From assembly GCA_947460975.1 (NCBI GenBank), contig CANHGO010000003.1, forward strand, positions 1 to 64,000: 64,000 nucleotides of DNA, written 5' to 3'. This DNA comes from Cytophagaceae bacterium (lineage in GTDB: Bacteria > Bacteroidota > Bacteroidia > Cytophagales > Spirosomataceae). Below, piece by piece: positions 1 to 64,000 of the stretch (position 1 is its first letter; every line of letters starts with the position of its first letter). The position numbers and the translations under genes were made by a program. Under the pieces are notes generated by a model. The model was not told the origin of the DNA and searched no databases. It saw nothing but the letters and a program-made list of their open reading frames with translations.

Positions 1-6
1 GCATAA
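1..6 (+). CDS. possible last codon and stop of the gene before rpmA (rplU expected)
   Basis: The window opens with GCA TAA, which could be the last sense codon and stop of an upstream gene ending 12 bases before rpmA. rplU (ribosomal protein L21) precedes rpmA in nearly all bacteria. Only two codons are visible, so this rests on conserved gene order and not on sequence recognition. Confidence 0.25.
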   Translation, partial: A

Positions 7-18
7 ATTTATAAAAAA

Positions 19-414
19 ATGGCACATAAGAAAGGCGCCGGATCATCCAAAAACGGGCGCGAATCACATAGTAAACGATTAGGCGTTAAGTTGTTTGGAG
101 GCCAAGCAGTTATTGCAGGAAATATTATTGTACGTCAAAGAGGTACAGCTCACAATCCAGGAGAAAATGTTGGATTAGGAAAGGATCACACATTATTTGC
201 TTTGTCAGATGGTGTTGTGGCATTCAAAAAAGGATTTAAAGGTCGTTCATTTGTACATGTGTTGCCAGCTGTAGCTGCTTCACCTGTGGCAAAAGCGCCA
301 GTTAAGAAAGCGGCTCCTGCTCCAGTAGCGGAAGTGGTAGCGGAGGAAGTGGCTGTAGAGGCGGCTCCAAAAGCTAAGAAAGCTCCAGCAAAAAAGGCTG
401 CGGCGGCTGAGTAA
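19..414 (+). CDS. rpmA: 50S ribosomal protein L27 with long Ala/Lys/Pro C-terminal tail
   Basis: L27 lies at the peptidyl-transferase centre of the large ribosomal subunit. Residues 1-85 are a standard L27: it begins [16 protein letters not shown], then has the [10 protein letters not shown] and GKDHTLFAL stretches. The family is usually 85-90 residues. This protein has 131 because of a tail from about residue 87 made of Ala, Lys, Pro and Val with [10 protein letters not shown]-type repeats. The tail is in frame and ends at a normal stop, with a strong terminator 20 bases further on. The N-terminus starts directly at MAHKK, so no cleavable leader is evident. The tail is probably a disordered basic extension; its role is unknown. 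Confidence 0.97.
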
Positions 415-435
415 TTCAATCAACAGATTAATGAG

Positions 436-464
436 AACCTAGCATGAAAATGCTAGGTTTTTTT
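436..464 (+). terminator. intrinsic terminator of rpmA
   Basis: Perfect 10-bp inverted repeat AACCTAGCAT / ATGCTAGGTT with a GAAA tetraloop, followed by a run of T. It lies 22 bases after the rpmA stop. Confidence 0.9.
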
Positions 465-488
465 GTTTTAAAGAAACATAATTGGAGC

Positions 489-496
489 TACCTTTG
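489..496 (+). promoter_or_regulatory. Bacteroidota-type -7 box upstream of nfu
   Basis: TACCTTTG matches the Bacteroidota -7 consensus TAnnTTTG and lies 22 bases before the nfu start codon. A TTTTG stretch about 23 bases upstream could serve as the -33 element. This is a consensus match only. Confidence 0.45.
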
Positions 497-518
497 TTAA
501 CAATTTTAAAAATGAATT

Positions 519-1112
519 ATGGAAACGCCACAAATACATATTTATACTGAGTCTACCCCCAATCCACATTCCATGAAATTTGTGTTCAATGTGGAATTAT
601 TGCCAGAAGGACTTTCGTTTGATTATTCACAACCAGCTGATGGTTTGACCAAAGAGAAATCATCTCCTTTGGCTGTGGCTCTTTTTGGTTTTGAATTTGT
701 TCGTCGGGTTTTTATTACGAGCAATTTCATTACGGTCACCAAAGCGGAGGCGACTTTGTGGGAAGATGAATTATTTGGTATTAAGCAGTATTTGAAAAAG
801 TATTTTGAAGAGAAAAAGCCGGTATTTTCATTGCCTGAATCTTCCGCCGATGGCAGTTCTGATGACTCGGATACCGAGATTATAGGGAAAATTAAAAATG
901 TATTAGAGCAATATGTGCGACCAGCGGTGGAATCTGATGGGGGAGCAATTTCATTTCACTCTTTTGACGAGGAAATAGGCCAAGTAAAAGTCTTGTTGCA
1001 GGGGTCTTGTTCTGGTTGTCCTTCGTCCCAAATGACCCTAAAAGCCGGTATTGAAGCGTTAATGACGCGAATGATTCCTGAGGTAAAGGAAGTGGTGGCA
1101 GAAGGAGTTTAA
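519..1112 (+). CDS. nfuA: Nfu-type iron-sulfur cluster scaffold/carrier protein
   Basis: Carries and delivers Fe-S clusters to client proteins in the cytoplasm. Residues 4-95 match the Nfu N-terminal domain (IYTESTPNPHSMKF), and residues 120-195 are a NifU C-terminal domain. The cluster-binding Cys pair is in GSCSGCPSS (C164 and C167). The two domains are joined by a Ser/Asp-rich linker near residues 107-118. The total of 197 residues is normal for the Nfu_N-NifU architecture. The gene stands alone between two terminators, so it is probably a single-gene transcript. The symbol nfuA is by analogy; the E. coli protein has a different N-terminal domain. Confidence 0.92.
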   Translation: METPQIHIYTESTPNPHSMKFVFNVELLPEGLSFDYSQPADGLTKEKSSPLAVALFGFEFVRRVFITSNFITVTKAEATLWEDELFGIKQYLKKYFEEKKPVFSLPESSADGSSDDSDTEIIGKIKNVLEQYVRPAVESDGGAISFHSFDEEIGQVKVLLQGSCSGCPSSQMTLKAGIEALMTRMIPEVKEVVAEGV

Positions 1113-1130
1113 GACCTACCTCAAATAGAA

Positions 1131-1168
1131 AACAGCCATAAAAATTTCGTTTTTATGGCTGTTTTTTT
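1131..1168. terminator. bidirectional terminator between nfu and tpiA
   Basis: A 14-bp inverted repeat (AACAGCCATAAAAA at 1131-1144, complement at 1150-1163) with loop TTTCG is followed by T residues on the plus strand and preceded by A residues. It can therefore end both converging genes. Confidence 0.88.
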
Positions 1169-1178
1169 ATTTCTTAGA

Positions 1179-1940
1179 TTAAAACGAAGTGGCTATGGTA
1201 ATAAAGTCCGCCGCAACTAAAGAAGCGCCACCGATCAATCCTCCGTCCACATCCGCACAGGCAAATAATTCTTGAGCGTTTTTAGCGTTGCAACTTCCAC
1301 CATATAAAATGGAGCAATTATTAGCAGCATTTTGGCCATATTTTGTGGCCAAATGTCCACGTAAATATGCATGCATTTCTTGTGCTTGGTCTGAAGAAGC
1401 TGTTAGGCCTGTACCTATCGCCCAAATAGGCTCGTATGCAATCACAATTTTGGCAAAATCTTCAGCCGATAAATGGAATAAACTTTCGGTTAATTGTTGG
1501 GCCACATAGGCTAAAAATTCTCCCCCTTCACGAAGGTCTAAACTTTCACCACAGCAAAAAATAGGAGTTAAGCCAGCGGCTAAGGCTGCGTCTACTTTGG
1601 CGGCTAATTGGGCATTTGATTCCGAAAAATATTGTCGGCGCTCTGAGTGCCCTAAAATAACATAAGAAATGCCTGAAGTGGCTAACATGTTAGCAGAAAT
1701 TTCCCCTGTATAAGCACCGGATGATTTTTCGTGGCAATTTTGAGCGGAAACGGCTAAATTTGATATGCCTGAAACCGCTTTATTTACTTCAGAAATAAAT
1801 AAAGAGGGAGGAGCCATAATTACTTGAACGTCTGCAGCGACCTCCGCTTTAACTAATTGGGCCACTTCATTCGCCAAAGCGATTGCTTCTGCAGCGGTTT
1901 TATTCATCTTCCAGTTTCCTGCTACGATCTTTTTTCTCAT
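1179..1940 (-). CDS. tpiA: triose-phosphate isomerase
   Basis: Interconverts dihydroxyacetone phosphate and glyceraldehyde 3-phosphate in glycolysis and gluconeogenesis. At 253 residues it has full family length. Catalytic Lys11 is in NWKMN, His98 in LGHSERR, and Glu170 in AYEPIWAIGTG, which also carries the loop-6 lid. The phosphate-binding LYGGS and GGLIGGASL stretches are near the C-terminus. It is convergent with nfu, sharing the terminator, and has its own promoter-like box upstream. Confidence 0.98.
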   Translation of the reverse strand: MRKKIVAGNWKMNKTAAEAIALANEVAQLVKAEVAADVQVIMAPPSLFISEVNKAVSGISNLAVSAQNCHEKSSGAYTGEISANMLATSGISYVILGHSERRQYFSESNAQLAAKVDAALAAGLTPIFCCGESLDLREGGEFLAYVAQQLTESLFHLSAEDFAKIVIAYEPIWAIGTGLTASSDQAQEMHAYLRGHLATKYGQNAANNCSILYGGSCNAKNAQELFACADVDGGLIGGASLVAADFITIATSF

Positions 1941-1962
1941 GTTTTCATTTTTTAATTGTTCG

Positions 1963-1970
1963 CAAAATTA
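1963..1970 (-). promoter_or_regulatory. Bacteroidota-type -7 box upstream of tpiA
   Basis: Read on the minus strand, TAATTTTG matches TAnnTTTG and ends 22 bases before the tpiA ATG. A consensus match only. Confidence 0.45.
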
Positions 1971-2090
1971 CGATTCCTTTTTCGGGATTGAAAATTACAT
2001 TGAAAAAATCAATCGTAAATCCTCAAAGATTCAGGCATTTCCCGTATTTTCACACATTATTTTGCCCAAACAAAATTTGATATTTTTTAC

Positions 2091-5000
2091 ATGAAACGTA
2101 TTCTCATATTCAGTATTTTATTTTTAAGTATTTCAGCAAAAGGCCAGACTAATTTATTTCCTCACGCCAAACAAAAATGGGTAGATTCCGTTTTTGCTAC
2201 CTTGAGCATCGATCAAAAAATAGGCCAAGTATTAATGCCACGCGGAAATTCAAATCCAGTGTATGATACGACTCGTTTGTTTTCGATCATTAGGGATTAT
2301 CACGTGGGGGGATTTGTGCTATTTGCAGGTTACCCAACAGTTCAGGCCCGATTGGTCAATGAGCTTCAAAAGCGATCAAAAGTTCCTCTTTTCATTGGCA
2401 TGGATTTAGAGTGGGGCCTGAATATGCGATTAGATTCCACGGTTCGGTTTCCTTATCAAATGACTTTAGGCGCGATGCAGGGGAATGACGCGCTCATCGA
2501 GAAGATGGGGTTCCAAATAGCCCAGCAATGTAAAAGGATAGGGGTGCATATTAATTATGCGCCTGTGGTAGATGTCAATAATAATCCGGCAAATCCGGTG
2601 ATCAACTTCAGATCTTTTGGGGAAAATCGGGATTTAGTTACTCAAAAGGCGCTGGCCTACATGCGTGGATTACAAAAGGGGGGAATCATCACTTCGGCGA
2701 AACACTTTCCTGGACATGGAGACACAGGCGTAGATTCGCATTATGATATTCCTGTGCTTCAGCATACCCGAAATCGCTTGGATAGTTTGGAGCTTTTTCC
2801 TTATAAAGAATTGATTTCAAAGGGCCTTCAAGGAATTATGGTGGGGCATTTGAGCATTCCTTCCCTCGATTCCACGGCGTCTTTAGCGAGTACGATGTCT
2901 AAGCCAATTGTCACTGGACTTTTGCGAGATGAAATGAAGTTTGACGGATTGGTTTTTACAGATGCGATGGACATGAAGGGCGCCACTAAAATGTTTCCTG
3001 AAGGAACGGCTAACGTAAAAGCACTCTTGGCCGGCAACGATATTTTAGAAACGTTTGTGGATGTTCCCGCTGCATTTAATGCAATCAAAACGGCATTAGA
3101 GAAAAATGAAATCTCAATTGAAGACCTTGACAAAAGAGTCAAGCGCATTTTAAATGCCAAAGCATGGGCAGGATTAGACCGTTATCAAGCGATTCAAATG
3201 AATGACCTGATTAAGGATTTAAATCCGATTCAATCAGAGGTTTTGAAGAGGCAATTAGCAGAAAAATCCATTACCCTTTTAAAGAACAGCGAAAGCATGC
3301 TTCCGCTTAGGCGTTTAGATACATTAAAGATTGCGACTTTGGCCATCGGCAAGGCTAATTATGGTGCTGTTTTCCCAACGGAATTTCAAAAAATGGCCGA
3401 AAATTACGTGGAAATGCCTCATTTTTATTTAGATGAATTAAGTGCTGATTCGACTATTTTGCGGGTAGAAAAGGAATTGGAAAAGTATAATACGGTGCTT
3501 GTGGGCATTCATGGAATATCCTACCGACCGGCCAATAACTATGCGATAAAGGCCCCGATTCAAGCTTTGGTTAAGCGCTTTTCTACACCAAAATCAATTG
3601 TCACGCATTTTGCCAATCCATTTACATTGACCCAATTTGAAAATATAAATCGTGCATCGGCGTTGATAATGACTTATCAGGATGGGATAGCCCAACAAGA
3701 AGCTGCGGCGGAGGTGATTTTTGGTGGCATTGCCGCGGAGGGAAAAATGCCGGTAAGCGCCTCGAAAGACTATCCTTTTGGCTTGGGACTTGTGACTCCT
3801 ACTTTGGCCAGATTGCAATATAATGTATTGCCTGAGGCAGTTGGAATACAAGGAAGCTATTTAGCCCAACAAGTTGACTCGCTGGCCAATTTAGCCATTC
3901 AAATTAAAGGGACTCCAGGAGCAGTGGTGCTGATTGCCAAGGAAGGAAAAGTCATTTATCATAAGGCCTATGGCAGTCAAATTTATGAAACCAATGAGCC
4001 ACTAAAAAAATCAGATATCTTTGATTTGGCGTCGATTACCAAGATTTCTACCTCGGTACCGGCTTTGATGCATTGGCAAGATCAAGGAAAATTTTCGGTT
4101 CAGAACACCATGGGGGAATTCATTCCGGCACTAGCGAACAGCAATAAAAAGGATTTGAAGTATGAGGATATCTTGACACATCAAGCAAAATTAAAAGCCT
4201 GGATTCCTTTTTGGCAAGATTATATTGACAGCACCGACATGATTGTTCACAGTAAGAAGTTCAACGAAATGTATGCCAAAGACGATTTGAAATACTCTTT
4301 TGTCGAAAAGTATTTTACCAAGTCTGCGGGCGAAGAACGAGTTAAGAAAATTATTCGCCAAAAGAAAGATTTATGGGCCACCTGTGTAGATATAAAAACA
4401 GAGGTGACGCGCTGGAAGCCATTTACACTTTCTTATGCACAATCGGCCGAGTATCCGGTTCAGGTAGCACCTAATCTTTGGGCGCATAGATCGATTTCTA
4501 ATCAAATTTTCGAGGCCATAAAAAGCTCACCTTTGCGGGAGAAAAAAGAATATGTGTATTCAGATTTATCGTATTATTTATTGCCTGAAATGGCTCCGAA
4601 AATTACGGGAAAAACATGGCCTGAATATTTGGGGAATACTTTTTATAAGCCTTTGGGTGCGTCTAGCTTAGTGTATCAGGCGGAGAAATATTTTCCGTTG
4701 GCTCGAATAGTTCCTACCGAATATGATTCATTGTTTAGAAAAACGTTGATTCGCGGAAAAGTTCATGATGAGGGTGCGGCACTTTTGGATGGGATTTCTG
4801 GACATGCGGGCTTGTTTGGTAATGCCAATGATTTAGCGAAAATGATGCAAATGTATTTGCAAAAGGGTTTCTACGGGGGCCAACAATACATTCAAGAATC
4901 GACCGTAAAACAATGGACGAATTATCCTTTTTCAATGGAAGAAAATTCAAGACGGGGGATAGGTTTTGATAAAGTCGATCGAAAAAAACCAGGAATATCG

Positions 5001-5204
5001 GCAGCCGCATCTGCGAGTGCGTCGAGTTTTGGTCATTCAGGTTTTACAGGAACCTATACTTGGATCGATCCAGAGCATGATTTAGTCTATGTATTTCTCT
5101 CTAATCGCGTGTATCCTACTCGGAATAATAGCAAGATTTCAGATGCTAATATTCGCACCGGAATTAATGAGGTCATTTACAAAGCGATTAAAAAAGGTAA
5201 TTGA
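2091..5204 (+). CDS. exported GH3 beta-N-acetylglucosaminidase-like / serine beta-lactamase-like fusion
   Basis: Two hydrolases in one 1037-residue chain. An N-terminal signal peptide (MKRILIFSILFLSISAKGQT) points to export. Residues about 30-370 are a glycoside hydrolase family 3 catalytic domain with the NagZ-type signature KHFPGHGDTGVDSH (204-217) and the likely nucleophile Asp291 in TDAMDMKGA; a GH3 C-terminal domain follows to about residue 580. Residues about 600-1035 are a class C beta-lactamase/DD-peptidase-like domain with SITK (Ser648, Lys651), YSD (823-825) and GHSG (981-984). GH3-serine hydrolase fusions of about 1000 residues are common in Bacteroidota and are thought to act on peptidoglycan or muropeptides; the substrate here is inferred. 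The next gene starts inside its stop codon. Confidence 0.93.
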   Translation: MKRILIFSILFLSISAKGQTNLFPHAKQKWVDSVFATLSIDQKIGQVLMPRGNSNPVYDTTRLFSIIRDYHVGGFVLFAGYPTVQARLVNELQKRSKVPLFIGMDLEWGLNMRLDSTVRFPYQMTLGAMQGNDALIEKMGFQIAQQCKRIGVHINYAPVVDVNNNPANPVINFRSFGENRDLVTQKALAYMRGLQKGGIITSAKHFPGHGDTGVDSHYDIPVLQHTRNRLDSLELFPYKELISKGLQGIMVGHLSIPSLDSTASLASTMSKPIVTGLLRDEMKFDGLVFTDAMDMKGATKMFPEGTANVKALLAGNDILETFVDVPAAFNAIKTALEKNEISIEDLDKRVKRILNAKAWAGLDRYQAIQMNDLIKDLNPIQSEVLKRQLAEKSITLLKNSESMLPLRRLDTLKIATLAIGKANYGAVFPTEFQKMAENYVEMPHFYLDELSADSTILRVEKELEKYNTVLVGIHGISYRPANNYAIKAPIQALVKRFSTPKSIVTHFANPFTLTQFENINRASALIMTYQDGIAQQEAAAEVIFGGIAAEGKMPVSASKDYPFGLGLVTPTLARLQYNVLPEAVGIQGSYLAQQVDSLANLAIQIKGTPGAVVLIAKEGKVIYHKAYGSQIYETNEPLKKSDIFDLASITKISTSVPALMHWQDQGKFSVQNTMGEFIPALANSNKKDLKYEDILTHQAKLKAWIPFWQDYIDSTDMIVHSKKFNEMYAKDDLKYSFVEKYFTKSAGEERVKKIIRQKKDLWATCVDIKTEVTRWKPFTLSYAQSAEYPVQVAPNLWAHRSISNQIFEAIKSSPLREKKEYVYSDLSYYLLPEMAPKITGKTWPEYLGNTFYKPLGASSLVYQAEKYFPLARIVPTEYDSLFRKTLIRGKVHDEGAALLDGISGHAGLFGNANDLAKMMQMYLQKGFYGGQQYIQESTVKQWTNYPFSMEENSRRGIGFDKVDRKKPGISAAASASASSFGHSGFTGTYTWIDPEHDLVYVFLSNRVYPTRNNSKISDANIRTGINEVIYKAIKKGN

Positions 5205-6094
5205 TGCATATTTTAATCACAGGTGGGACGGGTTTAATCGGAAGGGCGTTGACTGAAAAGTTGACATCCGAAGGGCACACCGTGGCTATTTTATCTCGAT
5301 CGGGAGGTGATTTTACATGGAATGTGAAGGAACATTATATGGATCCTTTGGCTTTGCAAAATGTGGATGCCATTGTTCATTTAGCTGGCGCTGGAATTGC
5401 GGAAAAACGTTGGTCCGTCGCGCGTAAAAAAGAAATTGTAGACTCACGAGTTGAAAGTGCGCGATTGTTAGTTGACACATTAGCGAACAACAAACATCAA
5501 GTAAAAACGGTGGTTTCCGCTTCAGGAATTGGGTATTATGGTTCCGATACTGGAGAAATAAATTGTACGGAATTATCAAATCCAGGCTGTGATTTTGTCG
5601 CTGAATGCACGAAGGAATGGGAGAAAAGTGTGGATCCTTTTTCAGACCAAGGAATCCGAGTGGTGAAGTTGAGAACCGGCCTAGTCATGGCCAGCCAAGG
5701 CGGAATTTTCCGAGTGTTGGCTCGACCCGTTTATTGGTTTTTTGGGGCTATTTTAGGAACGGGAACGCAATGGCAATCATGGATTCACATCGATGATTTG
5801 GTGGAAATTTTTCATCAATCTTTGATTAATTCTTCTGCATCTGGCGTGTATAATGCCGTTGCGCCGGAGCCCATTAGGCATGGAGATATGATCAGAATGA
5901 TTGCAAAAAAACTAAAAAGAACTTTAATTTTTCCTGCGATACCTACTTGGTTTTTAAGGATTATTTTGGGGGAAATGGCTGATTTGGTGACGGGAGGTAA
6001 TTTTGTTTCAAGTCAAAAAATACAAAAAGAGTTAACATTTACGTTTAAGTTTACGAGCTTCGCGGAGGCTATAAAAAAATTGACCTATGTCTAA
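5204..6094 (+). CDS. TIGR01777-family NAD(P)-dependent epimerase/oxidoreductase (SDR39U1-like)
   Basis: Extended SDR of 296 residues. The Rossmann motif TGGTGLIG is at the N-terminus, followed by HLAGAGIAEKRW and SASGIGYYG, which typify this family. The C-terminal half has the GTGTQWQSWIHIDDL stretch and a DUF1731-like end. A TTG lies three bases upstream in frame, but ATG at 5204 gives the family-typical MHILITGG and overlaps the preceding TGA as TGATG, implying translational coupling. The substrate of this family is not established. Confidence 0.92.
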   Translation: MHILITGGTGLIGRALTEKLTSEGHTVAILSRSGGDFTWNVKEHYMDPLALQNVDAIVHLAGAGIAEKRWSVARKKEIVDSRVESARLLVDTLANNKHQVKTVVSASGIGYYGSDTGEINCTELSNPGCDFVAECTKEWEKSVDPFSDQGIRVVKLRTGLVMASQGGIFRVLARPVYWFFGAILGTGTQWQSWIHIDDLVEIFHQSLINSSASGVYNAVAPEPIRHGDMIRMIAKKLKRTLIFPAIPTWFLRIILGEMADLVTGGNFVSSQKIQKELTFTFKFTSFAEAIKKLTYV

Positions 6095-6680
6095 AAATAT
6101 TTTGATTTATTGTGGTTCGTCGAAGGGGCATAACGTCGTTTACGAGCAAGAGGCGATTAAGCTTGTTCGTTCACTAAAAGAGCATGATTGTAAGATTATT
6201 TTCGGCGCAGGAAGTGTTGGCTTAATGGGCGTGTTGGCAGATGAATATTTGCGAATAGGCGGGGAATTAATCGGGGTAATTCCTTCATTTATGGAACCCT
6301 GGGAAGTGAAACATTTGGGGATTCAAACTTGCCATGTGACGCAGTCGATGCATGAGCGCAAGGAAATGATGGCCGAAATGGCGGATGCCGTAATTGCGCT
6401 TCCGGGTGGATTTGGGACGCTGGACGAGCTTTTTGAGATGTTGACGTGGAAGCAATTGGATTTGCATCAAATGCCTGTGACCATTTTAAATACAGCTCAT
6501 TATTACGATCATTTAATTAAGCATATCGACCATATGGTCCAAGAGGGATTTTTGAAAGAGCGTAATTTATCGGCTTTACATATTGAATCAAATCCAGAGG
6601 ATTTAGTCACTTATTTGATGCATTATGAACCCGAAAAAATGGAAAAAAAATGGATTTATCGCGGTAAAAAAGAAGTTTAA
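6087..6680 (+). CDS. LOG-family (TIGR00730) nucleotide 5'-monophosphate phosphoribohydrolase
   Basis: Lysine decarboxylase-like Rossmann protein of 197 residues. It carries the diagnostic PGGFGTLDE motif (residues 106-114) and the MHERK motif before it (88-92); together these bind the ribose-phosphate. Family members split cytokinin or purine nucleoside monophosphates into base and ribose 5-phosphate. The start overlaps the previous gene by 8 bases and its stop overlaps the next start by one base, so 2091-8305 reads as one operon. Confidence 0.93.
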   Translation: MSKNILIYCGSSKGHNVVYEQEAIKLVRSLKEHDCKIIFGAGSVGLMGVLADEYLRIGGELIGVIPSFMEPWEVKHLGIQTCHVTQSMHERKEMMAEMADAVIALPGGFGTLDELFEMLTWKQLDLHQMPVTILNTAHYYDHLIKHIDHMVQEGFLKERNLSALHIESNPEDLVTYLMHYEPEKMEKKWIYRGKKEV

Positions 6681-8305
6681 TGAGGAAGTTTTTAATGCTA
6701 TTTATCGGTATTTTATTTGCTCAAATGGCTGTTGGCCAAAAGCAACCTGAGAATTTAGGGTCGGCGGTCAACAGTGAATTTTCCGAATTAAATCCGGTTA
6801 TGGCGCCTGATGGCAAGACCTTATATTTTGGCAGAAAAAATCATCCCTCTAATAAATATGGCTCGCAGGGATCTGAAACAGTCAAGGGATCACAAGACAT
6901 TTGGTATTCAGAAAATGTGAATGGCGTTTGGAGTACAGCATTTAGAATGCCCGATGCATTGAATCGCGATCAATACAATACGATTTTATCGATATCGCCT
7001 GATGGGCAAACCATTCTTTTGAAGGGCGCTTATGTGCAAGGAAATTATGAGACACGCGGATTTTCTATCGCAAAAAAATTAATCTCGGGTTGGTCCATCC
7101 CAGAAAAAATTAATATCCCATCTTATGAAAAACTAAGCCGAGGGAAAAATGAATATGGGTATTTGAGCATGGATGGGAAGGCACTTTTGCTAGCATTTTC
7201 CGAAAAGAAAAATAGTGATCGCGACGACATGTATGTGAGTTTTTTGCGGAATGGGTTTTGGACGAAACCGCAGAATTTGGGGCCGACAATCAATACCGAA
7301 TTTTCAGAAACGACTCCTTTTTTAGCTGCGGATGGAAAGACCTTGTATTTTTCTTCCGATCGAACGGGAGGATCCGGAAGCCAAGATATTTATGTCTCAA
7401 AACGCTTGGATGAGTCCTGGACTTCTTGGCGCAAACCTGTCAATGTGGGGGCGCCCATCAATTCGGAGGAGTACGATGCCTATTATAGTTTATCTGCCAA
7501 AGGGGATTTTGCTTATTTTTTGTCGAGCAAAAATTCAATGGGGAAGAAAGATATTTTTCGAATACCAGTGGAAAAGGAACCCGAAATTCCCGCTGAACCG
7601 AGGAAGGTTGAGGCTCCGATATTGGCCCAACAAGAAGTCAAGTCAAGTCCGCGAATTGGTTCTAGTGAAACTTCCGAGGCGGTTGTTTTAGTCTCAGGAA
7701 AAGTGTTAAATAAAACATTAAATGTGGTGCCAGAGGGGGCAGAAATTACGTATGAGGATTTAAAAACGGGCCAATTATTAGGAAGGGCAAAGCCGGATCC
7801 ATCGACGGGCCTGTATAAACTAGTGCTTCCCTATGGGATTAATTATGGGATTACGGCGAAAGCTAATGGATTTTTGCCGAGTTCAATCAACTTGGATTTG
7901 AGTAAATTAAGAGGGCGATATTTGGAATTAGATGAAAAAGATTTAGTGATGGCTGCCATCGCCAAAGGAGCTAAAATGACCATCAATAATTTGTTTTTTG
8001 AACTTGGTAAAGCAACATTAACGCCTGAATCGGATCCTGAATTAAAACGCTTGGTTGACGTGATGAAAGAAAATGCAGATTTGCGCATTGAGATTTCAGG
8101 ACACACGGATAATACGGGAACGGATGCGATTAACGAGAAGTTGTCCCAAGCGAGAGCCGATGCGGTTAAAAATTATTTATTGGCTGCTGGTGTGGCCTCA
8201 AATCGCATTCAATCTAAAGGATATGGTTCATTGAAACCTATTGCTACGAATGAAACGGAGGAAGGCCGACAAGCCAACCGGCGAGTGGAGTTTTCAATTT
8301 TATAA
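6680..8305 (+). CDS. outer-membrane PD40 beta-propeller / OmpA-family protein
   Basis: The 541-residue envelope protein has a signal peptide (MRKFLMLFIGILFAQMAVGQ). Residues about 25-300 contain PD40-type propeller repeats such as MAPDGKTLYFGRK and LAADGKTLYFSSDR. A short beta-sandwich-like linker lies around 330-420. The last ~110 residues are a peptidoglycan-binding OmpA domain with NLFFELGKATL, ISGHTDNTG and RRVEFSIL. This architecture is common in Bacteroidota, often with gliding or type IX-associated proteins, but no other such gene is nearby. Its last six bases overlap the end of the convergent glycosyltransferase gene. Confidence 0.93.
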   Translation: MRKFLMLFIGILFAQMAVGQKQPENLGSAVNSEFSELNPVMAPDGKTLYFGRKNHPSNKYGSQGSETVKGSQDIWYSENVNGVWSTAFRMPDALNRDQYNTILSISPDGQTILLKGAYVQGNYETRGFSIAKKLISGWSIPEKINIPSYEKLSRGKNEYGYLSMDGKALLLAFSEKKNSDRDDMYVSFLRNGFWTKPQNLGPTINTEFSETTPFLAADGKTLYFSSDRTGGSGSQDIYVSKRLDESWTSWRKPVNVGAPINSEEYDAYYSLSAKGDFAYFLSSKNSMGKKDIFRIPVEKEPEIPAEPRKVEAPILAQQEVKSSPRIGSSETSEAVVLVSGKVLNKTLNVVPEGAEITYEDLKTGQLLGRAKPDPSTGLYKLVLPYGINYGITAKANGFLPSSINLDLSKLRGRYLELDEKDLVMAAIAKGAKMTINNLFFELGKATLTPESDPELKRLVDVMKENADLRIEISGHTDNTGTDAINEKLSQARADAVKNYLLAAGVASNRIQSKGYGSLKPIATNETEEGRQANRRVEFSIL

Positions 8306-9307
8306 TTTTACCGTGTCAATGAAATTGACGAGCCAGCGGAAAGGCATGCTGGTGTATTTTCTGACGCGCAAGAACCTTTTTCGAGGTAAAATAGGCGCTG
8401 GTTTTATATAAAAACAAGGAAACTTTTTATACGTATTGTGGCCATTGGCAATCAAGGCCTGCGCATAAAAGTCGAACAAGGATGCCACATCGCCTTTTTC
8501 CTGAAAGGTATATCGGTTCTGATATTTAGAAATTTGAGTAGGCTTTTCAGGGCTGTATCCAGAGAAATGAAAGAATATCAATGGGTATTTTTCATTAATC
8601 TGATAAGGCTCATTGTCATTGGTAATCACGCGTTCGTGCAGGTTCCAATAGGCCATGTTTAATCCCAAATGCCGACTCACATACACATCCTCATAATATA
8701 ATGGCGCAAAGTTCACCCACAATTGGTCTACAAACATGCCTTTTTCCAAGTCAATATAGCAATGGTCCAGCAAGCGATCTTTCCACCAAGCCAAAAATGA
8801 AGCTGTCGTGGCGGATCTTTTTGTACCAATAAAACCTAAATTGTAGAGCCCGGTATTGAGCAAGCCTCGTTCCTGTGGCTCATTCTCATCAGGATAGGCC
8901 ATTAGTGTGTGTGGCGTCAAAAACAAACTGTTATTTTCCAATCCCTTTTCAATCTCAGTTAAGGGCTGGTAAATGACAATATCCGGGTCAAAATAATGAA
9001 CGATTTCAGCCTCAGGATAGGTATTGTAAATGTGATCTAGAAAGAATGGCTTTACGGCGGTATTTAATTCTGTGATATTGTATTTTTCGCAGAGCTCATC
9101 TAAATCTTCGATGCCTATGGTATGTAATTCGATGAGTTCGTAAGGGGGCAACTGTTCTTTTTGAATGTCCGATTTGTCCAATCGGTCTACTAAACCTATA
9201 AAATAACGGTATGTTGGATTGTGCTTTTTTAGTGAATCACCAAGGGTTTTAGCTTGCGCTAAGTAGTTTATGGAACAAATGGTGAGGACTATTTTTTGCA
9301 TATTCAA
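8300..9307 (-). CDS. glycosyltransferase, GT-A fold (GT8-like)
   Basis: 335 residues with a GT-A layout. The N-terminus (KIVLTICSINYLAQAKTLGDSL) resembles family 8-type transferases, and the metal-binding DxD is in YFDPDIVIY (Asp107/Asp109). C-terminal His residues in the FFHFSGYSPEKP stretch could complete the metal site. There is no signal peptide, so it probably acts at the cytoplasmic face of the membrane on a cell-surface glycan. The gene stands alone with its own promoter-like box and converges on the OmpA gene. A second in-frame ATG two codons downstream is an alternative start. Acceptor and donor cannot be read from the sequence. Confidence 0.8.
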   Translation of the reverse strand: MNMQKIVLTICSINYLAQAKTLGDSLKKHNPTYRYFIGLVDRLDKSDIQKEQLPPYELIELHTIGIEDLDELCEKYNITELNTAVKPFFLDHIYNTYPEAEIVHYFDPDIVIYQPLTEIEKGLENNSLFLTPHTLMAYPDENEPQERGLLNTGLYNLGFIGTKRSATTASFLAWWKDRLLDHCYIDLEKGMFVDQLWVNFAPLYYEDVYVSRHLGLNMAYWNLHERVITNDNEPYQINEKYPLIFFHFSGYSPEKPTQISKYQNRYTFQEKGDVASLFDFYAQALIANGHNTYKKFPCFYIKPAPILPRKRFLRVRKYTSMPFRWLVNFIDTVKL

Positions 9308-9319
9308 AATGATCAGTTA

Positions 9320-9327
9320 CAAAAGTA
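9320..9327 (-). promoter_or_regulatory. Bacteroidota-type -7 box upstream of the 8300-9307 glycosyltransferase
   Basis: TACTTTTG on the minus strand fits TAnnTTTG and lies 12 bases before the start codon. A consensus match only. Confidence 0.4.
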
Positions 9328-9382
9328 CTAAATGCAAATTAAAAAACGTTGTTGCTAAGCGAGCATTCGTTTAGGGTACTTT

Positions 9383-9415
9383 AGCTTTACTAACTTTTTA
9401 AAAGTTAGTAAAGCT
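9383..9415. repeat. 33-base palindromic repeat, copy 1
   Basis: A nearly perfect palindrome with 16-base arms (AGCTTTACTAACTTTT and its complement) around one central base. An identical 33-base copy lies at 16380-16412. Here an outer, imperfect inverted repeat flanks it (TTGCTAAGCGAGC at 9352-9364 against GCTCGGCTTAGCAA at 9432-9445), giving a nested structure of about 94 bases. It fills the gap between the glycosyltransferase start and the tRNA genes. It may be a REP/BIME-like or MITE-like element, or a palindromic binding site. Confidence 0.8.
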
Positions 9416-9473
9416 TGTTGGAACTTTGCTAGCTCGGCTTAGCAAAAGATAATTGTGGCCGATAAATTTTAAA

Positions 9474-9505
9474 ACAAAAAGACCCTCAAGCAAGCTTGAA
9501 GGTCT
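9474..9505 (-). terminator. terminator of the tRNA operon
   Basis: On the minus strand AGACCTTCAA and TTGAGGGTCT form a 10-base stem with one mismatch, followed by TTTTTG. It lies just past the 3' end of tRNA-Leu. Confidence 0.75.
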
Positions 9506-9520
9506 CCAGTCGATTAATCG

Positions 9521-9606
9521 TACTTGGGATGGGAATCGAACCCACACGAGCGTTACGGCTCACAGGATTTTAAGTCCTGCGTGTCTACCAGTTCCACCAC
9601 CCAAGC
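9521..9606 (-). tRNA. tRNA-Leu (anticodon UAA)
   Basis: 86 bases with a long variable arm. Acceptor stem GCTTGGG pairs with CCCAAGT (one G-U), with A as discriminator. The anticodon stem-loop CAGGACTTAAAATCCTG presents TAA, and the T loop is GGTTCGATTCC. No CCA is encoded. It is transcribed after tRNA-Gly. Confidence 0.95.
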
Positions 9607-9614
9607 GTCCCTGT

Positions 9615-9639
9615 AAAACTCAAAAGCACCGGAAGGTGC
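9615..9639 (-). terminator. small hairpin between the two tRNA genes
   Basis: GCACC-TTCC-GGTGC on the minus strand followed by TTTTGAGTTTT, in the 45-base spacer between tRNA-Gly and tRNA-Leu. It may be a weak terminator or a processing hairpin. Confidence 0.35.
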
Positions 9640-9651
9640 CTTCTTGTTTTG

Positions 9652-9724
9652 AGCGAAAGACGGGGTTCGAACCCGCGACCTCGACCTTGGCAAGGTCGCG
9701 CTCTACCAGCTGAGCTACTTTCGC
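9652..9724 (-). tRNA. tRNA-Gly (anticodon GCC)
   Basis: 73 bases. Acceptor stem GCGAAAG pairs with CTTTCGC, with T as discriminator. The D arm is GCTCAGCTGGTAGAGC, the anticodon loop CTTGCCAAG presents GCC, and the T arm is CGGGTTCGAACCCG. No CCA is encoded. Confidence 0.96.
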
Positions 9725-9797
9725 AATTTGTGGATGCAAAATTAAGACCTTAGAGCCATTTATGCAAGAGGTAAGCAAATTTAAATGAAATATTCTC

Positions 9798-9805
9798 TAA
9801 TTTTG
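9798..9805 (+). promoter_or_regulatory. Bacteroidota-type -7 box upstream of the Lrp-family gene
   Basis: TAATTTTG matches TAnnTTTG and ends 17 bases before the chosen ATG. It also argues against the upstream GTG at 9805, which overlaps the box. Confidence 0.45.
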
Positions 9806-9822
9806 TGTTTTACATAATTATC

Positions 9823-10293
9823 ATGAGCATCAACAAGCTAGACCAAATTGACCATCAATTACTTGAAATACTTCAAAGTAATGCCAAAATTACCAACGCG
9901 CAGTTGTCCAAGGAGGTCGGGCTTTCGCCAGCGCCAACGCTCGAGCGAGTGAAGAAATTAGAGGCCACTGGCATCATCCAAAGTTATCATGCTCAGTTAG
10001 ATAGGGATAAAGTGGGCTTGGGTGTCACTACTTTTGTGACAGTGACTTTGACGGGTCATAAGAAGCAAGTGACGGAGTCTTTTGTTAATCAAATCAATTC
10101 CATTCCAGAAGTGATCGAATGCCACCACGTGACTGGCGCCGGAGACTTTATGTTGAAAATTATTTCTAAAGATATTTCAACCTACCAGAAATTGATGTTG
10201 GAAAAAATAAACGAAATCGAAGAGGTTTCAGCGACATCCACGATGGTAATATTATCTACCTTTAAAGAAAGCAAGGTTTTGCCTATTCCTTGA
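9823..10293 (+). CDS. Lrp/AsnC-family transcriptional regulator
   Basis: 156 residues. An N-terminal helix-turn-helix (about residues 8-55: DQIDHQLLEILQSNAKITNA, then LSKEVGLSPAPTLERVKKLE) is followed by an AsnC-type ligand-binding RAM domain (about 68-145, with VIECHHVTGAGDFMLKI). Such proteins sense amino acids and act as octamers or dimers on amino-acid metabolism genes. ATG at 9823 gives the usual MSINKLDQ opening; an in-frame GTG at 9805 would add six hydrophobic residues and is unlikely. It converges on tgt with only six bases between, so its target genes are not obvious from position. Confidence 0.92.
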   Translation: MSINKLDQIDHQLLEILQSNAKITNAQLSKEVGLSPAPTLERVKKLEATGIIQSYHAQLDRDKVGLGVTTFVTVTLTGHKKQVTESFVNQINSIPEVIECHHVTGAGDFMLKIISKDISTYQKLMLEKINEIEEVSATSTMVILSTFKESKVLPIP

Positions 10294-10299
10294 TCTAAT

Positions 10300-11433
10300 T
10301 TACAGGCGATTCATAAACTGTGGCAACATGCGATTTTTCCATGTCGTGAATGTCCCGGCAAGAATTTCTTTTCGAGCCTCACCCACAAGCCAGAGGTAAA
10401 ATCTAAGGTTAAAAACACTGGCAATCATCGGACCGAGCATCTCCTCGCATCGAATCAAATGACGCAGGTAAGCTTTTGTATATTGGCCATGCGTGTCTTC
10501 GGCAAAGAAAGGGTCAATGACCGAAAAGTCGGACTTCCATTTCTCATTTTTGATATTGATAATTCCCTCCGTGGTGAATATCATCCCATTTCGGGCATTC
10601 CTGGTAGGCATCACGCAGTCAAACATATCTATCCCTAGCCCAATACCCTCTAGAATATTAGCCGGCGTACCCACGCCCATTAAATACCTTGGTTTGTCTT
10701 TGGGTAAAATATCGGTTACTTCATCCGCCATTTTGTACATATCTTCCACCGGCTCGCCCACAGAAAGTCCACCGATGGCATTGCCAAATGCATTTTTTGA
10801 GGCAATATATTCCGCTGAAACTTTGCGCAAATCTGAATAGACACTTCCCTGAACAATTGGAAAGAGTACTTGTTGGTACCCGTATTTAGGAGATGTTTCG
10901 TCAAAACGCGTAATGCAGCGATCTAACCAACGATGCGTCATGTCCATCGAGTTTCGCGCATATTCGTAAGTACAAGGATAGGGCGTACATTCGTCAAATG
11001 CCATGATGATATCTGCGCCGATCGTTCGCTGGATGTCCATCACATATTCGGGGCTAAAAAAATGCGTGCTACCGTCAATGTGAGATTTGAATTTCACTCC
11101 CTCCTCGACAATCTTTCTTCCAGTTCCGGCTAATGAATATACTTGGTATCCTCCCGAATCGGTCAATATGGGCTTATCCCAACCGTTGAACCGATGCAGG
11201 CCACCCGCCGCTTCGATGATTTCTAAGCCTGGACGAAGGTATAAATGGTAGGTATTTCCCAAAATTATTTGGGCATTAATGGGCTTGCTTAATTCTGAAA
11301 TATGGACGGCTTTGACCGTACCGGCGGTTCCTACCGGCATGAAAATGGGCGTTTGGATAGTCCCATGATCTGTTGTTATTTCCCCCGCACGCGCTTTTGA
11401 GCTTGGATCCGTATGACTTATTTCAAATTTCAT
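10300..11433 (-). CDS. tgt: queuine tRNA-ribosyltransferase (TGT)
   Basis: Exchanges G34 for a queuine precursor in tRNAs with GUN anticodons. At 377 residues it is normal length. Asp92 in LTDSGGYQV and the nucleophile Asp272 in FDCVMPTRNARNG are present, as is GGLSVGEP in the substrate pocket. The C-terminal zinc motif of classical bacterial TGT (CxCxxC plus His) is not there: residues 305-331 read IDPFFAEDTHGQYTKAYLRH, keeping the fold-defining YTKAYLRH but not the cysteines. I believe other Bacteroidota TGTs look similar, but I cannot verify that here. It has its own promoter-like box, four bases from the ATG. Confidence 0.95.
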   Translation of the reverse strand: MKFEISHTDPSSKARAGEITTDHGTIQTPIFMPVGTAGTVKAVHISELSKPINAQIILGNTYHLYLRPGLEIIEAAGGLHRFNGWDKPILTDSGGYQVYSLAGTGRKIVEEGVKFKSHIDGSTHFFSPEYVMDIQRTIGADIIMAFDECTPYPCTYEYARNSMDMTHRWLDRCITRFDETSPKYGYQQVLFPIVQGSVYSDLRKVSAEYIASKNAFGNAIGGLSVGEPVEDMYKMADEVTDILPKDKPRYLMGVGTPANILEGIGLGIDMFDCVMPTRNARNGMIFTTEGIINIKNEKWKSDFSVIDPFFAEDTHGQYTKAYLRHLIRCEEMLGPMIASVFNLRFYLWLVGEARKEILAGTFTTWKNRMLPQFMNRL

Positions 11434-11437
11434 TCGG

Positions 11438-11445
11438 CAAAGCTA
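11438..11445 (-). promoter_or_regulatory. Bacteroidota-type -7 box immediately before tgt
   Basis: TAGCTTTG on the minus strand ends four bases before the tgt ATG. If used, transcription would begin at or next to the start codon (leaderless mRNA). Confidence 0.45.
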
Positions 11446-11448
11446 GGC

Positions 11449-11498
11449 AAAAAATTAATGGATGAATGGCAAATGCGTTGAAAAACATTTGCCATTCA
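11449..11498 (-). terminator. terminator after the ThuA/cupredoxin gene
   Basis: A perfect 13-bp inverted repeat (TGAATGGCAAATG / CATTTGCCATTCA) with a 10-base loop lies eight bases after the stop at 11506. A T-rich stretch including TTTTTT follows on the minus strand. Confidence 0.65.
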
Positions 11499-11505
11499 CA
11501 CAGAA

Positions 11506-14500
11506 TTACTCAACTTTCATAATCCCATTCATAATTCTCCAGTGACCCGGGAATGTACATAAGAATGGATAATTTCCAGGGACCGTTGGCGCCTTAAAGA
11601 CCACTTTCACGCGGCCATTTGGCTCAACCAATGGCGTATAAGCTAAAATTTCTGGCAACGAAGGAATGTAGTTTTTAGCGACCCCATCAGATGCCGTAAT
11701 CATTTTATCCGCTGCTAAGCCGATCTTCTCTTCACTTTTTAAAGCCCCTAACACCCAGTTATGTGGCATCGCATCCGTATTTTCAAAAATCAATTCAACC
11801 GTGGACCCTGCAGGAACCGTGAATTCTTTTTGATCATATTTCATGGCTTCCGGTACCGTTTTTAATACTCGAGTAACTACCTCACCAGCAACTTTTAAAG
11901 CTGGAATTTCTAGTTTCCAAGCCATCGCCAAGCGACTTAAATATTCCAAATCGACCGTGCGAACTATAGGCGCCAAACTAGCTAAATAATCCTTAGATTC
12001 TGGTAATAAATTAGCCGATCTTTTAACATTCCAAGTCGCCGAAGCTCCTTTTAATGCAGCTCCAAAGGCAGGGGAAGAGGTTTCTTTCATCTTTTGAAGA
12101 TGTTGCACCACCTCATCGGCCGACCATGAAACAGCACCGGCACGGAATAATTTTTCGACCATTAATACGTTTAATCCGGCTGATTGTGATACATCAATGG
12201 CCTTTCGATAGATGTTATTGGAACGCTCTTTTTCACCTAAAACGGCATTGCGATCTAATTGAACCTCCATGATATATTTACCCGCAGTTTCAGGAGTCCA
12301 ACCAAAATTTCCGACCCACGGACCATTGTTATTTTTAGTTACAGAAACAGTTTCGCCAGGAGCGACACCATCCACAAACGTATAGGATTCATAATCGATG
12401 CGACTTCCCATGCCTTCAATTTTAATGCTTAATGGAAGCGGTGTGCCTTTTGGAAGGGCAACATCTCCTCTATTTTTTACGCGAACCGTGAAAGGTAAAC
12501 CTTCCCGAAGTTTGAAATTCCCTCCTTTGATTTGAACTTCTTGAACAACTAAATCGATTCCGGATGCTGATCCTTCCGTCGTAGGATTGGCCAGATTTTT
12601 GCCTAATGATTCTGCGACCACAGGGATCTTTTTTGAGCCTTCTGACTCGATAAAGGATGTTCTTCTTGAACCCATATGACCCATCATATAAGCGGAATAG
12701 GCCTCCGGGAGCCAACGGTCTTTCACGCTTTGTTCGGTAGAAATTTTGGCCAACATCGCCTTTTCGACTTCCGGTGAGTTAGGCATTTCAATGAATGCTA
12801 AAACGGTGTTTAAGACTACAAGCGTGTCTTTATCGGCTAGTAATTTCTTCTCTAACAATAATTTGGCCATCTCAGCAGTTCTCGGTAAAACCTGTACCGC
12901 CTGCTTTCTTACCGCACCACTTGTATGCGATAAAGCATTTTTTAATGCTATTTTCACAGCGGGCATTTCTAAAGCGCCTAATCCTTCCAAAGTTCTAAGC
13001 GCATGAATGGCTCCCACCGCTAAGCCTATTTCATCTGTTTTAGCCGTAGCCAAAACCTTTAAAAGTGCTGGAACGACGTCTTTATTGCCTCTTTCAACCA
13101 ACAATCTTTGCGCCTGTAAACGCCAAAATAAATTTGAATTACTTAAAGCAGCCACGCAATTTGCAGGAGAATTTAAGGTTACTGGAGTATAAGCAGGCGC
13201 TTGATTATAGCCTACGCGATAAATTCTACCATGCGTATAATCCCGCAAATCATGGTCATAGGCATTGCCTAAACCATTGGTCCAACCTTTTGGCGTGGGA
13301 TTATGTTGGATGATGAAACTATACCAATCCGCAATCCAAAGAGCTCCATCGGGTCCTACTTGTGCAAATACCGGAGAAACCCATTCGTCTGCTCCAGCCA
13401 AGAAATTAAATGCCTCTTGGTCATTAAAATCAGATCCGGTTTTCACGGTTCTATTTTGGTGTACCACGTGGCCCGTTGGCTCCGAAACGAAGGCAATTTG
13501 GTTCCAATATTTTTTAGGAAACGCGCGTGCCGAATAAAAATTATGACCAGCAGCAGCGGTATATCCTCCAAAAACATCCACTTGACGTACTTTTTTGGTG
13601 ATTGTCTTCATGTCTTTATGGGTGTCAATATTCTTACTTCCATTTAGACTGAAGGGCGCATTCCAGATATTGCGATGGGGAATCGCCATGTACCAACCGT
13701 GCGCATTGTTGGCCGTCGAACCAAATACATCTCCCGCCTCATTAAAATCAAAACCCCATGTATTATTTGAAGTAGTCGTCATGTGCTCCATTTTGGAACC
13801 ATCGGGTTTAAATCTGAAAAAAGCCTGAGCGAACTGCAATGAATCTGCGCCCACTTTTCCTTTGTAACCTGAATAACCGACACAGCCCCAAATCCAGTTG
13901 TCAAATCCATAATGTAAATTAGATGGTCCTGCATGCGTATCACCAGTTCCAAAACCCGTGATTAACACTTTTTGCTGATCAGCAACCCCATCTCCATTGG
14001 TATCTTTGATGAATAAAATATGAGGTGCTTGGGAAACAACCAATCCTCCGTTGGCAAAAACCATACCGGTAGGAATACTCAAACCCTCTGCAAAGCGAGT
14101 GAATTTATCTGCTTTGCCATCCTTATTCGTGTCTTCGCAACGTAAAATGTAGTCGCTTCCGCCACTTGCCTTGCGCTCATTGGGATAGTCTTTGGTAATC
14201 AACACGTATAATAAACCTTTTTCGTCCCATGCCATCGCGATGGGGTGCATGACATTAGGCTCAGAGGCAAAAACTTGCAAATTAAAATCAACCGGAATTT
14301 GAATGTATTTCACAGATTCCTCTGGACTTAAGGGCAATTGTTGATATTGAACACCAGGTCGCTTTTCGTAGTTGGGCAGTCTGGCTTCTCGATAAGCTAG
14401 CGGAGCTAATTTTAATTGGTCCAACAAAGCTCTTTTTTCTTCTCCGACCGCATATAAAATACCTTGCGTGACTAATTGTTGGAATCCTTCCGTTTCCCAA

Positions 14501-15153
14501 GTTCTTTCATCGTGACCGTAGGCCGTATAAAAAACATTTCCTTTTCCATAGGTACGAACCCAAGTATATGGCTCTGTGCTTGCTCCTGGCTTATCTTTTG
14601 CTTGTTCTGGCCCAATAATTCTGGACTGCAAAACGATATTGTCGGGCTGTAATTTACTGTGCAAATAAGTTTCATCCACGGTCTTTATCCCTGGAAAATC
14701 TTTTAATGCCAGGTGTCCTGGCATTTCATTTTTGATGCGAATGGAATCCATTTTATGGCGCCAAAATTGGCCCCCAACCATTTTGACAAATTCAGGAGAA
14801 TTTCTAAAACACCAAGATGCGCAATGCAAAGCGACTAATCCATGTCCGGAAGCGACATACTTTAAAAGGGCTTTTTCTTGAGGCGCGGCGATGGAATCCT
14901 GATTGGCAAATATGATTAAGGCATCAAATTTGTTTAAATAATCCTCATTTAAGTCCTTTAAGTTATCGGTATAAGTGATGTTCATCCCTTTAACCCCTAC
15001 GGCAGATTGCAAAGAAGGATATCTGTCAAAAGGCTTGTGGTGTCCTTTATCCCCTAAAAATAGGAGTTGGAGTCTTCTGCCTTTCGGGGCATTTTGCGCC
15101 AAAGTGGTCACAATTGAACAAATTGAAAACAATACAATGAATAATTTTTTCAT
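11506..15153 (-). CDS. exported ThuA / sorbosone dehydrogenase-like / HEAT / CARDB / cupredoxin multidomain protein
   Basis: 1215-residue secreted protein (signal peptide MKKLFIVLFSICSIVTTLAQ). In order: a ThuA-type domain (about 27-250, with GLVALHCASWCFR and YTAYGHDERTWE); a PQQ-dehydrogenase/NHL-like propeller (about 275-640, with GLSIPTGMVF and AHGWYM); HEAT-like repeats (about 660-820); a CARDB-like Ig domain (about 865-970); and a C-terminal cupredoxin. All four type-1 copper ligands are visible: His1131 (MPHNW), Cys1199, His1204 and Met1208 (CTFPGHWRIMNG). No CxxCH heme motif was found, although related proteins often have one. ThuA and this propeller type occur in sugar-oxidation proteins. 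With the upstream Gfo/Idh gene (36-base gap) it suggests periplasmic sugar oxidation passing electrons to copper; this role is inferred. Confidence 0.88.
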   Translation of the reverse strand: MKKLFIVLFSICSIVTTLAQNAPKGRRLQLLFLGDKGHHKPFDRYPSLQSAVGVKGMNITYTDNLKDLNEDYLNKFDALIIFANQDSIAAPQEKALLKYVASGHGLVALHCASWCFRNSPEFVKMVGGQFWRHKMDSIRIKNEMPGHLALKDFPGIKTVDETYLHSKLQPDNIVLQSRIIGPEQAKDKPGASTEPYTWVRTYGKGNVFYTAYGHDERTWETEGFQQLVTQGILYAVGEEKRALLDQLKLAPLAYREARLPNYEKRPGVQYQQLPLSPEESVKYIQIPVDFNLQVFASEPNVMHPIAMAWDEKGLLYVLITKDYPNERKASGGSDYILRCEDTNKDGKADKFTRFAEGLSIPTGMVFANGGLVVSQAPHILFIKDTNGDGVADQQKVLITGFGTGDTHAGPSNLHYGFDNWIWGCVGYSGYKGKVGADSLQFAQAFFRFKPDGSKMEHMTTTSNNTWGFDFNEAGDVFGSTANNAHGWYMAIPHRNIWNAPFSLNGSKNIDTHKDMKTITKKVRQVDVFGGYTAAAGHNFYSARAFPKKYWNQIAFVSEPTGHVVHQNRTVKTGSDFNDQEAFNFLAGADEWVSPVFAQVGPDGALWIADWYSFIIQHNPTPKGWTNGLGNAYDHDLRDYTHGRIYRVGYNQAPAYTPVTLNSPANCVAALSNSNLFWRLQAQRLLVERGNKDVVPALLKVLATAKTDEIGLAVGAIHALRTLEGLGALEMPAVKIALKNALSHTSGAVRKQAVQVLPRTAEMAKLLLEKKLLADKDTLVVLNTVLAFIEMPNSPEVEKAMLAKISTEQSVKDRWLPEAYSAYMMGHMGSRRTSFIESEGSKKIPVVAESLGKNLANPTTEGSASGIDLVVQEVQIKGGNFKLREGLPFTVRVKNRGDVALPKGTPLPLSIKIEGMGSRIDYESYTFVDGVAPGETVSVTKNNNGPWVGNFGWTPETAGKYIMEVQLDRNAVLGEKERSNNIYRKAIDVSQSAGLNVLMVEKLFRAGAVSWSADEVVQHLQKMKETSSPAFGAALKGASATWNVKRSANLLPESKDYLASLAPIVRTVDLEYLSRLAMAWKLEIPALKVAGEVVTRVLKTVPEAMKYDQKEFTVPAGSTVELIFENTDAMPHNWVLGALKSEEKIGLAADKMITASDGVAKNYIPSLPEILAYTPLVEPNGRVKVVFKAPTVPGNYPFLCTFPGHWRIMNGIMKVE

Positions 15154-15189
15154 TTCAAATAGGTTTTGTTGGCCGTCATTTTTCGGCTT

Positions 15190-16302
15190 TTAGAATTTTG
15201 GTATTTCAATAATCTTTCCCCCTTGTAAAGCCGATTCGTGGGCTAATATACCCACGGAGGTCCAATTGGCCGACTGTGGAGCGTTAGGGAATGGATCGCG
15301 ATCTGCAGCTAATGCCTGTAAAAATTCATTGACTAAATGTGGATGTGATCCCCCATGGCCTCCTCCTTGAGTAAAGGAAAGGTGTTGGTTTTCATCTTCA
15401 TCGTATACGCCTTTAGTGGTAAATCGCTGAATTTCTTCTGGCAAATAATGAGCAAAATCGGGTGTTGGTACCTTTTCTGGAATTTCGGGCTCAGGTTTCT
15501 TCGCGGTGTGAATAACTAATTCTTCCCCTTCTATTAATGGCCATTCCACGGATTTTTTTGATCCATAGACTTCAAAACTTTCACGGTATTGCCTTGCTAC
15601 GTCAAACAACGAGCGGTATACCATCGCGCTTAAATCAGAATCTCTAAATTTGATATGGGCAGACTCAACGGCAAAAGGTGAATTATAATGGGCGATCAAT
15701 TCTTCGCGAATCGTTCCCGATCCAAAACAAGACACATATTCCGCCTCCAAACGCAACAATCCCGCCACTGGCCCCACGCAATGGGTGGCATAATGCATTG
15801 GAGGAAGTCCAGGCCAGTAATCAGGCCAACCATCCATTTCTTGTTGGTGTGAAGCTTTCAAAAACTGTATTTTCCCTAATTCCCCTTTGTCATAAAGCTC
15901 TTTGATGTATAAAAACTCTCTAGAATAAACCACGGTTTCCATCATCATGTATTTTTTTCCCATTTTACGGGAAGCCTCCACGATCGCTTTGCATTCTTCT
16001 ACGCTCGTAGCCATAGGAACGGTACAGGCTACATGTTTCCCAGCAAGTAAAGCTTTAAGCGTTTGTTCGGCATGTAAATGAATGGGAGAGTTAATGTGAA
16101 CGACGTCAACAGCCGGATCTTTTATTAATTCTTCAAAATCAGTATAGCGTTTTTCGATTCCATATGCATCCCCAATCGCCTGCAGCTTTTCAGCATTTCG
16201 CTGACAAATGGCATACATATTTGCCAAAGGATGTTTTAAATAAATAGGGATAAATTCTGCCCCAAAACCAAGGCCCACAATGGCAACGTTGTACTTTTTC
16301 AT
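15190..16302 (-). CDS. Gfo/Idh/MocA-family NAD(P)-dependent oxidoreductase
   Basis: 370 residues. The Rossmann motif VAIVGLGFGAEF is at the N-terminus, and the substrate-binding alpha/beta domain starts near residue 125. The usual EKP motif is replaced by VPMATS around residues 94-99, so the catalytic Lys position is changed. A GGGHGGSHPH stretch near residue 310 is a His-rich loop that may bind metal or substrate. It is the first gene of a two-gene unit with the ThuA/cupredoxin protein, consistent with sugar or inositol catabolism. Confidence 0.88.
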   Translation of the reverse strand: MKKYNVAIVGLGFGAEFIPIYLKHPLANMYAICQRNAEKLQAIGDAYGIEKRYTDFEELIKDPAVDVVHINSPIHLHAEQTLKALLAGKHVACTVPMATSVEECKAIVEASRKMGKKYMMMETVVYSREFLYIKELYDKGELGKIQFLKASHQQEMDGWPDYWPGLPPMHYATHCVGPVAGLLRLEAEYVSCFGSGTIREELIAHYNSPFAVESAHIKFRDSDLSAMVYRSLFDVARQYRESFEVYGSKKSVEWPLIEGEELVIHTAKKPEPEIPEKVPTPDFAHYLPEEIQRFTTKGVYDEDENQHLSFTQGGGHGGSHPHLVNEFLQALAADRDPFPNAPQSANWTSVGILAHESALQGGKIIEIPKF

Positions 16303-16369
16303 TTAATTAATAGGTTTAAATTCAACAGGTAACTTATAATTCTAATCTCTCATTTTTATTTTTTTGATT

Positions 16370-16421
16370 AGCTTTTTCCAGCTTTACTAACTTTTTAAAA
16401 GTTAGTAAAGCTAAAAAAGCT
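16370..16421. repeat. 33-base palindromic repeat, copy 2, with outer arms
   Basis: The core at 16380-16412 is identical to the 33-base palindrome at 9383-9415. Here extra arms AGCTTTTT (16370-16377) and AAAAAGCT (16414-16421) extend the hairpin. It lies between the EamA gene's 3' end and the Gfo/Idh start, both on the minus strand. It may end transcription, but the same sequence in a different context at copy 1 suggests a dispersed element. Confidence 0.8.
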
Positions 16422-16453
16422 TTTTGACAAAGGGGAAGAGAAAATAGATTTTT

Positions 16454-17338
16454 TTAGGCCAATTTATTGGATTTTTTTAAAAAAGGATGGGCCATGACGG
16501 TTAGAACTAGCAAAATGGTGCCATAATAAAATCCTGGTTGCATAATTTCTTTGCTACCAAAAATATAAATCGCTAAAATCATTCCATAAACAGGTTCCAG
16601 TGTGATGACCAAGTTGATGGAGAACACAGAGAAAACTTTATATAAATGAATGGTTTCCGTATAGGCATACACGGTACAAACCAGCGCTAAAATTCCTATC
16701 CAGAGCCAGTCGAGCCCTATCGGGAAATACCCAGCAAGCCCATCAAATGCCCCAAAACTCCAAACCATTCCGGTCATGATTCCTGCCGCAATCATTTCAT
16801 AAAAGGTAATTAATTTTGGGTTGTGTGTATGCGTGAATTGGCCATTAATCACCGAAAATAGCGCGCCAAAAAACCCAGAAGCAATGCCCATGAGTAAGCC
16901 GAGCCACTGCGCTTGTTCGACCGAAAAGATAATGACTAAGGCTGCGATGACGAGTAAACCTAAGAAAACCTCGATCTTCGAAATGCGTACTTTTTTGGCA
17001 ATAGGCTCAATTAAAGAGGTCCAAAATGTTTGTGTAGATAAGCCTGCCAGACACATGGCCACCGTAGAAACTTTGGCCGCGCCAAAAAACAACAACCAAT
17101 GCAACGCGACAAACACCCCATTTAAAACCCACACCCATAAAACAGTGGGACTTACTCGAAAACTTTTTTTACTGTAACGAATAATCAAAGCCAAGCTAAT
17201 CGACGCGATCACGCATCTGACAAATACGATGGTGAGCGTATTTGCCTGAGTCGCATTTCCTAAAATCGCCGTGAAAGCGTAAATGATGACAATGAAATGG
17301 ATTTTGAAATAGTCCAGTAAGCGAGGAGCGGTCTTCAT
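16454..17338 (-). CDS. EamA/DMT-superfamily transporter
   Basis: 294-residue integral membrane protein with about ten hydrophobic segments arranged as two EamA repeats, as usual for drug/metabolite transporters. The ATG at 17338 (MKTAPRLLDYFKIH) is preferred: the LptG-like gene stops two bases upstream, and an upstream in-frame start would overlap that gene by about 50 bases. It is the last gene of the DUF983-LptG-EamA operon. The substrate is unknown. Confidence 0.9.
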   Translation of the reverse strand: MKTAPRLLDYFKIHFIVIIYAFTAILGNATQANTLTIVFVRCVIASISLALIIRYSKKSFRVSPTVLWVWVLNGVFVALHWLLFFGAAKVSTVAMCLAGLSTQTFWTSLIEPIAKKVRISKIEVFLGLLVIAALVIIFSVEQAQWLGLLMGIASGFFGALFSVINGQFTHTHNPKLITFYEMIAAGIMTGMVWSFGAFDGLAGYFPIGLDWLWIGILALVCTVYAYTETIHLYKVFSVFSINLVITLEPVYGMILAIYIFGSKEIMQPGFYYGTILLVLTVMAHPFLKKSNKLA

Positions 17339-17339
17339 C

Positions 17340-18416
17340 TTATCGAGGTAAGGTATAATAAAGTCCGACACCCACGGCGCCAAAAACAATGTTTGGGAGC
17401 CATACGGCTAATAAAGGCGGCATTCCTCCCCCTTCAGCGATTCCCTTACTCATCATGAAAAACAAGATGTAAATAAAAGCCAAACTAAAACCGAGCGCGA
17501 TTTGAAACCCTACGCCCCCACGGGATTTACGCGCCGAAACTAAGAAGCCAATGATCGTTAAAATGATCACGGAAATAGGATTGGCAAAGCGTAAATACTT
17601 CTCAATTAAAAATACTTCTATGCCATCAGCGCCACGAGAACGAACTAAATCAATGTGCCGATTGAGTTCAGGCAAGGTAAAAGTTTCGTGCAAGAGATGC
17701 TTATTTTGAAAGTCTTTGGGAAATAAATTTAAGGTTGTATCTATTTTTACACCTGAAATAATCCCTGTTTTTCCCGGCATTAAATTCCTTATTCGATAAT
17801 CATGAATGGTCCATTTTTTGCGAAGGGTATCCCAGGTAATCCGGTCGGACATCAATTTCTCTTTGATCTCATTATTGGAAATACGTTCCAAACTGAATCG
17901 ATAACCGGTATTTGTGTTGTTGTCGTAGCTTTCAATATAGGCATATACATCCGGGGCGATTTTGATATGCACGTCTCGCTTGTCAAAAAAGTAGGTGCCG
18001 TTGATGTATTGATGTTCGAAAGGAACCCGAATTTTATTGGCGTTTGGGACAACCCAACCAATCATAATAAAAGTCCCGATGGCAATGATGGTTGACCCAA
18101 TTAAATAGGGCCTCATTAATCGAGTAAAGCTAACCCCAGAACTCAGAATGGCGATTATTTCTGTTTTCGCAGCTAGGTTGGCCGTAAAAAACACGGTGGC
18201 AATAAACACCATCAACGGCGAAATATAGTTGGCCCAGTAGGGGATAAAATTCAAATAATAATCAAAAATGATGGCATGCATGGGAGCCTGCTTGCGAATG
18301 AAATCATCGATTTTTTCTGTATAATCGATGACCATGACAATTAATACAATTAAAAAAACCGCGAAAACGTATGTCTTCAGAAACTTTTTTAAAATGTAGT
18401 AATCGAGTATTTTCAT
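17340..18416 (-). CDS. lptG: LptF/LptG-family permease (YjgP/YjgQ), lipopolysaccharide export
   Basis: 358 residues with the family layout: two N-terminal membrane helices (MKILDYYILKKFLKTYVFA), a pair ending near residue 120, a periplasmic beta-jellyroll (about 130-260), and three C-terminal helices. Family members form the inner-membrane channel of the LPS export machine with LptB; an lptB gene is at 41258-41998. F and G paralogues are hard to tell apart, so the symbol is provisional. Its start overlaps the DUF983 stop by one base. Confidence 0.9.
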   Translation of the reverse strand: MKILDYYILKKFLKTYVFAVFLIVLIVMVIDYTEKIDDFIRKQAPMHAIIFDYYLNFIPYWANYISPLMVFIATVFFTANLAAKTEIIAILSSGVSFTRLMRPYLIGSTIIAIGTFIMIGWVVPNANKIRVPFEHQYINGTYFFDKRDVHIKIAPDVYAYIESYDNNTNTGYRFSLERISNNEIKEKLMSDRITWDTLRKKWTIHDYRIRNLMPGKTGIISGVKIDTTLNLFPKDFQNKHLLHETFTLPELNRHIDLVRSRGADGIEVFLIEKYLRFANPISVIILTIIGFLVSARKSRGGVGFQIALGFSLAFIYILFFMMSKGIAEGGGMPPLLAVWLPNIVFGAVGVGLYYTLPR

Positions 18417-18802
18417 TAGCTATTGATCGATTCTTGTTCGTAAGAAATTCCAGAAAACAAATGAATGAAGATCACGCGGGCCGTCCTAAAATTGAACGGG
18501 ACCATGAACAAAGAAAATAGGGTAATGGGCACCACATAACCCATGGCTGGAGGATCGTTGAAAAAATTGAAAACGATAAGGCCGCCAATCAACATAATTC
18601 CTACTGTAAATGCGTATGAAATGTACATGGCACCATAGAAAAATCCAGGCTCAACTTCATACCTCACATCACATTGGGGGCAATTGTCATGCATTTGAGC
18701 GAAATTTAAAACATTCCACCACTTATATTTAAAAAGACGTCCTTCGTGACAATGAGGACAACGTGCATTGATTATCGCGTGTAGTTTACTTGGATCTGCC
18801 AT
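18416..18802 (-). CDS. DUF983 zinc-ribbon membrane protein
   Basis: 128 residues. Two CxxC pairs (CPHC at 15-18, CPQC at 41-44) likely bind zinc, and VEPGFFYGAMYISYAF is a family signature. Two or three membrane helices follow. The function of the family is not established. It is the first gene of the operon with LptG and EamA, coupled to LptG by a one-base overlap. Confidence 0.92.
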   Translation of the reverse strand: MADPSKLHAIINARCPHCHEGRLFKYKWWNVLNFAQMHDNCPQCDVRYEVEPGFFYGAMYISYAFTVGIMLIGGLIVFNFFNDPPAMGYVVPITLFSLFMVPFNFRTARVIFIHLFSGISYEQESINS

Positions 18803-18882
18803 AATTAAAGAAAATTAAGCCATAAAGGTAAAGAAAATTGGAGGATTAAACGTAATTAAGGTCGCGTTCCACTCCCTTTTTG

Positions 18883-18890
18883 TATCTTTG
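18883..18890 (+). promoter_or_regulatory. Bacteroidota-type -7 box upstream of 18912-19352
   Basis: TATCTTTG matches TAnnTTTG and lies 21 bases before the ATG at 18912. The operon at 18416 is transcribed divergently from this gap. Confidence 0.5.
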
Positions 18891-18911
18891 CAAAAATCAA
18901 ACTTACACGAT

Positions 18912-19352
18912 ATGTATTCTATTGTAACAAATGTTCACATAGTGCTTTTTGTACTTGTGTTTATTTTAGGATTAAATCTATTGGTTCGCGCTATTCGCGG
19001 ATTATCCAGCGGAGGCGCTTTTGTTGACGCAGATCGCAAAGCCGGATTGTTTTTCATGATCTCTTTACACACTCAATTGTTGATCGGCCTAGTGCTTTAT
19101 TTTTTCTTAAGCCCTGTAACAGCAGCAGCTTTTGCAGATTTTGGCGCGGCGATGAAAGATCCAGCGACTCGCTTAATTGCCGTTGAGCATATTTCAGTGA
19201 ACGTCATTGCGGTTGTACTAGCAACTATTGTAAATGCCAAAAACAAGAAAAATATAGCAGATGCTGCTAAGCATAAAAATGCGTTGATCTTTAATGGAAT
19301 CGGTCTTTTATTAATTTTAAGCCGCATCCCTTGGTCACGATTGTTTGCCTAA
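18912..19352 (+). CDS. four-helix membrane protein, cytochrome b-like
   Basis: 146 residues with four hydrophobic segments (about 7-27, 45-66, 88-108 and 125-143). Histidines lie in or next to helices at 9, 53, 93 and 121, a pattern compatible with b-type heme ligation, and small Bacteroidota proteins of this shape are often labelled cytochrome b. I cannot confirm heme binding. ATG at 18912 (MYSIVTNVH) follows the promoter-like box; earlier in-frame codons overlap the box. The HAD phosphatase gene starts seven bases after the stop. Confidence 0.72.
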   Translation: MYSIVTNVHIVLFVLVFILGLNLLVRAIRGLSSGGAFVDADRKAGLFFMISLHTQLLIGLVLYFFLSPVTAAAFADFGAAMKDPATRLIAVEHISVNVIAVVLATIVNAKNKKNIADAAKHKNALIFNGIGLLLILSRIPWSRLFA

Positions 19353-19359
19353 GTTTTAT

Positions 19360-19875
19360 ATGAAAAAAAAGTGCATTTTTTTGGATCGCGACGGTGTTCT
19401 AAATGTAGACCGTGTGGATTATGTGTACCGCATGGAAGATTTTATCATTCCAAAAGGTGTCCCTGAGGCATTAATCGCCTTAAAAGAAGCGGGATATTTA
19501 TTGGTTGTTATTACGAATCAAAGCGGTATTGCCAAAGGACTTTATGAACGTAAGCACGTATTTGCGATTCATGAAGCGATTCAAAAAGCTTGCGGTGGCG
19601 TTTTAGATGATTTATATTTTTGCCCTTATCATGAAAATTTTGATAGCCGATCTTTAACGAGAAAACCTGGGTCATTGTTGATTGAAAAGGCGGCGGCTAA
19701 ATACCAGGTCGACTTTAATCTTTCATTTATGGTGGGAGATCATGAACGTGATATCATCGCGGGAACGAGAGCTGGACTTAGAACGATACGTTTGGCCCCC
19801 GAAGGCGAAGAAACGAATGCCACTTTTGTGGTGCGTGATTTACTAGAAGCTTCTCAATTAATTTTAAAAAGTTAG
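19360..19875 (+). CDS. HAD-IIIA phosphatase, GmhB/HisB-N-like
   Basis: 171 residues. The HAD nucleophile motif FLDRDGVLN holds Asp9 and Asp11; motif II is ITNQSGIAKG and the late motif is MVGDHERDI. It is most similar in layout to D-glycero-D-manno-heptose 1,7-bisphosphate 7-phosphatase. However, the GmhB zinc loop is incomplete: CPYH is there, but the following CxC is replaced by FDSRSLTRKP. The heptose genes gmhA and hddA-like at 45.7-49.6 kb would need such an enzyme, so a role there is plausible but unproven. ATG at 19360 gives the standard N-terminus; a TTG 15 bases upstream overlaps the previous gene. Confidence 0.85.
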   Translation: MKKKCIFLDRDGVLNVDRVDYVYRMEDFIIPKGVPEALIALKEAGYLLVVITNQSGIAKGLYERKHVFAIHEAIQKACGGVLDDLYFCPYHENFDSRSLTRKPGSLLIEKAAAKYQVDFNLSFMVGDHERDIIAGTRAGLRTIRLAPEGEETNATFVVRDLLEASQLILKS

Positions 19876-19878
19876 CAT

Positions 19879-20772
19879 ATGGAAAAAGTATATTTAAGTG
19901 ATGCCGGTCCCAAAGTTTCTCCGGCCATTTATGGATTTTGGCGTTGGGAAAATGAGGTGGCTTCCATGGAGAAAATTGTTCAATTATGCCTTGAATTGGG
20001 GATTAATACCTTTGATCATGCGGATCGCTATGGTGATTATTCATGTGAAAAGACTTTTGGCGAGCTCATTTCTTCGGGATCTGTGAGTCGCTCAGATATT
20101 ATTTTATTTTCTAAATGTGGCGTTTGTTTACCCCATGCGGCCCGACCAGAAATACGGGTTAAACATGTCAATACATCCGCTGATCATATTTCAAAATCCG
20201 TTGAGAACTCGTTACGAAATTTAAAAACCGATTATTTAGATGTGTTTTTGTTGGACCAATTAGACCCTTTGTCGGATTTGGAATCAACGGCCTTGGCGCT
20301 TGAAAAATTGAAAAGTTCTGGGAAGGTTAAAAATATTGGGGTATCTAATTTTTCGGTATACCAGCACCAATTGCTCGTTTCGTATTTAAATATCCCGGTG
20401 GTTTCCAATCACATCGATTTAAATTTGTTGCAAACCACTGCTTTGGATAATGGAGCGTTGGATTACATCAAGCAAAAATACATGCGCCCATTGGCTGTAT
20501 CGCCTTTGGCTGGCGGACGTATCGAACAAGGAACGGATGAAATCGCCCTTCGTGTGCGTAAAAAATTAAATGAGATGGCGGCTAAATACGAGAGTAATAT
20601 TGAGTCTATCGCAGTCGCTTGGGTGGTTAAATTAGGTGCCTTGCCTTTGATTGGCACGCTAGAAGAATCACGCATTCGCAATATTGTGAATTCATTTAAT
20701 ATCGATCTGGAACATCAAGATTGGTACGATTTATACCAAACCTCTAGACCTGGACCGCTGGTGCAGGACTAA
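19879..20772 (+). CDS. aldo/keto reductase family protein with altered catalytic tetrad
   Basis: 297-residue TIM-barrel AKR resembling YdhF. Asp49 and Tyr54 (FDHADRYGDY) and Lys79 (FSKCG) of the tetrad are present. The position that normally reads LLIHRPDPL reads FLLDQLDPL, so the catalytic His appears as Asp126. NADPH-binding stretches VSNF and AVSPLAGGRI are recognisable. It follows the HAD phosphatase by three bases in the same operon. Activity may be altered, or specific to this group. Confidence 0.88.
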   Translation: MEKVYLSDAGPKVSPAIYGFWRWENEVASMEKIVQLCLELGINTFDHADRYGDYSCEKTFGELISSGSVSRSDIILFSKCGVCLPHAARPEIRVKHVNTSADHISKSVENSLRNLKTDYLDVFLLDQLDPLSDLESTALALEKLKSSGKVKNIGVSNFSVYQHQLLVSYLNIPVVSNHIDLNLLQTTALDNGALDYIKQKYMRPLAVSPLAGGRIEQGTDEIALRVRKKLNEMAAKYESNIESIAVAWVVKLGALPLIGTLEESRIRNIVNSFNIDLEHQDWYDLYQTSRPGPLVQD

Positions 20773-20797
20773 GATTTTGATTAGAATATTGAATAAT

Positions 20798-20828
20798 AAA
20801 AGCCCGACAAACATGTCAGGCTTTTTAC
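20798..20828. terminator. terminator after the aldo/keto reductase gene
   Basis: AAAAGCC-GACA arms with loop AACA and one mismatch, followed by TTTTTA on the plus strand. The reverse reading also ends in a T-rich run, so it may also stop transcription leaving rnr. Confidence 0.8.
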
Positions 20829-20847
20829 TTTTTCGGACCAAAGTCCT

Positions 20848-20923
20848 ATTACCTATTACTTCTTACCTATTACCTTTTAATATTACCTTTTACCTCTTAC
20901 CTAATACCTATTACTTTTTACCT
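20848..20923. repeat. heptanucleotide tandem array 1 (ATTACCT), beside rnr stop
   Basis: Eleven near-tandem units of consensus ATTACCT, with variants ATTACTT, CTTACCT, TTTACCT and AATACCT and one unit shortened to six bases. The array ends four bases before the rnr stop codon, i.e. just downstream of rnr on its strand. GGACCAAAGTCC, a small hairpin, precedes it. It is the longest of five arrays of the same family in this window. Confidence 0.9.
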
Positions 20924-20926
20924 AAA

Positions 20927-23182
20927 TCACCTTCTCCCCGTATTTCTCCTTCGCTCTTTCCCTTTAGGAACCACCCGATTTCCTCTTGGCGATTCTCTCT
21001 TTCTAGAACGATTATTATTAAATCCTGTTCCAGAGCGCATCCCCACCATTTCTAAATCGATGGTTCTTTTGGCCAAATTCGTATCACGCACTTTCACTTT
21101 GACCGCATCACCAAAAGTGAACACTCGGCCATTGGACTTGCCCACAATCCGGTAATTTTCTTTATCTAAATCGTAAAAATCGTCGTTTAAGTCGACCATA
21201 CGAACAAGTCCCTCACAAGAAGTATCTCCTATTTCCACAAAAATCCCGAACTCCGTTACGCCTGTAATGATTCCGTCAAATACCTGTGGCTCATGTAAAC
21301 TCATGTACTCCACTTGCTTGTATTTAATGGAAGCACGTTCGGCTTCAGAGGCCAACTTCTCCCGATCCGAAGAATGCTTGCATTGAATCTCGATGGGCGA
21401 ACGGTCTTTGGCCTCACCCCCATCTAAATAATGTTGCAATAATCGATGCGTCATGACATCCGGATAGCGACGAATAGGACTTGTAAAGTGTGAATAAAAT
21501 GGAAAGGCAAGGCCAAAATGTCCAATCGCATCGGTGCTATATTTAGCCTTCGACATAGTACGAACCGCCAAACTTTGCAATACATTTTCCTCCGCTTTCC
21601 CCTGAATATTTTCCATCAACGCATTGAATGACTGGCTCACTTGCTTGGGTTCCGTGGTTACTTGGTACCCAAATTTCTTCGCAAAGGAAGAAAACACGCG
21701 TAATTTTTCCGGATCAGGCGCATCGTGTATCCGATATACCATCGTATTTCGCGGATCCGTTTGCTTTAATTCATGTACATATTCAGCCACTTTTTTGTTG
21801 GCCAACAACATAAATTCCTCAATTAACTTGTGCGCATCTTTCCGCTCGCGAGGATATACGGCAATGGGTTTTCCATCTTCGTCCAACAAAAACCGCAGTT
21901 CCGTCGAATCGAAATTGACCGACCCATGTTTAAATCGGGCGTCTCTAAATGTTTTTGCAATCCGATTTAAATCTTTGATGACGGGCTCATAAGGATCTTC
22001 AGAAGGCCCCTCATGTTCGATTAAAACTTGGGCATCTTCGTAGGCAAACCTACGATCCGAATGGATTAAAGTTCTGCCAAACCACTCTTTGACAATCTTC
22101 CCTTTTTTGTCTAATTCGAAAACGGCCGAAAACGTACATTTGTCTTCATTGGGTCTCAAGGAACAAAGGCCATTGGAAAGTTTTTCGGGCAACATCGGAA
22201 CGACGCGATCCACCAAATAAACGGAGGTCGCACGTCGATAAGCCTCTTGGTCCAAAACACTTCCGGGCTTCACATAATGCGAAACGTCGGCTATGTGAAC
22301 GCCAATTTCCGTATGTCCATTGGCCAAAATTTGATAGCTAATCGCATCGTCAAAATCCTTTGCGTCCACGGGATCTATGGTAAAGGTCAATACCTTTCTA
22401 AAATCTTTTCGCTTTTTAATTTCGTCTTTTGAAATGGTGGTTGGGATATCCTCCGCAGCCAATTCCACCTCTTCTGGGAAATCATAAGGAAGCCCAAATT
22501 CCGCTAAAATGGAGTGCATTTCAGTGTCATTTTCACCGGCTTTACCTAATACTTTGACGACACGGCCTTCTGCTTTTTTACCGGCGGAGGCCCAACGAGT
22601 CACCTCGACGATCACTTTGTCTAGGTGGTTGGCCGCCATCGTTTCCGTGCGCGGCACGTAGATATCTTCGTATATTTTTTTTGAATCGGGGATTAAAAAC
22701 GCATAGTGTGGGGTGACTTGGATGACGCCCACTAACTCGGGGGAACGTCTCTCTAAAATCTCAACCACCTCGCCTTCCGGGCGGTCGTTTTTCTTTTTTT
22801 CAGAAGGTCTGCGTGCTTGAACGAGCACGGTATCTCCGTCTTTGGCAAACATTAAATCAGCCGTCGCGACCCAAATATCTTTTCCCTCTCCTTCGGTTAA
22901 GATGAAGGCAAAACGTGAATTTACGTGGTCTACGCGTCCTTTGACTTGGAATGATTCACTGTCAAATCGATAGTTGCCATCCGACTGGCGAATGATCCTG
23001 TTTTCTTGTGCTAATTTATCTACGGCGTCGGAATAAATTTCCTTGGTCTTTCGGTCGCGAATCGCAAATGCTTTGTGAATTTGGTTGACCGAGTACGATC
23101 GATAATCGTTGAGTTCAAAAAATTCGAGGATTTCTGCTTGAATTTCTTTTAAGAATTTTTCTTGTTTTGGGTTAATGCCCAT
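20927..23182 (-). CDS. rnr: ribonuclease R
   Basis: 3'-5' exoribonuclease acting on structured RNA. 751 residues: an N-terminal winged helix (about 1-65, with YSVNQIHKAFAIRDRKTKE), cold-shock OB domains (about 70-225), a catalytic RNB domain (about 250-580) with the Asp cluster in IDPVDAKDFDDAIS, a C-terminal S1 domain (about 630-715) and a short basic Arg/Lys tail. All main family marks are there. The coding region ends against heptanucleotide array 1. Confidence 0.97.
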   Translation of the reverse strand: MGINPKQEKFLKEIQAEILEFFELNDYRSYSVNQIHKAFAIRDRKTKEIYSDAVDKLAQENRIIRQSDGNYRFDSESFQVKGRVDHVNSRFAFILTEGEGKDIWVATADLMFAKDGDTVLVQARRPSEKKKNDRPEGEVVEILERRSPELVGVIQVTPHYAFLIPDSKKIYEDIYVPRTETMAANHLDKVIVEVTRWASAGKKAEGRVVKVLGKAGENDTEMHSILAEFGLPYDFPEEVELAAEDIPTTISKDEIKKRKDFRKVLTFTIDPVDAKDFDDAISYQILANGHTEIGVHIADVSHYVKPGSVLDQEAYRRATSVYLVDRVVPMLPEKLSNGLCSLRPNEDKCTFSAVFELDKKGKIVKEWFGRTLIHSDRRFAYEDAQVLIEHEGPSEDPYEPVIKDLNRIAKTFRDARFKHGSVNFDSTELRFLLDEDGKPIAVYPRERKDAHKLIEEFMLLANKKVAEYVHELKQTDPRNTMVYRIHDAPDPEKLRVFSSFAKKFGYQVTTEPKQVSQSFNALMENIQGKAEENVLQSLAVRTMSKAKYSTDAIGHFGLAFPFYSHFTSPIRRYPDVMTHRLLQHYLDGGEAKDRSPIEIQCKHSSDREKLASEAERASIKYKQVEYMSLHEPQVFDGIITGVTEFGIFVEIGDTSCEGLVRMVDLNDDFYDLDKENYRIVGKSNGRVFTFGDAVKVKVRDTNLAKRTIDLEMVGMRSGTGFNNNRSRKRESPRGNRVVPKGKERRRNTGRR

Positions 23183-23245
23183 GATTTATTTGTAATTAGG
23201 GTGCAAGGTACGAATATCAAATAGGAATTCTTAATTCCAAGCCCT

Positions 23246-23253
23246 TATCTTTG
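23246..23253 (+). promoter_or_regulatory. Bacteroidota-type -7 box immediately before the M28 peptidase gene
   Basis: TATCTTTG, identical to the box at 18883, ends four bases before the ATG. A transcript from it would be leaderless or nearly so. Confidence 0.5.
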
Positions 23254-23257
23254 CAAA

Positions 23258-24262
23258 ATGAATCGTTCTCGCATCGCCTTATTTTTGTTGGTTCTTTTTA
23301 TTCTCAGTGGAGTTTTCATTTGGTATAAAAGCACGAAAAGCCAAGAAACGAACGTAGTATCTACGGCAGTCATCGTTGAAACTCCCATATTTAATTCAGA
23401 TTCAGCCTATGCGCACATCGCGAAGCAAGTAAGTTTTGGCCCTCGAATTCCTAATTCTCCAGCACAAATCAAATGCAAGGATTGGATTGTTGAAAAATTA
23501 AAGGGCTACGGTTGGCAAGTCAAAATCCAAGAATTTACCTCCTTCCGTTACGATGGATATAAAATGAAGGGTTATAATATCATGGCGCAATACCAACCGC
23601 AAATTCAAAAACGGATTTTATTGGGGGCGCATTGGGATGCAAGAAGTATCGCCGACAAAGATTCGGTGGATAAAAATAAGCCGATTGACGCGGCAAATGA
23701 TGGTGGGAGTGGCGTAGGGGTTATGTTGGAAATCGCGAGGCTCTTATCCCAAACAACCAAAAAACCAACGGTCGGCGTGGACCTAATTTTCTTTGATTTA
23801 GAAGACCATGGCGAACCGCATGATTTTACTGGAAACCCGTCGACAACCAGTTGGGCCCTAGGATCTCAACATTGGGCCACGAACATCATCCCAGAAAACT
23901 ACCGTCCCTATTATGGAATTTTATTGGATATGGTGGGGGCTAGAGGGGCGAAATTTCCACATGAAGGCTCTTCTATGCAATATGCACCCGGAATCGTACG
24001 CTCGATTTGGGCGACGGCTGCTGATTTAGGATACGGAAATATGTTCATCGACGAAGACGCTTTTGGAATAACGGACGACCATACGGCGGTGAATGAAGTA
24101 GGGAAAATTCAGATGATTGACATCATCGATATAAGGCCGGAGAATGGTGGTTTTGATTTTGGATCCTTCCATCACACGCATCAAGATAATTTGAGTACCA
24201 TCGACAAGTCCACGTTAAAGGCGGTTGGGCAAACACTATTACAAGTTTTATATAGAGAATAA
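23258..24262 (+). CDS. M28-family zinc peptidase / glutaminyl cyclase-like
   Basis: 334 residues. An N-terminal membrane anchor or signal (IALFLLVLFILSGVFIWY) places the enzyme in the periplasm or on the membrane. The M28 zinc-site stretches are present: LGAHWDAR (about 122-129), AANDGGSGVGV (about 145-155) and FFDLEDHGEP (about 177-186); a late FHHTHQDN supplies another His. This set resembles the glutaminyl-peptide cyclotransferase branch of M28. It is the first gene of a run with gcvT and comB-like genes. Confidence 0.88.
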   Translation: MNRSRIALFLLVLFILSGVFIWYKSTKSQETNVVSTAVIVETPIFNSDSAYAHIAKQVSFGPRIPNSPAQIKCKDWIVEKLKGYGWQVKIQEFTSFRYDGYKMKGYNIMAQYQPQIQKRILLGAHWDARSIADKDSVDKNKPIDAANDGGSGVGVMLEIARLLSQTTKKPTVGVDLIFFDLEDHGEPHDFTGNPSTTSWALGSQHWATNIIPENYRPYYGILLDMVGARGAKFPHEGSSMQYAPGIVRSIWATAADLGYGNMFIDEDAFGITDDHTAVNEVGKIQMIDIIDIRPENGGFDFGSFHHTHQDNLSTIDKSTLKAVGQTLLQVLYRE

Positions 24263-24263
24263 T

Positions 24264-25355
24264 ATGGAAGAAAATACTTTGCAATTTGTGCATTTAAATG
24301 ACACGCATGTAGGTTTGGGAGCTAAAATGGTCCCTTTTGCAGGTTTTAACATGCCTGTTTTATACACCAATTTAATTGAGGAGCATGTTTGTGTGCGCAA
24401 CAATGTGGGGGTTTTTGACGTGAGTCACATGGGGGAATTTTTATTAAAGGGAGAAAAAGCCTTGGATTTAATTCAATATGTCTGTTCGAATGATGCGTCT
24501 AAATTAACAGATGGCAAAGTGCAATACAGCTGTTTGCCTAATGCCACGGGGGGTATTGTGGATGATTTATTGGTGTATCGAGTGAACGCCCACGAATATT
24601 ATTTGGTGGTTAATGCGTCTAATATTGAGAAAGATTGGAATTGGATTTCGTCTCATAACACCTTCGGGGTTGAGATGTTAAATCGATCCGACGACTATAG
24701 TTTATTTGCGGTTCAGGGGCCCAATGCGCTGTCTGTTTTGCAAAAATTAACCGATGTAAATTTATCTGAAATGCCTTATTATACGTTTAAAATAGGTAAT
24801 ATGGCTGGGTTTTCAGATGTGATTATTTCCAATACTGGGTATACGGGGGCAGGAGGTTTTGAGATATATGTGGAGAATAAAAATGCCTTAGCGATGTGGA
24901 ATTCCATTTTTAAGGCGGGGGAATCGGTTGGAATTCAGCCGGTTGGTTTGGGTGCGAGGGATACCTTGCGAACTGAAATGGGGTATTGTTTATATGGCCA
25001 TGACATTGACGATTCGACTTCGCCAATCGAGGCGGGATTGGGTTGGATTACTTCTTTTAACAAGGATTTCATCATGAAGGATTTCCATGCGGCGATTAAA
25101 GCAGCTGGACCTAAGAAAAAGTTAGTGGGTTTTGAGATGATTGACCGTGGGATTCCGCGCCAACATTATCCCATTTTGAATACGGCGGGTGAGGTGATTG
25201 GCGAAGTGACTTCAGGCACACAATCTCCCAATTTATCTAAAGGAATAGGAATGGGATATGTGGAAACATCCCAAAGCACGGTTGGCTCAGAGATTTTTAT
25301 TTCCATTCGTGACAAATCATTAAAAGCTCAAATCGTTAAAATGCCTTTCATTTAA
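24264..25355 (+). CDS. gcvT: glycine cleavage system T protein (aminomethyltransferase)
   Basis: Transfers the methylene group from aminomethyl-lipoyl H protein to tetrahydrofolate. 363 residues with GcvT folate-binding marks GAKMVPFAGFNMPV, VGVFDVSHMGEF, NTGYTGAGGFEIYV and LRTEMGYCLYGHDI. ATG at 24264 gives the normal MEENTLQFVHLND start; in-frame codons upstream overlap the peptidase gene. The other gcv genes are not in the window. It is followed after one base by the ComB-like gene. Confidence 0.96.
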   Translation: MEENTLQFVHLNDTHVGLGAKMVPFAGFNMPVLYTNLIEEHVCVRNNVGVFDVSHMGEFLLKGEKALDLIQYVCSNDASKLTDGKVQYSCLPNATGGIVDDLLVYRVNAHEYYLVVNASNIEKDWNWISSHNTFGVEMLNRSDDYSLFAVQGPNALSVLQKLTDVNLSEMPYYTFKIGNMAGFSDVIISNTGYTGAGGFEIYVENKNALAMWNSIFKAGESVGIQPVGLGARDTLRTEMGYCLYGHDIDDSTSPIEAGLGWITSFNKDFIMKDFHAAIKAAGPKKKLVGFEMIDRGIPRQHYPILNTAGEVIGEVTSGTQSPNLSKGIGMGYVETSQSTVGSEIFISIRDKSLKAQIVKMPFI

Positions 25356-25356
25356 G

Positions 25357-26067
25357 ATGCGGAAAATAGATGTTTGCTTCTCGCCGGATTTAATTCATTT
25401 ATATGATTTGTCAGATAAATGTGTCGTGGTGGTGGACATTTTTAGGGCAACTTCTTGCATGGTGACGGCTTTTGCGCATGGGGCGGCAGAAATTGTTCCG
25501 GTGGAGCAGATTGAATTATGCCAATCGTTTCGTGAAAAAGGATATTTGATTTCGGCGGAGCGCAATGGCATCACGCCGGAGGGTTTTGACTTTGATAATT
25601 CGCCTTTTTCGTATCAAGATCCAAAGGTTAAAGGGGCCAAAATTTGTGTAACGACGACCAATGGAACCGTGGCGATTCGTCGGTCTGCCGAAGCTCCCCA
25701 ATTATATGTGGGTGCGTTTTTAAATTTGTCCAGCATTACGGAGGCTTTGAATAAATGGGAGGGCGACGCATTGGTGGTTTGTGCGGGTTGGAAGGGCAAA
25801 CCTAATTTAGAAGATACTTTGTTTGCGGGCGCCCTAATAGACCAATTGACCGGCGTCTACGAGGTAGCCGATGACGCGGCATTAATGGCTTGGAAAAACT
25901 TCAATGTTGCCTCCAAAGATATGTTGACCGCCGTGAAAAACTCTTCCCACGTCAAAAGACTATTAGGTTTAGGCATCGAAAAAGACATCGCTTTTTGTTT
26001 GGAAGTAGATCGCTATGATGTCTTACCTGAACTGGAAGGGGAACGATTAGTTAATAAAAAACGTTGA
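25357..26067 (+). CDS. 2-phosphosulfolactate phosphatase family protein (ComB-like)
   Basis: 236 residues with the ComB family opening (DVCFSPDLIHLYD), VVVDIFRATS, ITPEGFDFDNSPF and the CVTTTNGTVAI stretch. In methanogens ComB makes sulfolactate for coenzyme M. Bacteroidota do not make coenzyme M, so the substrate here is probably another phosphorylated sulfonate or hydroxy acid; a link to sulfonolipid metabolism is only a guess. Its start lies one base after the gcvT stop, implying coupling. Confidence 0.88.
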   Translation: MRKIDVCFSPDLIHLYDLSDKCVVVVDIFRATSCMVTAFAHGAAEIVPVEQIELCQSFREKGYLISAERNGITPEGFDFDNSPFSYQDPKVKGAKICVTTTNGTVAIRRSAEAPQLYVGAFLNLSSITEALNKWEGDALVVCAGWKGKPNLEDTLFAGALIDQLTGVYEVADDAALMAWKNFNVASKDMLTAVKNSSHVKRLLGLGIEKDIAFCLEVDRYDVLPELEGERLVNKKR

Positions 26068-26095
26068 ATTTAGCCCTTGATGGGCATTTTAAAAT

Positions 26096-27400
26096 ATGAT
26101 TCTTTACAGTACGCAAAAATCCAGCCCAAATGTTTCTTTTGAAGAAGCTATTTTCAGAGGTTTACCTCCGGATAATGGGCTATATATGCCGACTGAAATT
26201 AAGCGTTTGCCGGATTCGTTTTTTGATAAGATTCAGGATTTATCCTTGGTGGAAATTGCCGAGGCGGTATGTAATAATTTATTGGGAGATGATTTAAGCG
26301 AAGCGGAAATAAAGTCGATTATTACCAGTTCGATGAACTTTGAGGCACCCCTATTTTCATTGGAGCCAGGAGTGGAAATTTTAGAATTATTTCATGGCCC
26401 GTCGATGGCCTTTAAGGATTTTGGTGCTCGATTTATGGCCGCGGTCATGTCGCATTATTTGGTCAAACATCAGAGAGAAATTCGGATTTTAGTCGCGACT
26501 TCTGGGGATACGGGGGGAGCGGTGGCTCAAGGCTTTTTTAATACGCCTGGGATATCGGTGACGATTTTGTATCCATCGGGAAAAGTTTCGGACATCCAGG
26601 AAATGCAATTGACGACCTTAGGGGGAAATGTAGAGGCCCTGGAGATAGAAGGGACTTTCGATGATTGCCAACGATTAGTTAAAGAGGCATTTTTGGATGC
26701 GGATTTACGGGCCAAGTTTAATTTGGCATCGGCTAATTCGATTAATATTGCGCGCTTAATTCCTCAGTCCTTTTATTATTTTGCGGCTTATGCGGAGGCG
26801 AAAAGAAAAGGCTTACATGACCCATTGGTTTTCAGTGTACCTTCAGGGAATTTTGGAAATTTGAGTGCGGGTTTGATGGCGTATCAAATGGGTTTACCGG
26901 TCAAAGCTTTTATCGCGGCTTGCAATGAAAACCATCCGGTTCCCGATTATTTGTCGACGGGAGTTTATCACCCTGAACCTAGTGTAGAGACCCTATCCAA
27001 TGCCATGGATGTGGGAAGTCCGTCGAATTTTGTGCGGATGCAAATTCTTTCCGGGGGAGTTTTGGACGAAATAAAGCAGGTGGTCAAAGGTTATTTTACG
27101 GATGATGTTCAAACGAAAAAGAGGATGGCTGAGGTGTATGAAAAATCGGGTTATATCATGTGCCCACATACGGCAGTGGGGTATGATGGACTTTTGCAAT
27201 ATCAAAAAGAGTGTGGCGAAAAGGTTACGGGAGTGGTTTTGTCGACCGCACATTATGCCAAATTTTTGCCAACGGTCGAGGCGGTGATCGGCGGAAAAGT
27301 ACCTGTTCCCTTACGACTATCTGAGTTGCTGGACAAGCAAAAAAAATCCATCCTGTTGGGGACGGATTTTGAAGGATTCAAAAAGTTTTTGCTAGGCTAA
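26096..27400 (+). CDS. thrC: threonine synthase
   Basis: PLP enzyme converting O-phosphohomoserine to threonine. 434 residues with the N-terminal SPNVSFEEAIFRGLPPDNGL, the PLP lysine Lys107 in GPSMAFKDFGAR, ATSGDTGGAV and the phosphate-binding SVPSGNFGNLSAG. It lies 28 bases after the ComB-like gene and may share its transcript. No other thr gene is nearby. Confidence 0.96.
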   Translation: MILYSTQKSSPNVSFEEAIFRGLPPDNGLYMPTEIKRLPDSFFDKIQDLSLVEIAEAVCNNLLGDDLSEAEIKSIITSSMNFEAPLFSLEPGVEILELFHGPSMAFKDFGARFMAAVMSHYLVKHQREIRILVATSGDTGGAVAQGFFNTPGISVTILYPSGKVSDIQEMQLTTLGGNVEALEIEGTFDDCQRLVKEAFLDADLRAKFNLASANSINIARLIPQSFYYFAAYAEAKRKGLHDPLVFSVPSGNFGNLSAGLMAYQMGLPVKAFIAACNENHPVPDYLSTGVYHPEPSVETLSNAMDVGSPSNFVRMQILSGGVLDEIKQVVKGYFTDDVQTKKRMAEVYEKSGYIMCPHTAVGYDGLLQYQKECGEKVTGVVLSTAHYAKFLPTVEAVIGGKVPVPLRLSELLDKQKKSILLGTDFEGFKKFLLG

Positions 27401-27417
27401 TTTTCCTTAGCTTTTTT
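27396..27417 (+). terminator. short terminator overlapping the thrC stop
   Basis: GCTAA-TTTTCC-TTAGC followed by TTTTTT. The stem is only five base pairs and its 5' arm includes the thrC stop codon. Confidence 0.5.
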
Positions 27418-27428
27418 CTTTTCAGGCC

Positions 27429-27791
27429 TTATAGCAATGCCAAAAATTTCTGTTTTTCTTGGTAGATGACAAGGCCGATCAATGCGATCAGTAAAATCCC
27501 TATGCCGGGAGCATTGGCAAGGCAAATCTCAAAAAGTAGGATATTTACGGATATTGGTGCTAAAATGAGTGTTCCTAAAGCTCGTTTTGTCGGCATGATG
27601 ATCAGAACACCTCCTATAATTTCCAATACCTTAATGACAGCCATATAGCCTGTTGGCCCAAATAGGTTAAAAAATGCTAATTGGTTTCCTGTCATTGTGG
27701 GCATAGGAGCTAAAGGAAAAAAGAAATTGATGCCACCAAATAAGAACAAAAAGGCTAAGATAGCGGCCGGGACGTGTGTAAGGAATTTCAT
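27429..27791 (-). CDS. DoxX-like small membrane protein
   Basis: 120 residues with four hydrophobic segments. FLFGGINFFFP near the N-terminus and IKVLEIIGGVLIIM in the middle fit the DoxX/DoxD-like family. ATG at 27791 (MKFLTHVPA) is preferred because the upstream GT-C-like gene ends 11 bases before it; an earlier start would overlap that gene. It is the last gene of the minus-strand sugar operon. Function unknown. Confidence 0.78.
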   Translation of the reverse strand: MKFLTHVPAAILAFLFLFGGINFFFPLAPMPTMTGNQLAFFNLFGPTGYMAVIKVLEIIGGVLIIMPTKRALGTLILAPISVNILLFEICLANAPGIGILLIALIGLVIYQEKQKFLALL

Positions 27792-27801
27792 TTTTAGGGG
27801 T

Positions 27802-29361
27802 TTAATTTGATTGAAAAATTTTTGCGATGGGGGCCAAGCTATTTGCATTGGTTAACTCCATGATGTATATGTCGAAATTACTCGGTTGATTTTGAGAATC
27901 AAAATGAACATTGAAAAAGGGCTCTCTTCCTTTTTTGTTATTTAACAACGGACTGATCATCCATTTATTGGCAGATTTCAGATCGTATAATAATGCAAAT
28001 TGGGCGCTTTTTTTGTTTATGAGCGAGTTTTCTAGCTTGTATCGGTATTTTCCAGCCCCTAAGGAATCCGTCGATTTTATTTTTATGTGCTTACCTGTCA
28101 ATCGTAATTGCATCGTATCGATGGTAATAATTTCATTCTTTGGAAGAGTAAAATAGCTGCGATGATTAATCAATTCATAATCTAAAGGACCAACGGAATA
28201 GCTTGAAAATGGGGCATTATGATGCGCGTTTGTCACATCAGAACGGAGCCTCAGTCGCATATTTTCCAAGGTATCTACCGAATAAAAATAACTTAGGGTA
28301 TAATAACTTATAGCTAATCCGGTGAATAAAATCGGATTTTTTGAAACAAAAGGGATGCTGAGGCAACATAAATAAAGCCCAATTAAGCTGATTAATCCAT
28401 AAAATAAGAAGCGCTCCGAATTAACGATGGACACTAAATCCCCTTGACTTGATCGGCCTATGCAAATCAGAATTCCGACGATCATCACTTGGGCCATTAA
28501 TAATGTGGGAAATGATATGATCCGTTTTTGTCCCTTTAGCATAGCAAAAGCTAAGAGCAAGCAGACCAAAATACCTGCGGCCATATTGATAAGGCCCAGG
28601 TATGTATCCGATACCTTAATCATAAATAAGCCTAAAAAGCTCGAAAAAGCCATTAAATAGGTTAAAAAGGAAGGACTCGTTATAGGGGATTTTTCAGAAA
28701 AGGAAAGCCCGGAAACATATATGAGAATGACGATTAAAGCAGCGCCGGCGAAATAATAGCTTAGCGTAGATTTGCTTTTCCACAAAAAAAGGGCGACTAT
28801 GGGCAAAAAGGCGAGTCCCTCCGTGGAAACAAAGGGGTAAGCTAAGGCTAAAAAGGATATCCATAATTTATTTTCTGCATACATCAGACCATAGGAAATC
28901 CAAACTAGAAAAAGCATGGATCCGGTATGTTGACTTGCACCGATGAAACCAAAATTATCTAGGTTGCCATAAGGAGAAAATAAAATGAACGAGATGGGAA
29001 TCATGTGCCATAGCGAAAGCTTTTCTTTTTTTAAGTAAAGAAAAATAGGGATGGCAATGGCTAAAAGCTGAAGATTAGCGAGTATGGTCATCCATTTGAA
29101 ATCAATAAATCCCAAAAAACAATAGGAAATAAGCATCATGAGTCGGCCATACGCAATTCGATGAATTTGATTATGGGGTTGGAAAATGGCATTTACATTT
29201 TCGTAAATAGAATGATGTTGAACGTATTCTACCAATTGCAGATATTGAAAATCATCTCCAAAAGAGGGGAAATTGATCAGGTTAATGTACAGGTTTGCCG
29301 CATGCAGGATGGCGGGAATGCAAGCAATGAAAAGAATCAAAAAAACGTGCTTTTGTTTCAT
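27802..29361 (-). CDS. GT-C-like polytopic membrane protein, paralogue 1
   Basis: 519 residues with about ten membrane helices and a soluble C-terminal domain of about 130 residues. After the first helix comes FGDDFQYL and then HNQIHRIAYGR, resembling the acidic first loop of GT-C glycosyltransferases that use polyprenyl-phosphate sugars. It is clearly a paralogue of the next upstream gene: both have GNLDN, QHT, WISYGL and YPFVS-EG stretches in the same order. No named family is recognised. The preceding GT2 gene could supply its lipid-linked donor. Its start overlaps the stop of the neighbouring paralogue by four bases. Confidence 0.7.
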   Translation of the reverse strand: MKQKHVFLILFIACIPAILHAANLYINLINFPSFGDDFQYLQLVEYVQHHSIYENVNAIFQPHNQIHRIAYGRLMMLISYCFLGFIDFKWMTILANLQLLAIAIPIFLYLKKEKLSLWHMIPISFILFSPYGNLDNFGFIGASQHTGSMLFLVWISYGLMYAENKLWISFLALAYPFVSTEGLAFLPIVALFLWKSKSTLSYYFAGAALIVILIYVSGLSFSEKSPITSPSFLTYLMAFSSFLGLFMIKVSDTYLGLINMAAGILVCLLLAFAMLKGQKRIISFPTLLMAQVMIVGILICIGRSSQGDLVSIVNSERFLFYGLISLIGLYLCCLSIPFVSKNPILFTGLAISYYTLSYFYSVDTLENMRLRLRSDVTNAHHNAPFSSYSVGPLDYELINHRSYFTLPKNEIITIDTMQLRLTGKHIKIKSTDSLGAGKYRYKLENSLINKKSAQFALLYDLKSANKWMISPLLNNKKGREPFFNVHFDSQNQPSNFDIYIMELTNANSLAPIAKIFQSN

Positions 29362-30962
29362 TCTAAACGCGTAGGTTCACCTTCCAGTTTAAGCACGTCG
29401 ACTACCTTTTGATGATCGAATGAAAAAAGGTAATATTCATGGCCAGTTAATTGGGCATCTTTGGGTAGCCATACGTTGGCCATTTTGGGGCCTAATGGTT
29501 TTTCATCATAGACCAAAGCGCTACATATAAAATCATCCGGTGCTTTAATCGATCGAATGATTAAAAAACGATCATGGTCTTTTTTCAAAGGCAAATTTTC
29601 AAAATAAATCGCTCGGATATTCCCTTTGGTTCGAAAGGAATATTCACCCGGAATTTTGAATATAGACGCATTTTTCATCCCCTCTTGGATCGAGGATAAG
29701 GTAGGGATTTTTGAATCTGGAAAACGATAATACCTCGGATTGTGTAATAAGTTGAAGTCATAAATCTGCCCTTCGTAAGCGCTTGATTTTTTTTGATAAA
29801 AGGTGTTGATCAGATCAGCTTGCAATCGCAATGACATATCCTTGGTGGGTGTGATTGAAAAATAAGTTGACAGGATAAAAAATACCAAGCCTACCAGTAA
29901 ACCTGGCGTCCATGAACGACGTAAAAACTCAAATGGATGGATCAGAATGAGGTAAATTAATATAAGGCCAATCAGCCCGTAGGTGAAAAACCGTTCGGAA
30001 ATAGCAATGTCAAGAATGTCCCCCATTTGAAAACGTCCGATGCAAATTAAGGCGCCCGTGGCCATGATTTGTAGATAGATTAAAAAGGGAAAGGCGAGGG
30101 GTTGGAAGCTTTGTTTTTTAACGGCACGAAGGAAGGAATAAATTATAATGGCGAAGACAATAAGGCCTAATAAAGCGGCAATTTCAGACCGATGGGAGTC
30201 CGAAAAGGGCAATCGGAAGATCCCTAAAAACCCTAAAAATCCTTGTCCTAATTCGAACAAAGTATTTCCGGTGATGGCTACGGTGGCTTGTTGACGTGGA
30301 TGATAATTCGCGACGTAAAAACCGATAATGCCCAAGCCTAAAAAGCTAAAAAAGGAAGCCCATTTATTTTTTTGCATCCATAAGATCACGGCTACCATGG
30401 GAATAAAAGCAATTCCTTCTGAAGACACAAAGGGATAAAATAAGGCCAACAAAAGCACCCATTTTTTATCTTGGAAATAGAGCAAACCATACGAAATCCA
30501 AACCATAAATAAGATGGAAGAGGTATGCTGTAAACTGCCAATCAAACTATAATTGTCTAAATTACCAAATCCTGAAAAAAGAATTAAGGTAATGGGAATC
30601 AAGTGAAAAACGGATAAATTTTGCCTTTTTAAATAACCATAAAAAGGAACTAAAATGAATATCATTTGCAAATTGGCCAGCAAAATCAAGTTTTTAAAAT
30701 TGATTTCATGCGTGATCAAATAGTAGAGCGCTACCCAAATCCGCGCAAAAGCAATGCGGTGAATTTCGTTGTGGGAAGCAAATAGTTGGGCTATTAGGGA
30801 TTTTGAACTCGCCCCGTCAAACAAATCAGGAATCATTTCTAAAAATAGAAAGTCATCTGACCATGTTGGCGTATTCTCTAGGGTAGTAAATAAATGGAAA
30901 AAGTGGATGGCAATGGGCAAAGAGATGGCGATACAAAATCCTAAGAATAATCGCTTTTTCAT
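29358..30962 (-). CDS. GT-C-like polytopic membrane protein, paralogue 2
   Basis: 534 residues, paralogous to 27802-29361 along the membrane part. The corresponding motifs are WSDDFLFLE, HNEIHRIAFAR, GNLDNYSLIGSLQHTSS and YPFVSSEGIAF. About ten helices precede a C-terminal soluble region. The pair probably arose by tandem duplication and may add successive sugars or modifications to one glycan. Glycosyltransferase activity is inferred from topology and the Asp-Asp loop, not from a recognised family. Confidence 0.7.
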   Translation of the reverse strand: MKKRLFLGFCIAISLPIAIHFFHLFTTLENTPTWSDDFLFLEMIPDLFDGASSKSLIAQLFASHNEIHRIAFARIWVALYYLITHEINFKNLILLANLQMIFILVPFYGYLKRQNLSVFHLIPITLILFSGFGNLDNYSLIGSLQHTSSILFMVWISYGLLYFQDKKWVLLLALFYPFVSSEGIAFIPMVAVILWMQKNKWASFFSFLGLGIIGFYVANYHPRQQATVAITGNTLFELGQGFLGFLGIFRLPFSDSHRSEIAALLGLIVFAIIIYSFLRAVKKQSFQPLAFPFLIYLQIMATGALICIGRFQMGDILDIAISERFFTYGLIGLILIYLILIHPFEFLRRSWTPGLLVGLVFFILSTYFSITPTKDMSLRLQADLINTFYQKKSSAYEGQIYDFNLLHNPRYYRFPDSKIPTLSSIQEGMKNASIFKIPGEYSFRTKGNIRAIYFENLPLKKDHDRFLIIRSIKAPDDFICSALVYDEKPLGPKMANVWLPKDAQLTGHEYYLFSFDHQKVVDVLKLEGEPTRLE

Positions 30963-30968
30963 CTTGAT

Positions 30969-31703
30969 TTATTTTTTTAAATAATCATTTCTCGAAAGGT
31001 ATTTTTCGATTAAAATGTACAATAAAATAAATAAATACCGGCTACCCATTTCCTTGATTTTTAAATTGGATTCCCCCGCTTTTCGGTTTCTCCAGGAATT
31101 GGGTAAAATACCAAATGAATACCCTCGGATGATGGCCTTCAAAGGCAACTCAATCGTCAAATTAAAGTGAGCAGATAAAAATGGTTTTAAGCCTTCAATC
31201 GTATGGCTTCGATACATTTTAAATGCGTTGGTGAAGTCATTGTATTTGATGCCGATTAAAACCTTGATGAGCCAATTGGCAATTCGATTAATGACCAATT
31301 TATGTTTGGGGTAATCGTAAACCGCGGAGCCTTTCATAAAGCGCGAGCCGAACACGCAGTCTAAATTATCGCTTACCATGAGTCGGTAAAAGGCAATTAA
31401 ATCAGCGGGATCATCGGATAAATCCGACATCATGACACCGACACATTCTCCTGTAAATCGGTCCAAACCGTATCGAATGGCATAGCCAAAACCATTAGGT
31501 CCCGGATTGGTGAAGCATACCAAAGTGGGAATTTCTTTCTGAAGCGCTTGAACTATTTCTAAGGTTTTGTCCTTGGAATTATCGTTGACAACCACAATTT
31601 CATGATCGACCTCCGCTGCCGAAAGCGCCGCATATAAGGAAGTTAAGGTCTCTTGGATCGAGCCTTCTTCATTGTATGCAGGAATGACAACACTTAGTTT
31701 CAT
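30969..31703 (-). CDS. GT2 polyprenyl-phosphate glycosyltransferase (DPM1-like)
   Basis: 244 residues of GT-A fold: LSVVIPAYNEEGS at the start, VVVNDNSKDKT (nucleotide binding), MMSDLSDDPADL with the catalytic acidic residues 94-98, and the FGSRFMKGS stretch typical of dolichol- or undecaprenyl-phosphate mannosyl/glucosyltransferases. A single hydrophobic segment near the C-terminus (YLFILLYILIEKYL) may anchor it. Two GT-C-like genes follow after six bases, which fits a system making a lipid-phosphate sugar and then using it outside the membrane. Confidence 0.9.
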   Translation of the reverse strand: MKLSVVIPAYNEEGSIQETLTSLYAALSAAEVDHEIVVVNDNSKDKTLEIVQALQKEIPTLVCFTNPGPNGFGYAIRYGLDRFTGECVGVMMSDLSDDPADLIAFYRLMVSDNLDCVFGSRFMKGSAVYDYPKHKLVINRIANWLIKVLIGIKYNDFTNAFKMYRSHTIEGLKPFLSAHFNLTIELPLKAIIRGYSFGILPNSWRNRKAGESNLKIKEMGSRYLFILLYILIEKYLSRNDYLKK

Positions 31704-31706
31704 GTT

Positions 31707-32771
31707 TTAGGATAAAATAGGTTTCAACATGGCCTCATCTTGTTTAAACCAATCGTACACTTCGGATAAAAGTGTTGGGACGGTGATTTCGGGGCGCCAA
31801 CCGCTAAACTCGGTGATTTTGGTGTTGTCGGTTACATAGATCGGAATATCTCCAGGTCTATTTTCAGCCGTTTGAGCGATGGATATTTTATTTCCTGTAA
31901 TCTGCGAACAAACGTCGGTTAATTCGGCTAAGGAAATAGTTTGTTCTAAACCACCACCCACGTTAAATATTTGCCCTTTTTGTAAACTCAAATGGGCTAT
32001 TTGCCATTGGACCAAACGGAATAAATCGCGTACATGCAACACGTCGCGCGCTTGTTGGCCCTTCCCGTCAAATCCAATATAAGATAAAGAGCCTTTCCAA
32101 AAATGCCTCGCCATCCACAATACAATCACACCTTGGTCGATCTTCCCCATTTGATAAGGCCCGCTCAAAACCCCACATCGATTGATGACCGCCGGGATAT
32201 TAAAGTTATGGGCAAATTCTTGAATGAGGTATTCGGAGGCCAATTTAGTTGCGCCATATAAGGACCTTAAACCGGTTAATGGAAAGTCTTCCGTTAAACC
32301 TTTCGATGAAATCCCAGGCATGGCTTGTGTGTCAGAAAGATTGAATCGATTGGGTTTAGAGGTCAGTGAAACATCTAATAAGCGATCATATGGATATACT
32401 CGAGACGTAGATAAAAAGATGAAAGCCGCCTGATGTTTTTTGGCAAAATACAAGGTATTGATTGTGCCATTCAGGTTGGTGTCAATTAAATTCTCCAACT
32501 CCCCTGGAATAGTTCCGGCTAAAACAGAGGGTTCAGCTGCGGCATCTATGACCACATCCACTGCCGGAATGCGCTCCAAATCTGTTTTTATGCGCACATC
32601 TCCATGGACGAAATGAATGCCCTGTGCGAGTATTTTTTGTAAATTAATTTCAGATCCTCGCCTGGAAAGATTGTCTAAGCAATAGATTTCTGAATCGGTA
32701 TAATATTGCTTGAAGAGGATGGCTAAATTTGAGCCAACAAACCCGCAGCCACCTGTAATTAATATTTTCAT
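31707..32771 (-). CDS. NAD-dependent nucleotide-sugar epimerase/dehydratase
   Basis: 354-residue extended SDR. It has the Rossmann motif [10 protein letters not shown], an STSRVY serine/threonine site and catalytic SLYGATK (Tyr-x3-Lys). [11 protein letters not shown] and a C-terminal GWRPEIT stretch are family marks. It resembles CDP-tyvelose/paratose epimerase-type enzymes. It sits between a second epimerase (four-base overlap) and the GT2 gene (three-base gap), so it supplies a modified nucleotide sugar to the same glycan pathway. Confidence 0.87.
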
Positions 32772-33829
32772 GATTGAGCTGTTTCCATGTAGCGCGTATA
32801 AATGTCTACAAACACGTCTTCAAGCGATTTGGTGATATCCCAATTTGGATAATGGGCTTTCATTTTTTTCAAATCACTGTAATAGCAGATGTGATCGCCT
32901 ATTCTATTTTGGTCAACATATTTATATTTCATGGGCTTGCCAGAAATTTTGGCAATTAAATCAAAGGCCTCTAAAATAGAAACCGAATTATCTTTTCCTC
33001 CGCCGATGTTATAAACCTCAGCGATGCGTGGAGCCTTTAAAAACTCCTCAATAAACCGAGCCACATCATAGGAATGGATGTTGTCGCGCACCTGTTTTCC
33101 CTTATATCCAAAAACAGTGTATTCTTTCTCCTCAATATTGCATTTGATTAAATAACTTAAAAAGCCATGCAATTCAACTCCAGCGTGATTGGGACCAGTT
33201 AGGCAACCTCCTCGTAAACAGGCGGTTGGCATATTAAAATAACGTCCATATTCCTGCACTGAAATATCAGCTGATACTTTAGAAGCACCAAACAATGAGT
33301 GCTTGGACTGATCGATGCTAAAACTTTCTGAAATACCCTCGAAATAGGTGGGATCATCATAGTCATATCGGGTCTCCAACTCCTTCATTTTGATCAAATT
33401 CGGAGCATCCCCATATACTTTATTGGTCGATAAATGCACAAAAGGAACATTGGTATCGTAACGACGAAGGGATTCTAATAAGTTGAAAGTACCCACGGCG
33501 TTGGTATCAAAATCCTCAAAGGGAATGGACGCCGCCCGGTCGTGGCTCGGCTGGGCCGCGGTATGAACAATGGCATCTGGTTTAATGGCTGGAATAATGT
33601 CTAAAATGGCCTGACGATCTCGAATGTCAATGGTATTGTGCAATTGATATGATGAACCATATATTTTAAGGCGGTCCTTGTTGGACGAGTTATCGCCTTG
33701 CATGCCAAAAAACACAGCTCTTTGGTTATTATCGATTCCGTGTACCTCCCATCCCTTCTGCAGAAAATATTCACTTACTTCGGAACCGATTAGGCCCATA
33801 GAACCTGTAACAATTAATTTTTTTGACAT
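32768..33829 (-). CDS. CDP-paratose 2-epimerase-like SDR protein
   Basis: 353 residues. [10 protein letters not shown] is the Rossmann motif, followed by [11 protein letters not shown] and LSTNKVYGD. The catalytic site reads SLFGASK, so the Tyr of YxxxK is Phe; I recall the same change in related proteins, but cannot check it here. [17 protein letters not shown] and the [10 protein letters not shown] stretch match RfbE-like 2-epimerases. It is the first gene of the operon running down to 27429, with a promoter-like box 20 bases upstream. Confidence 0.87.
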
Positions 33830-33849
33830 GGTATGGAATCTTAAAAAAA

Positions 33850-33857
33850 CAAATTTA
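33850..33857 (-). promoter_or_regulatory. Bacteroidota-type -7 box of the epimerase/GT operon
   Basis: TAAATTTG on the minus strand fits TAnnTTTG, 20 bases before the ATG at 33829 and 10 bases past the end of the recJ fragment. Confidence 0.45.
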
Positions 33858-33867
33858 CGCCTAATTT

Positions 33868-34011
33868 TTAAATTTCTGAAATATCTAAAATCCTCAATTG
33901 CAAATTGCGATCGCCTCGAAATTCATTAATTTCCACATGATAAACCATTTGGAACCCGAGCTGCTTTTCGTAGGAATCCAAAAGGCCTTCATAAAAATAG
34001 TAATAATCCAT
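33868..34011 (-). pseudogene. duplicated 3' end of recJ (47-codon fragment)
   Basis: The last 88 bases, up to and including the stop codon, are identical to the last 88 bases of recJ at 35795-35882. Similarity continues with substitutions to about 33998: FYEGLLDSYEKQLGFQ here against FYEDLLNAYEKQLAFQ in recJ. The frame is open and begins with an ATG two bases after the GT-C-like gene's stop, but no RecJ catalytic domain is left. It looks like the footprint of an insertion at the 3' end of recJ, with the fragment coming from a slightly diverged allele. Confidence 0.92.
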
Positions 34012-34013
34012 CC

Positions 34014-35630
34014 TTATTTTTCTGAAGTTGAAATTAAATAAATGTTATATTGGCCATAGGGAACCATATTTTTATAAATGGCAATACGTTGATCGAGTTG
34101 CTGGTTACGGATAAATCTAGGTAATGGGATTTCGTCTGTATTATAATTAAACTGGATGCTTAATTTATCCGATTTTAATAAAATAACATTGGCTTCAAAT
34201 ATATTCTCTGAAGCAATCTTATTTTGATATACAACAAATGAGCTTAGGGAATCAATCCGAATATTTTTTACTAAAAGTTTTGCTTTTCTGATATTGAGGT
34301 TAAAAATTGGGCTAGACTCCTTTTTAAATTTTTGAGACCTTAAATGTTCATTCGATATTTGATTAAAAAGCAATAAATGATTAAAATTTCTTCCATTTAG
34401 CCTATTGGGAATTTGTATAAAATCTAATTTATTTAGATCCTTATAATATGGATTGATTTTTCGGGCATCTACATTATCTACCGAGTAGGAGTAAACCATT
34501 TTATTTACGATTAAATTTTGCTTAAGTCCATTCATGGCGATTGAAGTATTTTTTGCTTTTAAAATAGCAGGGAAAAGAGTAATGAAATAAAATATTATTG
34601 TAGCAAAAGAGAAACTCCATTCCATTTTTTTATTTGATTTTATTTCAATCATATATAAAAAAAGACAGGCTGTTTTAATGTTAGGATAAATTAGATATCG
34701 AGACTCGAGTTCAATTCGGACAAGAAATGTGAAATATAAAATTAAACTGGACCACAATAGGAGTGAAGCCAATATAATTTTCCGCTTTGACAACGTCTTT
34801 TGCTTAAATTCTAAGATAATTTTATAAAAGACATAGATAGATAAAATGAACTCAAACGTGCTGTAGGAAATACTAAATGTTGTTCCTAGACTGCCAAATG
34901 GTGGCGCATAAAAATTTAAAATATTTAAAATTCTTTCTGTGTTAAATGAAAGTAAAAGAGATTTAATATCAGGCTGTATTCCTGTTTTCTCATAGCCAGA
35001 AAAATAAAATAGGACAAGTAAAATCAAAATAGAGATTAACTTCCAATTTAATTTTTTTTGATAATGGGCTATGAAGATTAGTATGGGTATTATTATTAAT
35101 GTTTGTGCAGAAGAAATTAAACCTAGAACAAGAACAAATAAGCCAGATTTAATTTTCTTCCCAGCAAATAAAATAATTGAAACGAAAGTAAATAATAAGG
35201 AGGCGAAATTTTGAATACTTGTCATCGCCCATAGATATCCTTCATTATACATCAGTGAAGTGAGCGTAAAAAGAATGATGATATAAGAGTAAATGGATTT
35301 ATTTGTTTGTCTAATGAACAGGTAAATGAAAGTGCAATAAATTAAAATTCCTTGAAGTGAAATATATCTAAGATTTATAGATCCTAAAAATGTGTGATTT
35401 AAATAGAAAATTAATTTAGTAACGACTAGAATATGTTCATTATAATTAGCGATTAATTGTTTAAATACGGCGTAATTGAAACCTTGTGTTAAAATATTGC
35501 GATTAAATGCAATGATCATGACATCATCATACCAAGGGATATCGACACTAAAAAGATGCCAATAAAGGAACAAAAAAAGGACGGGGGAAATGACAAATAT
35601 TTTAATCCCTAAGTTTTTAATTGAATTCAT
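34014..35630 (-). CDS. GT-C-like polytopic membrane protein, paralogue 3 (probably imported)
   Basis: 538 residues, many membrane helices. IPWYDDVMII follows the first helix and YNEHILV follows later, the same arrangement as paralogues 1 and 2, but the overall similarity is weak. The gene is visibly richer in A and T than its neighbours (long AAATTT-type runs, ATA/TTA codons) and lies between recJ and a second recJ 3' end, so it was probably acquired. ATG at 35630 is preferred because an upstream ATG at 35678 lies inside the terminator hairpin. Function unknown beyond a likely membrane glycosyltransferase role. Confidence 0.68.
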   Translation of the reverse strand: MNSIKNLGIKIFVISPVLFLFLYWHLFSVDIPWYDDVMIIAFNRNILTQGFNYAVFKQLIANYNEHILVVTKLIFYLNHTFLGSINLRYISLQGILIYCTFIYLFIRQTNKSIYSYIIILFTLTSLMYNEGYLWAMTSIQNFASLLFTFVSIILFAGKKIKSGLFVLVLGLISSAQTLIIIPILIFIAHYQKKLNWKLISILILLVLFYFSGYEKTGIQPDIKSLLLSFNTERILNILNFYAPPFGSLGTTFSISYSTFEFILSIYVFYKIILEFKQKTLSKRKIILASLLLWSSLILYFTFLVRIELESRYLIYPNIKTACLFLYMIEIKSNKKMEWSFSFATIIFYFITLFPAILKAKNTSIAMNGLKQNLIVNKMVYSYSVDNVDARKINPYYKDLNKLDFIQIPNRLNGRNFNHLLLFNQISNEHLRSQKFKKESSPIFNLNIRKAKLLVKNIRIDSLSSFVVYQNKIASENIFEANVILLKSDKLSIQFNYNTDEIPLPRFIRNQQLDQRIAIYKNMVPYGQYNIYLISTSEK

Positions 35631-35660
35631 AAAATCGTTCAAAATCCTATTTTGATTACA

Positions 35661-35690
35661 CAAAAAGAAACATCCCATTTAATGGGATGT
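35661..35690 (-). terminator. terminator downstream of recJ
   Basis: ACATCCCATT / AATGGGATGT, perfect 10-base arms, followed on the minus strand by TTCTTTTTG. It separates recJ from the GT-C-like gene. Confidence 0.75.
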
Positions 35691-35794
35691 GGCATTTTTT
35701 GGAAAAAAAATTAGTAAATAATTTAGTAAGACACTAAATTTTTTTATTTATCGGTAAAATTTTATGAAAAGAATGGAAGGGGATTGATTGTCAC

Positions 35795-37534
35795 TTAAAT
35801 TTCTGAAATATCTAAAATCCTCAATTGCAAATTGCGATCGCCTCGAAATTCATTAATTTCCACATGATAAACCATTTGGAACGCGAGCTGCTTTTCGTAG
35901 GCGTTTAAAAGGTCTTCGTAAAAATCTTTACGAATCCCAAAACCCACGGCTTCCCATGAGGAGCCAGAAGGCGAGGAACTTACATGTAATTTCAGGTGCT
36001 CCTCCTTCATAATGAATGGCGCCTTAGTTAAATAAATAGGTCCACTTAGAAAATTAGGCATCATATTGCCCGGACCATAGGGGGAAAGCCGGGATAATAA
36101 TTGATCGTAAAAGGAGAGCGTCATGGCTTCCAAAGGTACTTGTAAATCGACCGCCAATTCAGCCCTCAATTCGCCTGTTGGCAATCCGCTTTGCACCAGC
36201 GCCTCAAAACGTTCAATAAATGCCTGCAAGTTTTCAGCTTTTAGGTGTAAGCCTGCTGCGTGGGTATGTCCGCCAAATTGAGCCAGCAAATCAGCACATT
36301 TTTCTAGCGCTGCATGAATATCAAAACCTTTGACGGATCGCGCTGAGCCGACAATTTGGCCATGCGACTCAGTTAAAATAATGGTGGGCCTAAAATAAAA
36401 TTCTTGGATTTTACTGGCGACGATGCCGACGACCCCCTTGTGCCAACCCGCTTGAAATAGCACGGTGCTTTTGGCGTTTTGCAAAAAGGTGTTGTTGTCA
36501 AATAATGAAAGCGCTTGGTTGACGATTTCCTTTTCGACCACTCGGCGCTCAAGATTCTGTTGGATGACTGCTTCGGCCAGCATTTGAGCTTCGATGAGGT
36601 CGGAGGCCAACAATAATTTCACGGCTCCATGGGCATGTTCCATTCGACCTGCGGCATTGATGATCGGTGAAATGGAAAAGACAATGTCGGTAATTTGAAT
36701 GGGTGCTTTTTTGTTGGCCTTTTGCAATAAATAAGCAAGACCGGGGCTTGGACTTGTACCTAGTTTGACCAGTCCATGAAAAGCCAAAATTCTATTTTCT
36801 CCCGTAATCGGAACCATGTCGGCGGCTATCGAGCAGGCCAATAAATCCAGTCGATCAAAAATGGGGTCCATGTCTAGCTCATTGGCTTGAGCGAAGGCGC
36901 ATAAAAGTTTAAATCCGACTCCACAACCTGTTAATTCTTTAAAAGGATAGGCGCAATCGACTCTTTTGGGATCTAATACCGCAATGGCTTTTGGGATCGT
37001 TTCTTCGGGCAAATGGTGGTCACAAATGATAAAATCGATGCCCATTTCGTTACACCAATCAACGCGTTCATGGGCTTTGATGCCGCAATCTAAGGATATG
37101 ATTAGGCTATAGTCATTGTCATAGGCATATTGGATACCCGCTTGGGATACGCCATATCCTTCGCTGTAGCGATCAGGAATGTAATAGTCGGCATCTGCTC
37201 CTAAAATTTCGGTTAAATATCCGTAGACCAAAGCGACCGATGTCGTTCCATCCACATCATAATCACCATATATCAGTATTTTCTCCCCATTTTCTAAAGC
37301 CAAAGCCAATCGTTCCACCGCGATGTCCATGTCTTGCATGAGGAAAGGGTCTGGCAGATCCTCCAGTGACGGCACCATAAAATGTTTGGCTTGGTCAAAA
37401 GTTAAAATGCCTCGATTAACCATTAAAGAAAGGAAGTAGGGATTTTTAGTCGTTTTTAACTCCTCTTGTAATTGGGCAATGGCTTGTGGATTCGGAGGAG
37501 GCAAAAACTTCCAGTTCTTTTTGGCTTGTAGCAT
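35795..37534 (-). CDS. recJ: single-stranded-DNA-specific exonuclease RecJ
   Basis: 5'-3' ssDNA exonuclease of recombination and mismatch repair. 579 residues. DHH-domain metal ligands are visible in GDYDVDG (Asp91, 93 and 95), LDCG (Asp149) and CDHH (172-174). The DHHA1 domain has GGHTHAAGL near residue 410, and an OB-like C-terminal domain ends at ILDISEI. The start at 37534 is the first ATG; an in-frame TTG lies 18 bases upstream. The 3' end is duplicated at 33868-34011. Confidence 0.96.
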   Translation of the reverse strand: MLQAKKNWKFLPPPNPQAIAQLQEELKTTKNPYFLSLMVNRGILTFDQAKHFMVPSLEDLPDPFLMQDMDIAVERLALALENGEKILIYGDYDVDGTTSVALVYGYLTEILGADADYYIPDRYSEGYGVSQAGIQYAYDNDYSLIISLDCGIKAHERVDWCNEMGIDFIICDHHLPEETIPKAIAVLDPKRVDCAYPFKELTGCGVGFKLLCAFAQANELDMDPIFDRLDLLACSIAADMVPITGENRILAFHGLVKLGTSPSPGLAYLLQKANKKAPIQITDIVFSISPIINAAGRMEHAHGAVKLLLASDLIEAQMLAEAVIQQNLERRVVEKEIVNQALSLFDNNTFLQNAKSTVLFQAGWHKGVVGIVASKIQEFYFRPTIILTESHGQIVGSARSVKGFDIHAALEKCADLLAQFGGHTHAAGLHLKAENLQAFIERFEALVQSGLPTGELRAELAVDLQVPLEAMTLSFYDQLLSRLSPYGPGNMMPNFLSGPIYLTKAPFIMKEEHLKLHVSSSPSGSSWEAVGFGIRKDFYEDLLNAYEKQLAFQMVYHVEINEFRGDRNLQLRILDISEI

Positions 37535-37647
37535 TTTGTTGAGGTGAGCCAAATTCTTTGGCTATATATCGTTTAATCTGAATGCTAATTTAGAAAGTAC
37601 TTGTGGATTGTTTGATATCTCTAACAAAATGATCAGTCTTTTGGACT

Positions 37648-37709
37648 TTTACTTAATACCTGTTACCTAATGTTACCTATTACCTGATACATCTTACCTA
37701 AATTTACCT
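37648..37709. repeat. heptanucleotide tandem array 2 (ATTACCT)
   Basis: About eight units related to ATTACCT (TTTACTT, AATACCT, GTTACCT, ATTACCT, CTTACCT) with two 3-base interruptions, in the 255-base gap between divergent recJ and the DUF6922-like gene. AGTCTTTTGGACT, a small hairpin, lies just before it, comparable to the GGACCAAAGTCC beside array 1. Confidence 0.82.
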
Positions 37710-37762
37710 TTTTTTGGGGTTTGGGCAACGAAATTCAAATAGAATTTGCGATCCGATGGGCA

Positions 37763-37770
37763 TAATTTTG
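37763..37770 (+). promoter_or_regulatory. Bacteroidota-type -7 box upstream of the DUF6922-like gene
   Basis: TAATTTTG matches TAnnTTTG, 19 bases before the ATG at 37790. Confidence 0.45.
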
Positions 37771-37789
37771 ATTTAAAAATATATCTTGC

Positions 37790-38092
37790 ATGAGCATGGA
37801 ACAAAAGATAGCCATTGAATTATTGTCAAAGCATTTGTTTTGGGATACTCCCTTGGAAGGGATTGATATAGAAAAAAACAAAGGTTTTATTGTCCAAAGG
37901 GTTTTGGAATATGGGTTAATGGAAGATTGGAATTTAATTTCAGCCTGGTTTGGAATAGGAGAAATAGGGGTTTTAGCTTCTCAATTTAGGTCCTTAGATC
38001 CCAAAGCATTAGCATTTATAGTGAATATAACGGGATTGCCCATTAAAAATTTCAGATGTTACACTACGAAACAGTCGATGAATCCACCCTAG
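37790..38092 (+). CDS. DUF6922-like antitoxin of an AbiEii/AbiGii-type toxin-antitoxin pair
   Basis: 100 residues. IAIELLSKHLFWD near the start, GFIVQRVLEYG-MEDW in the middle and SLDPKALAFI near the end match the DUF6922-type proteins found in front of AbiEii/AbiGii nucleotidyltransferase toxins in Bacteroidota. ATG at 37790 and an in-frame ATG at 37796 are both possible. Its last 37 bases overlap the start of the toxin frame, the usual coupling for such pairs. The reading frame is intact although the toxin is truncated. Confidence 0.75.
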   Translation: MSMEQKIAIELLSKHLFWDTPLEGIDIEKNKGFIVQRVLEYGLMEDWNLISAWFGIGEIGVLASQFRSLDPKALAFIVNITGLPIKNFRCYTTKQSMNPP

Positions 38093-38166
38093 AATTATTA
38101 AAAAAGCTCCAATCCTTACGCATATTTAGTGAAATGCGTTTGGTTGGAGGGACGTCATTACCCTAA
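38056..38166 (+). pseudogene. truncated AbiEii/AbiGii-type nucleotidyltransferase toxin
   Basis: The frame reads MLHYETVDESTLELLKKLQ, then MRLVGGTSLP and a stop after 36 codons. Full-length toxins open the same way (MLHYETVD-STLELLK, then RLVGGTALALQ) and run to about 200-300 residues with the GSxxDxDL catalytic site. Nothing of that site follows. The break comes at the GGT(S/A)L point, and three bases later the shared repeat sequence beginning GTCAACCTATTT starts. The gene has been cut, and the remnant cannot be active. Confidence 0.85.
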
Positions 38167-38168
38167 TT

Positions 38169-38192
38169 GTCAACCTATTTCAGGACAAGACA
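38169..38192. repeat. 24-base element copy 1, leading heptanucleotide array 3
   Basis: It begins GTCAACCTATTT and ends GGACAAGACA; an identical 24-base copy is at 41210-41233. In both places it lies 9-10 bases before an ATTACCT array in the same orientation, so it appears to be the head of a composite element. Here it directly follows the truncated toxin frame. Confidence 0.88.
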
Positions 38193-38201
38193 CAAGACAC
38201 T

Positions 38202-38229
38202 ATTACCTCTTACCTAATACCTATTACCT
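38202..38229. repeat. heptanucleotide tandem array 3 (ATTACCT)
   Basis: Four exact-length units: ATTACCT, CTTACCT, AATACCT, ATTACCT. It ends four bases from the stop codon of the minus-strand sugar transferase gene. Confidence 0.88.
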
Positions 38230-38233
38230 AAAA

Positions 38234-38797
38234 TCAGTGCTTCACTCCATCCCCCTTCACCACCTTCCAAAGCGTCAACAAAATTATTTTCACGTCAAAT
38301 AAAAATGATTTTTTCTGTAGATATTCGGCATCTAAGGCAACTTTTTGTTGGGTTGGCAGCTCATCACGGCCGTTGACCTGGGCCCAACCCGTCAGCCCTG
38401 GCAATAGCCAATGCACCCCAGCTGCAGTCCTGGCATCGTTTAAATCAGATTGACTTTCCAGGGAGGGGCGAGGACCTACGAACGACATTTCGCCCTTTAA
38501 AATACACCACAATTGGGGCAATTCGTCCAAACTACTTTTGCGCAAAAATGAACCGATGGGCGTCAAGAATGACTGAGCATCTGGAAGTAAATGGGTGGGC
38601 AATACCGGGGTGTCTGTGCGCATGGTCCGGAATTTGGGCATATTAAAAACGACATGATTGCGACCTAGTCGACGCGACCAGTAGAGGATGGGGCCTTTGG
38701 AACTTAGGGCGACCGCTAGGCCAACCAACATCATCGGAATGAGGAAGATCACTCCGGCGATGAGGGAAACGAAAATATCAAAAACTCTTTTTAACAT
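38234..38797 (-). CDS. undecaprenyl-phosphate sugar-1-phosphate transferase (bacterial sugar transferase)
   Basis: 187 residues. A hydrophobic hairpin (FDIFVSLIAGVIFLIPMM) is followed by the conserved catalytic region: KFRTMRTD, SLDELPQLWCILKGEMSFVG (with GPRP after it) and PGLTGWAQVNGRDEL. It is a small PglC-type enzyme, without the extra WcaJ membrane domain, and starts lipid-linked glycan synthesis. ATG at 38797 follows the PLP-enzyme stop by one base; an upstream in-frame start would overlap that gene. It may initiate the glycan built by the 43-64 kb locus. Confidence 0.93.
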   Translation of the reverse strand: MLKRVFDIFVSLIAGVIFLIPMMLVGLAVALSSKGPILYWSRRLGRNHVVFNMPKFRTMRTDTPVLPTHLLPDAQSFLTPIGSFLRKSSLDELPQLWCILKGEMSFVGPRPSLESQSDLNDARTAAGVHWLLPGLTGWAQVNGRDELPTQQKVALDAEYLQKKSFLFDVKIILLTLWKVVKGDGVKH

Positions 38798-38798
38798 G

Positions 38799-39923
38799 TT
38801 ACACAGATAACGCTTGGTCCAGATCCTCCCACAAGTCGTCCACATGTTCTAAACCGATCGACAAACGTACTAAATTACCGGGAGTTTTACTATCGGGCCC
38901 CTCGATGGACTTGCGATGTTCCGCCAATGATTCCACTCCACCTAGGCTGGTGGCTTGTTGGAATAGCTTTAAATTCGAAGCCACCTTTCTCGCATTTGCC
39001 TCGTCCCCTTTAATTTGAATCGAGATCATGCCTGAAAACCCATGGGGCATTTGGCGCTTAGCTAGGGCATGTTGGGGATGGGAAGCTAAACCCGGATAAT
39101 GCACTCGCTCGATGGCAGAATGATTTTCAAGTCGTTGGGCCAGTGCGAATGCGGAGGCGGAATGTTCGCGCATCCGCAGGGGAAGGGTTTTAAGGCCACG
39201 GGCTAAGAGGTAACAATCCAATGGATTTTGTGTGGCGCCCATTAGTATTTGGACACGTTTTATTCGCGCTGACCAGTCATTTTCTTCCTTCATGATGATT
39301 GCTCCTCCAAGTACGTCCGAATGTCCGCCGATGTATTTGGTGGTGGCATGCATGACGATGTCGGCGCCTAAGGAGATCGGGTTTTGTAAAATAGGGGTGG
39401 CGATGGTATTATCGACGCCAACGAATATTCCTCGAGAATGAGCTAGTGTGCATATGGCTTGAATATCGGAAATCCCTAGGAGGGGATTGGCAGGAGTTTC
39501 GACCCAAATGAGTTTGGTATTGGGCTGAATCGCCGCCTTAATGGCATCCAAATCCTCCATGTCTACTTGGCTCATTTGCAAGCCCCATGGACCCATGATT
39601 TCTTCTGCTAATTTCATGGAGGCATAATAACCGACAGCAGGCATGAGGACATGGTCGCCAGATTTCATGCATTGGAAAACGGCAGAAACGGCGGCTAAAC
39701 CTGAAGCAAAGGCAAAGGCCTTGGCTCCCCCTTCGAGGATAGCTAATCCTTTTTCGAGGGCATCTCGGTTGGGATTTGAGTTTCTAGAATACATGTGACC
39801 TTTGGGATAGCTCCCATCGGCATCACGGGCAAACGTGGTGGTTAAGAAAATCGGCGTGGCGATCGCTCCAGCAGTTTCGTCCACTAGGTTAGTCGCATGA
39901 ATCGCTTGGGTTTCTTTTTTCAT
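38799..39923 (-). CDS. Cys/Met-metabolism PLP-dependent enzyme (trans-sulfuration type)
   Basis: 374 residues with the cystathionine gamma-synthase/lyase fold. MYSRNSNPNR (44-53) matches the substrate/PLP-phosphate contact, Lys196 in ATTKYIGGHSD is the PLP lysine, and PGLASHPQHALA is a late family mark. Whether it is a synthase, a beta- or gamma-lyase, or homocysteine-forming cannot be decided from motifs alone. It shares a transcript with the sugar transferase (one-base gap), an unlikely functional pairing. Confidence 0.9.
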   Translation of the reverse strand: MKKETQAIHATNLVDETAGAIATPIFLTTTFARDADGSYPKGHMYSRNSNPNRDALEKGLAILEGGAKAFAFASGLAAVSAVFQCMKSGDHVLMPAVGYYASMKLAEEIMGPWGLQMSQVDMEDLDAIKAAIQPNTKLIWVETPANPLLGISDIQAICTLAHSRGIFVGVDNTIATPILQNPISLGADIVMHATTKYIGGHSDVLGGAIIMKEENDWSARIKRVQILMGATQNPLDCYLLARGLKTLPLRMREHSASAFALAQRLENHSAIERVHYPGLASHPQHALAKRQMPHGFSGMISIQIKGDEANARKVASNLKLFQQATSLGGVESLAEHRKSIEGPDSKTPGNLVRLSIGLEHVDDLWEDLDQALSV

Positions 39924-40061
39924 CTTTTATACTAATACGACATTCATATTTCAAAACAAATTTAGGGGAATAATATCAAAAATGAATCGTCGATTAGTCC
40001 TGATTGCTCGGATGCGTATTTGTTAACATGGCCGAATGCTAAGAATAAAATTAAATGGATT

Positions 40062-41117
40062 TTATGTCACGACATCTTTTTGATGTGCCATTTGTGCGTT
40101 TGAATAGATAGTTACCCCATGGTATTGATCTGGGTTTTTTTCGTGTACATTGGAATTTCGGTGATAAGGAAGTCCATCGGTAGTAGAGTAATGCACGACA
40201 AATGATTTCCTTGTTTTACTCGGGTCATTGATTGGCATTCCTCCATGGGCGAGTGCTCCGTGCCAAAAAAGCACATCTCCTTTTTTGATCAATAAAATTT
40301 CTTTCTTAAGGCCCAAATCTGTACATGTTTTTGTCAGGTAACGAGAGAATTTATCTGGACTAAAAAGCGAATTTTTATGTTGGAACAAGATACCCGTCTG
40401 GCCAAAATCAAATTTAGGAATTCTATGTGATTTTGGATAGTAAAAAAGTGGCCCAGAGTCTTCATGAACATCTTCTAACGGGATCCATGCGGCAACAAGA
40501 TGGCTAGGAATATGGGTGGTCACCCAAGGAAAATCTTGGTGAACATCTTGTTGGCTACTGTATTTAAATACTAGACTTTGGAATACAGTTATTTTAGGGG
40601 TGAGGCTTGCTTGTAAAAATGGGACTAAATTAGGGTGTGTAATTAAATTTTTAGACCGAACTGAGCTATCATGAAAATCGATGAATCGTGTGCCAATACC
40701 CTTTAATTTTTCTTTTGGAATTAATTTAATGGGAGTATCCTTTTGATCATTAAAGCGATGGGCTAGTCCATTGATATCGTAATTTTCATGATGTTCGGTA
40801 ACAAATTCTATTTCATCCCAAATGGCGTCCACTTCATTAGGCGGTAACACATTTTCTAACACAACATAGCCAAACTCTCTAAAAAAATCTAGTTTTTCTT
40901 CAAGGTTGTAGGGTAGGTTTTTATAGGGATCTATTCTTTTGTTGATTTCCTCAAATGAATAAGTTTCTTGGTCAATAAATGGAAGGGTTTCTGAATCAAA
41001 GTCTAATGTATGATCTTGTCTGCCAGCCCATTGATTTAGATAAAATTCAACAAAGCTGTAGGTTTTTTTTACTCTTCTTTTTCCTTCTTTTAAAATGGTT
41101 TTTATGATTGTTTTCAT
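40062..41117 (-). CDS. phytanoyl-CoA dioxygenase (PhyH)-family protein
   Basis: 351 residues. The Fe(II)/2-oxoglutarate facial triad is recognisable as His193/Asp195 (HQDFPW) and a distal His at 286 or 291 (WHGALAHGG), with Arg303 for 2-oxoglutarate. The motif AAWIPLEDVHEDSGPL before it is typical. The N-terminal 70 residues are basic and poorly conserved. Bacterial members hydroxylate diverse small molecules, sometimes sugar or lipid parts of surface glycans. The gene is more A+T-rich than the PLP enzyme beside it. The substrate is unknown. Confidence 0.82.
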   Translation of the reverse strand: MKTIIKTILKEGKRRVKKTYSFVEFYLNQWAGRQDHTLDFDSETLPFIDQETYSFEEINKRIDPYKNLPYNLEEKLDFFREFGYVVLENVLPPNEVDAIWDEIEFVTEHHENYDINGLAHRFNDQKDTPIKLIPKEKLKGIGTRFIDFHDSSVRSKNLITHPNLVPFLQASLTPKITVFQSLVFKYSSQQDVHQDFPWVTTHIPSHLVAAWIPLEDVHEDSGPLFYYPKSHRIPKFDFGQTGILFQHKNSLFSPDKFSRYLTKTCTDLGLKKEILLIKKGDVLFWHGALAHGGMPINDPSKTRKSFVVHYSTTDGLPYHRNSNVHEKNPDQYHGVTIYSNAQMAHQKDVVT

Positions 41118-41209
41118 GCACCAAACGGTATAATGGGGTTGAGACGTAGGTATTTTAAAATAAAAATTAAATAAAATATTTTAATTTTTCAAATTATATT
41201 AACTCAACG

Positions 41210-41233
41210 GTCAACCTATTTCAGGACAAGACA
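41210..41233. repeat. 24-base element copy 2, leading heptanucleotide array 4
   Basis: Identical over 24 bases to 38169-38192. AACGG immediately before it continues a match to the start of the leader of array 5 (AACGGTCAAC at 42061-42070). Confidence 0.88.
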
Positions 41234-41242
41234 TCTTTTTCT

Positions 41243-41270
41243 ATTACCTAATACATCTTACCTATTACCT
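41243..41270. repeat. heptanucleotide tandem array 4, overlapping the lptB stop
   Basis: Four units: ATTACCT, AATACAT, CTTACCT, ATTACCT. The last 13 bases are inside the annotated lptB frame: the final codons and stop of LptB (Gly-Asn-Arg-stop) are read from the array. Confidence 0.85.
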
Positions 41271-41998
41271 GAATTCCCTTTTAGCTTAAAATTCTTCCCC
41301 AAATAAACCCTCCTCACCTGCTCATCATCGGCTAATTCTTGGGGTGTCCCTGCTTTTAAAATACGACCTTCAAAAAGCAAATAAGCCCGATCTGTAATGG
41401 ATAAAGTCTCGTCCACATTATGGTCAGTAATTAGAATGCCAATATTCCGGTATTTTAATTTGGCTACAATGCTTTGTATTTCTTCTACGGCAATGGGGTC
41501 CACGCCGGCAAAAGGCTCGTCTAATAGGATGAATTTCGGGTCAACGGCCAGGGCTCGGGCAATTTCAGTGCGCCTACGTTCTCCTCCGGAAAGGACTTGG
41601 CCTAAGCTTTTACGCACATGGGTGAGGGAGAATTCTTCGAGGAGGCTTTCTGTTTTTTCTTTCTGTTCTGATTTTGAGAGGTTTGTCATCTCAAGGACGG
41701 CTAGGATATTTTCTTCCACCGATAAGGTTCTGAAAACGGAGGCTTCTTGGGCCAAATAGCCAATGCCCAAACGTGCTCGCTTGTACATAGGCAGGCTGGT
41801 CACATCCAAATCATCTAGAAATACTTTGCCGGAATTGGGTTTAACTAGACCTGTGGCAATGTAAAAGGAAGTGGTTTTGCCGGCTCCGTTGGGCCCCAAC
41901 AAGCCCACAATTTCCCCTTGAGCTACTTGGTATGAGATATGGTCATTCACCAATCGGGCGCCATATTTTTTAACCAGATTTTCTGTCCTAAGAATCAT
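41258..41998 (-). CDS. lptB: LPS export ABC transporter ATP-binding protein LptB
   Basis: Cytoplasmic ATPase that powers LPS transport through LptF/G. 246 residues: Walker A GPNGAGKT (35-42), signature LSGGERRR (136-143) and Walker [14 protein letters not shown] (157-169). The LptB-type motifs [16 protein letters not shown] and the [11 protein letters not shown] stretch support the assignment. A short unusual C-terminal end is encoded by heptanucleotide array 4, suggesting the element replaced the original 3' end. It is divergent from the winged-helix gene at 42269. Confidence 0.94.
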
Positions 41999-42099
41999 GG
42001 GGTAAAAATAGGAAAATATAACATGAGAGCAACCAAGACAAAAATCTTTTTAATTTAGCAAACGGTCAACGTTAATCAGGTATCCACAATTCATAACCA

Positions 42100-42127
42100 A
42101 TTACTTATTACCTACTACCTATTACCT
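42100..42127. repeat. heptanucleotide tandem array 5 (ATTACCT)
   Basis: Four units: ATTACTT, ATTACCT, ACTACCT, ATTACCT. It is preceded by AACGGTCAAC (42061-42070), shared with the region before array 4, and followed by TTCTTGTCCT, the reverse complement of part of the 24-base element (AGGACAAG). It lies in the gap between divergent lptB and the winged-helix gene. Confidence 0.85.
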
Positions 42128-42187
42128 AATTTCTTGTCCTTTAAATAAATTTTACCCCACAATCATCCAATTTTATTTTTTATTACA

Positions 42188-42195
42188 TACTTTTG
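42188..42195 (+). promoter_or_regulatory. Bacteroidota-type -7 box in the leader of 42269-42805
   Basis: TACTTTTG matches TAnnTTTG. It would give a leader of about 70 bases before the TTG start. Confidence 0.35.
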
Positions 42196-42268
42196 TTACT
42201 CAATATTGTATCAATTTGCTCCATACATCTGTGGGTCAAGAAGGCGAAGCCGTTAATAAGGCATTCAT

Positions 42269-42805
42269 TTGGTTTTAAATAACATTTTTTCAGGAAAGAT
42301 TCGGATAGCCTTGCTAACCAAATTGCTTTTGAACCCTGCGAGTAAGGTTTACTTGCGGGGCTTGGAACGTGATTTAGGGGTCAGCAGCAATACGGTGAGA
42401 ACGGAGCTGAATAAATTGCAGGACATGCATTTGATTGAGGCGCAGGAAGATTCTGAAAATACCAAAGTAAAAAATTATGTGGTTAACCAGGGGCATCCTA
42501 TGTTCAAAACGCTTCGTGGCATCATCATGCAATTTGTAGGTTTGGATCAAATTGTGGATCAAATCATAAAGAAACTAGGAAATTTAGACCAAGTGTATTT
42601 AACTGGAGACTTGGCTGAGGGCAGGAATTCTCCCTTTGTGGATTTAATCATTGTCGGTGAGGTTGATAAGCCTTATTTGTATCAATTGATTGAAAAAGCA
42701 GAGCCCTTGGTTCAGAAAAAGATTCGAGTAGGGGTATATAAGCGTGTAGAGTTTAAGGTAAATTTATTAGATAACATTGGGATGTTTATGAAGCTAGTAG
42801 GTTAA
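42269..42805 (+). CDS. winged-helix protein with degenerate nucleotidyltransferase-like domain
   Basis: 178 residues. About 1-75 form a winged helix (LLLNPASKVYLRGLERDLGV, then SSNTVRTELNKLQDM). About 95-178 resemble a minimal nucleotidyltransferase domain, but the GSxxxG...DxD site reads TGDLAEGRNSPFVDLIIVG, with the first Ser changed and one Asp left, so catalysis is doubtful. No ATG fits the N-terminus; TTG at 42269 is the best start, after an in-frame stop at 42257. It lies directly in front of the 43-64 kb glycan locus and may regulate it; this is inferred from position. Confidence 0.72.
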   Translation: MVLNNIFSGKIRIALLTKLLLNPASKVYLRGLERDLGVSSNTVRTELNKLQDMHLIEAQEDSENTKVKNYVVNQGHPMFKTLRGIIMQFVGLDQIVDQIIKKLGNLDQVYLTGDLAEGRNSPFVDLIIVGEVDKPYLYQLIEKAEPLVQKKIRVGVYKRVEFKVNLLDNIGMFMKLVG

Positions 42806-43220
42806 TTGTAAATTTTGTGGTCCAAACTAATATTAGGGAATTACAAATAATAATAAATCGATTACTTTATATGCTTAATTTTTTCTTTATATGTTATTGA
42901 AAAAAGATGAATGTGCGCACTTTTGTGCGTTATTTTAGAGAATAATATAAGCTTAATGAAAAATAAATAGGTCAATGTTTGGTAGTTTTTATAAATCTCT
43001 TAGATTAAAAAAAACTGATCATGGGTTGTCTTTCATAATATAATAAGGTATTCAAATAAAACTTTGTGAGACTAAGAATAAAGTTTATTTATTGTGCAAT
43101 TTGAGTAAGTGTAACTTTTTTCAAATCGGATGCCCCTATAATAAACGAAAACTAATAAAATTCTGTCCAAAGATCGGGGAGAAATATACAATGCAACAAC
43201 AGTCAAATCAAGGGTAAAGT
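42806..43220 (+). other. 415-base A+T-rich gap upstream of the glycan locus
   Basis: No ORF of meaningful size on either strand. It contains a small hairpin CGCAC-TTTT-GTGCG at 42916-42929 without a clear T run, a near TAnnTTTG sequence (TAACTTTT) around 43113, and TATAATAA near 43137. It probably contains the locus promoter and a leader, but no element can be assigned firmly. Confidence 0.5.
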
Positions 43221-44969
43221 ATGTCGTTCATTAAAAAAGTAAGTTATCTATTGTCAGTTTCACAAAAAAGGCAATTAATCCTTATTGGTTTACTCTTGCT
43301 AATCGGAATGGTATTTGAGATGGCTGGGTTAGGAGTACTTATCCCGGCATTAGGTATTATGCTTAATTCCAATATTGCGATTGATTATCCTAAGATCATA
43401 CCATATTTGGAGATGCTTGGCAATCCCGGTCAAATTGAACTTGTCATCTGGGGTATGATGTTTCTGGTGTTCGTATATCTGATTAAAGCAATATTTTTAG
43501 CTTTCCTAAGCTGGAAGCAAAATAAATTTTCTGCTGATATGGCGGCCGATCTTTCCCGTAAATTATTTACGGGATATCTTAGGCAATCCTATGCATTCCA
43601 TCTGGAAAGAAATTCAGCGCAATTGCTTAGGAATGTACAAACGGAAATTAATCTATTCAATGCGGTTGCACAATCGGTTATTGCTTTAACTACAGAGTTT
43701 TCTTTAATAATTGCAGTAGCAGCCATGCTCATTTTTATTGAACCTATAGGAGCTACTGTTGTTATGACATTTTTAGTGATTACCGCCCTGATTTTTCACA
43801 GAATAACTAAAAACTATTTGCTGAATTGGGGACTCAAACGACAAGTAAATGATGGATTGATGAATCAGCATTTACTTCAGGGTTTGGGAGGTGTGAAAGA
43901 TGTTAAGCTCCTGGGTCGGGAGGAAAATTTTGTTTATGAGTACAGCAGCCATAATATTGCAAGGTTTAAAATTTTGGCGAAGCAGAATACTCTAGGACAA
44001 TTACCTCGTTTATATCTGGAACTATTAGCGGTTATTGGTCTCGCCGGGCTTGTTGTTCTAATGGTGATGCAAAATAAGGCCCTGGAATTGTTGCTACCTA
44101 CACTTGGTATTTTTGTAGCCTCTGCATTTCGTATGATCCCGTCTTTTAATCGAATAATGGGAGCAATGCAACAGATTCGGTATGCGCAGCCTGTTGTGAC
44201 GCTGCTTTACGATGAATTTAAAATGATTCGTTCAAATGTATTAAATTCACAAGTTTCCCGAAAAATTAACTTTAAAAATGATATCGTAATAGACAAAGTT
44301 TATTTTAAGTATAATAATGCTAATTCAAACGCTTTGGATGGAATTAATATTACGATTAAGAAGGGGGAATCGGTGGGGTTTATAGGACCAAGTGGTTCGG
44401 GGAAAAGCAGTCTGGTAGATATTATACTGGGTTTACTTTATCCTAACGAAGGCAAAATATTGGTTGACAAAATGAACATAAATGAGAACTTTCGAGGTTG
44501 GCAAGATGAGATTGGGTATGTTCCTCAAACAATTTACCTTACGGATGATAGTTTAAGACGAAATATAGCATTTGGAATAGCAGATCATGAAATTGACGAC
44601 GAGGCAGTTAAGAGGTCTTTAAGGGCAGCTCAGCTCGATGATTTTATTGGGAATCTCAAAGAAGGTCTTGATACATTTGTAGGCGAACGAGGGGTTAGGT
44701 TATCCGGTGGCCAGCGTCAGCGTATCGGAATCGCAAGAGCCCTTTACAATGATCCACCTATTCTGGTACTCGATGAAGCTACAAGCGCTCTTGATTCAAA
44801 TACGGAGGCTGGCGTTATGGATGCAGTTAACGCTTTGCATGGTAATAAAACGCTAATCATTGTTGCTCACCGATTATCTACGGTGGAGGGTTGTGACCGC
44901 TTATACCGGTTAGATCATGGCAAGGTGGTTGATGAGGGAGTTCCAGAAAAGATTCTTAAAAAGAAATAA
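43221..44969 (+). CDS. ABC transporter, PglK/MsbA-like lipid-linked glycan flippase
   Basis: 582-residue half-transporter. Residues 1-320 hold six membrane helices; the nucleotide-binding domain follows with Walker A GPSGSGKSS (about 389-397), signature LSGGQRQR (about 493-500) and Walker B ILVLDEATSALD, then the His switch in VAHRLS. Placed as first gene of a sugar locus and with no Wzx/Wzy seen, a PglK-type role flipping a lipid-linked oligosaccharide is the best reading. Codon and base use change here relative to the genes before 42.8 kb. Confidence 0.9.
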   Translation: MSFIKKVSYLLSVSQKRQLILIGLLLLIGMVFEMAGLGVLIPALGIMLNSNIAIDYPKIIPYLEMLGNPGQIELVIWGMMFLVFVYLIKAIFLAFLSWKQNKFSADMAADLSRKLFTGYLRQSYAFHLERNSAQLLRNVQTEINLFNAVAQSVIALTTEFSLIIAVAAMLIFIEPIGATVVMTFLVITALIFHRITKNYLLNWGLKRQVNDGLMNQHLLQGLGGVKDVKLLGREENFVYEYSSHNIARFKILAKQNTLGQLPRLYLELLAVIGLAGLVVLMVMQNKALELLLPTLGIFVASAFRMIPSFNRIMGAMQQIRYAQPVVTLLYDEFKMIRSNVLNSQVSRKINFKNDIVIDKVYFKYNNANSNALDGINITIKKGESVGFIGPSGSGKSSLVDIILGLLYPNEGKILVDKMNINENFRGWQDEIGYVPQTIYLTDDSLRRNIAFGIADHEIDDEAVKRSLRAAQLDDFIGNLKEGLDTFVGERGVRLSGGQRQRIGIARALYNDPPILVLDEATSALDSNTEAGVMDAVNALHGNKTLIIVAHRLSTVEGCDRLYRLDHGKVVDEGVPEKILKKK

Positions 44970-45000
44970 AACGTTTCTTTCAGCTAAATTATTAAATCTA

Positions 45001-45696
45001 TTGGATCAGCAAACTCTTTTAGTGCTTTCTGGAGGTTTTGGAACCAGATTAAAATCTGTTGTATCTGAAGTTCCTAAGCCTCTTGCTCCTGTAAATGGCC
45101 GCCCATTTTTGTATTATCAAATTAATAATTGGACTAGTCAAGGGTTAAAAAAGTTTATTTTTTTGCTATTTAATCAATCCGAACTGATAATTAACTTTTT
45201 AACGTCAGAGAAAGATGGCATCCTTAAAGGTTGCGATGTAAAATGGGTAGTTGAACTAGAGCCAATGGGTACCGGTGGTGCAGTAGCTTATTCCGTGAAT
45301 CATCTAAATATAAAAGGTGATTTTCTAGTAACCAATGCAGACACCTGGTTAGGTTCAGGAATAAATGAAATCATTGCCAGTGAAGCGCCGGCAATGGCTG
45401 TCATTAAGGTAGAGGATTCGGGACGTTATGGCAGCGTTAAATTATCCAACGATCAAATCGTATCCTTCGAAGAAAAATCCGACAGAACCGATGCCGGTTG
45501 GATAAATGCTGGTTTGTGTAAACTAAATACTCAGAACTTCAAAACAATTAACGAAAAGGTATTTTCCCTTGAACAAAGTATTTTCCCAATGCTGGCAAAA
45601 CAGGGCGATTTGACAGCGGTACAACTTGATACTGAGTTTATTGATATAGGAATTCCTGAAGATTACTTCCGTTTCATAAAGTTCGTTAAATCTTAG
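45001..45696 (+). CDS. sugar-1-phosphate nucleotidyltransferase, HddC-like
   Basis: 232 residues from TTG at 45001. LVLSGGFGTRL is the nucleotide-binding G-x-G-x-R-L loop; VPKPLAPVNGRPFL, EPMGTGGAV and TNADTWLG (metal Asp) are also typical. It resembles D-glycero-D-manno-heptose 1-phosphate guanylyltransferase (HddC). ATGs at 44932 and 44917 would put 60-80 bases of coding over the ABC gene's end and add a non-homologous tail, so TTG is preferred. With the kinase and GmhA genes it suggests GDP-heptose synthesis, though the sugar is not proven. Confidence 0.82.
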   Translation: MDQQTLLVLSGGFGTRLKSVVSEVPKPLAPVNGRPFLYYQINNWTSQGLKKFIFLLFNQSELIINFLTSEKDGILKGCDVKWVVELEPMGTGGAVAYSVNHLNIKGDFLVTNADTWLGSGINEIIASEAPAMAVIKVEDSGRYGSVKLSNDQIVSFEEKSDRTDAGWINAGLCKLNTQNFKTINEKVFSLEQSIFPMLAKQGDLTAVQLDTEFIDIGIPEDYFRFIKFVKS

Positions 45697-45711
45697 ACTA
45701 TTTCTCCCAAT

Positions 45712-47079
45712 ATGAATATTGATTTATTTGTTGTACTTGATTCTGCATCCTTAGAAGAGGCTCTTCGTAAAATTATAGAGAATCGTGGAGGATTCATCCT
45801 AACTCAGGACAGTGACGGTACAATAATCGGATTGGCTACAGATGGGGATATAAGATCTGGTTTATTAAAAGGAATAAGTCTTGAATCACCTATTAATTCA
45901 ATTGTCAATAGAGATTTTTATTTTGGGAGGGAGGATACTCCTCATGAATTGCTTCTTAAACAACTGGACAGTAAAATAAAATTCATTCCTATACTAGACA
46001 ATAACAATAAACTTATTTCGATCCTGACCAAGGATCATCTACCTGAAAAAGCAGAAGTTCGGACATTTTACAGAGCTAAATCTCCCGTTCGAATTAGTTT
46101 TGGCGGTGGTGGATCTGATATTTCAAGCTATTTTAATGATTACGGGGGTGCCGTTATTAATGCTACAATTTCTATATATTCTCATGCCACATTAAGGATA
46201 AGAGATGACGAGAAAATAGTCATTCATTCACTGGATCTAAACGAATCGTGTGAATTCACCAACTTAACAGATTTTCTATTACATATAGGCAGTTTTAATT
46301 TAATAAAATCCGTGATTAATGTGATCAAACCCACTTTTGGCTTTGAGCTTTTTCTGCATTCAGACTTTCCCATGAACTCCGGATTGGGAGGATCTTCAGT
46401 TGTTTCTGCAGCAATACTCGGTTGTTTTAATCAACTAAGAAACGATAAATGGGATAAACATGAGCTCTCTGAAATGGCTTTTCAGGCTGAGCGTATCCAC
46501 CTGGGTATAGCGGGGGGATGGCAGGATCAATATGCCACTGTTTTCGGAGGGCTTAATTTTATGGAATTTAACAATTCTCAAAACATCATTCACCCGATAC
46601 GCATACCAAAACATGTGCTTCTTGAGTTGGAGGAAAGTTTGATACTTTGTTACACCGGGATTACTCATGATTCAGGAAATATTCATGACGACCAGGCAGA
46701 ACAAACAAAAAGCTCGGACGTGAAAGAGAAAATCAAGTCGAATGTTAATCTCACCTATGAAATGAGAAATCATCTTCTGCGGGGCAGATTAACTGAATTT
46801 GGTTATTGTTTAAAGAAGGCCTATGAAATAAAACGGGGATTTAGTTCTAAAATTAGCACGCCATGGCTTGATGGAGTTTATACCCGTGCTATTAGAAGCG
46901 GCGTTATAGGTGGCAAATTACTTGGCGCCGGAGGAGGAGGGTATTTTCTATTCTATGTTCCCCCTTTTTTGCGTCATAAGGTCATGGATTGGATAAAAGA
47001 AGAAGGTCTTGTATACACCCCTTTCATTTTTGAGGAAAATGGTTTACAGGCCTGGACTGTTAGAGAAAAGATTAATTAA
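45712..47079 (+). CDS. CBS-pair domain fused to GHMP sugar kinase (HddA-like)
   Basis: 455 residues. About 1-118 are two CBS motifs with GLATDGDIRSGLL and SPINSIV. About 122-455 are a GHMP kinase: SPVRISFGGGGSDI at the start, the ATP loop PMNSGLGGSSVVSAA (about 220-234), GGWQDQYA, and GAGGGGYFLFY at the end. The kinase half matches D-glycero-D-manno-heptose 7-phosphate kinase (HddA). An N-terminal CBS pair is unusual for that family; the same type of CBS module is on the PtmE-like enzyme at 62568. It may tune the kinase to a nucleotide or CMP-sugar end product. Confidence 0.88.
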   Translation: MNIDLFVVLDSASLEEALRKIIENRGGFILTQDSDGTIIGLATDGDIRSGLLKGISLESPINSIVNRDFYFGREDTPHELLLKQLDSKIKFIPILDNNNKLISILTKDHLPEKAEVRTFYRAKSPVRISFGGGGSDISSYFNDYGGAVINATISIYSHATLRIRDDEKIVIHSLDLNESCEFTNLTDFLLHIGSFNLIKSVINVIKPTFGFELFLHSDFPMNSGLGGSSVVSAAILGCFNQLRNDKWDKHELSEMAFQAERIHLGIAGGWQDQYATVFGGLNFMEFNNSQNIIHPIRIPKHVLLELEESLILCYTGITHDSGNIHDDQAEQTKSSDVKEKIKSNVNLTYEMRNHLLRGRLTEFGYCLKKAYEIKRGFSSKISTPWLDGVYTRAIRSGVIGGKLLGAGGGGYFLFYVPPFLRHKVMDWIKEEGLVYTPFIFEENGLQAWTVREKIN

Positions 47080-47095
47080 ATTAAAGATTATAGTC

Positions 47096-48994
47096 GTGAA
47101 AGTTCAAATTGCAGAACATAACATTGGATCCAGTCGGACATTTATCATTGCGGAGATTGGTAATAATCATAACGGAAGTATTAGCAGAGCCAAAGAACTT
47201 GTAGATCTTGCAGTAGAAATGGGTGCTGATTGCGCCAAATTTCAAATGCGCCATCTTGACAAGGTTTACCGGAAGAGAAGCTTAGTCAAATCTGGGGAAG
47301 ATCTCGGTACCGAGTATATTATCGACCTGCTAAATAGATTTGAGCTTTCTGTTGATGAACACAGAGAATTATCAGAGTATTGTAAGGGAAAGGGGATTCT
47401 ATATATGTGTACTCCCTGGGATACCAAGAGTTTGGAAGTGCTTGAATCATTTGAAGTACCAGCATATAAGGTCGCATCTGCTGATCTTACTAATCTGCCA
47501 CTTCTTGACGCTCTCGCTCAAACCGGAAGGCCTCTAATTCTTTCAACAGGTATGAGTACCAGTGAGGAAATTAAACATACGGCAGAATTCCTGAATAGAA
47601 GAAAAGCGCCTTTTGTATTTCTGCACTGCAATAGTACTTATCCCGCACCCTATCATGATATAAACTTGAATTGGATGGAAAGGCTAAGTGAGATTCATCC
47701 TCTTGTGGGCTATTCAGGACATGAAAGAGGGACCTCAGTTTCGCTAGCAGCAGTTGCACTCGGTGCATGTGTAATTGAACGTCATTTTACTTTAGATAGG
47801 AATATGGAAGGGCCGGATCACGCCGCGAGCCTTGAGTTTACAGATTTTAAAAGACTAATTGACGGTATAAGGGAAATTGAAGAATCTCTCGGTAGTAATG
47901 AAAAGGAAAGGTTGTTTAGCCAGGGTGAGTTGATAAACCGGGAAAATCTTAGCAAAAGCTTGGTAGCTTCCACAAATCTAACAGCAGGTTCAATCCTGAA
48001 ACCTTCGGATATAAAGGTTCTTAGTCCGGGTCAGGGACTTTCTGCTCAAAAATATGAGGAACTGCTGGGTAAGAAGCTTAGCAGGGATATGAATGAGGAA
48101 GATTTCTTTTTCCCTTCTGACCTAAGTGACAATAAGATTGAGCCTAGAAATTATAAATTTCTGCATCCTTGGGGCGTACCGGTTAGGTATCATGACTTTA
48201 AGGAATACGCAGATAATAAGATCAAGCCGGACCTTTTTGAGTTCCATTTGTCGTATTCTGATATGAATCTGGATCCTTCGGAATTTTTAACTGAAACTTC
48301 GGATCTCGATTTTGTGATTCATGCTCCTGAGCTTTTTGCCGGAAGTCATTTGATGGATCTGGCCTCTAGAGATGAAGCATACAGAAGAAATTCAATTATC
48401 GAGACCCAACGGGTAATAGATATTACCAATTCGCTTAAAAAATATTTTCCGAAAACAAAAAGGCCTATGATCGTGGCTAATATTGGTGGCTTTACCATGG
48501 ATAGGCCGCTGGAAAAAAGCCAACTGACCAGTTACTATGAGCTTTTTGCAAAAAGTCTCAGCGAGCTTGATATGGATGGCGTGGAACTCATTCCCCAAAC
48601 AATGGCTCCTTTCCCGTGGCATTTTGGAGGACAGCGCTATCAGAATTTATTTGTTCAGGTAGATGAAATTGTAAAATGGTGTTCTGAATTAAATCTAAGA
48701 ATGTGTTTTGATGTTTCTCATTCTCACCTTACCTGTGCTCATTTTAATTTAGATTACTATGATTTTGTTGAGAAAATAGCTCCCTACACCGCACATATCC
48801 ACTATGGTGATGCGAAAGGTGTTAACGGGGAAGGCCTCCAGATTGGCGAAGGAGAAATAGATTTTGAAAGGCTAGGTAAAATTTTGAATATTGGATGTCC
48901 AAATGCTTCATTTATCCCTGAGATTTGGCAGGGCCACAAGAATGGTGGTGAAGGATTTTGGATAGCTTTGGACAAATTAGAGGGCACATTATAA
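47096..48994 (+). CDS. NeuB-family synthase-SAF-xylose isomerase-like TIM barrel fusion
   Basis: 632 residues from GTG at 47096, 16 bases after the kinase stop. About 12-300 are a NeuB-type PEP-condensing synthase (FIIAEIGNNHNGSI, CAKFQMRHLD, ILSTGMSTSEE, VGYSGHERGT, ERHFTLDRNMEGPDH). A SAF/antifreeze-like domain follows (about 318-365, LKPSDIKVLSPGQGLSA). About 375-632 form a sugar-phosphate isomerase/epimerase barrel with candidate metal ligands in FVIHAPE, MCFDVSHSH, HIHYGDAKG and PEIWQGH. Condensing an aldose with PEP and isomerising a sugar may be linked steps. A second, stand-alone NeuB lies at 60444. The substrate is unknown. Confidence 0.85.
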   Translation: MKVQIAEHNIGSSRTFIIAEIGNNHNGSISRAKELVDLAVEMGADCAKFQMRHLDKVYRKRSLVKSGEDLGTEYIIDLLNRFELSVDEHRELSEYCKGKGILYMCTPWDTKSLEVLESFEVPAYKVASADLTNLPLLDALAQTGRPLILSTGMSTSEEIKHTAEFLNRRKAPFVFLHCNSTYPAPYHDINLNWMERLSEIHPLVGYSGHERGTSVSLAAVALGACVIERHFTLDRNMEGPDHAASLEFTDFKRLIDGIREIEESLGSNEKERLFSQGELINRENLSKSLVASTNLTAGSILKPSDIKVLSPGQGLSAQKYEELLGKKLSRDMNEEDFFFPSDLSDNKIEPRNYKFLHPWGVPVRYHDFKEYADNKIKPDLFEFHLSYSDMNLDPSEFLTETSDLDFVIHAPELFAGSHLMDLASRDEAYRRNSIIETQRVIDITNSLKKYFPKTKRPMIVANIGGFTMDRPLEKSQLTSYYELFAKSLSELDMDGVELIPQTMAPFPWHFGGQRYQNLFVQVDEIVKWCSELNLRMCFDVSHSHLTCAHFNLDYYDFVEKIAPYTAHIHYGDAKGVNGEGLQIGEGEIDFERLGKILNIGCPNASFIPEIWQGHKNGGEGFWIALDKLEGTL

Positions 48995-49002
48995 ATATAA
49001 TA

Positions 49003-49572
49003 ATGAAAATTAAAGAACAAATTGAGGCAGCAATAGATGTAAAGAAATTAATGGCTGAGGATTTAGAGCTTCAACAACAAATTCAAAAGCTTATCAATTG
49101 GTGTTACGATTCTTTAAAAGATGGAGGAAAAATAATTTTTGCTGGTAATGGTGGCTCCTTTGCAGACGCGCAGCATTTAACTGCCGAATTTATTTCCAGA
49201 TTGCAGTTTGACAGGGCACCACTGGCTTCGATAGCGCTAGGCACAAACAGCTCTTCAATGAGTGCGATTGGGAACGACTATGGGTACGACCAGGTATTTG
49301 CCCGGGAAATTATTGCAATGGGGTCTGAAAAAGATATTTTTATTCCCATTACGACGAGCGGAAATAGTCCCAACATACTGGAAGCGGTTATTCAGGCAAA
49401 AAAACTCAATATAAAAACGATGGGTTTAACCGGTAGCATTGGAGGGAATCTTATTTCAATATGCGAGTGTATTTGTGTCCCATCAATGAGAACTGAAAGA
49501 ATTCAGGAAGCACACATTCTTATCGGCCATATTGTATGCGGCTTAGTTGAAAATCTTTATTTTAAAAAATGA
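49003..49572 (+). CDS. gmhA: phosphoheptose isomerase (GmhA-like SIS protein)
   Basis: Converts sedoheptulose 7-phosphate to D-glycero-D-manno-heptose 7-phosphate. 189 residues with the SIS-domain GNGGSFADAQH (48-58), TSGNSPNI, and zinc ligands near His58, Glu62 and the QEAHILIGH stretch. ATG at 49003 gives the family N-terminus; an in-frame TTG further upstream overlaps the previous gene. It overlaps the next gene by four bases (ATGATGA). It supplies the heptose for the HddA-like and HddC-like enzymes in this module. Confidence 0.9.
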   Translation: MKIKEQIEAAIDVKKLMAEDLELQQQIQKLINWCYDSLKDGGKIIFAGNGGSFADAQHLTAEFISRLQFDRAPLASIALGTNSSSMSAIGNDYGYDQVFAREIIAMGSEKDIFIPITTSGNSPNILEAVIQAKKLNIKTMGLTGSIGGNLISICECICVPSMRTERIQEAHILIGHIVCGLVENLYFKK

Positions 49573-50309
49573 TGACAATACCAGGATTTATAACTGTTAG
49601 ATCGAGTTCTTCCCGCTTGCCTGGAAAATGTTTCCTGCCATTCGGAGACAACTGTAATGTTCTTGAACATATCGTGCGTCGCGCTAAGCATTATGATATT
49701 GAGCCTATTATTTGTACGAGTGTTGATTCTTCGGATGATCAAATTGAGCAATTAGCAAAGAAAGAGGGAGTTCGTTACTTCAGAGGTTCCCTTTCTAATA
49801 AGCTTCAACGATGGGCGGATTGTGCCACGTATTTCAATATTGATGTATTTCACACGGTAGACGCAGACGATCCATTTTTTGATGGAGCTGAAATGCATAG
49901 ATCGTATGATTACCTTAAGTTCGGTAACTTTGATGTTGTTTCGCCCACCGAGATATCTTCGGCTGGTGCCGCGACAGTTGGTTACACCCTGAAAAAAGAT
50001 ATCGTAATAAAAGCATGCGCGGGGCTGGATGAAAATGCCGATACTGAAATGATGTGGTATTATCTGGATAAGATCACATCTATAAAAAAAGTAACGTTAC
50101 CGGCTATTGAAAATAGTAGTCTTAAACTTCGGCTTACACTTGACTATCCTGAAGATTATTGGTTAATGGAATCAATCAGAAGGATTACAGGTAATTTAGC
50201 TCCCCGAAATAAAGTGGATGAGTTATTTGCACGCAATCCCGATTTGTATTTAGTAAACTGGTTCCGTAACCAGGAATGGAAATCTGCTCAAGAAGCAAAA
50301 AAAGTATAA
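49569..50309 (+). CDS. cytidylyltransferase-family protein (SpsF/KdsB/NeuA-like)
   Basis: 246 residues. The opening ITVRSSSSRLPGKCFLPFG is the R-x-S-S-x-R-x-P-x-K loop of CMP-sugar synthetases, and HTVDADDPFFDG and LRLTLDYPEDY are later family marks. It lies inside the first sugar module and could activate the product of the NeuB-SAF-TIM fusion. The family also includes SpsF-type proteins of unknown specificity. ATG at 49569 or 49572 may be used. Confidence 0.82.
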   Translation: MMTIPGFITVRSSSSRLPGKCFLPFGDNCNVLEHIVRRAKHYDIEPIICTSVDSSDDQIEQLAKKEGVRYFRGSLSNKLQRWADCATYFNIDVFHTVDADDPFFDGAEMHRSYDYLKFGNFDVVSPTEISSAGAATVGYTLKKDIVIKACAGLDENADTEMMWYYLDKITSIKKVTLPAIENSSLKLRLTLDYPEDYWLMESIRRITGNLAPRNKVDELFARNPDLYLVNWFRNQEWKSAQEAKKV

Positions 50310-50337
50310 ATTTTTATCAAAATTTACAAATAAAAAC

Positions 50338-51522
50338 ATGAACAAACCTGGATGGAGATTTGAAGGAAACGAGCGCAAATATTTGGAAGAGGTATTGGTA
50401 ACCGGATTTCGATCCGGTGCTGATGGGGCATTTACGTCCCGGCTAGAGAAATTTTTTGCTCAAATTTATGGTGTAAAATATGCTATCGCATTTAATTCTG
50501 GCACCACAACATTGCATGCAATGTTGCTTGCTATGGGGTGTGGACCAGGCGATGAAGTTCTAACCCCAGCCTTAACCCCGCTGATGTGTGGATTAGCCCC
50601 ATATTATACGGGAGCAACTCCGGTTTTTGTTGATTCTGATCCTTTAACCTTTTTAATGGACTCTCAGGATATTGAAAGAAAGATAACACCTAAGACTAAG
50701 GTTATTTTTGTTGCCCATATGTACGGAGCAGTTTGTAATATGAAGGAAATTGAAAAAATTGCAAGGAAGCATGATCTCTATATTTTAGAGGATTGTGCTC
50801 AGTGTCATGGTGGGCGGGATGATTTGGGAAGATTGGCTGGAACCATTGGGGATGCGGGAAGCTGGAGCTTTGAAAATTCAAAGCAACTAACTTGTGGCGA
50901 TGGCGGAATTGTGACTTGCAATGATGAAAGCCTGGCAACATTTATAAGAAAAACAGGTGGATTAGGCTTTAAAACACTTACTGCCGAATCTGGTAAAGTC
51001 AGAACTGATCGTGACTTACTTCAAAACCCTAATTGGGAAAGATTTGAACAAATTGGTTTTAACTTTCGAATGAATCAGTTAGCTGCTGCAGTCGCACTAG
51101 CTCAGATGGAGAGGAACGATTTCTTTATACAGCTTAGAAGGGATATGGGAGTAGCTTATAAAGCTGCACTTTCAGCATCCTCCCTCTTAAGCCCTCAATT
51201 TGAACCGGACGGATTTTACTACACATATTATACATTTTCGGCCAAATTCAATGGAGATGAGCATGGTGTAAAGTGGGAAGATTTTAGAAAAAAATATATG
51301 GATTTTGGGGGAGATGGAATTTATGCTGCTTCTAAACTCCAGCATCAGGAACCGGCATTCCGCGATAATAAAATTGGATACGGAGAAACACCTGTTGCGG
51401 TTGATTTGCAAAAAAAATTAATGAATTTCACAACCAATCAAGCGAATTTTGAAGAAAGAGAAATTCAAATTAATGCCTTAAAAGCAACTTTAAAGTATTT
51501 TGGGGATACAATAGCATCATAA
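50338..51522 (+). CDS. DegT/DnrJ/EryC1/StrS-family aminotransferase
   Basis: 394 residues of fold-type I PLP enzyme. AFNSGTTTLHAML, LTPALTP, and the SFENSKQLTCGDGG motif with PLP lysine Lys182 are visible; ILEDCAQCHGG holds the Asp that contacts the PLP ring. It transfers an amino group to a keto-sugar, or may use a non-nucleotide substrate given its neighbours. In position with the SDR and cytidylyltransferase it fits a three-gene sub-cluster. Clearly distinct from the LegC-type enzyme at 57545. Confidence 0.9.
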   Translation: MNKPGWRFEGNERKYLEEVLVTGFRSGADGAFTSRLEKFFAQIYGVKYAIAFNSGTTTLHAMLLAMGCGPGDEVLTPALTPLMCGLAPYYTGATPVFVDSDPLTFLMDSQDIERKITPKTKVIFVAHMYGAVCNMKEIEKIARKHDLYILEDCAQCHGGRDDLGRLAGTIGDAGSWSFENSKQLTCGDGGIVTCNDESLATFIRKTGGLGFKTLTAESGKVRTDRDLLQNPNWERFEQIGFNFRMNQLAAAVALAQMERNDFFIQLRRDMGVAYKAALSASSLLSPQFEPDGFYYTYYTFSAKFNGDEHGVKWEDFRKKYMDFGGDGIYAASKLQHQEPAFRDNKIGYGETPVAVDLQKKLMNFTTNQANFEEREIQINALKATLKYFGDTIAS

Positions 51523-51527
51523 TTCTA

Positions 51528-52346
51528 ATGAACGATTTATTTTCCCTAAAAGATAAAGTCATTGTGATAACTGGTGCCGCTGGCCTTTTAGGACGACAGC
51601 ATGCTGACATCGTTGCAAAGGCAGGAGGAATTCCAATTGTTCTAGATATAAATAGAAAGGATGTAGAACAACTAGCTACAGACCTTCAGGAAAAATATGG
51701 GGTGCTATCTTCTGGGTATGCTGTTGATATCACAGATGAAGCTGAGATTGAAGCAAATTGTAATTTTTTGCTCAGCCAATACGGCCATATAGATGGTTTA
51801 GTTAACAATGCTGCGAATAACCCGAAAATGGATACAAGTAGTTCTAAAAATTTTTCTCGGGTAGAAAATTTTTCAAGATCAGTATGGGAGGCAGATATAT
51901 CAGTAGGTTTAACAGGCGCATTTTTATGCTGCAAGTATTATGGATTTGCAATTTCCCGTCAAGGGGGTAGCATAGTCAATATCTCTTCTGACCTAGGTTT
52001 AATATCTCCTGATCAACGGCTGTACAGAAAGCAAGGAATACCAGATGATCAGCAGCCCGTAAAACCTATTACTTATTCGGTTGTAAAAAGTGGATTAATA
52101 GGACTTACCCGGTATATAGCCACTTATTGGCCTAAGGAAAATGTAAGATGTAACGTAATTTGCCCAGGAGGAGTTGAAACTGAGCAAGATCCTGTATTCG
52201 TAAAGGATTTATGTGAAAGAATCCCTTTGGGAAGAATGGCGAATCGAAGTGAATATCAAGGAACAATTCTTTATTTACTTAGCGAAGCATCTAGTTATAT
52301 GACGGGCGCAGTTATTAGCGTGGACGGTGGCAGAACCGTTTGGTAA
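51528..52346 (+). CDS. short-chain dehydrogenase/reductase (PtmA-like)
   Basis: 272-residue classical SDR: nucleotide motif TGAAGLLG, NNAAN, and catalytic Ser/Tyr183/Lys187 (YSVVKSG), ending PGGVET and SVDGGRTVW. It resembles the PtmA-type reductases of flagellin-glycan and nonulosonate loci. It starts five bases after the aminotransferase gene. The substrate is probably a keto-sugar or sugar acid; not established. Confidence 0.87.
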   Translation: MNDLFSLKDKVIVITGAAGLLGRQHADIVAKAGGIPIVLDINRKDVEQLATDLQEKYGVLSSGYAVDITDEAEIEANCNFLLSQYGHIDGLVNNAANNPKMDTSSSKNFSRVENFSRSVWEADISVGLTGAFLCCKYYGFAISRQGGSIVNISSDLGLISPDQRLYRKQGIPDDQQPVKPITYSVVKSGLIGLTRYIATYWPKENVRCNVICPGGVETEQDPVFVKDLCERIPLGRMANRSEYQGTILYLLSEASSYMTGAVISVDGGRTVW

Positions 52347-52371
52347 TGGAAGTCACAAACAATTAAATCTC

Positions 52372-52920
52372 ATGAAGTTCATAGAATTAACAGGACAACG
52401 GATTCGTCTTATCAATCCTACAGAAGATTATTTGGACGATATTCATGAATATTCCATAATGCCACAGTTTTATGATTATTTGGAATATCCACCTTTCAAA
52501 AACATTGATGAAACAAAATCTTTTCTGTTTAAATTATTAAAACGTTCAGATGATATCACCGGGCACTACTGGTTTATATATAATAGATCTAAAAATAAAG
52601 TAATAGGAACCATAGGCTTATTAGATATTGACCTAAGAAAAGGATCCGCCGAATTAACTTATGGCCTATCCCCCATTTTTTGGGGAAAGGGGTTTTTTTC
52701 GGAAGCTCTAAAACTGGTTACTAATTGGTTTTTTGAACAAGATGATACTCACCGTCTTTTTGTAAAGACAGCTGGTGGAAATATCAACTCAGTTAATGCT
52801 GTTTTAAGAATAGGTTTTAAGAGGGAGGGCTTATTGCGTGATTATTATTTTGATGAAAAAACTCAAAAAAGAGGTGATGCCATTCTCCTATCTATGCTAA
52901 AGTCAGACATAAATTATTGA
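52372..52920 (+). CDS. GNAT-family N-acetyltransferase (RimJ/RimL-type)
   Basis: 182 residues with acetyl-CoA-binding stretches ELTYGLSPIFWGKGFFSEAL and NSVNAVLRIGFKREG. It is related to sugar N-acetyltransferases of the PseH/SpsD kind in glycan loci. ATG at 52372 is preferred, since a 45-base upstream start would overlap the SDR gene. An amino sugar made by the aminotransferase at 50338 would be its natural substrate (inferred). Confidence 0.85.
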   Translation: MKFIELTGQRIRLINPTEDYLDDIHEYSIMPQFYDYLEYPPFKNIDETKSFLFKLLKRSDDITGHYWFIYNRSKNKVIGTIGLLDIDLRKGSAELTYGLSPIFWGKGFFSEALKLVTNWFFEQDDTHRLFVKTAGGNINSVNAVLRIGFKREGLLRDYYFDEKTQKRGDAILLSMLKSDINY

Positions 52921-52928
52921 TTTCTTTC

Positions 52929-54644
52929 ATGCAAAAACACACACACGGGATATACTTAACGGAGGTAACTCTTCCAAAATTTTTAATCTTTATAGCCATT
53001 GGACGGGAAATTTGTGTTTTGGGGGCCTACTCTTATATCCAGAATCATGGTGGCTACTTGGAAAAGTTTGTAACTAAGTTAAAAGCAAAGAATATTGTAA
53101 AAACGATAAGCGATTTTGATAATCTCATTCCCTATAAGGACGCTGGTGATTTTCAGCGATTGACAAATGTTTTCTCAGAAAGTGAGGCCTGGATGGAATC
53201 TCAATTCAATCTCAATTTCTTAAAAGGAGATTACGCATTAGCTTGTAAACATATTATATGTAATAGAACTTTTTCGCTTTATCAACGTAATTATGATCTT
53301 CACTACTTAGAGAATACAATTGTAGTACCCGTATTAAATTCATACGATAATTCTTTTTTTCAATTTAGATTTGGAAAGTCTTTGAAAAGCAACTTGTTTG
53401 AAGTTGTAAGCAATTATCTACTGAATATTTCTTTCTTTATTTTATCATTAATTCAATGTTTTGTTTGGATATTTTCTAGAATTAGATTTGTAAATAATCA
53501 CCAAAAAATAACATTTGCAGCCGACTACGTTGGTGGACCAAGAGACATGAGATTTTGGGATTATCTTAATCCAGACAAAACAAAAACTTTAGTCGTTGTA
53601 CGTGACAAATATACCATGCAAGCTTTTGGTCATCTGCTGGGTGACTATAAAGTTGTTTTTGATAACGAAGGATCTTTTGCACTAGGATCAGGGATTAATG
53701 CATGGATAAAATCTTTCAAGGACTCATTTTTACTTTTTGTCAGCTCCTCACAACTGCCCCCAGACTATTATCGACAAATTTGCTTTCTTCCTTTTAAGAG
53801 AATAAAATACAGGGCACTGTTTAATAAGTACAAGTGTAGTTTTTTTTGGGGGCGCGATGATTACAATTATCAGCATATCATGCGAAGTCAGGAAATAAGG
53901 AGAATTGGTGGTGTTTCAATGGGATGTAATCATGGTATTCAATCAATCGCAACTATTGCATATCAACTTCGTTATTTGGATTTTGATTATTATTACATGC
54001 ATGGTTTGGATCAATATACTGATGTTTATTCTAAGTATTGGCCGGAACATATGATTGCCAAAGGAGTAGGCTCGATGTTTTCTAATCCTCAGCAACAGGC
54101 AATTATTAAAGAAACTGAGGGTACAGACGTTGCAATTATCATAGCCCCAAGTTTCCACCAGGATTTAATTTATGATGCGATTGTACAGCTTGCAAAGACA
54201 TTTTCTGATTTAAACTTCTGGATAATTACAAAACCCAAACATCGTCTTGAAGGTGATTTTGGTAAAAAATACCAGAGTTTAATCCTCTCAGGGCTTAAAA
54301 ATGTTCAGGAGAGTATAGAAGACGTTTACGACTTATTGCCTCGATGTAAATTCGTATTTAGTGAGAGTTCTACTTTACTAGCAGAGTCGGTCTATTTTGA
54401 CCGAATTGCACTCTGTTTTGATCCGGATCCTTCGTTTAAGTTTCTGTATTACCGTAAATTTCCGGAAATGGTTTTCAAGGATGTTGATGGATTAATCGCC
54501 AGGATACAAGAAACAAGATATTTGCCCGTCCATTATAATGACCCTAATCTTGGTTCAATGACTTTTAAGGGAGATAAACATCCCTGGTCTATAATCAAGG
54601 AGGATATAATCATTCGTGAACCCAATTATAATTATGAAAAATAA
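52929..54644 (+). CDS. unknown glycan-locus protein, GT-B-like C-terminal half
   Basis: 571 residues from ATG at 52929; an in-frame TTG at 52917 overlaps the GNAT stop. One hydrophobic segment lies near residues 160-185 (LLNISFFILSLIQCFVWIF). The N-terminal part has no recognised family. The C-terminal part has alternating beta/alpha stretches such as DVAIIIAPSFHQDL, FWIITKPKHR and CKFVFSESSTLLAESVYFD, the last resembling the nucleotide-sugar site of GT-B or CDP-glycerol-type polysaccharide transferases. Treated as a putative glycosyltransferase only. Confidence 0.62.
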   Translation: MQKHTHGIYLTEVTLPKFLIFIAIGREICVLGAYSYIQNHGGYLEKFVTKLKAKNIVKTISDFDNLIPYKDAGDFQRLTNVFSESEAWMESQFNLNFLKGDYALACKHIICNRTFSLYQRNYDLHYLENTIVVPVLNSYDNSFFQFRFGKSLKSNLFEVVSNYLLNISFFILSLIQCFVWIFSRIRFVNNHQKITFAADYVGGPRDMRFWDYLNPDKTKTLVVVRDKYTMQAFGHLLGDYKVVFDNEGSFALGSGINAWIKSFKDSFLLFVSSSQLPPDYYRQICFLPFKRIKYRALFNKYKCSFFWGRDDYNYQHIMRSQEIRRIGGVSMGCNHGIQSIATIAYQLRYLDFDYYYMHGLDQYTDVYSKYWPEHMIAKGVGSMFSNPQQQAIIKETEGTDVAIIIAPSFHQDLIYDAIVQLAKTFSDLNFWIITKPKHRLEGDFGKKYQSLILSGLKNVQESIEDVYDLLPRCKFVFSESSTLLAESVYFDRIALCFDPDPSFKFLYYRKFPEMVFKDVDGLIARIQETRYLPVHYNDPNLGSMTFKGDKHPWSIIKEDIIIREPNYNYEK

Positions 54645-55578
54645 AATTAAAGTCGCGTTCATTGGTGCGGGTTATATGGCTAAAGAGCATATCAAGGCGT
54701 TCGCGGATATTGAGGGGGTTGAGCTTGCTGGAATCCTTTCACGCACGCGTATTAAAGCAGAATTGCTTGCAGCGGAGTTTGGAATAACTGAAGTATGTGA
54801 TTCCATAACCGAACTATATCAAAAGACACAGGCACAACTGGTGGTGATATCTGTTTCGGTAATAGCTGTAAAAAATTCATGTTTTGAAGCGTTTGAATAC
54901 CCCTGGGTATGTTTAATTGAAAAACCTGCCGGCTATGATTTAGAGGAAGCAGAAACCATTGCTGCAAAAGCCAATATGCAAGGCGCAATTGCATATGTTG
55001 CCCTCAATCGCCGCCATTACAGCAGTACAACTGCAGTTATGAATGAATTTTGTTCTATTCCGGGGCCTCGACTGGTGAATGTATTCGACCAGGAAGACCA
55101 GGTTGCAGCCCGAAAAGCTAACCAACCTGAGGTTGTTGTGCAAAACTGGATGTACGCAAATGCAATTCATATGGTAGACTACCTTCGTATTTTTTGCCGT
55201 GGAACAGTTGAGTCTGTGGATCCTATCATGCACTGGGATGCGGAGAACCCCGGTTTTGTAGCCGCAAAGATCCTATTTTCTTCAGGAGACATTGGCCTGT
55301 ACCAGGCTATATGGAATGGTCCCGGTCCATGGGCTGTAACCATTACTACACAGGAAAAACGTTGCGAACTACGTCCTTTGGAACAGGCTACATTGCAATT
55401 GAATGGATCAAGAAGATCAGATTTGATGCCTTGTAGCGAACGGGACACCAAATTTAAACCTGGTCTAAGGGCTCAGGCTGAAGAAGCTGTAAAAGCAATT
55501 AGTGGGCAACCGCATAATTTGCCTTCTTTATCAGAAGCCCTTCTATCTATGCGGTTGGTAAAGGAGATATATGCATAG
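54634..55578 (+). CDS. Gfo/Idh/MocA-family oxidoreductase 1 of the glycan locus
   Basis: 314 residues. The Rossmann motif VAFIGAGYMAKEH and the catalytic EKPAGYD motif are both present, so it can be an active NAD(P)-dependent sugar dehydrogenase or reductase. ATG at 54634 gives the usual start and overlaps the previous gene by 11 bases. The following gene is of the same fold and overlaps by eight bases. Confidence 0.86.
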   Translation: MKNKIKVAFIGAGYMAKEHIKAFADIEGVELAGILSRTRIKAELLAAEFGITEVCDSITELYQKTQAQLVVISVSVIAVKNSCFEAFEYPWVCLIEKPAGYDLEEAETIAAKANMQGAIAYVALNRRHYSSTTAVMNEFCSIPGPRLVNVFDQEDQVAARKANQPEVVVQNWMYANAIHMVDYLRIFCRGTVESVDPIMHWDAENPGFVAAKILFSSGDIGLYQAIWNGPGPWAVTITTQEKRCELRPLEQATLQLNGSRRSDLMPCSERDTKFKPGLRAQAEEAVKAISGQPHNLPSLSEALLSMRLVKEIYA

Positions 55579-56527
55579 TAATATATTAATTGCAGGGGCG
55601 GGTCAATTGGGGTCGCGTTATCTTCAAGGGCTTGCAAAAGTCCCCGATCCCCTTAACGTGTACGTTCAGGATATATCAGCAGAATCACTGGAAAGAGCTA
55701 ATGCAAGGTGGAAAGAGGTAAAGAATCAAGATAGCCATCACCAGGTCTTTTTTATACAAAACTTTGATGAACTTCCGGGATCGGTTGATATAGCGATTAT
55801 TTCTACCTCTGCAGGTGTACGGCCAGAAGTTGTGGAAATGGTAGCCAAGGCAACAAATGTTGAGTATTGGATACTAGAAAAAGTATTGGCCCAGAGCGAG
55901 GATGATATTGCCAGGATTGGATCTGTAGTTATCGATTCTAAAGGTGCATGGATCAATACAACACGTAGGATCATGAAATGGCACCAGGATATAAAATCCC
56001 AAATAAGTGCCGCAGGCCCTATCATAATGGATATTTCAGGCGGTAGCTGGGGACTTGCTTCCAATGCAGTTCATTTCCTGGATATGCTTTGCTGGTGGAC
56101 AGGTGAGCGACTAGAGCACTTGGATACAAAAGGCTTGGCATCTGACTGGGTTGAAAGTAAAAGACATGGATATTATGAAATTTTTGGTACAATGATTGCA
56201 AATGTTTCCGGTGGATCAAAAGCAACTATATCTGCCACTGAAGAAATCTCCCCACATATCATAAGATTGACTGATCACAATTTCGAATGGACCATCGATG
56301 AAACTAGGCGATTTGCCCGCCGTTCAGATGGGCTGGTGATAACCGGCCAGATAGAAGTGCAAAGTACACTTACCACAGGTCTGATAAAAGATATTATGGA
56401 AACAGGTACATGCGGATTACCCACTTTCGATGAATCTGCTACCTTACACCGGGTATTTTTGAAAGCTTTACAGGAGCATTGGAATAAACAGCCCGGCAAA
56501 CCGAAAGACAGTTTGCCTATAACATAA
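55571..56527 (+). CDS. Gfo/Idh/MocA-like oxidoreductase 2 of the glycan locus
   Basis: 318 residues. ILIAGAGQLGSRY is the nucleotide motif; ILEKVLAQSED holds Glu-Lys but not the usual Pro. A GGSWGLASNAVHFLDM stretch has the His typical of this fold. It is only distantly similar to the preceding gene, so the pair may act on different substrates or as a heteromer. Position between the first module and legB leaves its pathway open. Confidence 0.8.
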   Translation: MHSNILIAGAGQLGSRYLQGLAKVPDPLNVYVQDISAESLERANARWKEVKNQDSHHQVFFIQNFDELPGSVDIAIISTSAGVRPEVVEMVAKATNVEYWILEKVLAQSEDDIARIGSVVIDSKGAWINTTRRIMKWHQDIKSQISAAGPIIMDISGGSWGLASNAVHFLDMLCWWTGERLEHLDTKGLASDWVESKRHGYYEIFGTMIANVSGGSKATISATEEISPHIIRLTDHNFEWTIDETRRFARRSDGLVITGQIEVQSTLTTGLIKDIMETGTCGLPTFDESATLHRVFLKALQEHWNKQPGKPKDSLPIT

Positions 56528-56562
56528 TCTGATGGGATTATTTTGTTTAATTTAATAACCAA

Positions 56563-57561
56563 ATGGATCTAAAAAATAAAAAGGTACTGGTTACCGGCGC
56601 TGATGGTTTTATCGGAAGCCATCTGGTAGAACAATTAATTGAAGAAGAAGCCAATGTAAAAGCGTTTGTGTATTACAATTCATTCAATAGCTGGGGCTGG
56701 CTGGATACACTATCCAAAGAAAAGCTAAATAAAATTGAGGTATTTGCTGGCGATATAAGAGACCCTAACGGCGTTCGTTCAGCAATGCAAGGCTGCGATA
56801 TTGTTTTTCATCTAGCAGCTCTTATTGCGATTCCGTTTAGTTACCATTCTCCGGATTCATATATTGATACAAATGTAAAGGGAACGTTAAATATCATTCA
56901 GGCTGCGAAGGACCTAAATGTCGAAAGAGTTCTTGTAACATCTACCTCAGAAGTGTATGGGACCGCCAAATATATTCCCATTGATGAGGAGCATCCACGG
57001 CAGTCGCAATCTCCATATTCAGCGTCAAAAATTGGCGCCGATTGTATCGCTGATTCTTTCTTCAGGAGTTTTGATCTGCCGTTAACAATAGTTCGTCCTT
57101 TTAATACCTACGGTCCTCGTCAGTCAGCGAGGGCTGTTATTCCAACGATTATTACACAACTTCTGACCGGTGTCCAGGAAATAAGGCTAGGTGATATTAC
57201 ACCAACACGTGACTTGCTGTTTGTCAAAGACACAGTTTTGGGTTTTGTTGAAATCGCAAAGTCCGACAGCCTTGTCGGGCAGGATTGTAATATTGCCACA
57301 GAATCGGAAATATCAGTTGGTGACCTTGCAATTGAATTGATAAGTCAGATTAATCCAAATGCAAAAATTATTTTGGATGAGCAAAGGGTCCGCCCTGATA
57401 AATCAGAAGTCTTCAGGCTTTATGGTTCGAATAAAAAGATTAGGGCGAATACAAATTGGGAACCGATGTATTCTCTTTCCGAAGGTATTGCCGAGACAGT
57501 TGACTGGTTTAAAATTCCAGAAAATCTTGTAAAGTATAAATCAGATGTCTATAATATCTAA
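56563..57561 (+). CDS. legB: LegB-type nucleotide-sugar 4,6-dehydratase
   Basis: Makes the 4-keto-6-deoxy sugar from a GlcNAc nucleotide, first committed step to legionaminic acid. 332 residues: TGADGFIGSH, FHLAALIAIPFSYHSPDSYI (very characteristic of LegB), STSEVYG, catalytic Tyr152/Lys156 (YSASK) and PTRDLLFVKDT. C. jejuni LegB uses GDP-GlcNAc; the nucleotide here is inferred from the PtmE-like gene at 62568. It overlaps the next gene by 17 bases. Confidence 0.93.
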   Translation: MDLKNKKVLVTGADGFIGSHLVEQLIEEEANVKAFVYYNSFNSWGWLDTLSKEKLNKIEVFAGDIRDPNGVRSAMQGCDIVFHLAALIAIPFSYHSPDSYIDTNVKGTLNIIQAAKDLNVERVLVTSTSEVYGTAKYIPIDEEHPRQSQSPYSASKIGADCIADSFFRSFDLPLTIVRPFNTYGPRQSARAVIPTIITQLLTGVQEIRLGDITPTRDLLFVKDTVLGFVEIAKSDSLVGQDCNIATESEISVGDLAIELISQINPNAKIILDEQRVRPDKSEVFRLYGSNKKIRANTNWEPMYSLSEGIAETVDWFKIPENLVKYKSDVYNI

Positions 57562-58693
57562 AATAGATAAGATTAATAGTTTTATAAGGAGTCACTTCCC
57601 AGGCATTGACTCTGTGCCTTTGCATCAGCCGAAATTTTCTGGCAACGAGAAAAAGTACCTTTGTGATGCTGTTGACTCGACATTTGTTTCCTCTGTAGGG
57701 GTTTATGTAAATAAATTTGAGGAAATGATTGCTGAGTTCACTCATTCAGCGCAAGCGATAGCAGTCGTTAACGGCACTGCTGGCCTGCAGGTTGCTTTAC
57801 GATTGGCAGGTGTCAAGGCTGACGATGAAGTAATAACTCAATCATTAACTTTTATTGCTACAGCGAATGCCATTTTATATAATGGGGCACGCCCGGTATT
57901 TTTAGATGTAGATTTAGATACAATGGGTCTTTCTCCTGCTGCCTTAGAAGAGTTTTTGAGAGAACACGCTGAGCTAAAGGATGATGCATGTTTCAATAAA
58001 CATACCAAGAAGAAAATAGCGGCATGCATGCCTATGCATACTTTTGGATTTCCAGTAAATTTAAAGGAACTTTTAGCGATATGTACGAAATGGAAAATTC
58101 CATTAGTAGAAGATGCTGCAGAGTCCTTAGGTAGCTTTTATCATGGAAAACATACCGGCACTTTTGGCACCCTGGGTGTTTTTTCGTTCAATGGGAATAA
58201 AATAATTACCAGTGGCGGAGGAGGAGCTATTATCTCTAATGATATTAATTTGGCCCAAATGGGGAAACATTTAACTACGACAGCGAAGATTCCTCATGCA
58301 TATGAATTTATTCACGATGAGGTAGGATACAATTTTCGCATGCCAAATGTAAATGCAGCCCTTGCATGTGCTCAAATGGAGCAGCTCGAATTGTTTATTG
58401 AAAGCAAACGAAAATTAGCAAGCCAATATAAAGATTTTTTTAAAGAGCAGGGAATAAAATTCAGAACTGAATTACCTGAAACAAAAGCCAACTACTGGCT
58501 TATGTGTGTCGAGTTAAATAACAGAGCTGATAGAGATGCATTTTTGAAATCGACAAATAAGGAAGGGGTAATGACAAGGCCAATTTGGAGATTGATGACT
58601 TCATTGCCTATGTTTTCTCATTTTCAGACAGACTCTCAGAAGAATGCATCCTTCCTTCAGGATCGAATAGTAAATATACCAAGTAATGTATAA
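57545..58693 (+). CDS. legC: LegC-type aminotransferase
   Basis: 382 residues, DegT/EryC1 family. It matches the LegC group by VPLHQPKFSGNEKKYL near the start, VNGTAGLQVAL, QSLTFIATANAI and MPMHTFGFPVN. PLP lysine Lys219 is in FNGNKIITSGGGG. It aminates C4 of the product of LegB. It overlaps the legB end by 17 bases and the next gene by eight. Confidence 0.93.
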   Translation: MSIISKIDKINSFIRSHFPGIDSVPLHQPKFSGNEKKYLCDAVDSTFVSSVGVYVNKFEEMIAEFTHSAQAIAVVNGTAGLQVALRLAGVKADDEVITQSLTFIATANAILYNGARPVFLDVDLDTMGLSPAALEEFLREHAELKDDACFNKHTKKKIAACMPMHTFGFPVNLKELLAICTKWKIPLVEDAAESLGSFYHGKHTGTFGTLGVFSFNGNKIITSGGGGAIISNDINLAQMGKHLTTTAKIPHAYEFIHDEVGYNFRMPNVNAALACAQMEQLELFIESKRKLASQYKDFFKEQGIKFRTELPETKANYWLMCVELNNRADRDAFLKSTNKEGVMTRPIWRLMTSLPMFSHFQTDSQKNASFLQDRIVNIPSNV

Positions 58694-59312
58694 CAGAGAA
58701 ACAGTAGTGGTGGGTTACTCAGGCCATGCATGGGTTTTAGCTGAGGCTGCAATATGTTTAGGAATGAGATTAATCTATTATATAGATTTCAAACAGGCTG
58801 AGAAAAATCCTTATAATCTTACTTATTTGGCTTCAGATATCGATGATAATTTTCAGGAATGGAATAGTGGGTATCAATATGTACTCGGGATTGGAGATAA
58901 TCAGGCACGTTTTCGTATAGCAAGTATGTTGGAAGAAAGAAGCCAGTTAATGCCAGCGATTATACATCCCGATGCATCAGTTGCGCAAAATGCTGAGATC
59001 GGAGCAGGTATTTTCATTGCAAGAAATGCTGCTGTGAATCCCTTGGCTAGTATAGGCGACTATACTATTCTTAACACATCCAGTGTTGTCGAACATGAAT
59101 GTAAAATTGGGTGTGCATCACATATAGGCCCCGGAACAGTACTGGGAGGGAATGTCTATGTTGGTGATAGAACGTTTATAGGGGCGAATTCGGTTGTAAA
59201 GCAAGGAGTAACAATTGGAGATGATGTTATTATCGGAGCCGGATCAGTGATAATAAGAGATGTATCCTCAGGTACCAGGATCGTTGGGAACCCTGGCAGG
59301 GAAATTAAATAA
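58686..59312 (+). CDS. NeuD-family sugar acyltransferase (LegH candidate)
   Basis: 208 residues. An N-terminal Rossmann-like part (VVVGYSGHAWVLAEAA) is followed by a left-handed beta-helix of hexapeptide repeats (about 90-205, with IGAGIFIARNA, IGPGTVLGGNVYVG and IGANSVVKQGVTIG) and the catalytic His in VVEHECKIG. This is the NeuD/PglD/LegH type. After LegC it would acetylate the new 4-amino group; O-acetylation of the final sugar is the alternative. Confidence 0.88.
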   Translation: MYNRETVVVGYSGHAWVLAEAAICLGMRLIYYIDFKQAEKNPYNLTYLASDIDDNFQEWNSGYQYVLGIGDNQARFRIASMLEERSQLMPAIIHPDASVAQNAEIGAGIFIARNAAVNPLASIGDYTILNTSSVVEHECKIGCASHIGPGTVLGGNVYVGDRTFIGANSVVKQGVTIGDDVIIGAGSVIIRDVSSGTRIVGNPGREIK

Positions 59313-59382
59313 ACTGGCATTTTTATAAATTGCAATCGGTTAATTGTCAGAATCTTTCATTACCTGTAATAGAAATTAAGTT

Positions 59383-60393
59383 ATGAGCATTCAAACCCCA
59401 ATCACCGAGGATACAATTCGCCCTCACGACATATTCGAAGAATATCTTCGGTTAGCAACACTTGATATTGAAACCTATTTCAGGGGTGTAGATATGGTAT
59501 ATATTGATTGCCCGGTTTGTAAAACTCCAGGTAAGGAGGTTTTTACCAAATCAGGGTTTATTTACGAGGAATGTAATCATTGTAAGTCTCTCTATGTGAA
59601 TCCCCGGCCATGCACCGAAGCTTTTGATAAATATTACACGGATTCTCCTTCTACTAAATTTTGGGCTACAACATTTTACAAAATAACCGAATCTGCAAGA
59701 AGAGAAACATTATGGAAACCAAAAGCGAACCTGGTTAAGTTATTGATCGAAAGGTATCAGTCGGGCAGCGAATCAATTAACATAATTGACATTGGTGGGG
59801 GTTACGGTGTATTTGATGAGGTGATAAATGCAGTAATGGATGCTACTTGCTTGATTATTGAGCCATCAGTCCATTTGGCAGAAATCTGCAGAAATAAGGG
59901 ATTCAAAACGATCGAAAAATTCATGGAAGATGTTGATCGTAACGAGATTCCGGAGGGAAATAACTGTTTTGTATCATTTGAACTTTTTGAACATCTTCAT
60001 GATCCGGGTCAATTTCTGCAAACAGTATATAATGTTATGAGACAGGGCGATCTTTTCATTTTCACTACTCTAAGTGGAATGGGAATTGATATTCAGATTC
60101 TCAGGGAAAATTCCCGATCCGTTTCACCCCCCCATCACCTTAATTTTATGAACCCTAGGTCCTTAGCTACCTTACTAAGGAATGTCGGTTTCGAAGTGCT
60201 GGAAGCTAATACACCTGGGAAACTCGATATGGACATTCTATTTAAAAATAAAGATATAATTCAGGATAATTTCTGGCGAAACTATCTTGATTATTCTACA
60301 GAACACGAGCGGAACGCCATGCAAGATTTTATTGCTGCGAATGGGTTGAGTTCACATATGATGGTGACTTGTAGAAAAACTGCTAAAAATTAA
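59383..60393 (+). CDS. class I SAM methyltransferase with N-terminal zinc ribbon
   Basis: 336 residues. Two CxxC pairs at 43/46 and 64/67 (CPVC, CNHC) likely bind zinc. The SAM motif IIDIGGGYGVF lies near residue 135 and a post-motif FVSFELFEHLHDP matches the acidic loop. Related proteins methylate sugars in surface glycans or the substrates of polyketide-like sugars. It is separated by 70 and 50 bases from its neighbours and probably decorates the product of the locus. Confidence 0.85.
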   Translation: MSIQTPITEDTIRPHDIFEEYLRLATLDIETYFRGVDMVYIDCPVCKTPGKEVFTKSGFIYEECNHCKSLYVNPRPCTEAFDKYYTDSPSTKFWATTFYKITESARRETLWKPKANLVKLLIERYQSGSESINIIDIGGGYGVFDEVINAVMDATCLIIEPSVHLAEICRNKGFKTIEKFMEDVDRNEIPEGNNCFVSFELFEHLHDPGQFLQTVYNVMRQGDLFIFTTLSGMGIDIQILRENSRSVSPPHHLNFMNPRSLATLLRNVGFEVLEANTPGKLDMDILFKNKDIIQDNFWRNYLDYSTEHERNAMQDFIAANGLSSHMMVTCRKTAKN

Positions 60394-60443
60394 TTCGAAC
60401 TAAAAGTCACAGATGTTCTTAATTAATCTCTAAAAAAAATTCA

Positions 60444-61466
60444 GTGAGCAAAGTATTAATAATAGCGGAAGCCGGAGTCAACCATAATGGGGATATAGAA
60501 ATTGCTAAAAGGTTAATTGATGCCGCAGCAGATGCAAAGGCTGATTTTGTTAAATTTCAAACATTTAAGGCTGACAATTTAGTGTCCAAAACGGCTAAAA
60601 TGGCAAGTTACCAGATTAAAAATTTGGATAATACTGAGGCGTCACAGTATAATATGCTCAAAAAATTAGAGATGCCTGAAGATTGGCATGTCGAGTTGAA
60701 AGAGTATTGCAAAGACAAAGGTATAGAATTTATGTCGACGGGGTTTGATGAGGAAAGTATCGATCTTCTGGACCGCTTAGGTTGCTCCATGTTTAAGATA
60801 CCCTCAGGTGAAATAACCAATAAACCTTATTTGCAACATGTTGCAAAAAAAGGCAAAAAAATAATTCTTTCAACGGGGATGGCCGATATGGAAGAGATTA
60901 GGCAAGCAATAACATTAATTAAATCAGAGGGAGTAACTGCCGGGCAAATAACCGTTCTGCATTGTAACACGGAGTATCCAACCCCTATGTCAGATGTTAA
61001 TTTATTAGCTATGAACGTGATTAAAAACGAACTTGACATTGCAATAGGTTACTCTGATCATACATTAGGTATTGAAGTGCCGATAGCGGCGGTAGCTTTA
61101 GGCGCAGAAATCATCGAAAAGCACTTTACCGTGGATAGATCAATGCCAGGGCCTGATCATAAAGCATCACTTGAGCCGGACGAATTAGCGGCGATGGTGA
61201 AAGCAATACGAAACATTGAACAGGCAATTTCAGGGACTGGCCTTAAAACCCCCAGTATTTCAGAAACAGCAAATAAGGCCATTGCCAGAAGGAGCATTCA
61301 TATTTCTAATGATATTGGAGTTGGCCATGTGATTTTGAAGGGTGATCTCAAAATGCAAAGGCCGGGTGACGGTATTTCACCAATGTTGATAGACGAGGTA
61401 ATAGGGAGAAGTTCAAACAAGGCCTTGCTGAAAGATTATAAACTCACATTTAAAGATTTGGACTAA
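60444..61466 (+). CDS. legI: N-acetylneuraminate/legionaminate synthase (NeuB/LegI)
   Basis: Condenses a 6-carbon amino sugar with PEP to a nine-carbon nonulosonate. 340 residues from GTG at 60444. The family motifs are intact: IIAEAGVNHNGDI, VKFQTFKADNL, FKIPSGE, STGMADMEEI, GYSDHTLG and EKHFTVDRSMPGPDH; the C-terminal SAF domain includes MQRPGDGISP. LegI is chosen over NeuB by context (LegB, LegC, LegG, PtmE). Confidence 0.93.
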   Translation: MSKVLIIAEAGVNHNGDIEIAKRLIDAAADAKADFVKFQTFKADNLVSKTAKMASYQIKNLDNTEASQYNMLKKLEMPEDWHVELKEYCKDKGIEFMSTGFDEESIDLLDRLGCSMFKIPSGEITNKPYLQHVAKKGKKIILSTGMADMEEIRQAITLIKSEGVTAGQITVLHCNTEYPTPMSDVNLLAMNVIKNELDIAIGYSDHTLGIEVPIAAVALGAEIIEKHFTVDRSMPGPDHKASLEPDELAAMVKAIRNIEQAISGTGLKTPSISETANKAIARRSIHISNDIGVGHVILKGDLKMQRPGDGISPMLIDEVIGRSSNKALLKDYKLTFKDLD

Positions 61467-61467
61467 A

Positions 61468-62571
61468 TTGAAAATTGCTTTGCTTACGAGCTCCAGGGCA
61501 GACTATGGAATTTACTTGCCACTTTTAAAAGCACTTAACGAAGATCATTTCTTTGATCTGAATATCGTTGCATTTGGTACTCATCTTTCTGTAGAGTATG
61601 GTGCCACAATAAATCAGATATTTAATGATGGTTTTGAGGTAGCATTTCAAATCGACACTATGCCTGATGGAGATGAACCAGCTGATATTTCATTTGCCAT
61701 AGGTAAGACACTGAAGAACTTTAGCAGGTTATGGGCGCAAAACTCTTTCGATCTGATAATTGCTCTTGGTGACCGTTTCGAAATGTTTGCAGCATGTGCA
61801 AGTGCTATTCCATTTGGTGTGCCAATGGCTCACATTCATGGAGGGGAAAAAACTCTCGGAGCTATTGACGACGTTTTCAGGCATTGCATTACCCAGATGG
61901 CAACGTACCATTTTACCATAGCTGAAGTTTATAGGCAACGTGTGATTGCGATTAAGGGCAGCCCGGAAAATGTCTATGATGTGGGTGCTTTAAGCATTGA
62001 TAACTTAAAGGAGATGGAACTTTTAAGTGTTGAAGAGTTCAGAATTCGGTATGCTATTGACTTATCTTTACCAAGTATTTTGATCACTTTCCATCCTGAA
62101 ACTGTCGATTTTGAAAACAATAAATATTATATAAAACAATTAATAGGGAGTCTTGAGAACCTTACTGAATTCCAACTAATTATTACTATGCCTAATACAG
62201 ATACAATGGGCAATATGATAAGGGCAAAGATTAATGAATTTGTAGCTAGAAATAAAAACGCATTTGGCATTGAATCATTTGGCGTACTCGGATACCTAAG
62301 TTGCATGAAACATTGTACTATGATGTTAGGGAATACGTCCAGCGGCTTTGTCGAAGCATCGTTCTTTACGAAATATGTAATTAATTTGGGCGAACGTCAA
62401 TCAGGAAGGCTTGTGACTGCCAATATAAATAATTGCAAAATAGACAAAGAAGAAATTTTGGCTAAAGTAAAGCAGTATGAATCATGGCCATTGAATAAAA
62501 TGAAACCTATTTATGGAAATGGAGATTCAGCAATTAGGATTAGAAATATTTTAAAATCAAGTTTCAATTGA
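61468..62571 (+). CDS. legG: hydrolysing NDP-sugar 2-epimerase (NeuC/LegG)
   Basis: Releases the nucleotide and inverts C2 to give the aldose for LegI. 367 residues, GT-B-like epimerase: LTSSRADYGIYLPLL at the start, LGDRFEMFAAC, HIHGGEKTLGAIDDVFRH, and MLGNTSSGFVEASFF near the end. It starts with TTG one base after legI and overlaps the PtmE-like gene by four bases. Confidence 0.92.
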   Translation: MKIALLTSSRADYGIYLPLLKALNEDHFFDLNIVAFGTHLSVEYGATINQIFNDGFEVAFQIDTMPDGDEPADISFAIGKTLKNFSRLWAQNSFDLIIALGDRFEMFAACASAIPFGVPMAHIHGGEKTLGAIDDVFRHCITQMATYHFTIAEVYRQRVIAIKGSPENVYDVGALSIDNLKEMELLSVEEFRIRYAIDLSLPSILITFHPETVDFENNKYYIKQLIGSLENLTEFQLIITMPNTDTMGNMIRAKINEFVARNKNAFGIESFGVLGYLSCMKHCTMMLGNTSSGFVEASFFTKYVINLGERQSGRLVTANINNCKIDKEEILAKVKQYESWPLNKMKPIYGNGDSAIRIRNILKSSFN

Positions 62572-63617
62572 TAAATTACAAAGAACACCTTATACAGTCA
62601 GGAACTACAATTAATCAAGGTCTTTTACAGCTTGACAAGCTTGCTAAAGATGCAATCTTATTTGTTGTAGATAAAGATGATAAATTAATCGGTGCCCTTA
62701 CTGATGGAGATGTTCGGAGAGGGTTAATTAATGGAGTATCTATCCAAAGTCCGATAAATGACATCATTCAGACAAGCCCCCGGTATATTCAAAAAGGCGA
62801 GAGAGATATTAATAAGGTTGTAAAATTCAGGGAGGATAATTTTCGTATTATACCTGTTGTTGACAGAGATCATCGTGTGGTCAATGTCATAAATTTTCGC
62901 GAATTGCGGTCATATCTTCCACTGGATGCAGTTATTATGGCCGGTGGAAGGGGCCAGCGCTTGGCTCCATTAACGAATACTGTACCTAAACCCTTGTTGA
63001 AAGTAGGCGGTGCTCCAATTATAGAACACAACCTAAATAGGCTGTTGTTGTTTGGAATTGACGACTTCTGGATATCAGTTAATTATTTAGGAAATCAAAT
63101 AGAAGATTTCTTTGGCGATGGAGCCGACCGCAGTGTGAATATTAAATATGTCACGGAGGATAAACCACTAGGCACAATCGGCAGCGTGTCGAATATAGAT
63201 AATTTCCAGCACGACTATGTGCTGATAATTAATTCAGATATACTTACCAATCTCGATTACGAACATTTTTTTATTGAATTCCTCAAACAGGATGCAGACT
63301 TGGCCGTAGTAACAATACCCTATAATGTCAATGTTCCGTATGCGGTTTTGGAGACAAATGATTTTGGAGCGGTAACAAATTTTAAAGAAAAGCCAACTTA
63401 TACGTATTATTCAAATGGCGGAATCTATCTTTTGAAAAGATCAATACTCGCCTTAATACCTAAAGGAGAATTCTTTAATGCTACTGACCTAATGCAGGCT
63501 TTAATCGCTGGAGGCGGCAAAGTGTTTTCTTATCCGATGATTGGTTATTGGTTAGATATTGGCTCCCCGGAAGACTACAAAAGAGCTCAATCAGATATAG
63601 AGCACATCAAATTTTAA
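62568..63617 (+). CDS. ptmE: CBS-pair nucleotidyltransferase, PtmE-like
   Basis: 349 residues. About 1-115 are a CBS pair (GALTDGDVRRGLI, SPINDIIQ). About 118-349 are a sugar nucleotidyltransferase: DAVIMAGGRGQRLAPL, VPKPLLKVGGAPI, EDKPLGTIGSV, INSDILTNLD and WLDIGSPEDY. C. jejuni PtmE has this architecture and makes the GDP-amino sugar feeding LegB. TTG at 62568 overlaps the legG stop, implying coupling. Confidence 0.9.
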   Translation: MINYKEHLIQSGTTINQGLLQLDKLAKDAILFVVDKDDKLIGALTDGDVRRGLINGVSIQSPINDIIQTSPRYIQKGERDINKVVKFREDNFRIIPVVDRDHRVVNVINFRELRSYLPLDAVIMAGGRGQRLAPLTNTVPKPLLKVGGAPIIEHNLNRLLLFGIDDFWISVNYLGNQIEDFFGDGADRSVNIKYVTEDKPLGTIGSVSNIDNFQHDYVLIINSDILTNLDYEHFFIEFLKQDADLAVVTIPYNVNVPYAVLETNDFGAVTNFKEKPTYTYYSNGGIYLLKRSILALIPKGEFFNATDLMQALIAGGGKVFSYPMIGYWLDIGSPEDYKRAQSDIEHIKF

Positions 63618-64000
63618 ATGGAAATATTAATTACACTCTGTGCACGCGGCGGGTCAAAGGGTATACCGGGAAAAAATATCAGAATGATTAACGGAAAGCC
63701 ATTAATTGCTCTGACTATAAATATTGCAAAAACTTTTGCCTTAAAACATAATGCAGATATTGCCCTGTCGACCGATAGTCAGGAAATTAAAAACACAGCC
63801 GGGCTATTTGGAGTAACTTCCAATTATTACAGGCCTTTGGCTTTGTCTGGTGATCAGGCTGGGAAACTGGACACTATCACAGACCTTCTGAGATTCGAAG
63901 AATTGCAAAGGAATAAAAAGTATGATTATGTTCTGGATCTGGATATTACCTCACCACTTAGAAACATACAAGATCTGGAAGAAGCCTTTCTAAAATTACA
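63618..64000 (+). CDS. legF: CMP-legionaminate synthetase (LegF/NeuA), partial at window edge
   Basis: Activates legionaminic acid with CMP. ATG at 63618 follows the PtmE stop directly. The 127 codons seen include ILITLCARGGSKGIPGKNIR (the CMP-sugar synthetase R-GGS-GIP-KN loop), LSTDSQEI and LDLDITSPLR (metal Asp). The frame is open to the last base, so the rest is outside the window. It was identified by reading the end of the window directly. Confidence 0.92.
   Translation, partial: MEILITLCARGGSKGIPGKNIRMINGKPLIALTINIAKTFALKHNADIALSTDSQEIKNTAGLFGVTSNYYRPLALSGDQAGKLDTITDLLRFEELQRNKKYDYVLDLDITSPLRNIQDLEEAFLKL

Follow-up and report, generated by a model that had tools for sequence, protein, structure and literature searches.

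The GDP-D-glycero-alpha-D-manno-heptose pathway occurs, for example, in the production of Campylobacter and Burkholderia capsules. The ulosonic acids of bacterial glycans have, to our knowledge, seven to nine carbons (Kdo, Kdn and the sialic, legionaminic and pseudaminic acids). A combination of activation steps resembling the one considered here is given in the available part of PMC4481668 for the GDP-linked CMP-legionaminic acid pathway of Campylobacter, in which GDP-type activation precedes PEP condensation and CMP transfer. That pathway also has a CBS-type motif on an early enzyme, represented in the DNA analyzed here by a PtmE-like protein and, in the operon described below, by HddA. In contrast to the Campylobacter pathway, LegB, LegC, LegH and LegG do not belong to the genes commonly shared by the 82 fusion loci, and in the window (the whole 64,000-nucleotide stretch from a Cytophagaceae bacterium) they lie in a separate, neighboring cluster of the ordinary type.

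Gene content of the block

The first-pass annotation had described five genes in one direction and nearly without gaps, and all five were found at 45001-50309 on the + strand, arranged head to tail in the order HddC-like, CBS-HddA, NeuB-SAF-AP_endonuc_2, GmhA and cytidylyltransferase (Table 1). The last two genes overlap by 4 bases. From its sequence and predicted structure, the third protein would combine an ulosonate synthase of the PEP-condensing kind with a barrel like that of ketose epimerases; its GTG start was chosen with the help of the lengths of its relatives. Overall, the gene group probably builds an undescribed acidic surface sugar.

Table 1. Features of the window discussed in the text
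Feature	Position	Strand	Remarks
GmhB-like phosphatase	19345..19875	+	27 kb from fusion; candidate supplier of missing heptose step
ABC transporter	43221..44969	+	Directly upstream of block; gene cluster in 14 loci, window included
HddC-like sugar-1-phosphate nucleotidyltransferase	45001..45696	+	TTG start; open frame from 44917; Pfam NTP_transferase 75.9 bits
CBS-domain sugar kinase, HddA-like (GHMP)	45712..47079	+	Pfam CBS 40.4, GHMP_kinases_N 66.8 bits
NeuB-SAF-AP_endonuc_2 fusion, 632 aa	47096..48994	+	GTG start; Pfam NeuB 286.5, SAF 33.4, AP_endonuc_2 73.3 bits
GmhA-like sedoheptulose-7-phosphate isomerase (SIS)	49003..49572	+	Pfam SIS_2 84.5 bits
SpsF-type cytidylyltransferase	49569..50309	+	Pfam CTP_transf_3 34.9 bits (cut-off 22.6)
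DegT-family aminotransferase	50338..51522	+	Alternative to two other aminotransferase types at this place
SDR oxidoreductase (SDR2, common gene)	51528..52346	+	
GNAT acetyltransferase	52327..52920	+	Pfam; common to L005, L034, L045
575-aa protein	52917..54644	+	No Pfam or NCBIfam match; homologue in L005
Gfo/Idh/MocA oxidoreductase	54616..55578	+	Pfam; homologue in L005
Second Gfo/Idh-like protein	55571..56527	+	Named from sequence, no NCBIfam match; homologues in L005, L047

The block continues past 50309 with genes for DegT, SDR, GNAT, a 575-aa protein and two Gfo/Idh-type proteins. Homologues of these occur in the same order in the marine Flavobacteriaceae locus L005, where they are interrupted by a second AP_endonuc_2 protein and an additional Gfo/Idh protein. 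The second AP_endonuc_2 protein, absent from the window, was present in 59 of the 65 loci with room for it, and SDR2 in 62 of the 65 having at least 7.5 kb downstream. The gene cluster of the window's cytidylyltransferase was also represented in L005, L011, L034 and L045, and this type and the DegT type of aminotransferase occurred together in four loci, window included. The ABC transporter upstream of the block is putatively flippase-like.

Relatives were drawn from 457 matches to the barrel, not all of which need be fusions; the 82 fusions examined comprise that of the window, one from a plasmid and the best 80 of the 457, an uneven sample.

Domains and contact residues of the fusion

The barrel and SAF domain of the N-terminal part place it in the NeuB superfamily, and the best Foldseek matches to its predicted structure were 1xuu (TM 0.88 by target length) and 8h2c. 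Its scores fell below the equivalog cut-offs for both N-acetylneuraminate synthase (TIGR03569, 339.3 bits; cut-off 399.65) and pseudaminic acid synthase (TIGR03586, 249.3 bits; cut-off 340.25). By alignment, the window fusion retains eight of the 13 ligand-contact residues listed in the available text of PMC6795526. Like NeuB, PseI and LegI, it keeps E25, Q55, T110, K129, Y186, S213, H215 and E234 (N. meningitidis NeuB numbering). Unlike them, it has SGHERG in place of SDHT/S, a Ser in place of the SAF Arg with four other contact positions altered, and the additional C-terminal barrel. The SAF arginine corresponds to Arg314 of N. meningitidis NeuB, which positions the N-acetyl group of ManNAc (PMC6795526, in the same text). 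All 82 fusions have Ser at this position, whereas of ten unfused NeuBs in these loci nine could be read there and kept the Arg, and one was truncated. The uniform replacement makes an ordinary sialic-type (N-acetyl) substrate unlikely.

An ordinary sialic, legionaminic or pseudaminic acid pathway that had acquired an accessory barrel, with the heptose genes as chance neighbors, would account for the true family membership of the NeuB part and for the ordinary legionaminic acid set that adjoins the block (56563-63998, the last gene cut by the window end). However, that set has a NeuB (LegI) of its own, which scored 473.6 bits to TIGR03569, above the cut-off. Furthermore, LegG-type matches within the locus DNA were confined to the window and L024 among the 82 loci, no fusion has the SAF Arg, and the association of the fusion with the CBS-kinase is nearly complete, as detailed below. 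Such a pathway is thus very improbable.

Known ketose 3-epimerase-like enzymes carry a metal-binding Glu/Asp/His/Glu set. The AP_endonuc_2 match of the second barrel was well above its cut-off (73.3 and 31.1 bits, respectively) and the top Foldseek matches agreed, predicting a ketose-3-epimerase fold like that of D-tagatose 3-epimerase, UlaE and MJ1311-type barrels (TM about 0.6). Unlike these, the barrel is joined to NeuB-SAF, and identity was 11-19% in the first 20 structural matches; MJ1311 was the only sequence relative in the PDB at E up to 0.01. Residues E153, D195, H198, H223, H225 and E265 of the barrel domain were invariant in 23 of 23 sequences and are, by sequence alone, candidate metal ligands. 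This fits the likeness to sugar-phosphate isomerases noted earlier, the predicted fold being of the isomerase/epimerase kind and these Glu, Asp and His residues being invariant.

Heptose-type enzymes and their inheritance with the fusion

The heptose-type enzymes scored far below their equivalog cut-offs: HddA 246.2 bits over residues 121-450 (NF049969, cut-off 600), HddC 134.7 (NF049965, 300), and GmhA 162.8 (TIGR00441, 209.45) and 175.1 (NF010546, 276). They therefore look like a separate subfamily. The nearest solved relatives of the CBS-HddA kinase were the heptose kinases 4n3o and 4usm, and that of the window GmhA was the phosphoheptose isomerase 2xbl (E 2.2e-51). The Glu and His motifs of GmhA, whose residues we take to be catalytic as in the E. 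coli enzyme, were both kept in 33 of 35 family members; the two exceptions were a fragment of 127 aa in L022 and an additional paralogue in L018.

The low scores would suit a changed substrate, whereby the heptose-like enzymes supply a pentose- or hexose-type aldose lacking an N-acetyl group at C2, from which a C8 or C9 ulosonic acid like Kdn or a Kdo isomer is made. The SAF Arg-to-Ser replacement, which removes a contact to the N-acetyl group, would suit it also. Nevertheless, this is unlikely given the PDB relatives of both GmhA and HddA, the conservation of both GmhA motifs, and the joining of GmhB to the operon.

The heptose genes reported in the block are real and conserved; the set there is incomplete without GmhB, which is part of the system in many relatives. 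A GmhB-type gene was present at most 6 kb from the fusion in 17 of the 46 non-Bradyrhizobium loci other than the window, and an HddC-GmhB fusion protein was encoded inside 14 of 34 Bradyrhizobium loci. The window GmhB, scored over 19345-19872, fell below its cut-offs (NF006506, 134.5 bits, cut-off 178; TIGR00213, 110.3 bits, cut-off 149.6), and the copy in L031 passed TIGR00213 with 195.2 bits. Gene position is better evidence here than family matches in whole genomes, which say little (19 of 20 fusion-bearing genomes matched, six of them over the cut-off). Since many relatives have GmhB within the operon or next to it, the heptose genes amount to a complete nucleotide-heptose set by family. 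Across relatives, the operon thus resembles the GDP-heptose pathway in having the GmhA, HddA, GmhB and HddC types in or beside it, and differs from that pathway in that its kinase carries a CBS module at its N terminus and stands as a subfamily of its own, and in that this kinase is paired with a PEP-condensing enzyme.

The link between the enzymes had previously been drawn from gene order alone, with the finding of the fusion mostly without heptose genes named as a test. The opposite was found: a CBS-HddA-type kinase adjoined 79 of 82 fusions. Two of the remaining three fusions begin at a contig end, and one, on an Ensifer plasmid, was without the kinase. Of 78 clustered kinases, 75 carried the CBS motif. 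Within the window's phylum, the full-length fusion and the CBS-kinase occurred in the same three of 395 genomes (the window's own plus two), adjacent in each; 31 genomes with HddA matches short of the CBS part (at most 38% identical) had no full-length fusion. In distance and contiguity shuffle tests, made without correction for shared ancestry, the distance correlation with the fusion was highest for HddA (r 0.86), HddC (0.81) and GmhA (0.72), five other neighbors giving 0.42-0.65, and HddC-HddA-fusion-GmhA was contiguous in 24 of 39 non-Bradyrhizobium loci with enough flanking DNA (window included), an arrangement which is therefore not chance. The LegI23 profile was left out of the distance test because it picks up the fusions themselves. 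HddC was absent beside the fusion in seven of 40 non-Bradyrhizobium loci with room, and GmhA in 10 of 38; a convincing GmhA was found in one of eight Bradyrhizobium genomes, with weak SIS matches in three more. These data support the heptose-type genes and the fusion being one conserved, co-inherited unit.

Co-inheritance is also expected under the main rival explanation, that two donors serve one glycan: GmhA, HddA, GmhB and HddC would produce GDP-heptose, the fusion and cytidylyltransferase would, with no connection to it, turn a different aldose into a C8 or C9 CMP-ulosonate, and a conserved glycan motif would need both. The heptose set is complete for GDP-heptose by family, and the eight commonest gene clusters include no NeuC/LegG-type NDP-sugar hydrolase, by which heptose could be detached from its nucleotide (rarer clusters were annotated in part). 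In addition, the Ensifer plasmid carries a divergent fusion, with CBS fused to NeuB and a cytidylyltransferase beside it, and no HddA kinase was found on this 1.9-Mb replicon. On the other hand, none of the eight gene clusters represented in over 30 loci is a glycosyltransferase, a better fit to a single sugar pathway than to two donors. Rarer clusters, again annotated in part, may include local glycosyltransferases; one that spans 10 loci has a LIC12162-family transferase as a member. The eight commonest clusters also offered no obvious source of another aldose, and in Bradyrhizobium the kinase-fusion pair was kept together even where HddC had moved and fused to GmhB. Two donors are a plausible but doubtful explanation.

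Proposed pathway and distribution

At somewhat less than an even chance, we tentatively favor the reading that the block is conserved, has spread horizontally, and encodes the synthesis of a CMP-activated 3-deoxy-2-ulosonic acid with a carbon skeleton derived from a heptose. The sequence shows the gene content, co-inheritance, family membership, predicted fold and residue changes; from these we infer every reaction, the order of reactions and the product. Heptose 7-phosphate would be formed from sedoheptulose 7-phosphate by GmhA and phosphorylated at position 1 by the CBS-HddA kinase, the step under feedback regulation. GmhB, whose gene adjoins the operon in many relatives and lies apart from it in the window, would remove the 7-phosphate, and HddC would activate the sugar. 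Once released, heptose or a derivative would reach the fusion, whose epimerase-like barrel would set or isomerize the sugar and whose NeuB-SAF part would condense the open-chain aldose with PEP. The cytidylyltransferase would load the ulosonic acid on CMP, the SDR, the second barrel or Gfo/Idh protein and the variable aminotransferase would tailor it, and it would be incorporated into a surface glycan. If intact heptose is the substrate, the product would be a ten-carbon 3-deoxy-dec-2-ulosonic acid; that the operon encodes such an undescribed, widespread and horizontally transferred pathway from heptose and PEP to a CMP-activated ten-carbon acid is possible rather than probable.

The lack of an NDP-sugar hydrolase in the eight commonest clusters leaves the release of heptose from its nucleotide unexplained and counts against the heptose-derived pathway. 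Also counted against it were the Ensifer fusion without HddA kinase, the scarcity of GmhA in Bradyrhizobium, the gaps in HddC and GmhA, the distant, low-scoring GmhB of the window and the absence there of a second AP_endonuc_2 protein.

Bradyrhizose, a C10 sugar of photosynthetic Bradyrhizobium, was considered as a product because 34 of the 80 relative loci belong to Bradyrhizobium or its family. It was dropped, as no link was found in the available part of PMC4743980, which connects it with a cluster of 11 genes, among them one for a dTDP-glucose 4,6-dehydratase, states that the genes for its synthesis are unknown, and gives six strains, none named among the loci (best 80 of 457).

The operon appears to have been passed among bacteria of many phyla; the 82 fusions represent ten by record title, several records being single MAG contigs. 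One plasmid record (Ensifer canadensis) carried the fusion, and relatives were found neither in phages nor in viral_contigs. The sole match in E. coli was a 115-base stretch inside an annotated neuB in one of 5426 genomes, so that, at this level of sensitivity, no E. coli O-antigen of known structure offers guidance. Neither the fusion nor the CBS-HddA pairing nor a C10 ulosonic acid was reported in the open-access literature searched, which is weak evidence of novelty.

If the proposed pathway is correct and its acid has ten carbons, this would be one carbon longer than sialic acids, and the pathway would join the heptose and sialic-acid branches of sugar metabolism. The operon, which is common in Bradyrhizobium, would then point to an overlooked class of acidic surface sugars, for whose genes the labels 'N-acetylneuraminate synthase' or plain 'heptose' mislead. 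The Ser in place of the SAF Arg provides a one-residue signature by which the fusion can be directly recognized and assayed.

Gene block, neighbours and distribution

The first-pass annotation had described an HddC-like gene, a CBS-HddA, the NeuB-SAF-barrel fusion, GmhA and a CMP-sugar synthetase-like gene in one direction; all five were present (table) in a source genome of 1.5 Mb and 62.6% completeness. The adjacent legionaminic acid set is ordinary, distinct from the fusion operon and not to be confused with it. Its LegB, LegC, LegH, LegI and LegG type genes all scored above the cut-offs of their models; PtmE and LegF were labelled by resemblance, the LegF-like gene being truncated at the window end. 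The 575-aa protein between the two sets, a possible transferase, had no match in Pfam or NCBIfam and has a homologue at the equivalent place in another fusion locus (L005).

Features of the fusion locus in the window and of related loci (L-handles)
Feature	Position	Strand	Description
Five-gene block	45001-50309	+	Head to tail: HddC-like nucleotidyltransferase, CBS-domain HddA-like kinase, fusion (NeuB-SAF-AP_endonuc_2, 632 residues), GmhA-like isomerase, SpsF-type cytidylyltransferase
Downstream genes	up to 56527		DegT aminotransferase, SDR, GNAT acetyltransferase, 575-aa protein, two Gfo/Idh-type proteins (our naming)
575-aa protein	52917-54644		
Legionaminic acid set	56563-63998		LegB, LegC, LegH, methyltransferase, LegI, LegG, PtmE-like, LegF-like
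GmhB candidate	19345-19875		Below GmhB cut-offs
CBS-NeuB-SAF-AP_endonuc_2, Ensifer canadensis plasmid	L004:14552-16906		Single protein; cytidylyltransferase adjoining
HddC-GmhB fused protein	L048:18750-19973	-	About 400 residues
LIC12162-family transferase	L008:15724-17505		522 bits against a cut-off of 225; after SDR genes

The fused barrel was present in the window's own genome and absent from 58 related ones, 36 from its genus and 22 from its order. A barrel relative is encoded at 457 places in the genome collection; the best 80 of the 457 were analysed, all 80 were fusions, and with the window and the single plasmid carrier, in Ensifer canadensis, they make up the 82 fusions compared here. 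Identity to the window's fusion was 61-75% for 49 other aligned fusions excluding Ensifer (52%), the closest belonging to a Flavobacteriaceae MAG (75%). By record title the fusions span ten phyla, including Bacteroidota, Pseudomonadota, Chlorobiota, Balneolota, Bdellovibrionota and Cyanobacteriota. A tree of 52 fusions needed 13 changes of phylum label against a minimum of 9, and its well-supported branches required at least four for Bacteroidota alone. This scatter fits horizontal spread; MAG bins may include foreign contigs.

Association of the fusion with heptose enzymes

The tie between heptose genes and the fusion, previously drawn from gene order alone, was strengthened by the search for the fusion and its neighbours. 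In 79 of the 82 loci a CBS-HddA-type kinase adjoined the fusion, so the fusion does not occur mostly without heptose genes. The exceptions were two loci whose contigs start at the fusion (L045, L056) and Ensifer, the sole true absence. The CBS motif was found in 75 of 78 clustered kinases, the others being cut by contig ends (L036, L040) or in a short frame (L038). The L038 genome also carries HddC- and GmhB-like matches broken by several stops, and its block may be decaying or poorly assembled.

Among 395 genomes drawn evenly from the window's phylum, full-length fusions (E limit 1e-60) occurred in three (the window's own, G105 and G220), and full-length CBS-kinases in the identical three, adjacent to the fusion in each. 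HddA matches in 31 other genomes began at residue 89 or later, leaving the CBS part uncovered, and the full-length fusion was absent from these. The three heptose enzymes were the best trackers of fusion divergence, with r = 0.86 for HddA (49 loci), 0.81 for HddC (36) and 0.72 for GmhA (35), followed by an ABC transporter (0.65, 16 loci), two SDRs (0.59 and 0.57), a second, free-standing barrel (0.48) and the cytidylyltransferase (0.42). None of 300 label shuffles, which ignore shared ancestry, attained any observed r, even the weaker ones.

Of the non-Bradyrhizobium loci with room, 7 of 40 had no HddC next to the fusion and 10 of 38 no GmhA. For seven GmhA-less loci the genome was searched, and six of these had a GmhA match elsewhere. 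A convincing GmhA was found in one of eight Bradyrhizobium genomes, with weak SIS matches in three. The earlier reading had listed HddC, HddA and GmhA and left the phosphatase unnamed. In 17 of the 46 other non-Bradyrhizobium loci a GmhB-type gene lay no more than 6 kb from the fusion, directly upstream of HddC or HddA in 12 of these. Representatives matched models for GmhB and for related HAD proteins; of the three, one exceeded a GmhB cut-off. Bradyrhizobium encodes HddC and GmhB as a single protein, with homologues of the L048 member inside 14 of its 34 fusion loci, and the two matches shared one frame in all four genomes searched for both. GmhB is the completing member of the heptose set.

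Predicted structure and substrate of the fusion

The predicted structure of the whole fusion (mean pLDDT 89.4, pTM 0.76) matched N. meningitidis NeuB (1xuu) over its NeuB-SAF part, with a TM of 0.88 by target length. Aligned with the 13 contact residues listed for that N-acetylneuraminate synthase in PMC6795526, the window's fusion keeps eight (E25, Q55, T110, K129, Y186, S213, H215, E234) and differs, by hand count, at five (N74, F112, N184, F288, R314). The position of Arg314 was Ser in 82 of 82 fusions and Arg in all nine unfused NeuBs that were readable at these loci. According to the same paper, Arg314 aids placement of the N-acetyl group and its Ala mutant is inactive (PMC6795526); 4ipi and 4ipj are the Ala and Lys mutants. 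Because of this substitution the fusion is expected to use a different, non-N-acetyl aldose, with which a heptose would be compatible, as would other plain sugars.

The C-terminal barrel (pLDDT 85.9; loop 229-242 below 50) had been described as isomerase-like with candidate metal residues. Its model resembled ketose 3-epimerases, UlaE and, further down, L-rhamnose isomerase, and the candidate residues were invariant in 23 of 23 sequences. Separately, NeuBs of about 290-330 residues in the phylum sample (e.g. L097, L111, L114), where the match stops near residue 290, perhaps have no SAF domain; they share 45-46% identity with the fusion's NeuB part over a shorter stretch, most longer NeuBs 36-42%.

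Proposed pathway and tailoring

The operon parts are members of known superfamilies, but four of them (fusion, kinase, nucleotidyltransferase and isomerase) score below the equivalog cut-offs. The system is filed among PEP-condensing CMP-ulosonate pathways. Searches of an open-access library turned up no account of the fusion or its pathway. On sequence comparison, the best-supported reading, a tentative one, is a single pathway from the heptose enzymes through the fusion to a CMP-sugar. A heptose would be synthesised, activated and released; the released sugar would be set or isomerised by the fusion's barrel and joined to PEP, and the condensation product transferred to CMP, tailored and exported. 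A ten-carbon acid as product is slightly more doubtful.

The weak point is the hydrolase freeing the heptose, which was absent from the eight commonest gene clusters of the fusion loci. That absence would be better explained if the heptose enzymes and the fusion with its cytidylyltransferase supplied two separate activated sugars, a rival that leaves unaccounted for both the tight pairing of kinase and fusion and the absence of a glycosyltransferase from the same eight clusters.

Within the single pathway, the kinase's CBS module would act as a feedback sensor. In Ensifer a CBS module is borne by NeuB itself and no HddA kinase was found on the plasmid replicon; the PtmE-like nucleotidyltransferase of the neighbouring legionaminic set has a similar CBS-type motif. 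The module on NeuB and the motif on the PtmE-like protein lend support to the view that the CBS module may mark regulated steps in such pathways.

Where at least 7.5 kb was available downstream, the SDR oxidoreductase SDR2 was present in 62 of 65 loci and the second barrel, a free-standing AP_endonuc_2 protein absent from the window, in 59. Near them lies a variable slot holding a class III aminotransferase, a class IV aminotransferase, DegT or none. Across 39 loci, cytidylyltransferase subtype 3 occurred with class III in 14, an empty slot in 9 and class IV in 4; subtype 25 with class IV in 8; and subtype 47, the window's, with DegT in 4. None of 20000 shuffles, which ignore shared ancestry, gave an equally strong association. 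This suggests that the cytidylyltransferase recognises the aminotransferase's product, and hence that tailoring and CMP transfer would act on one sugar. The gene cluster of the LIC12162-family transferase, assigned to that family from its L008 member, occurs in 10 loci and is a candidate glycosyltransferase for the operon product.
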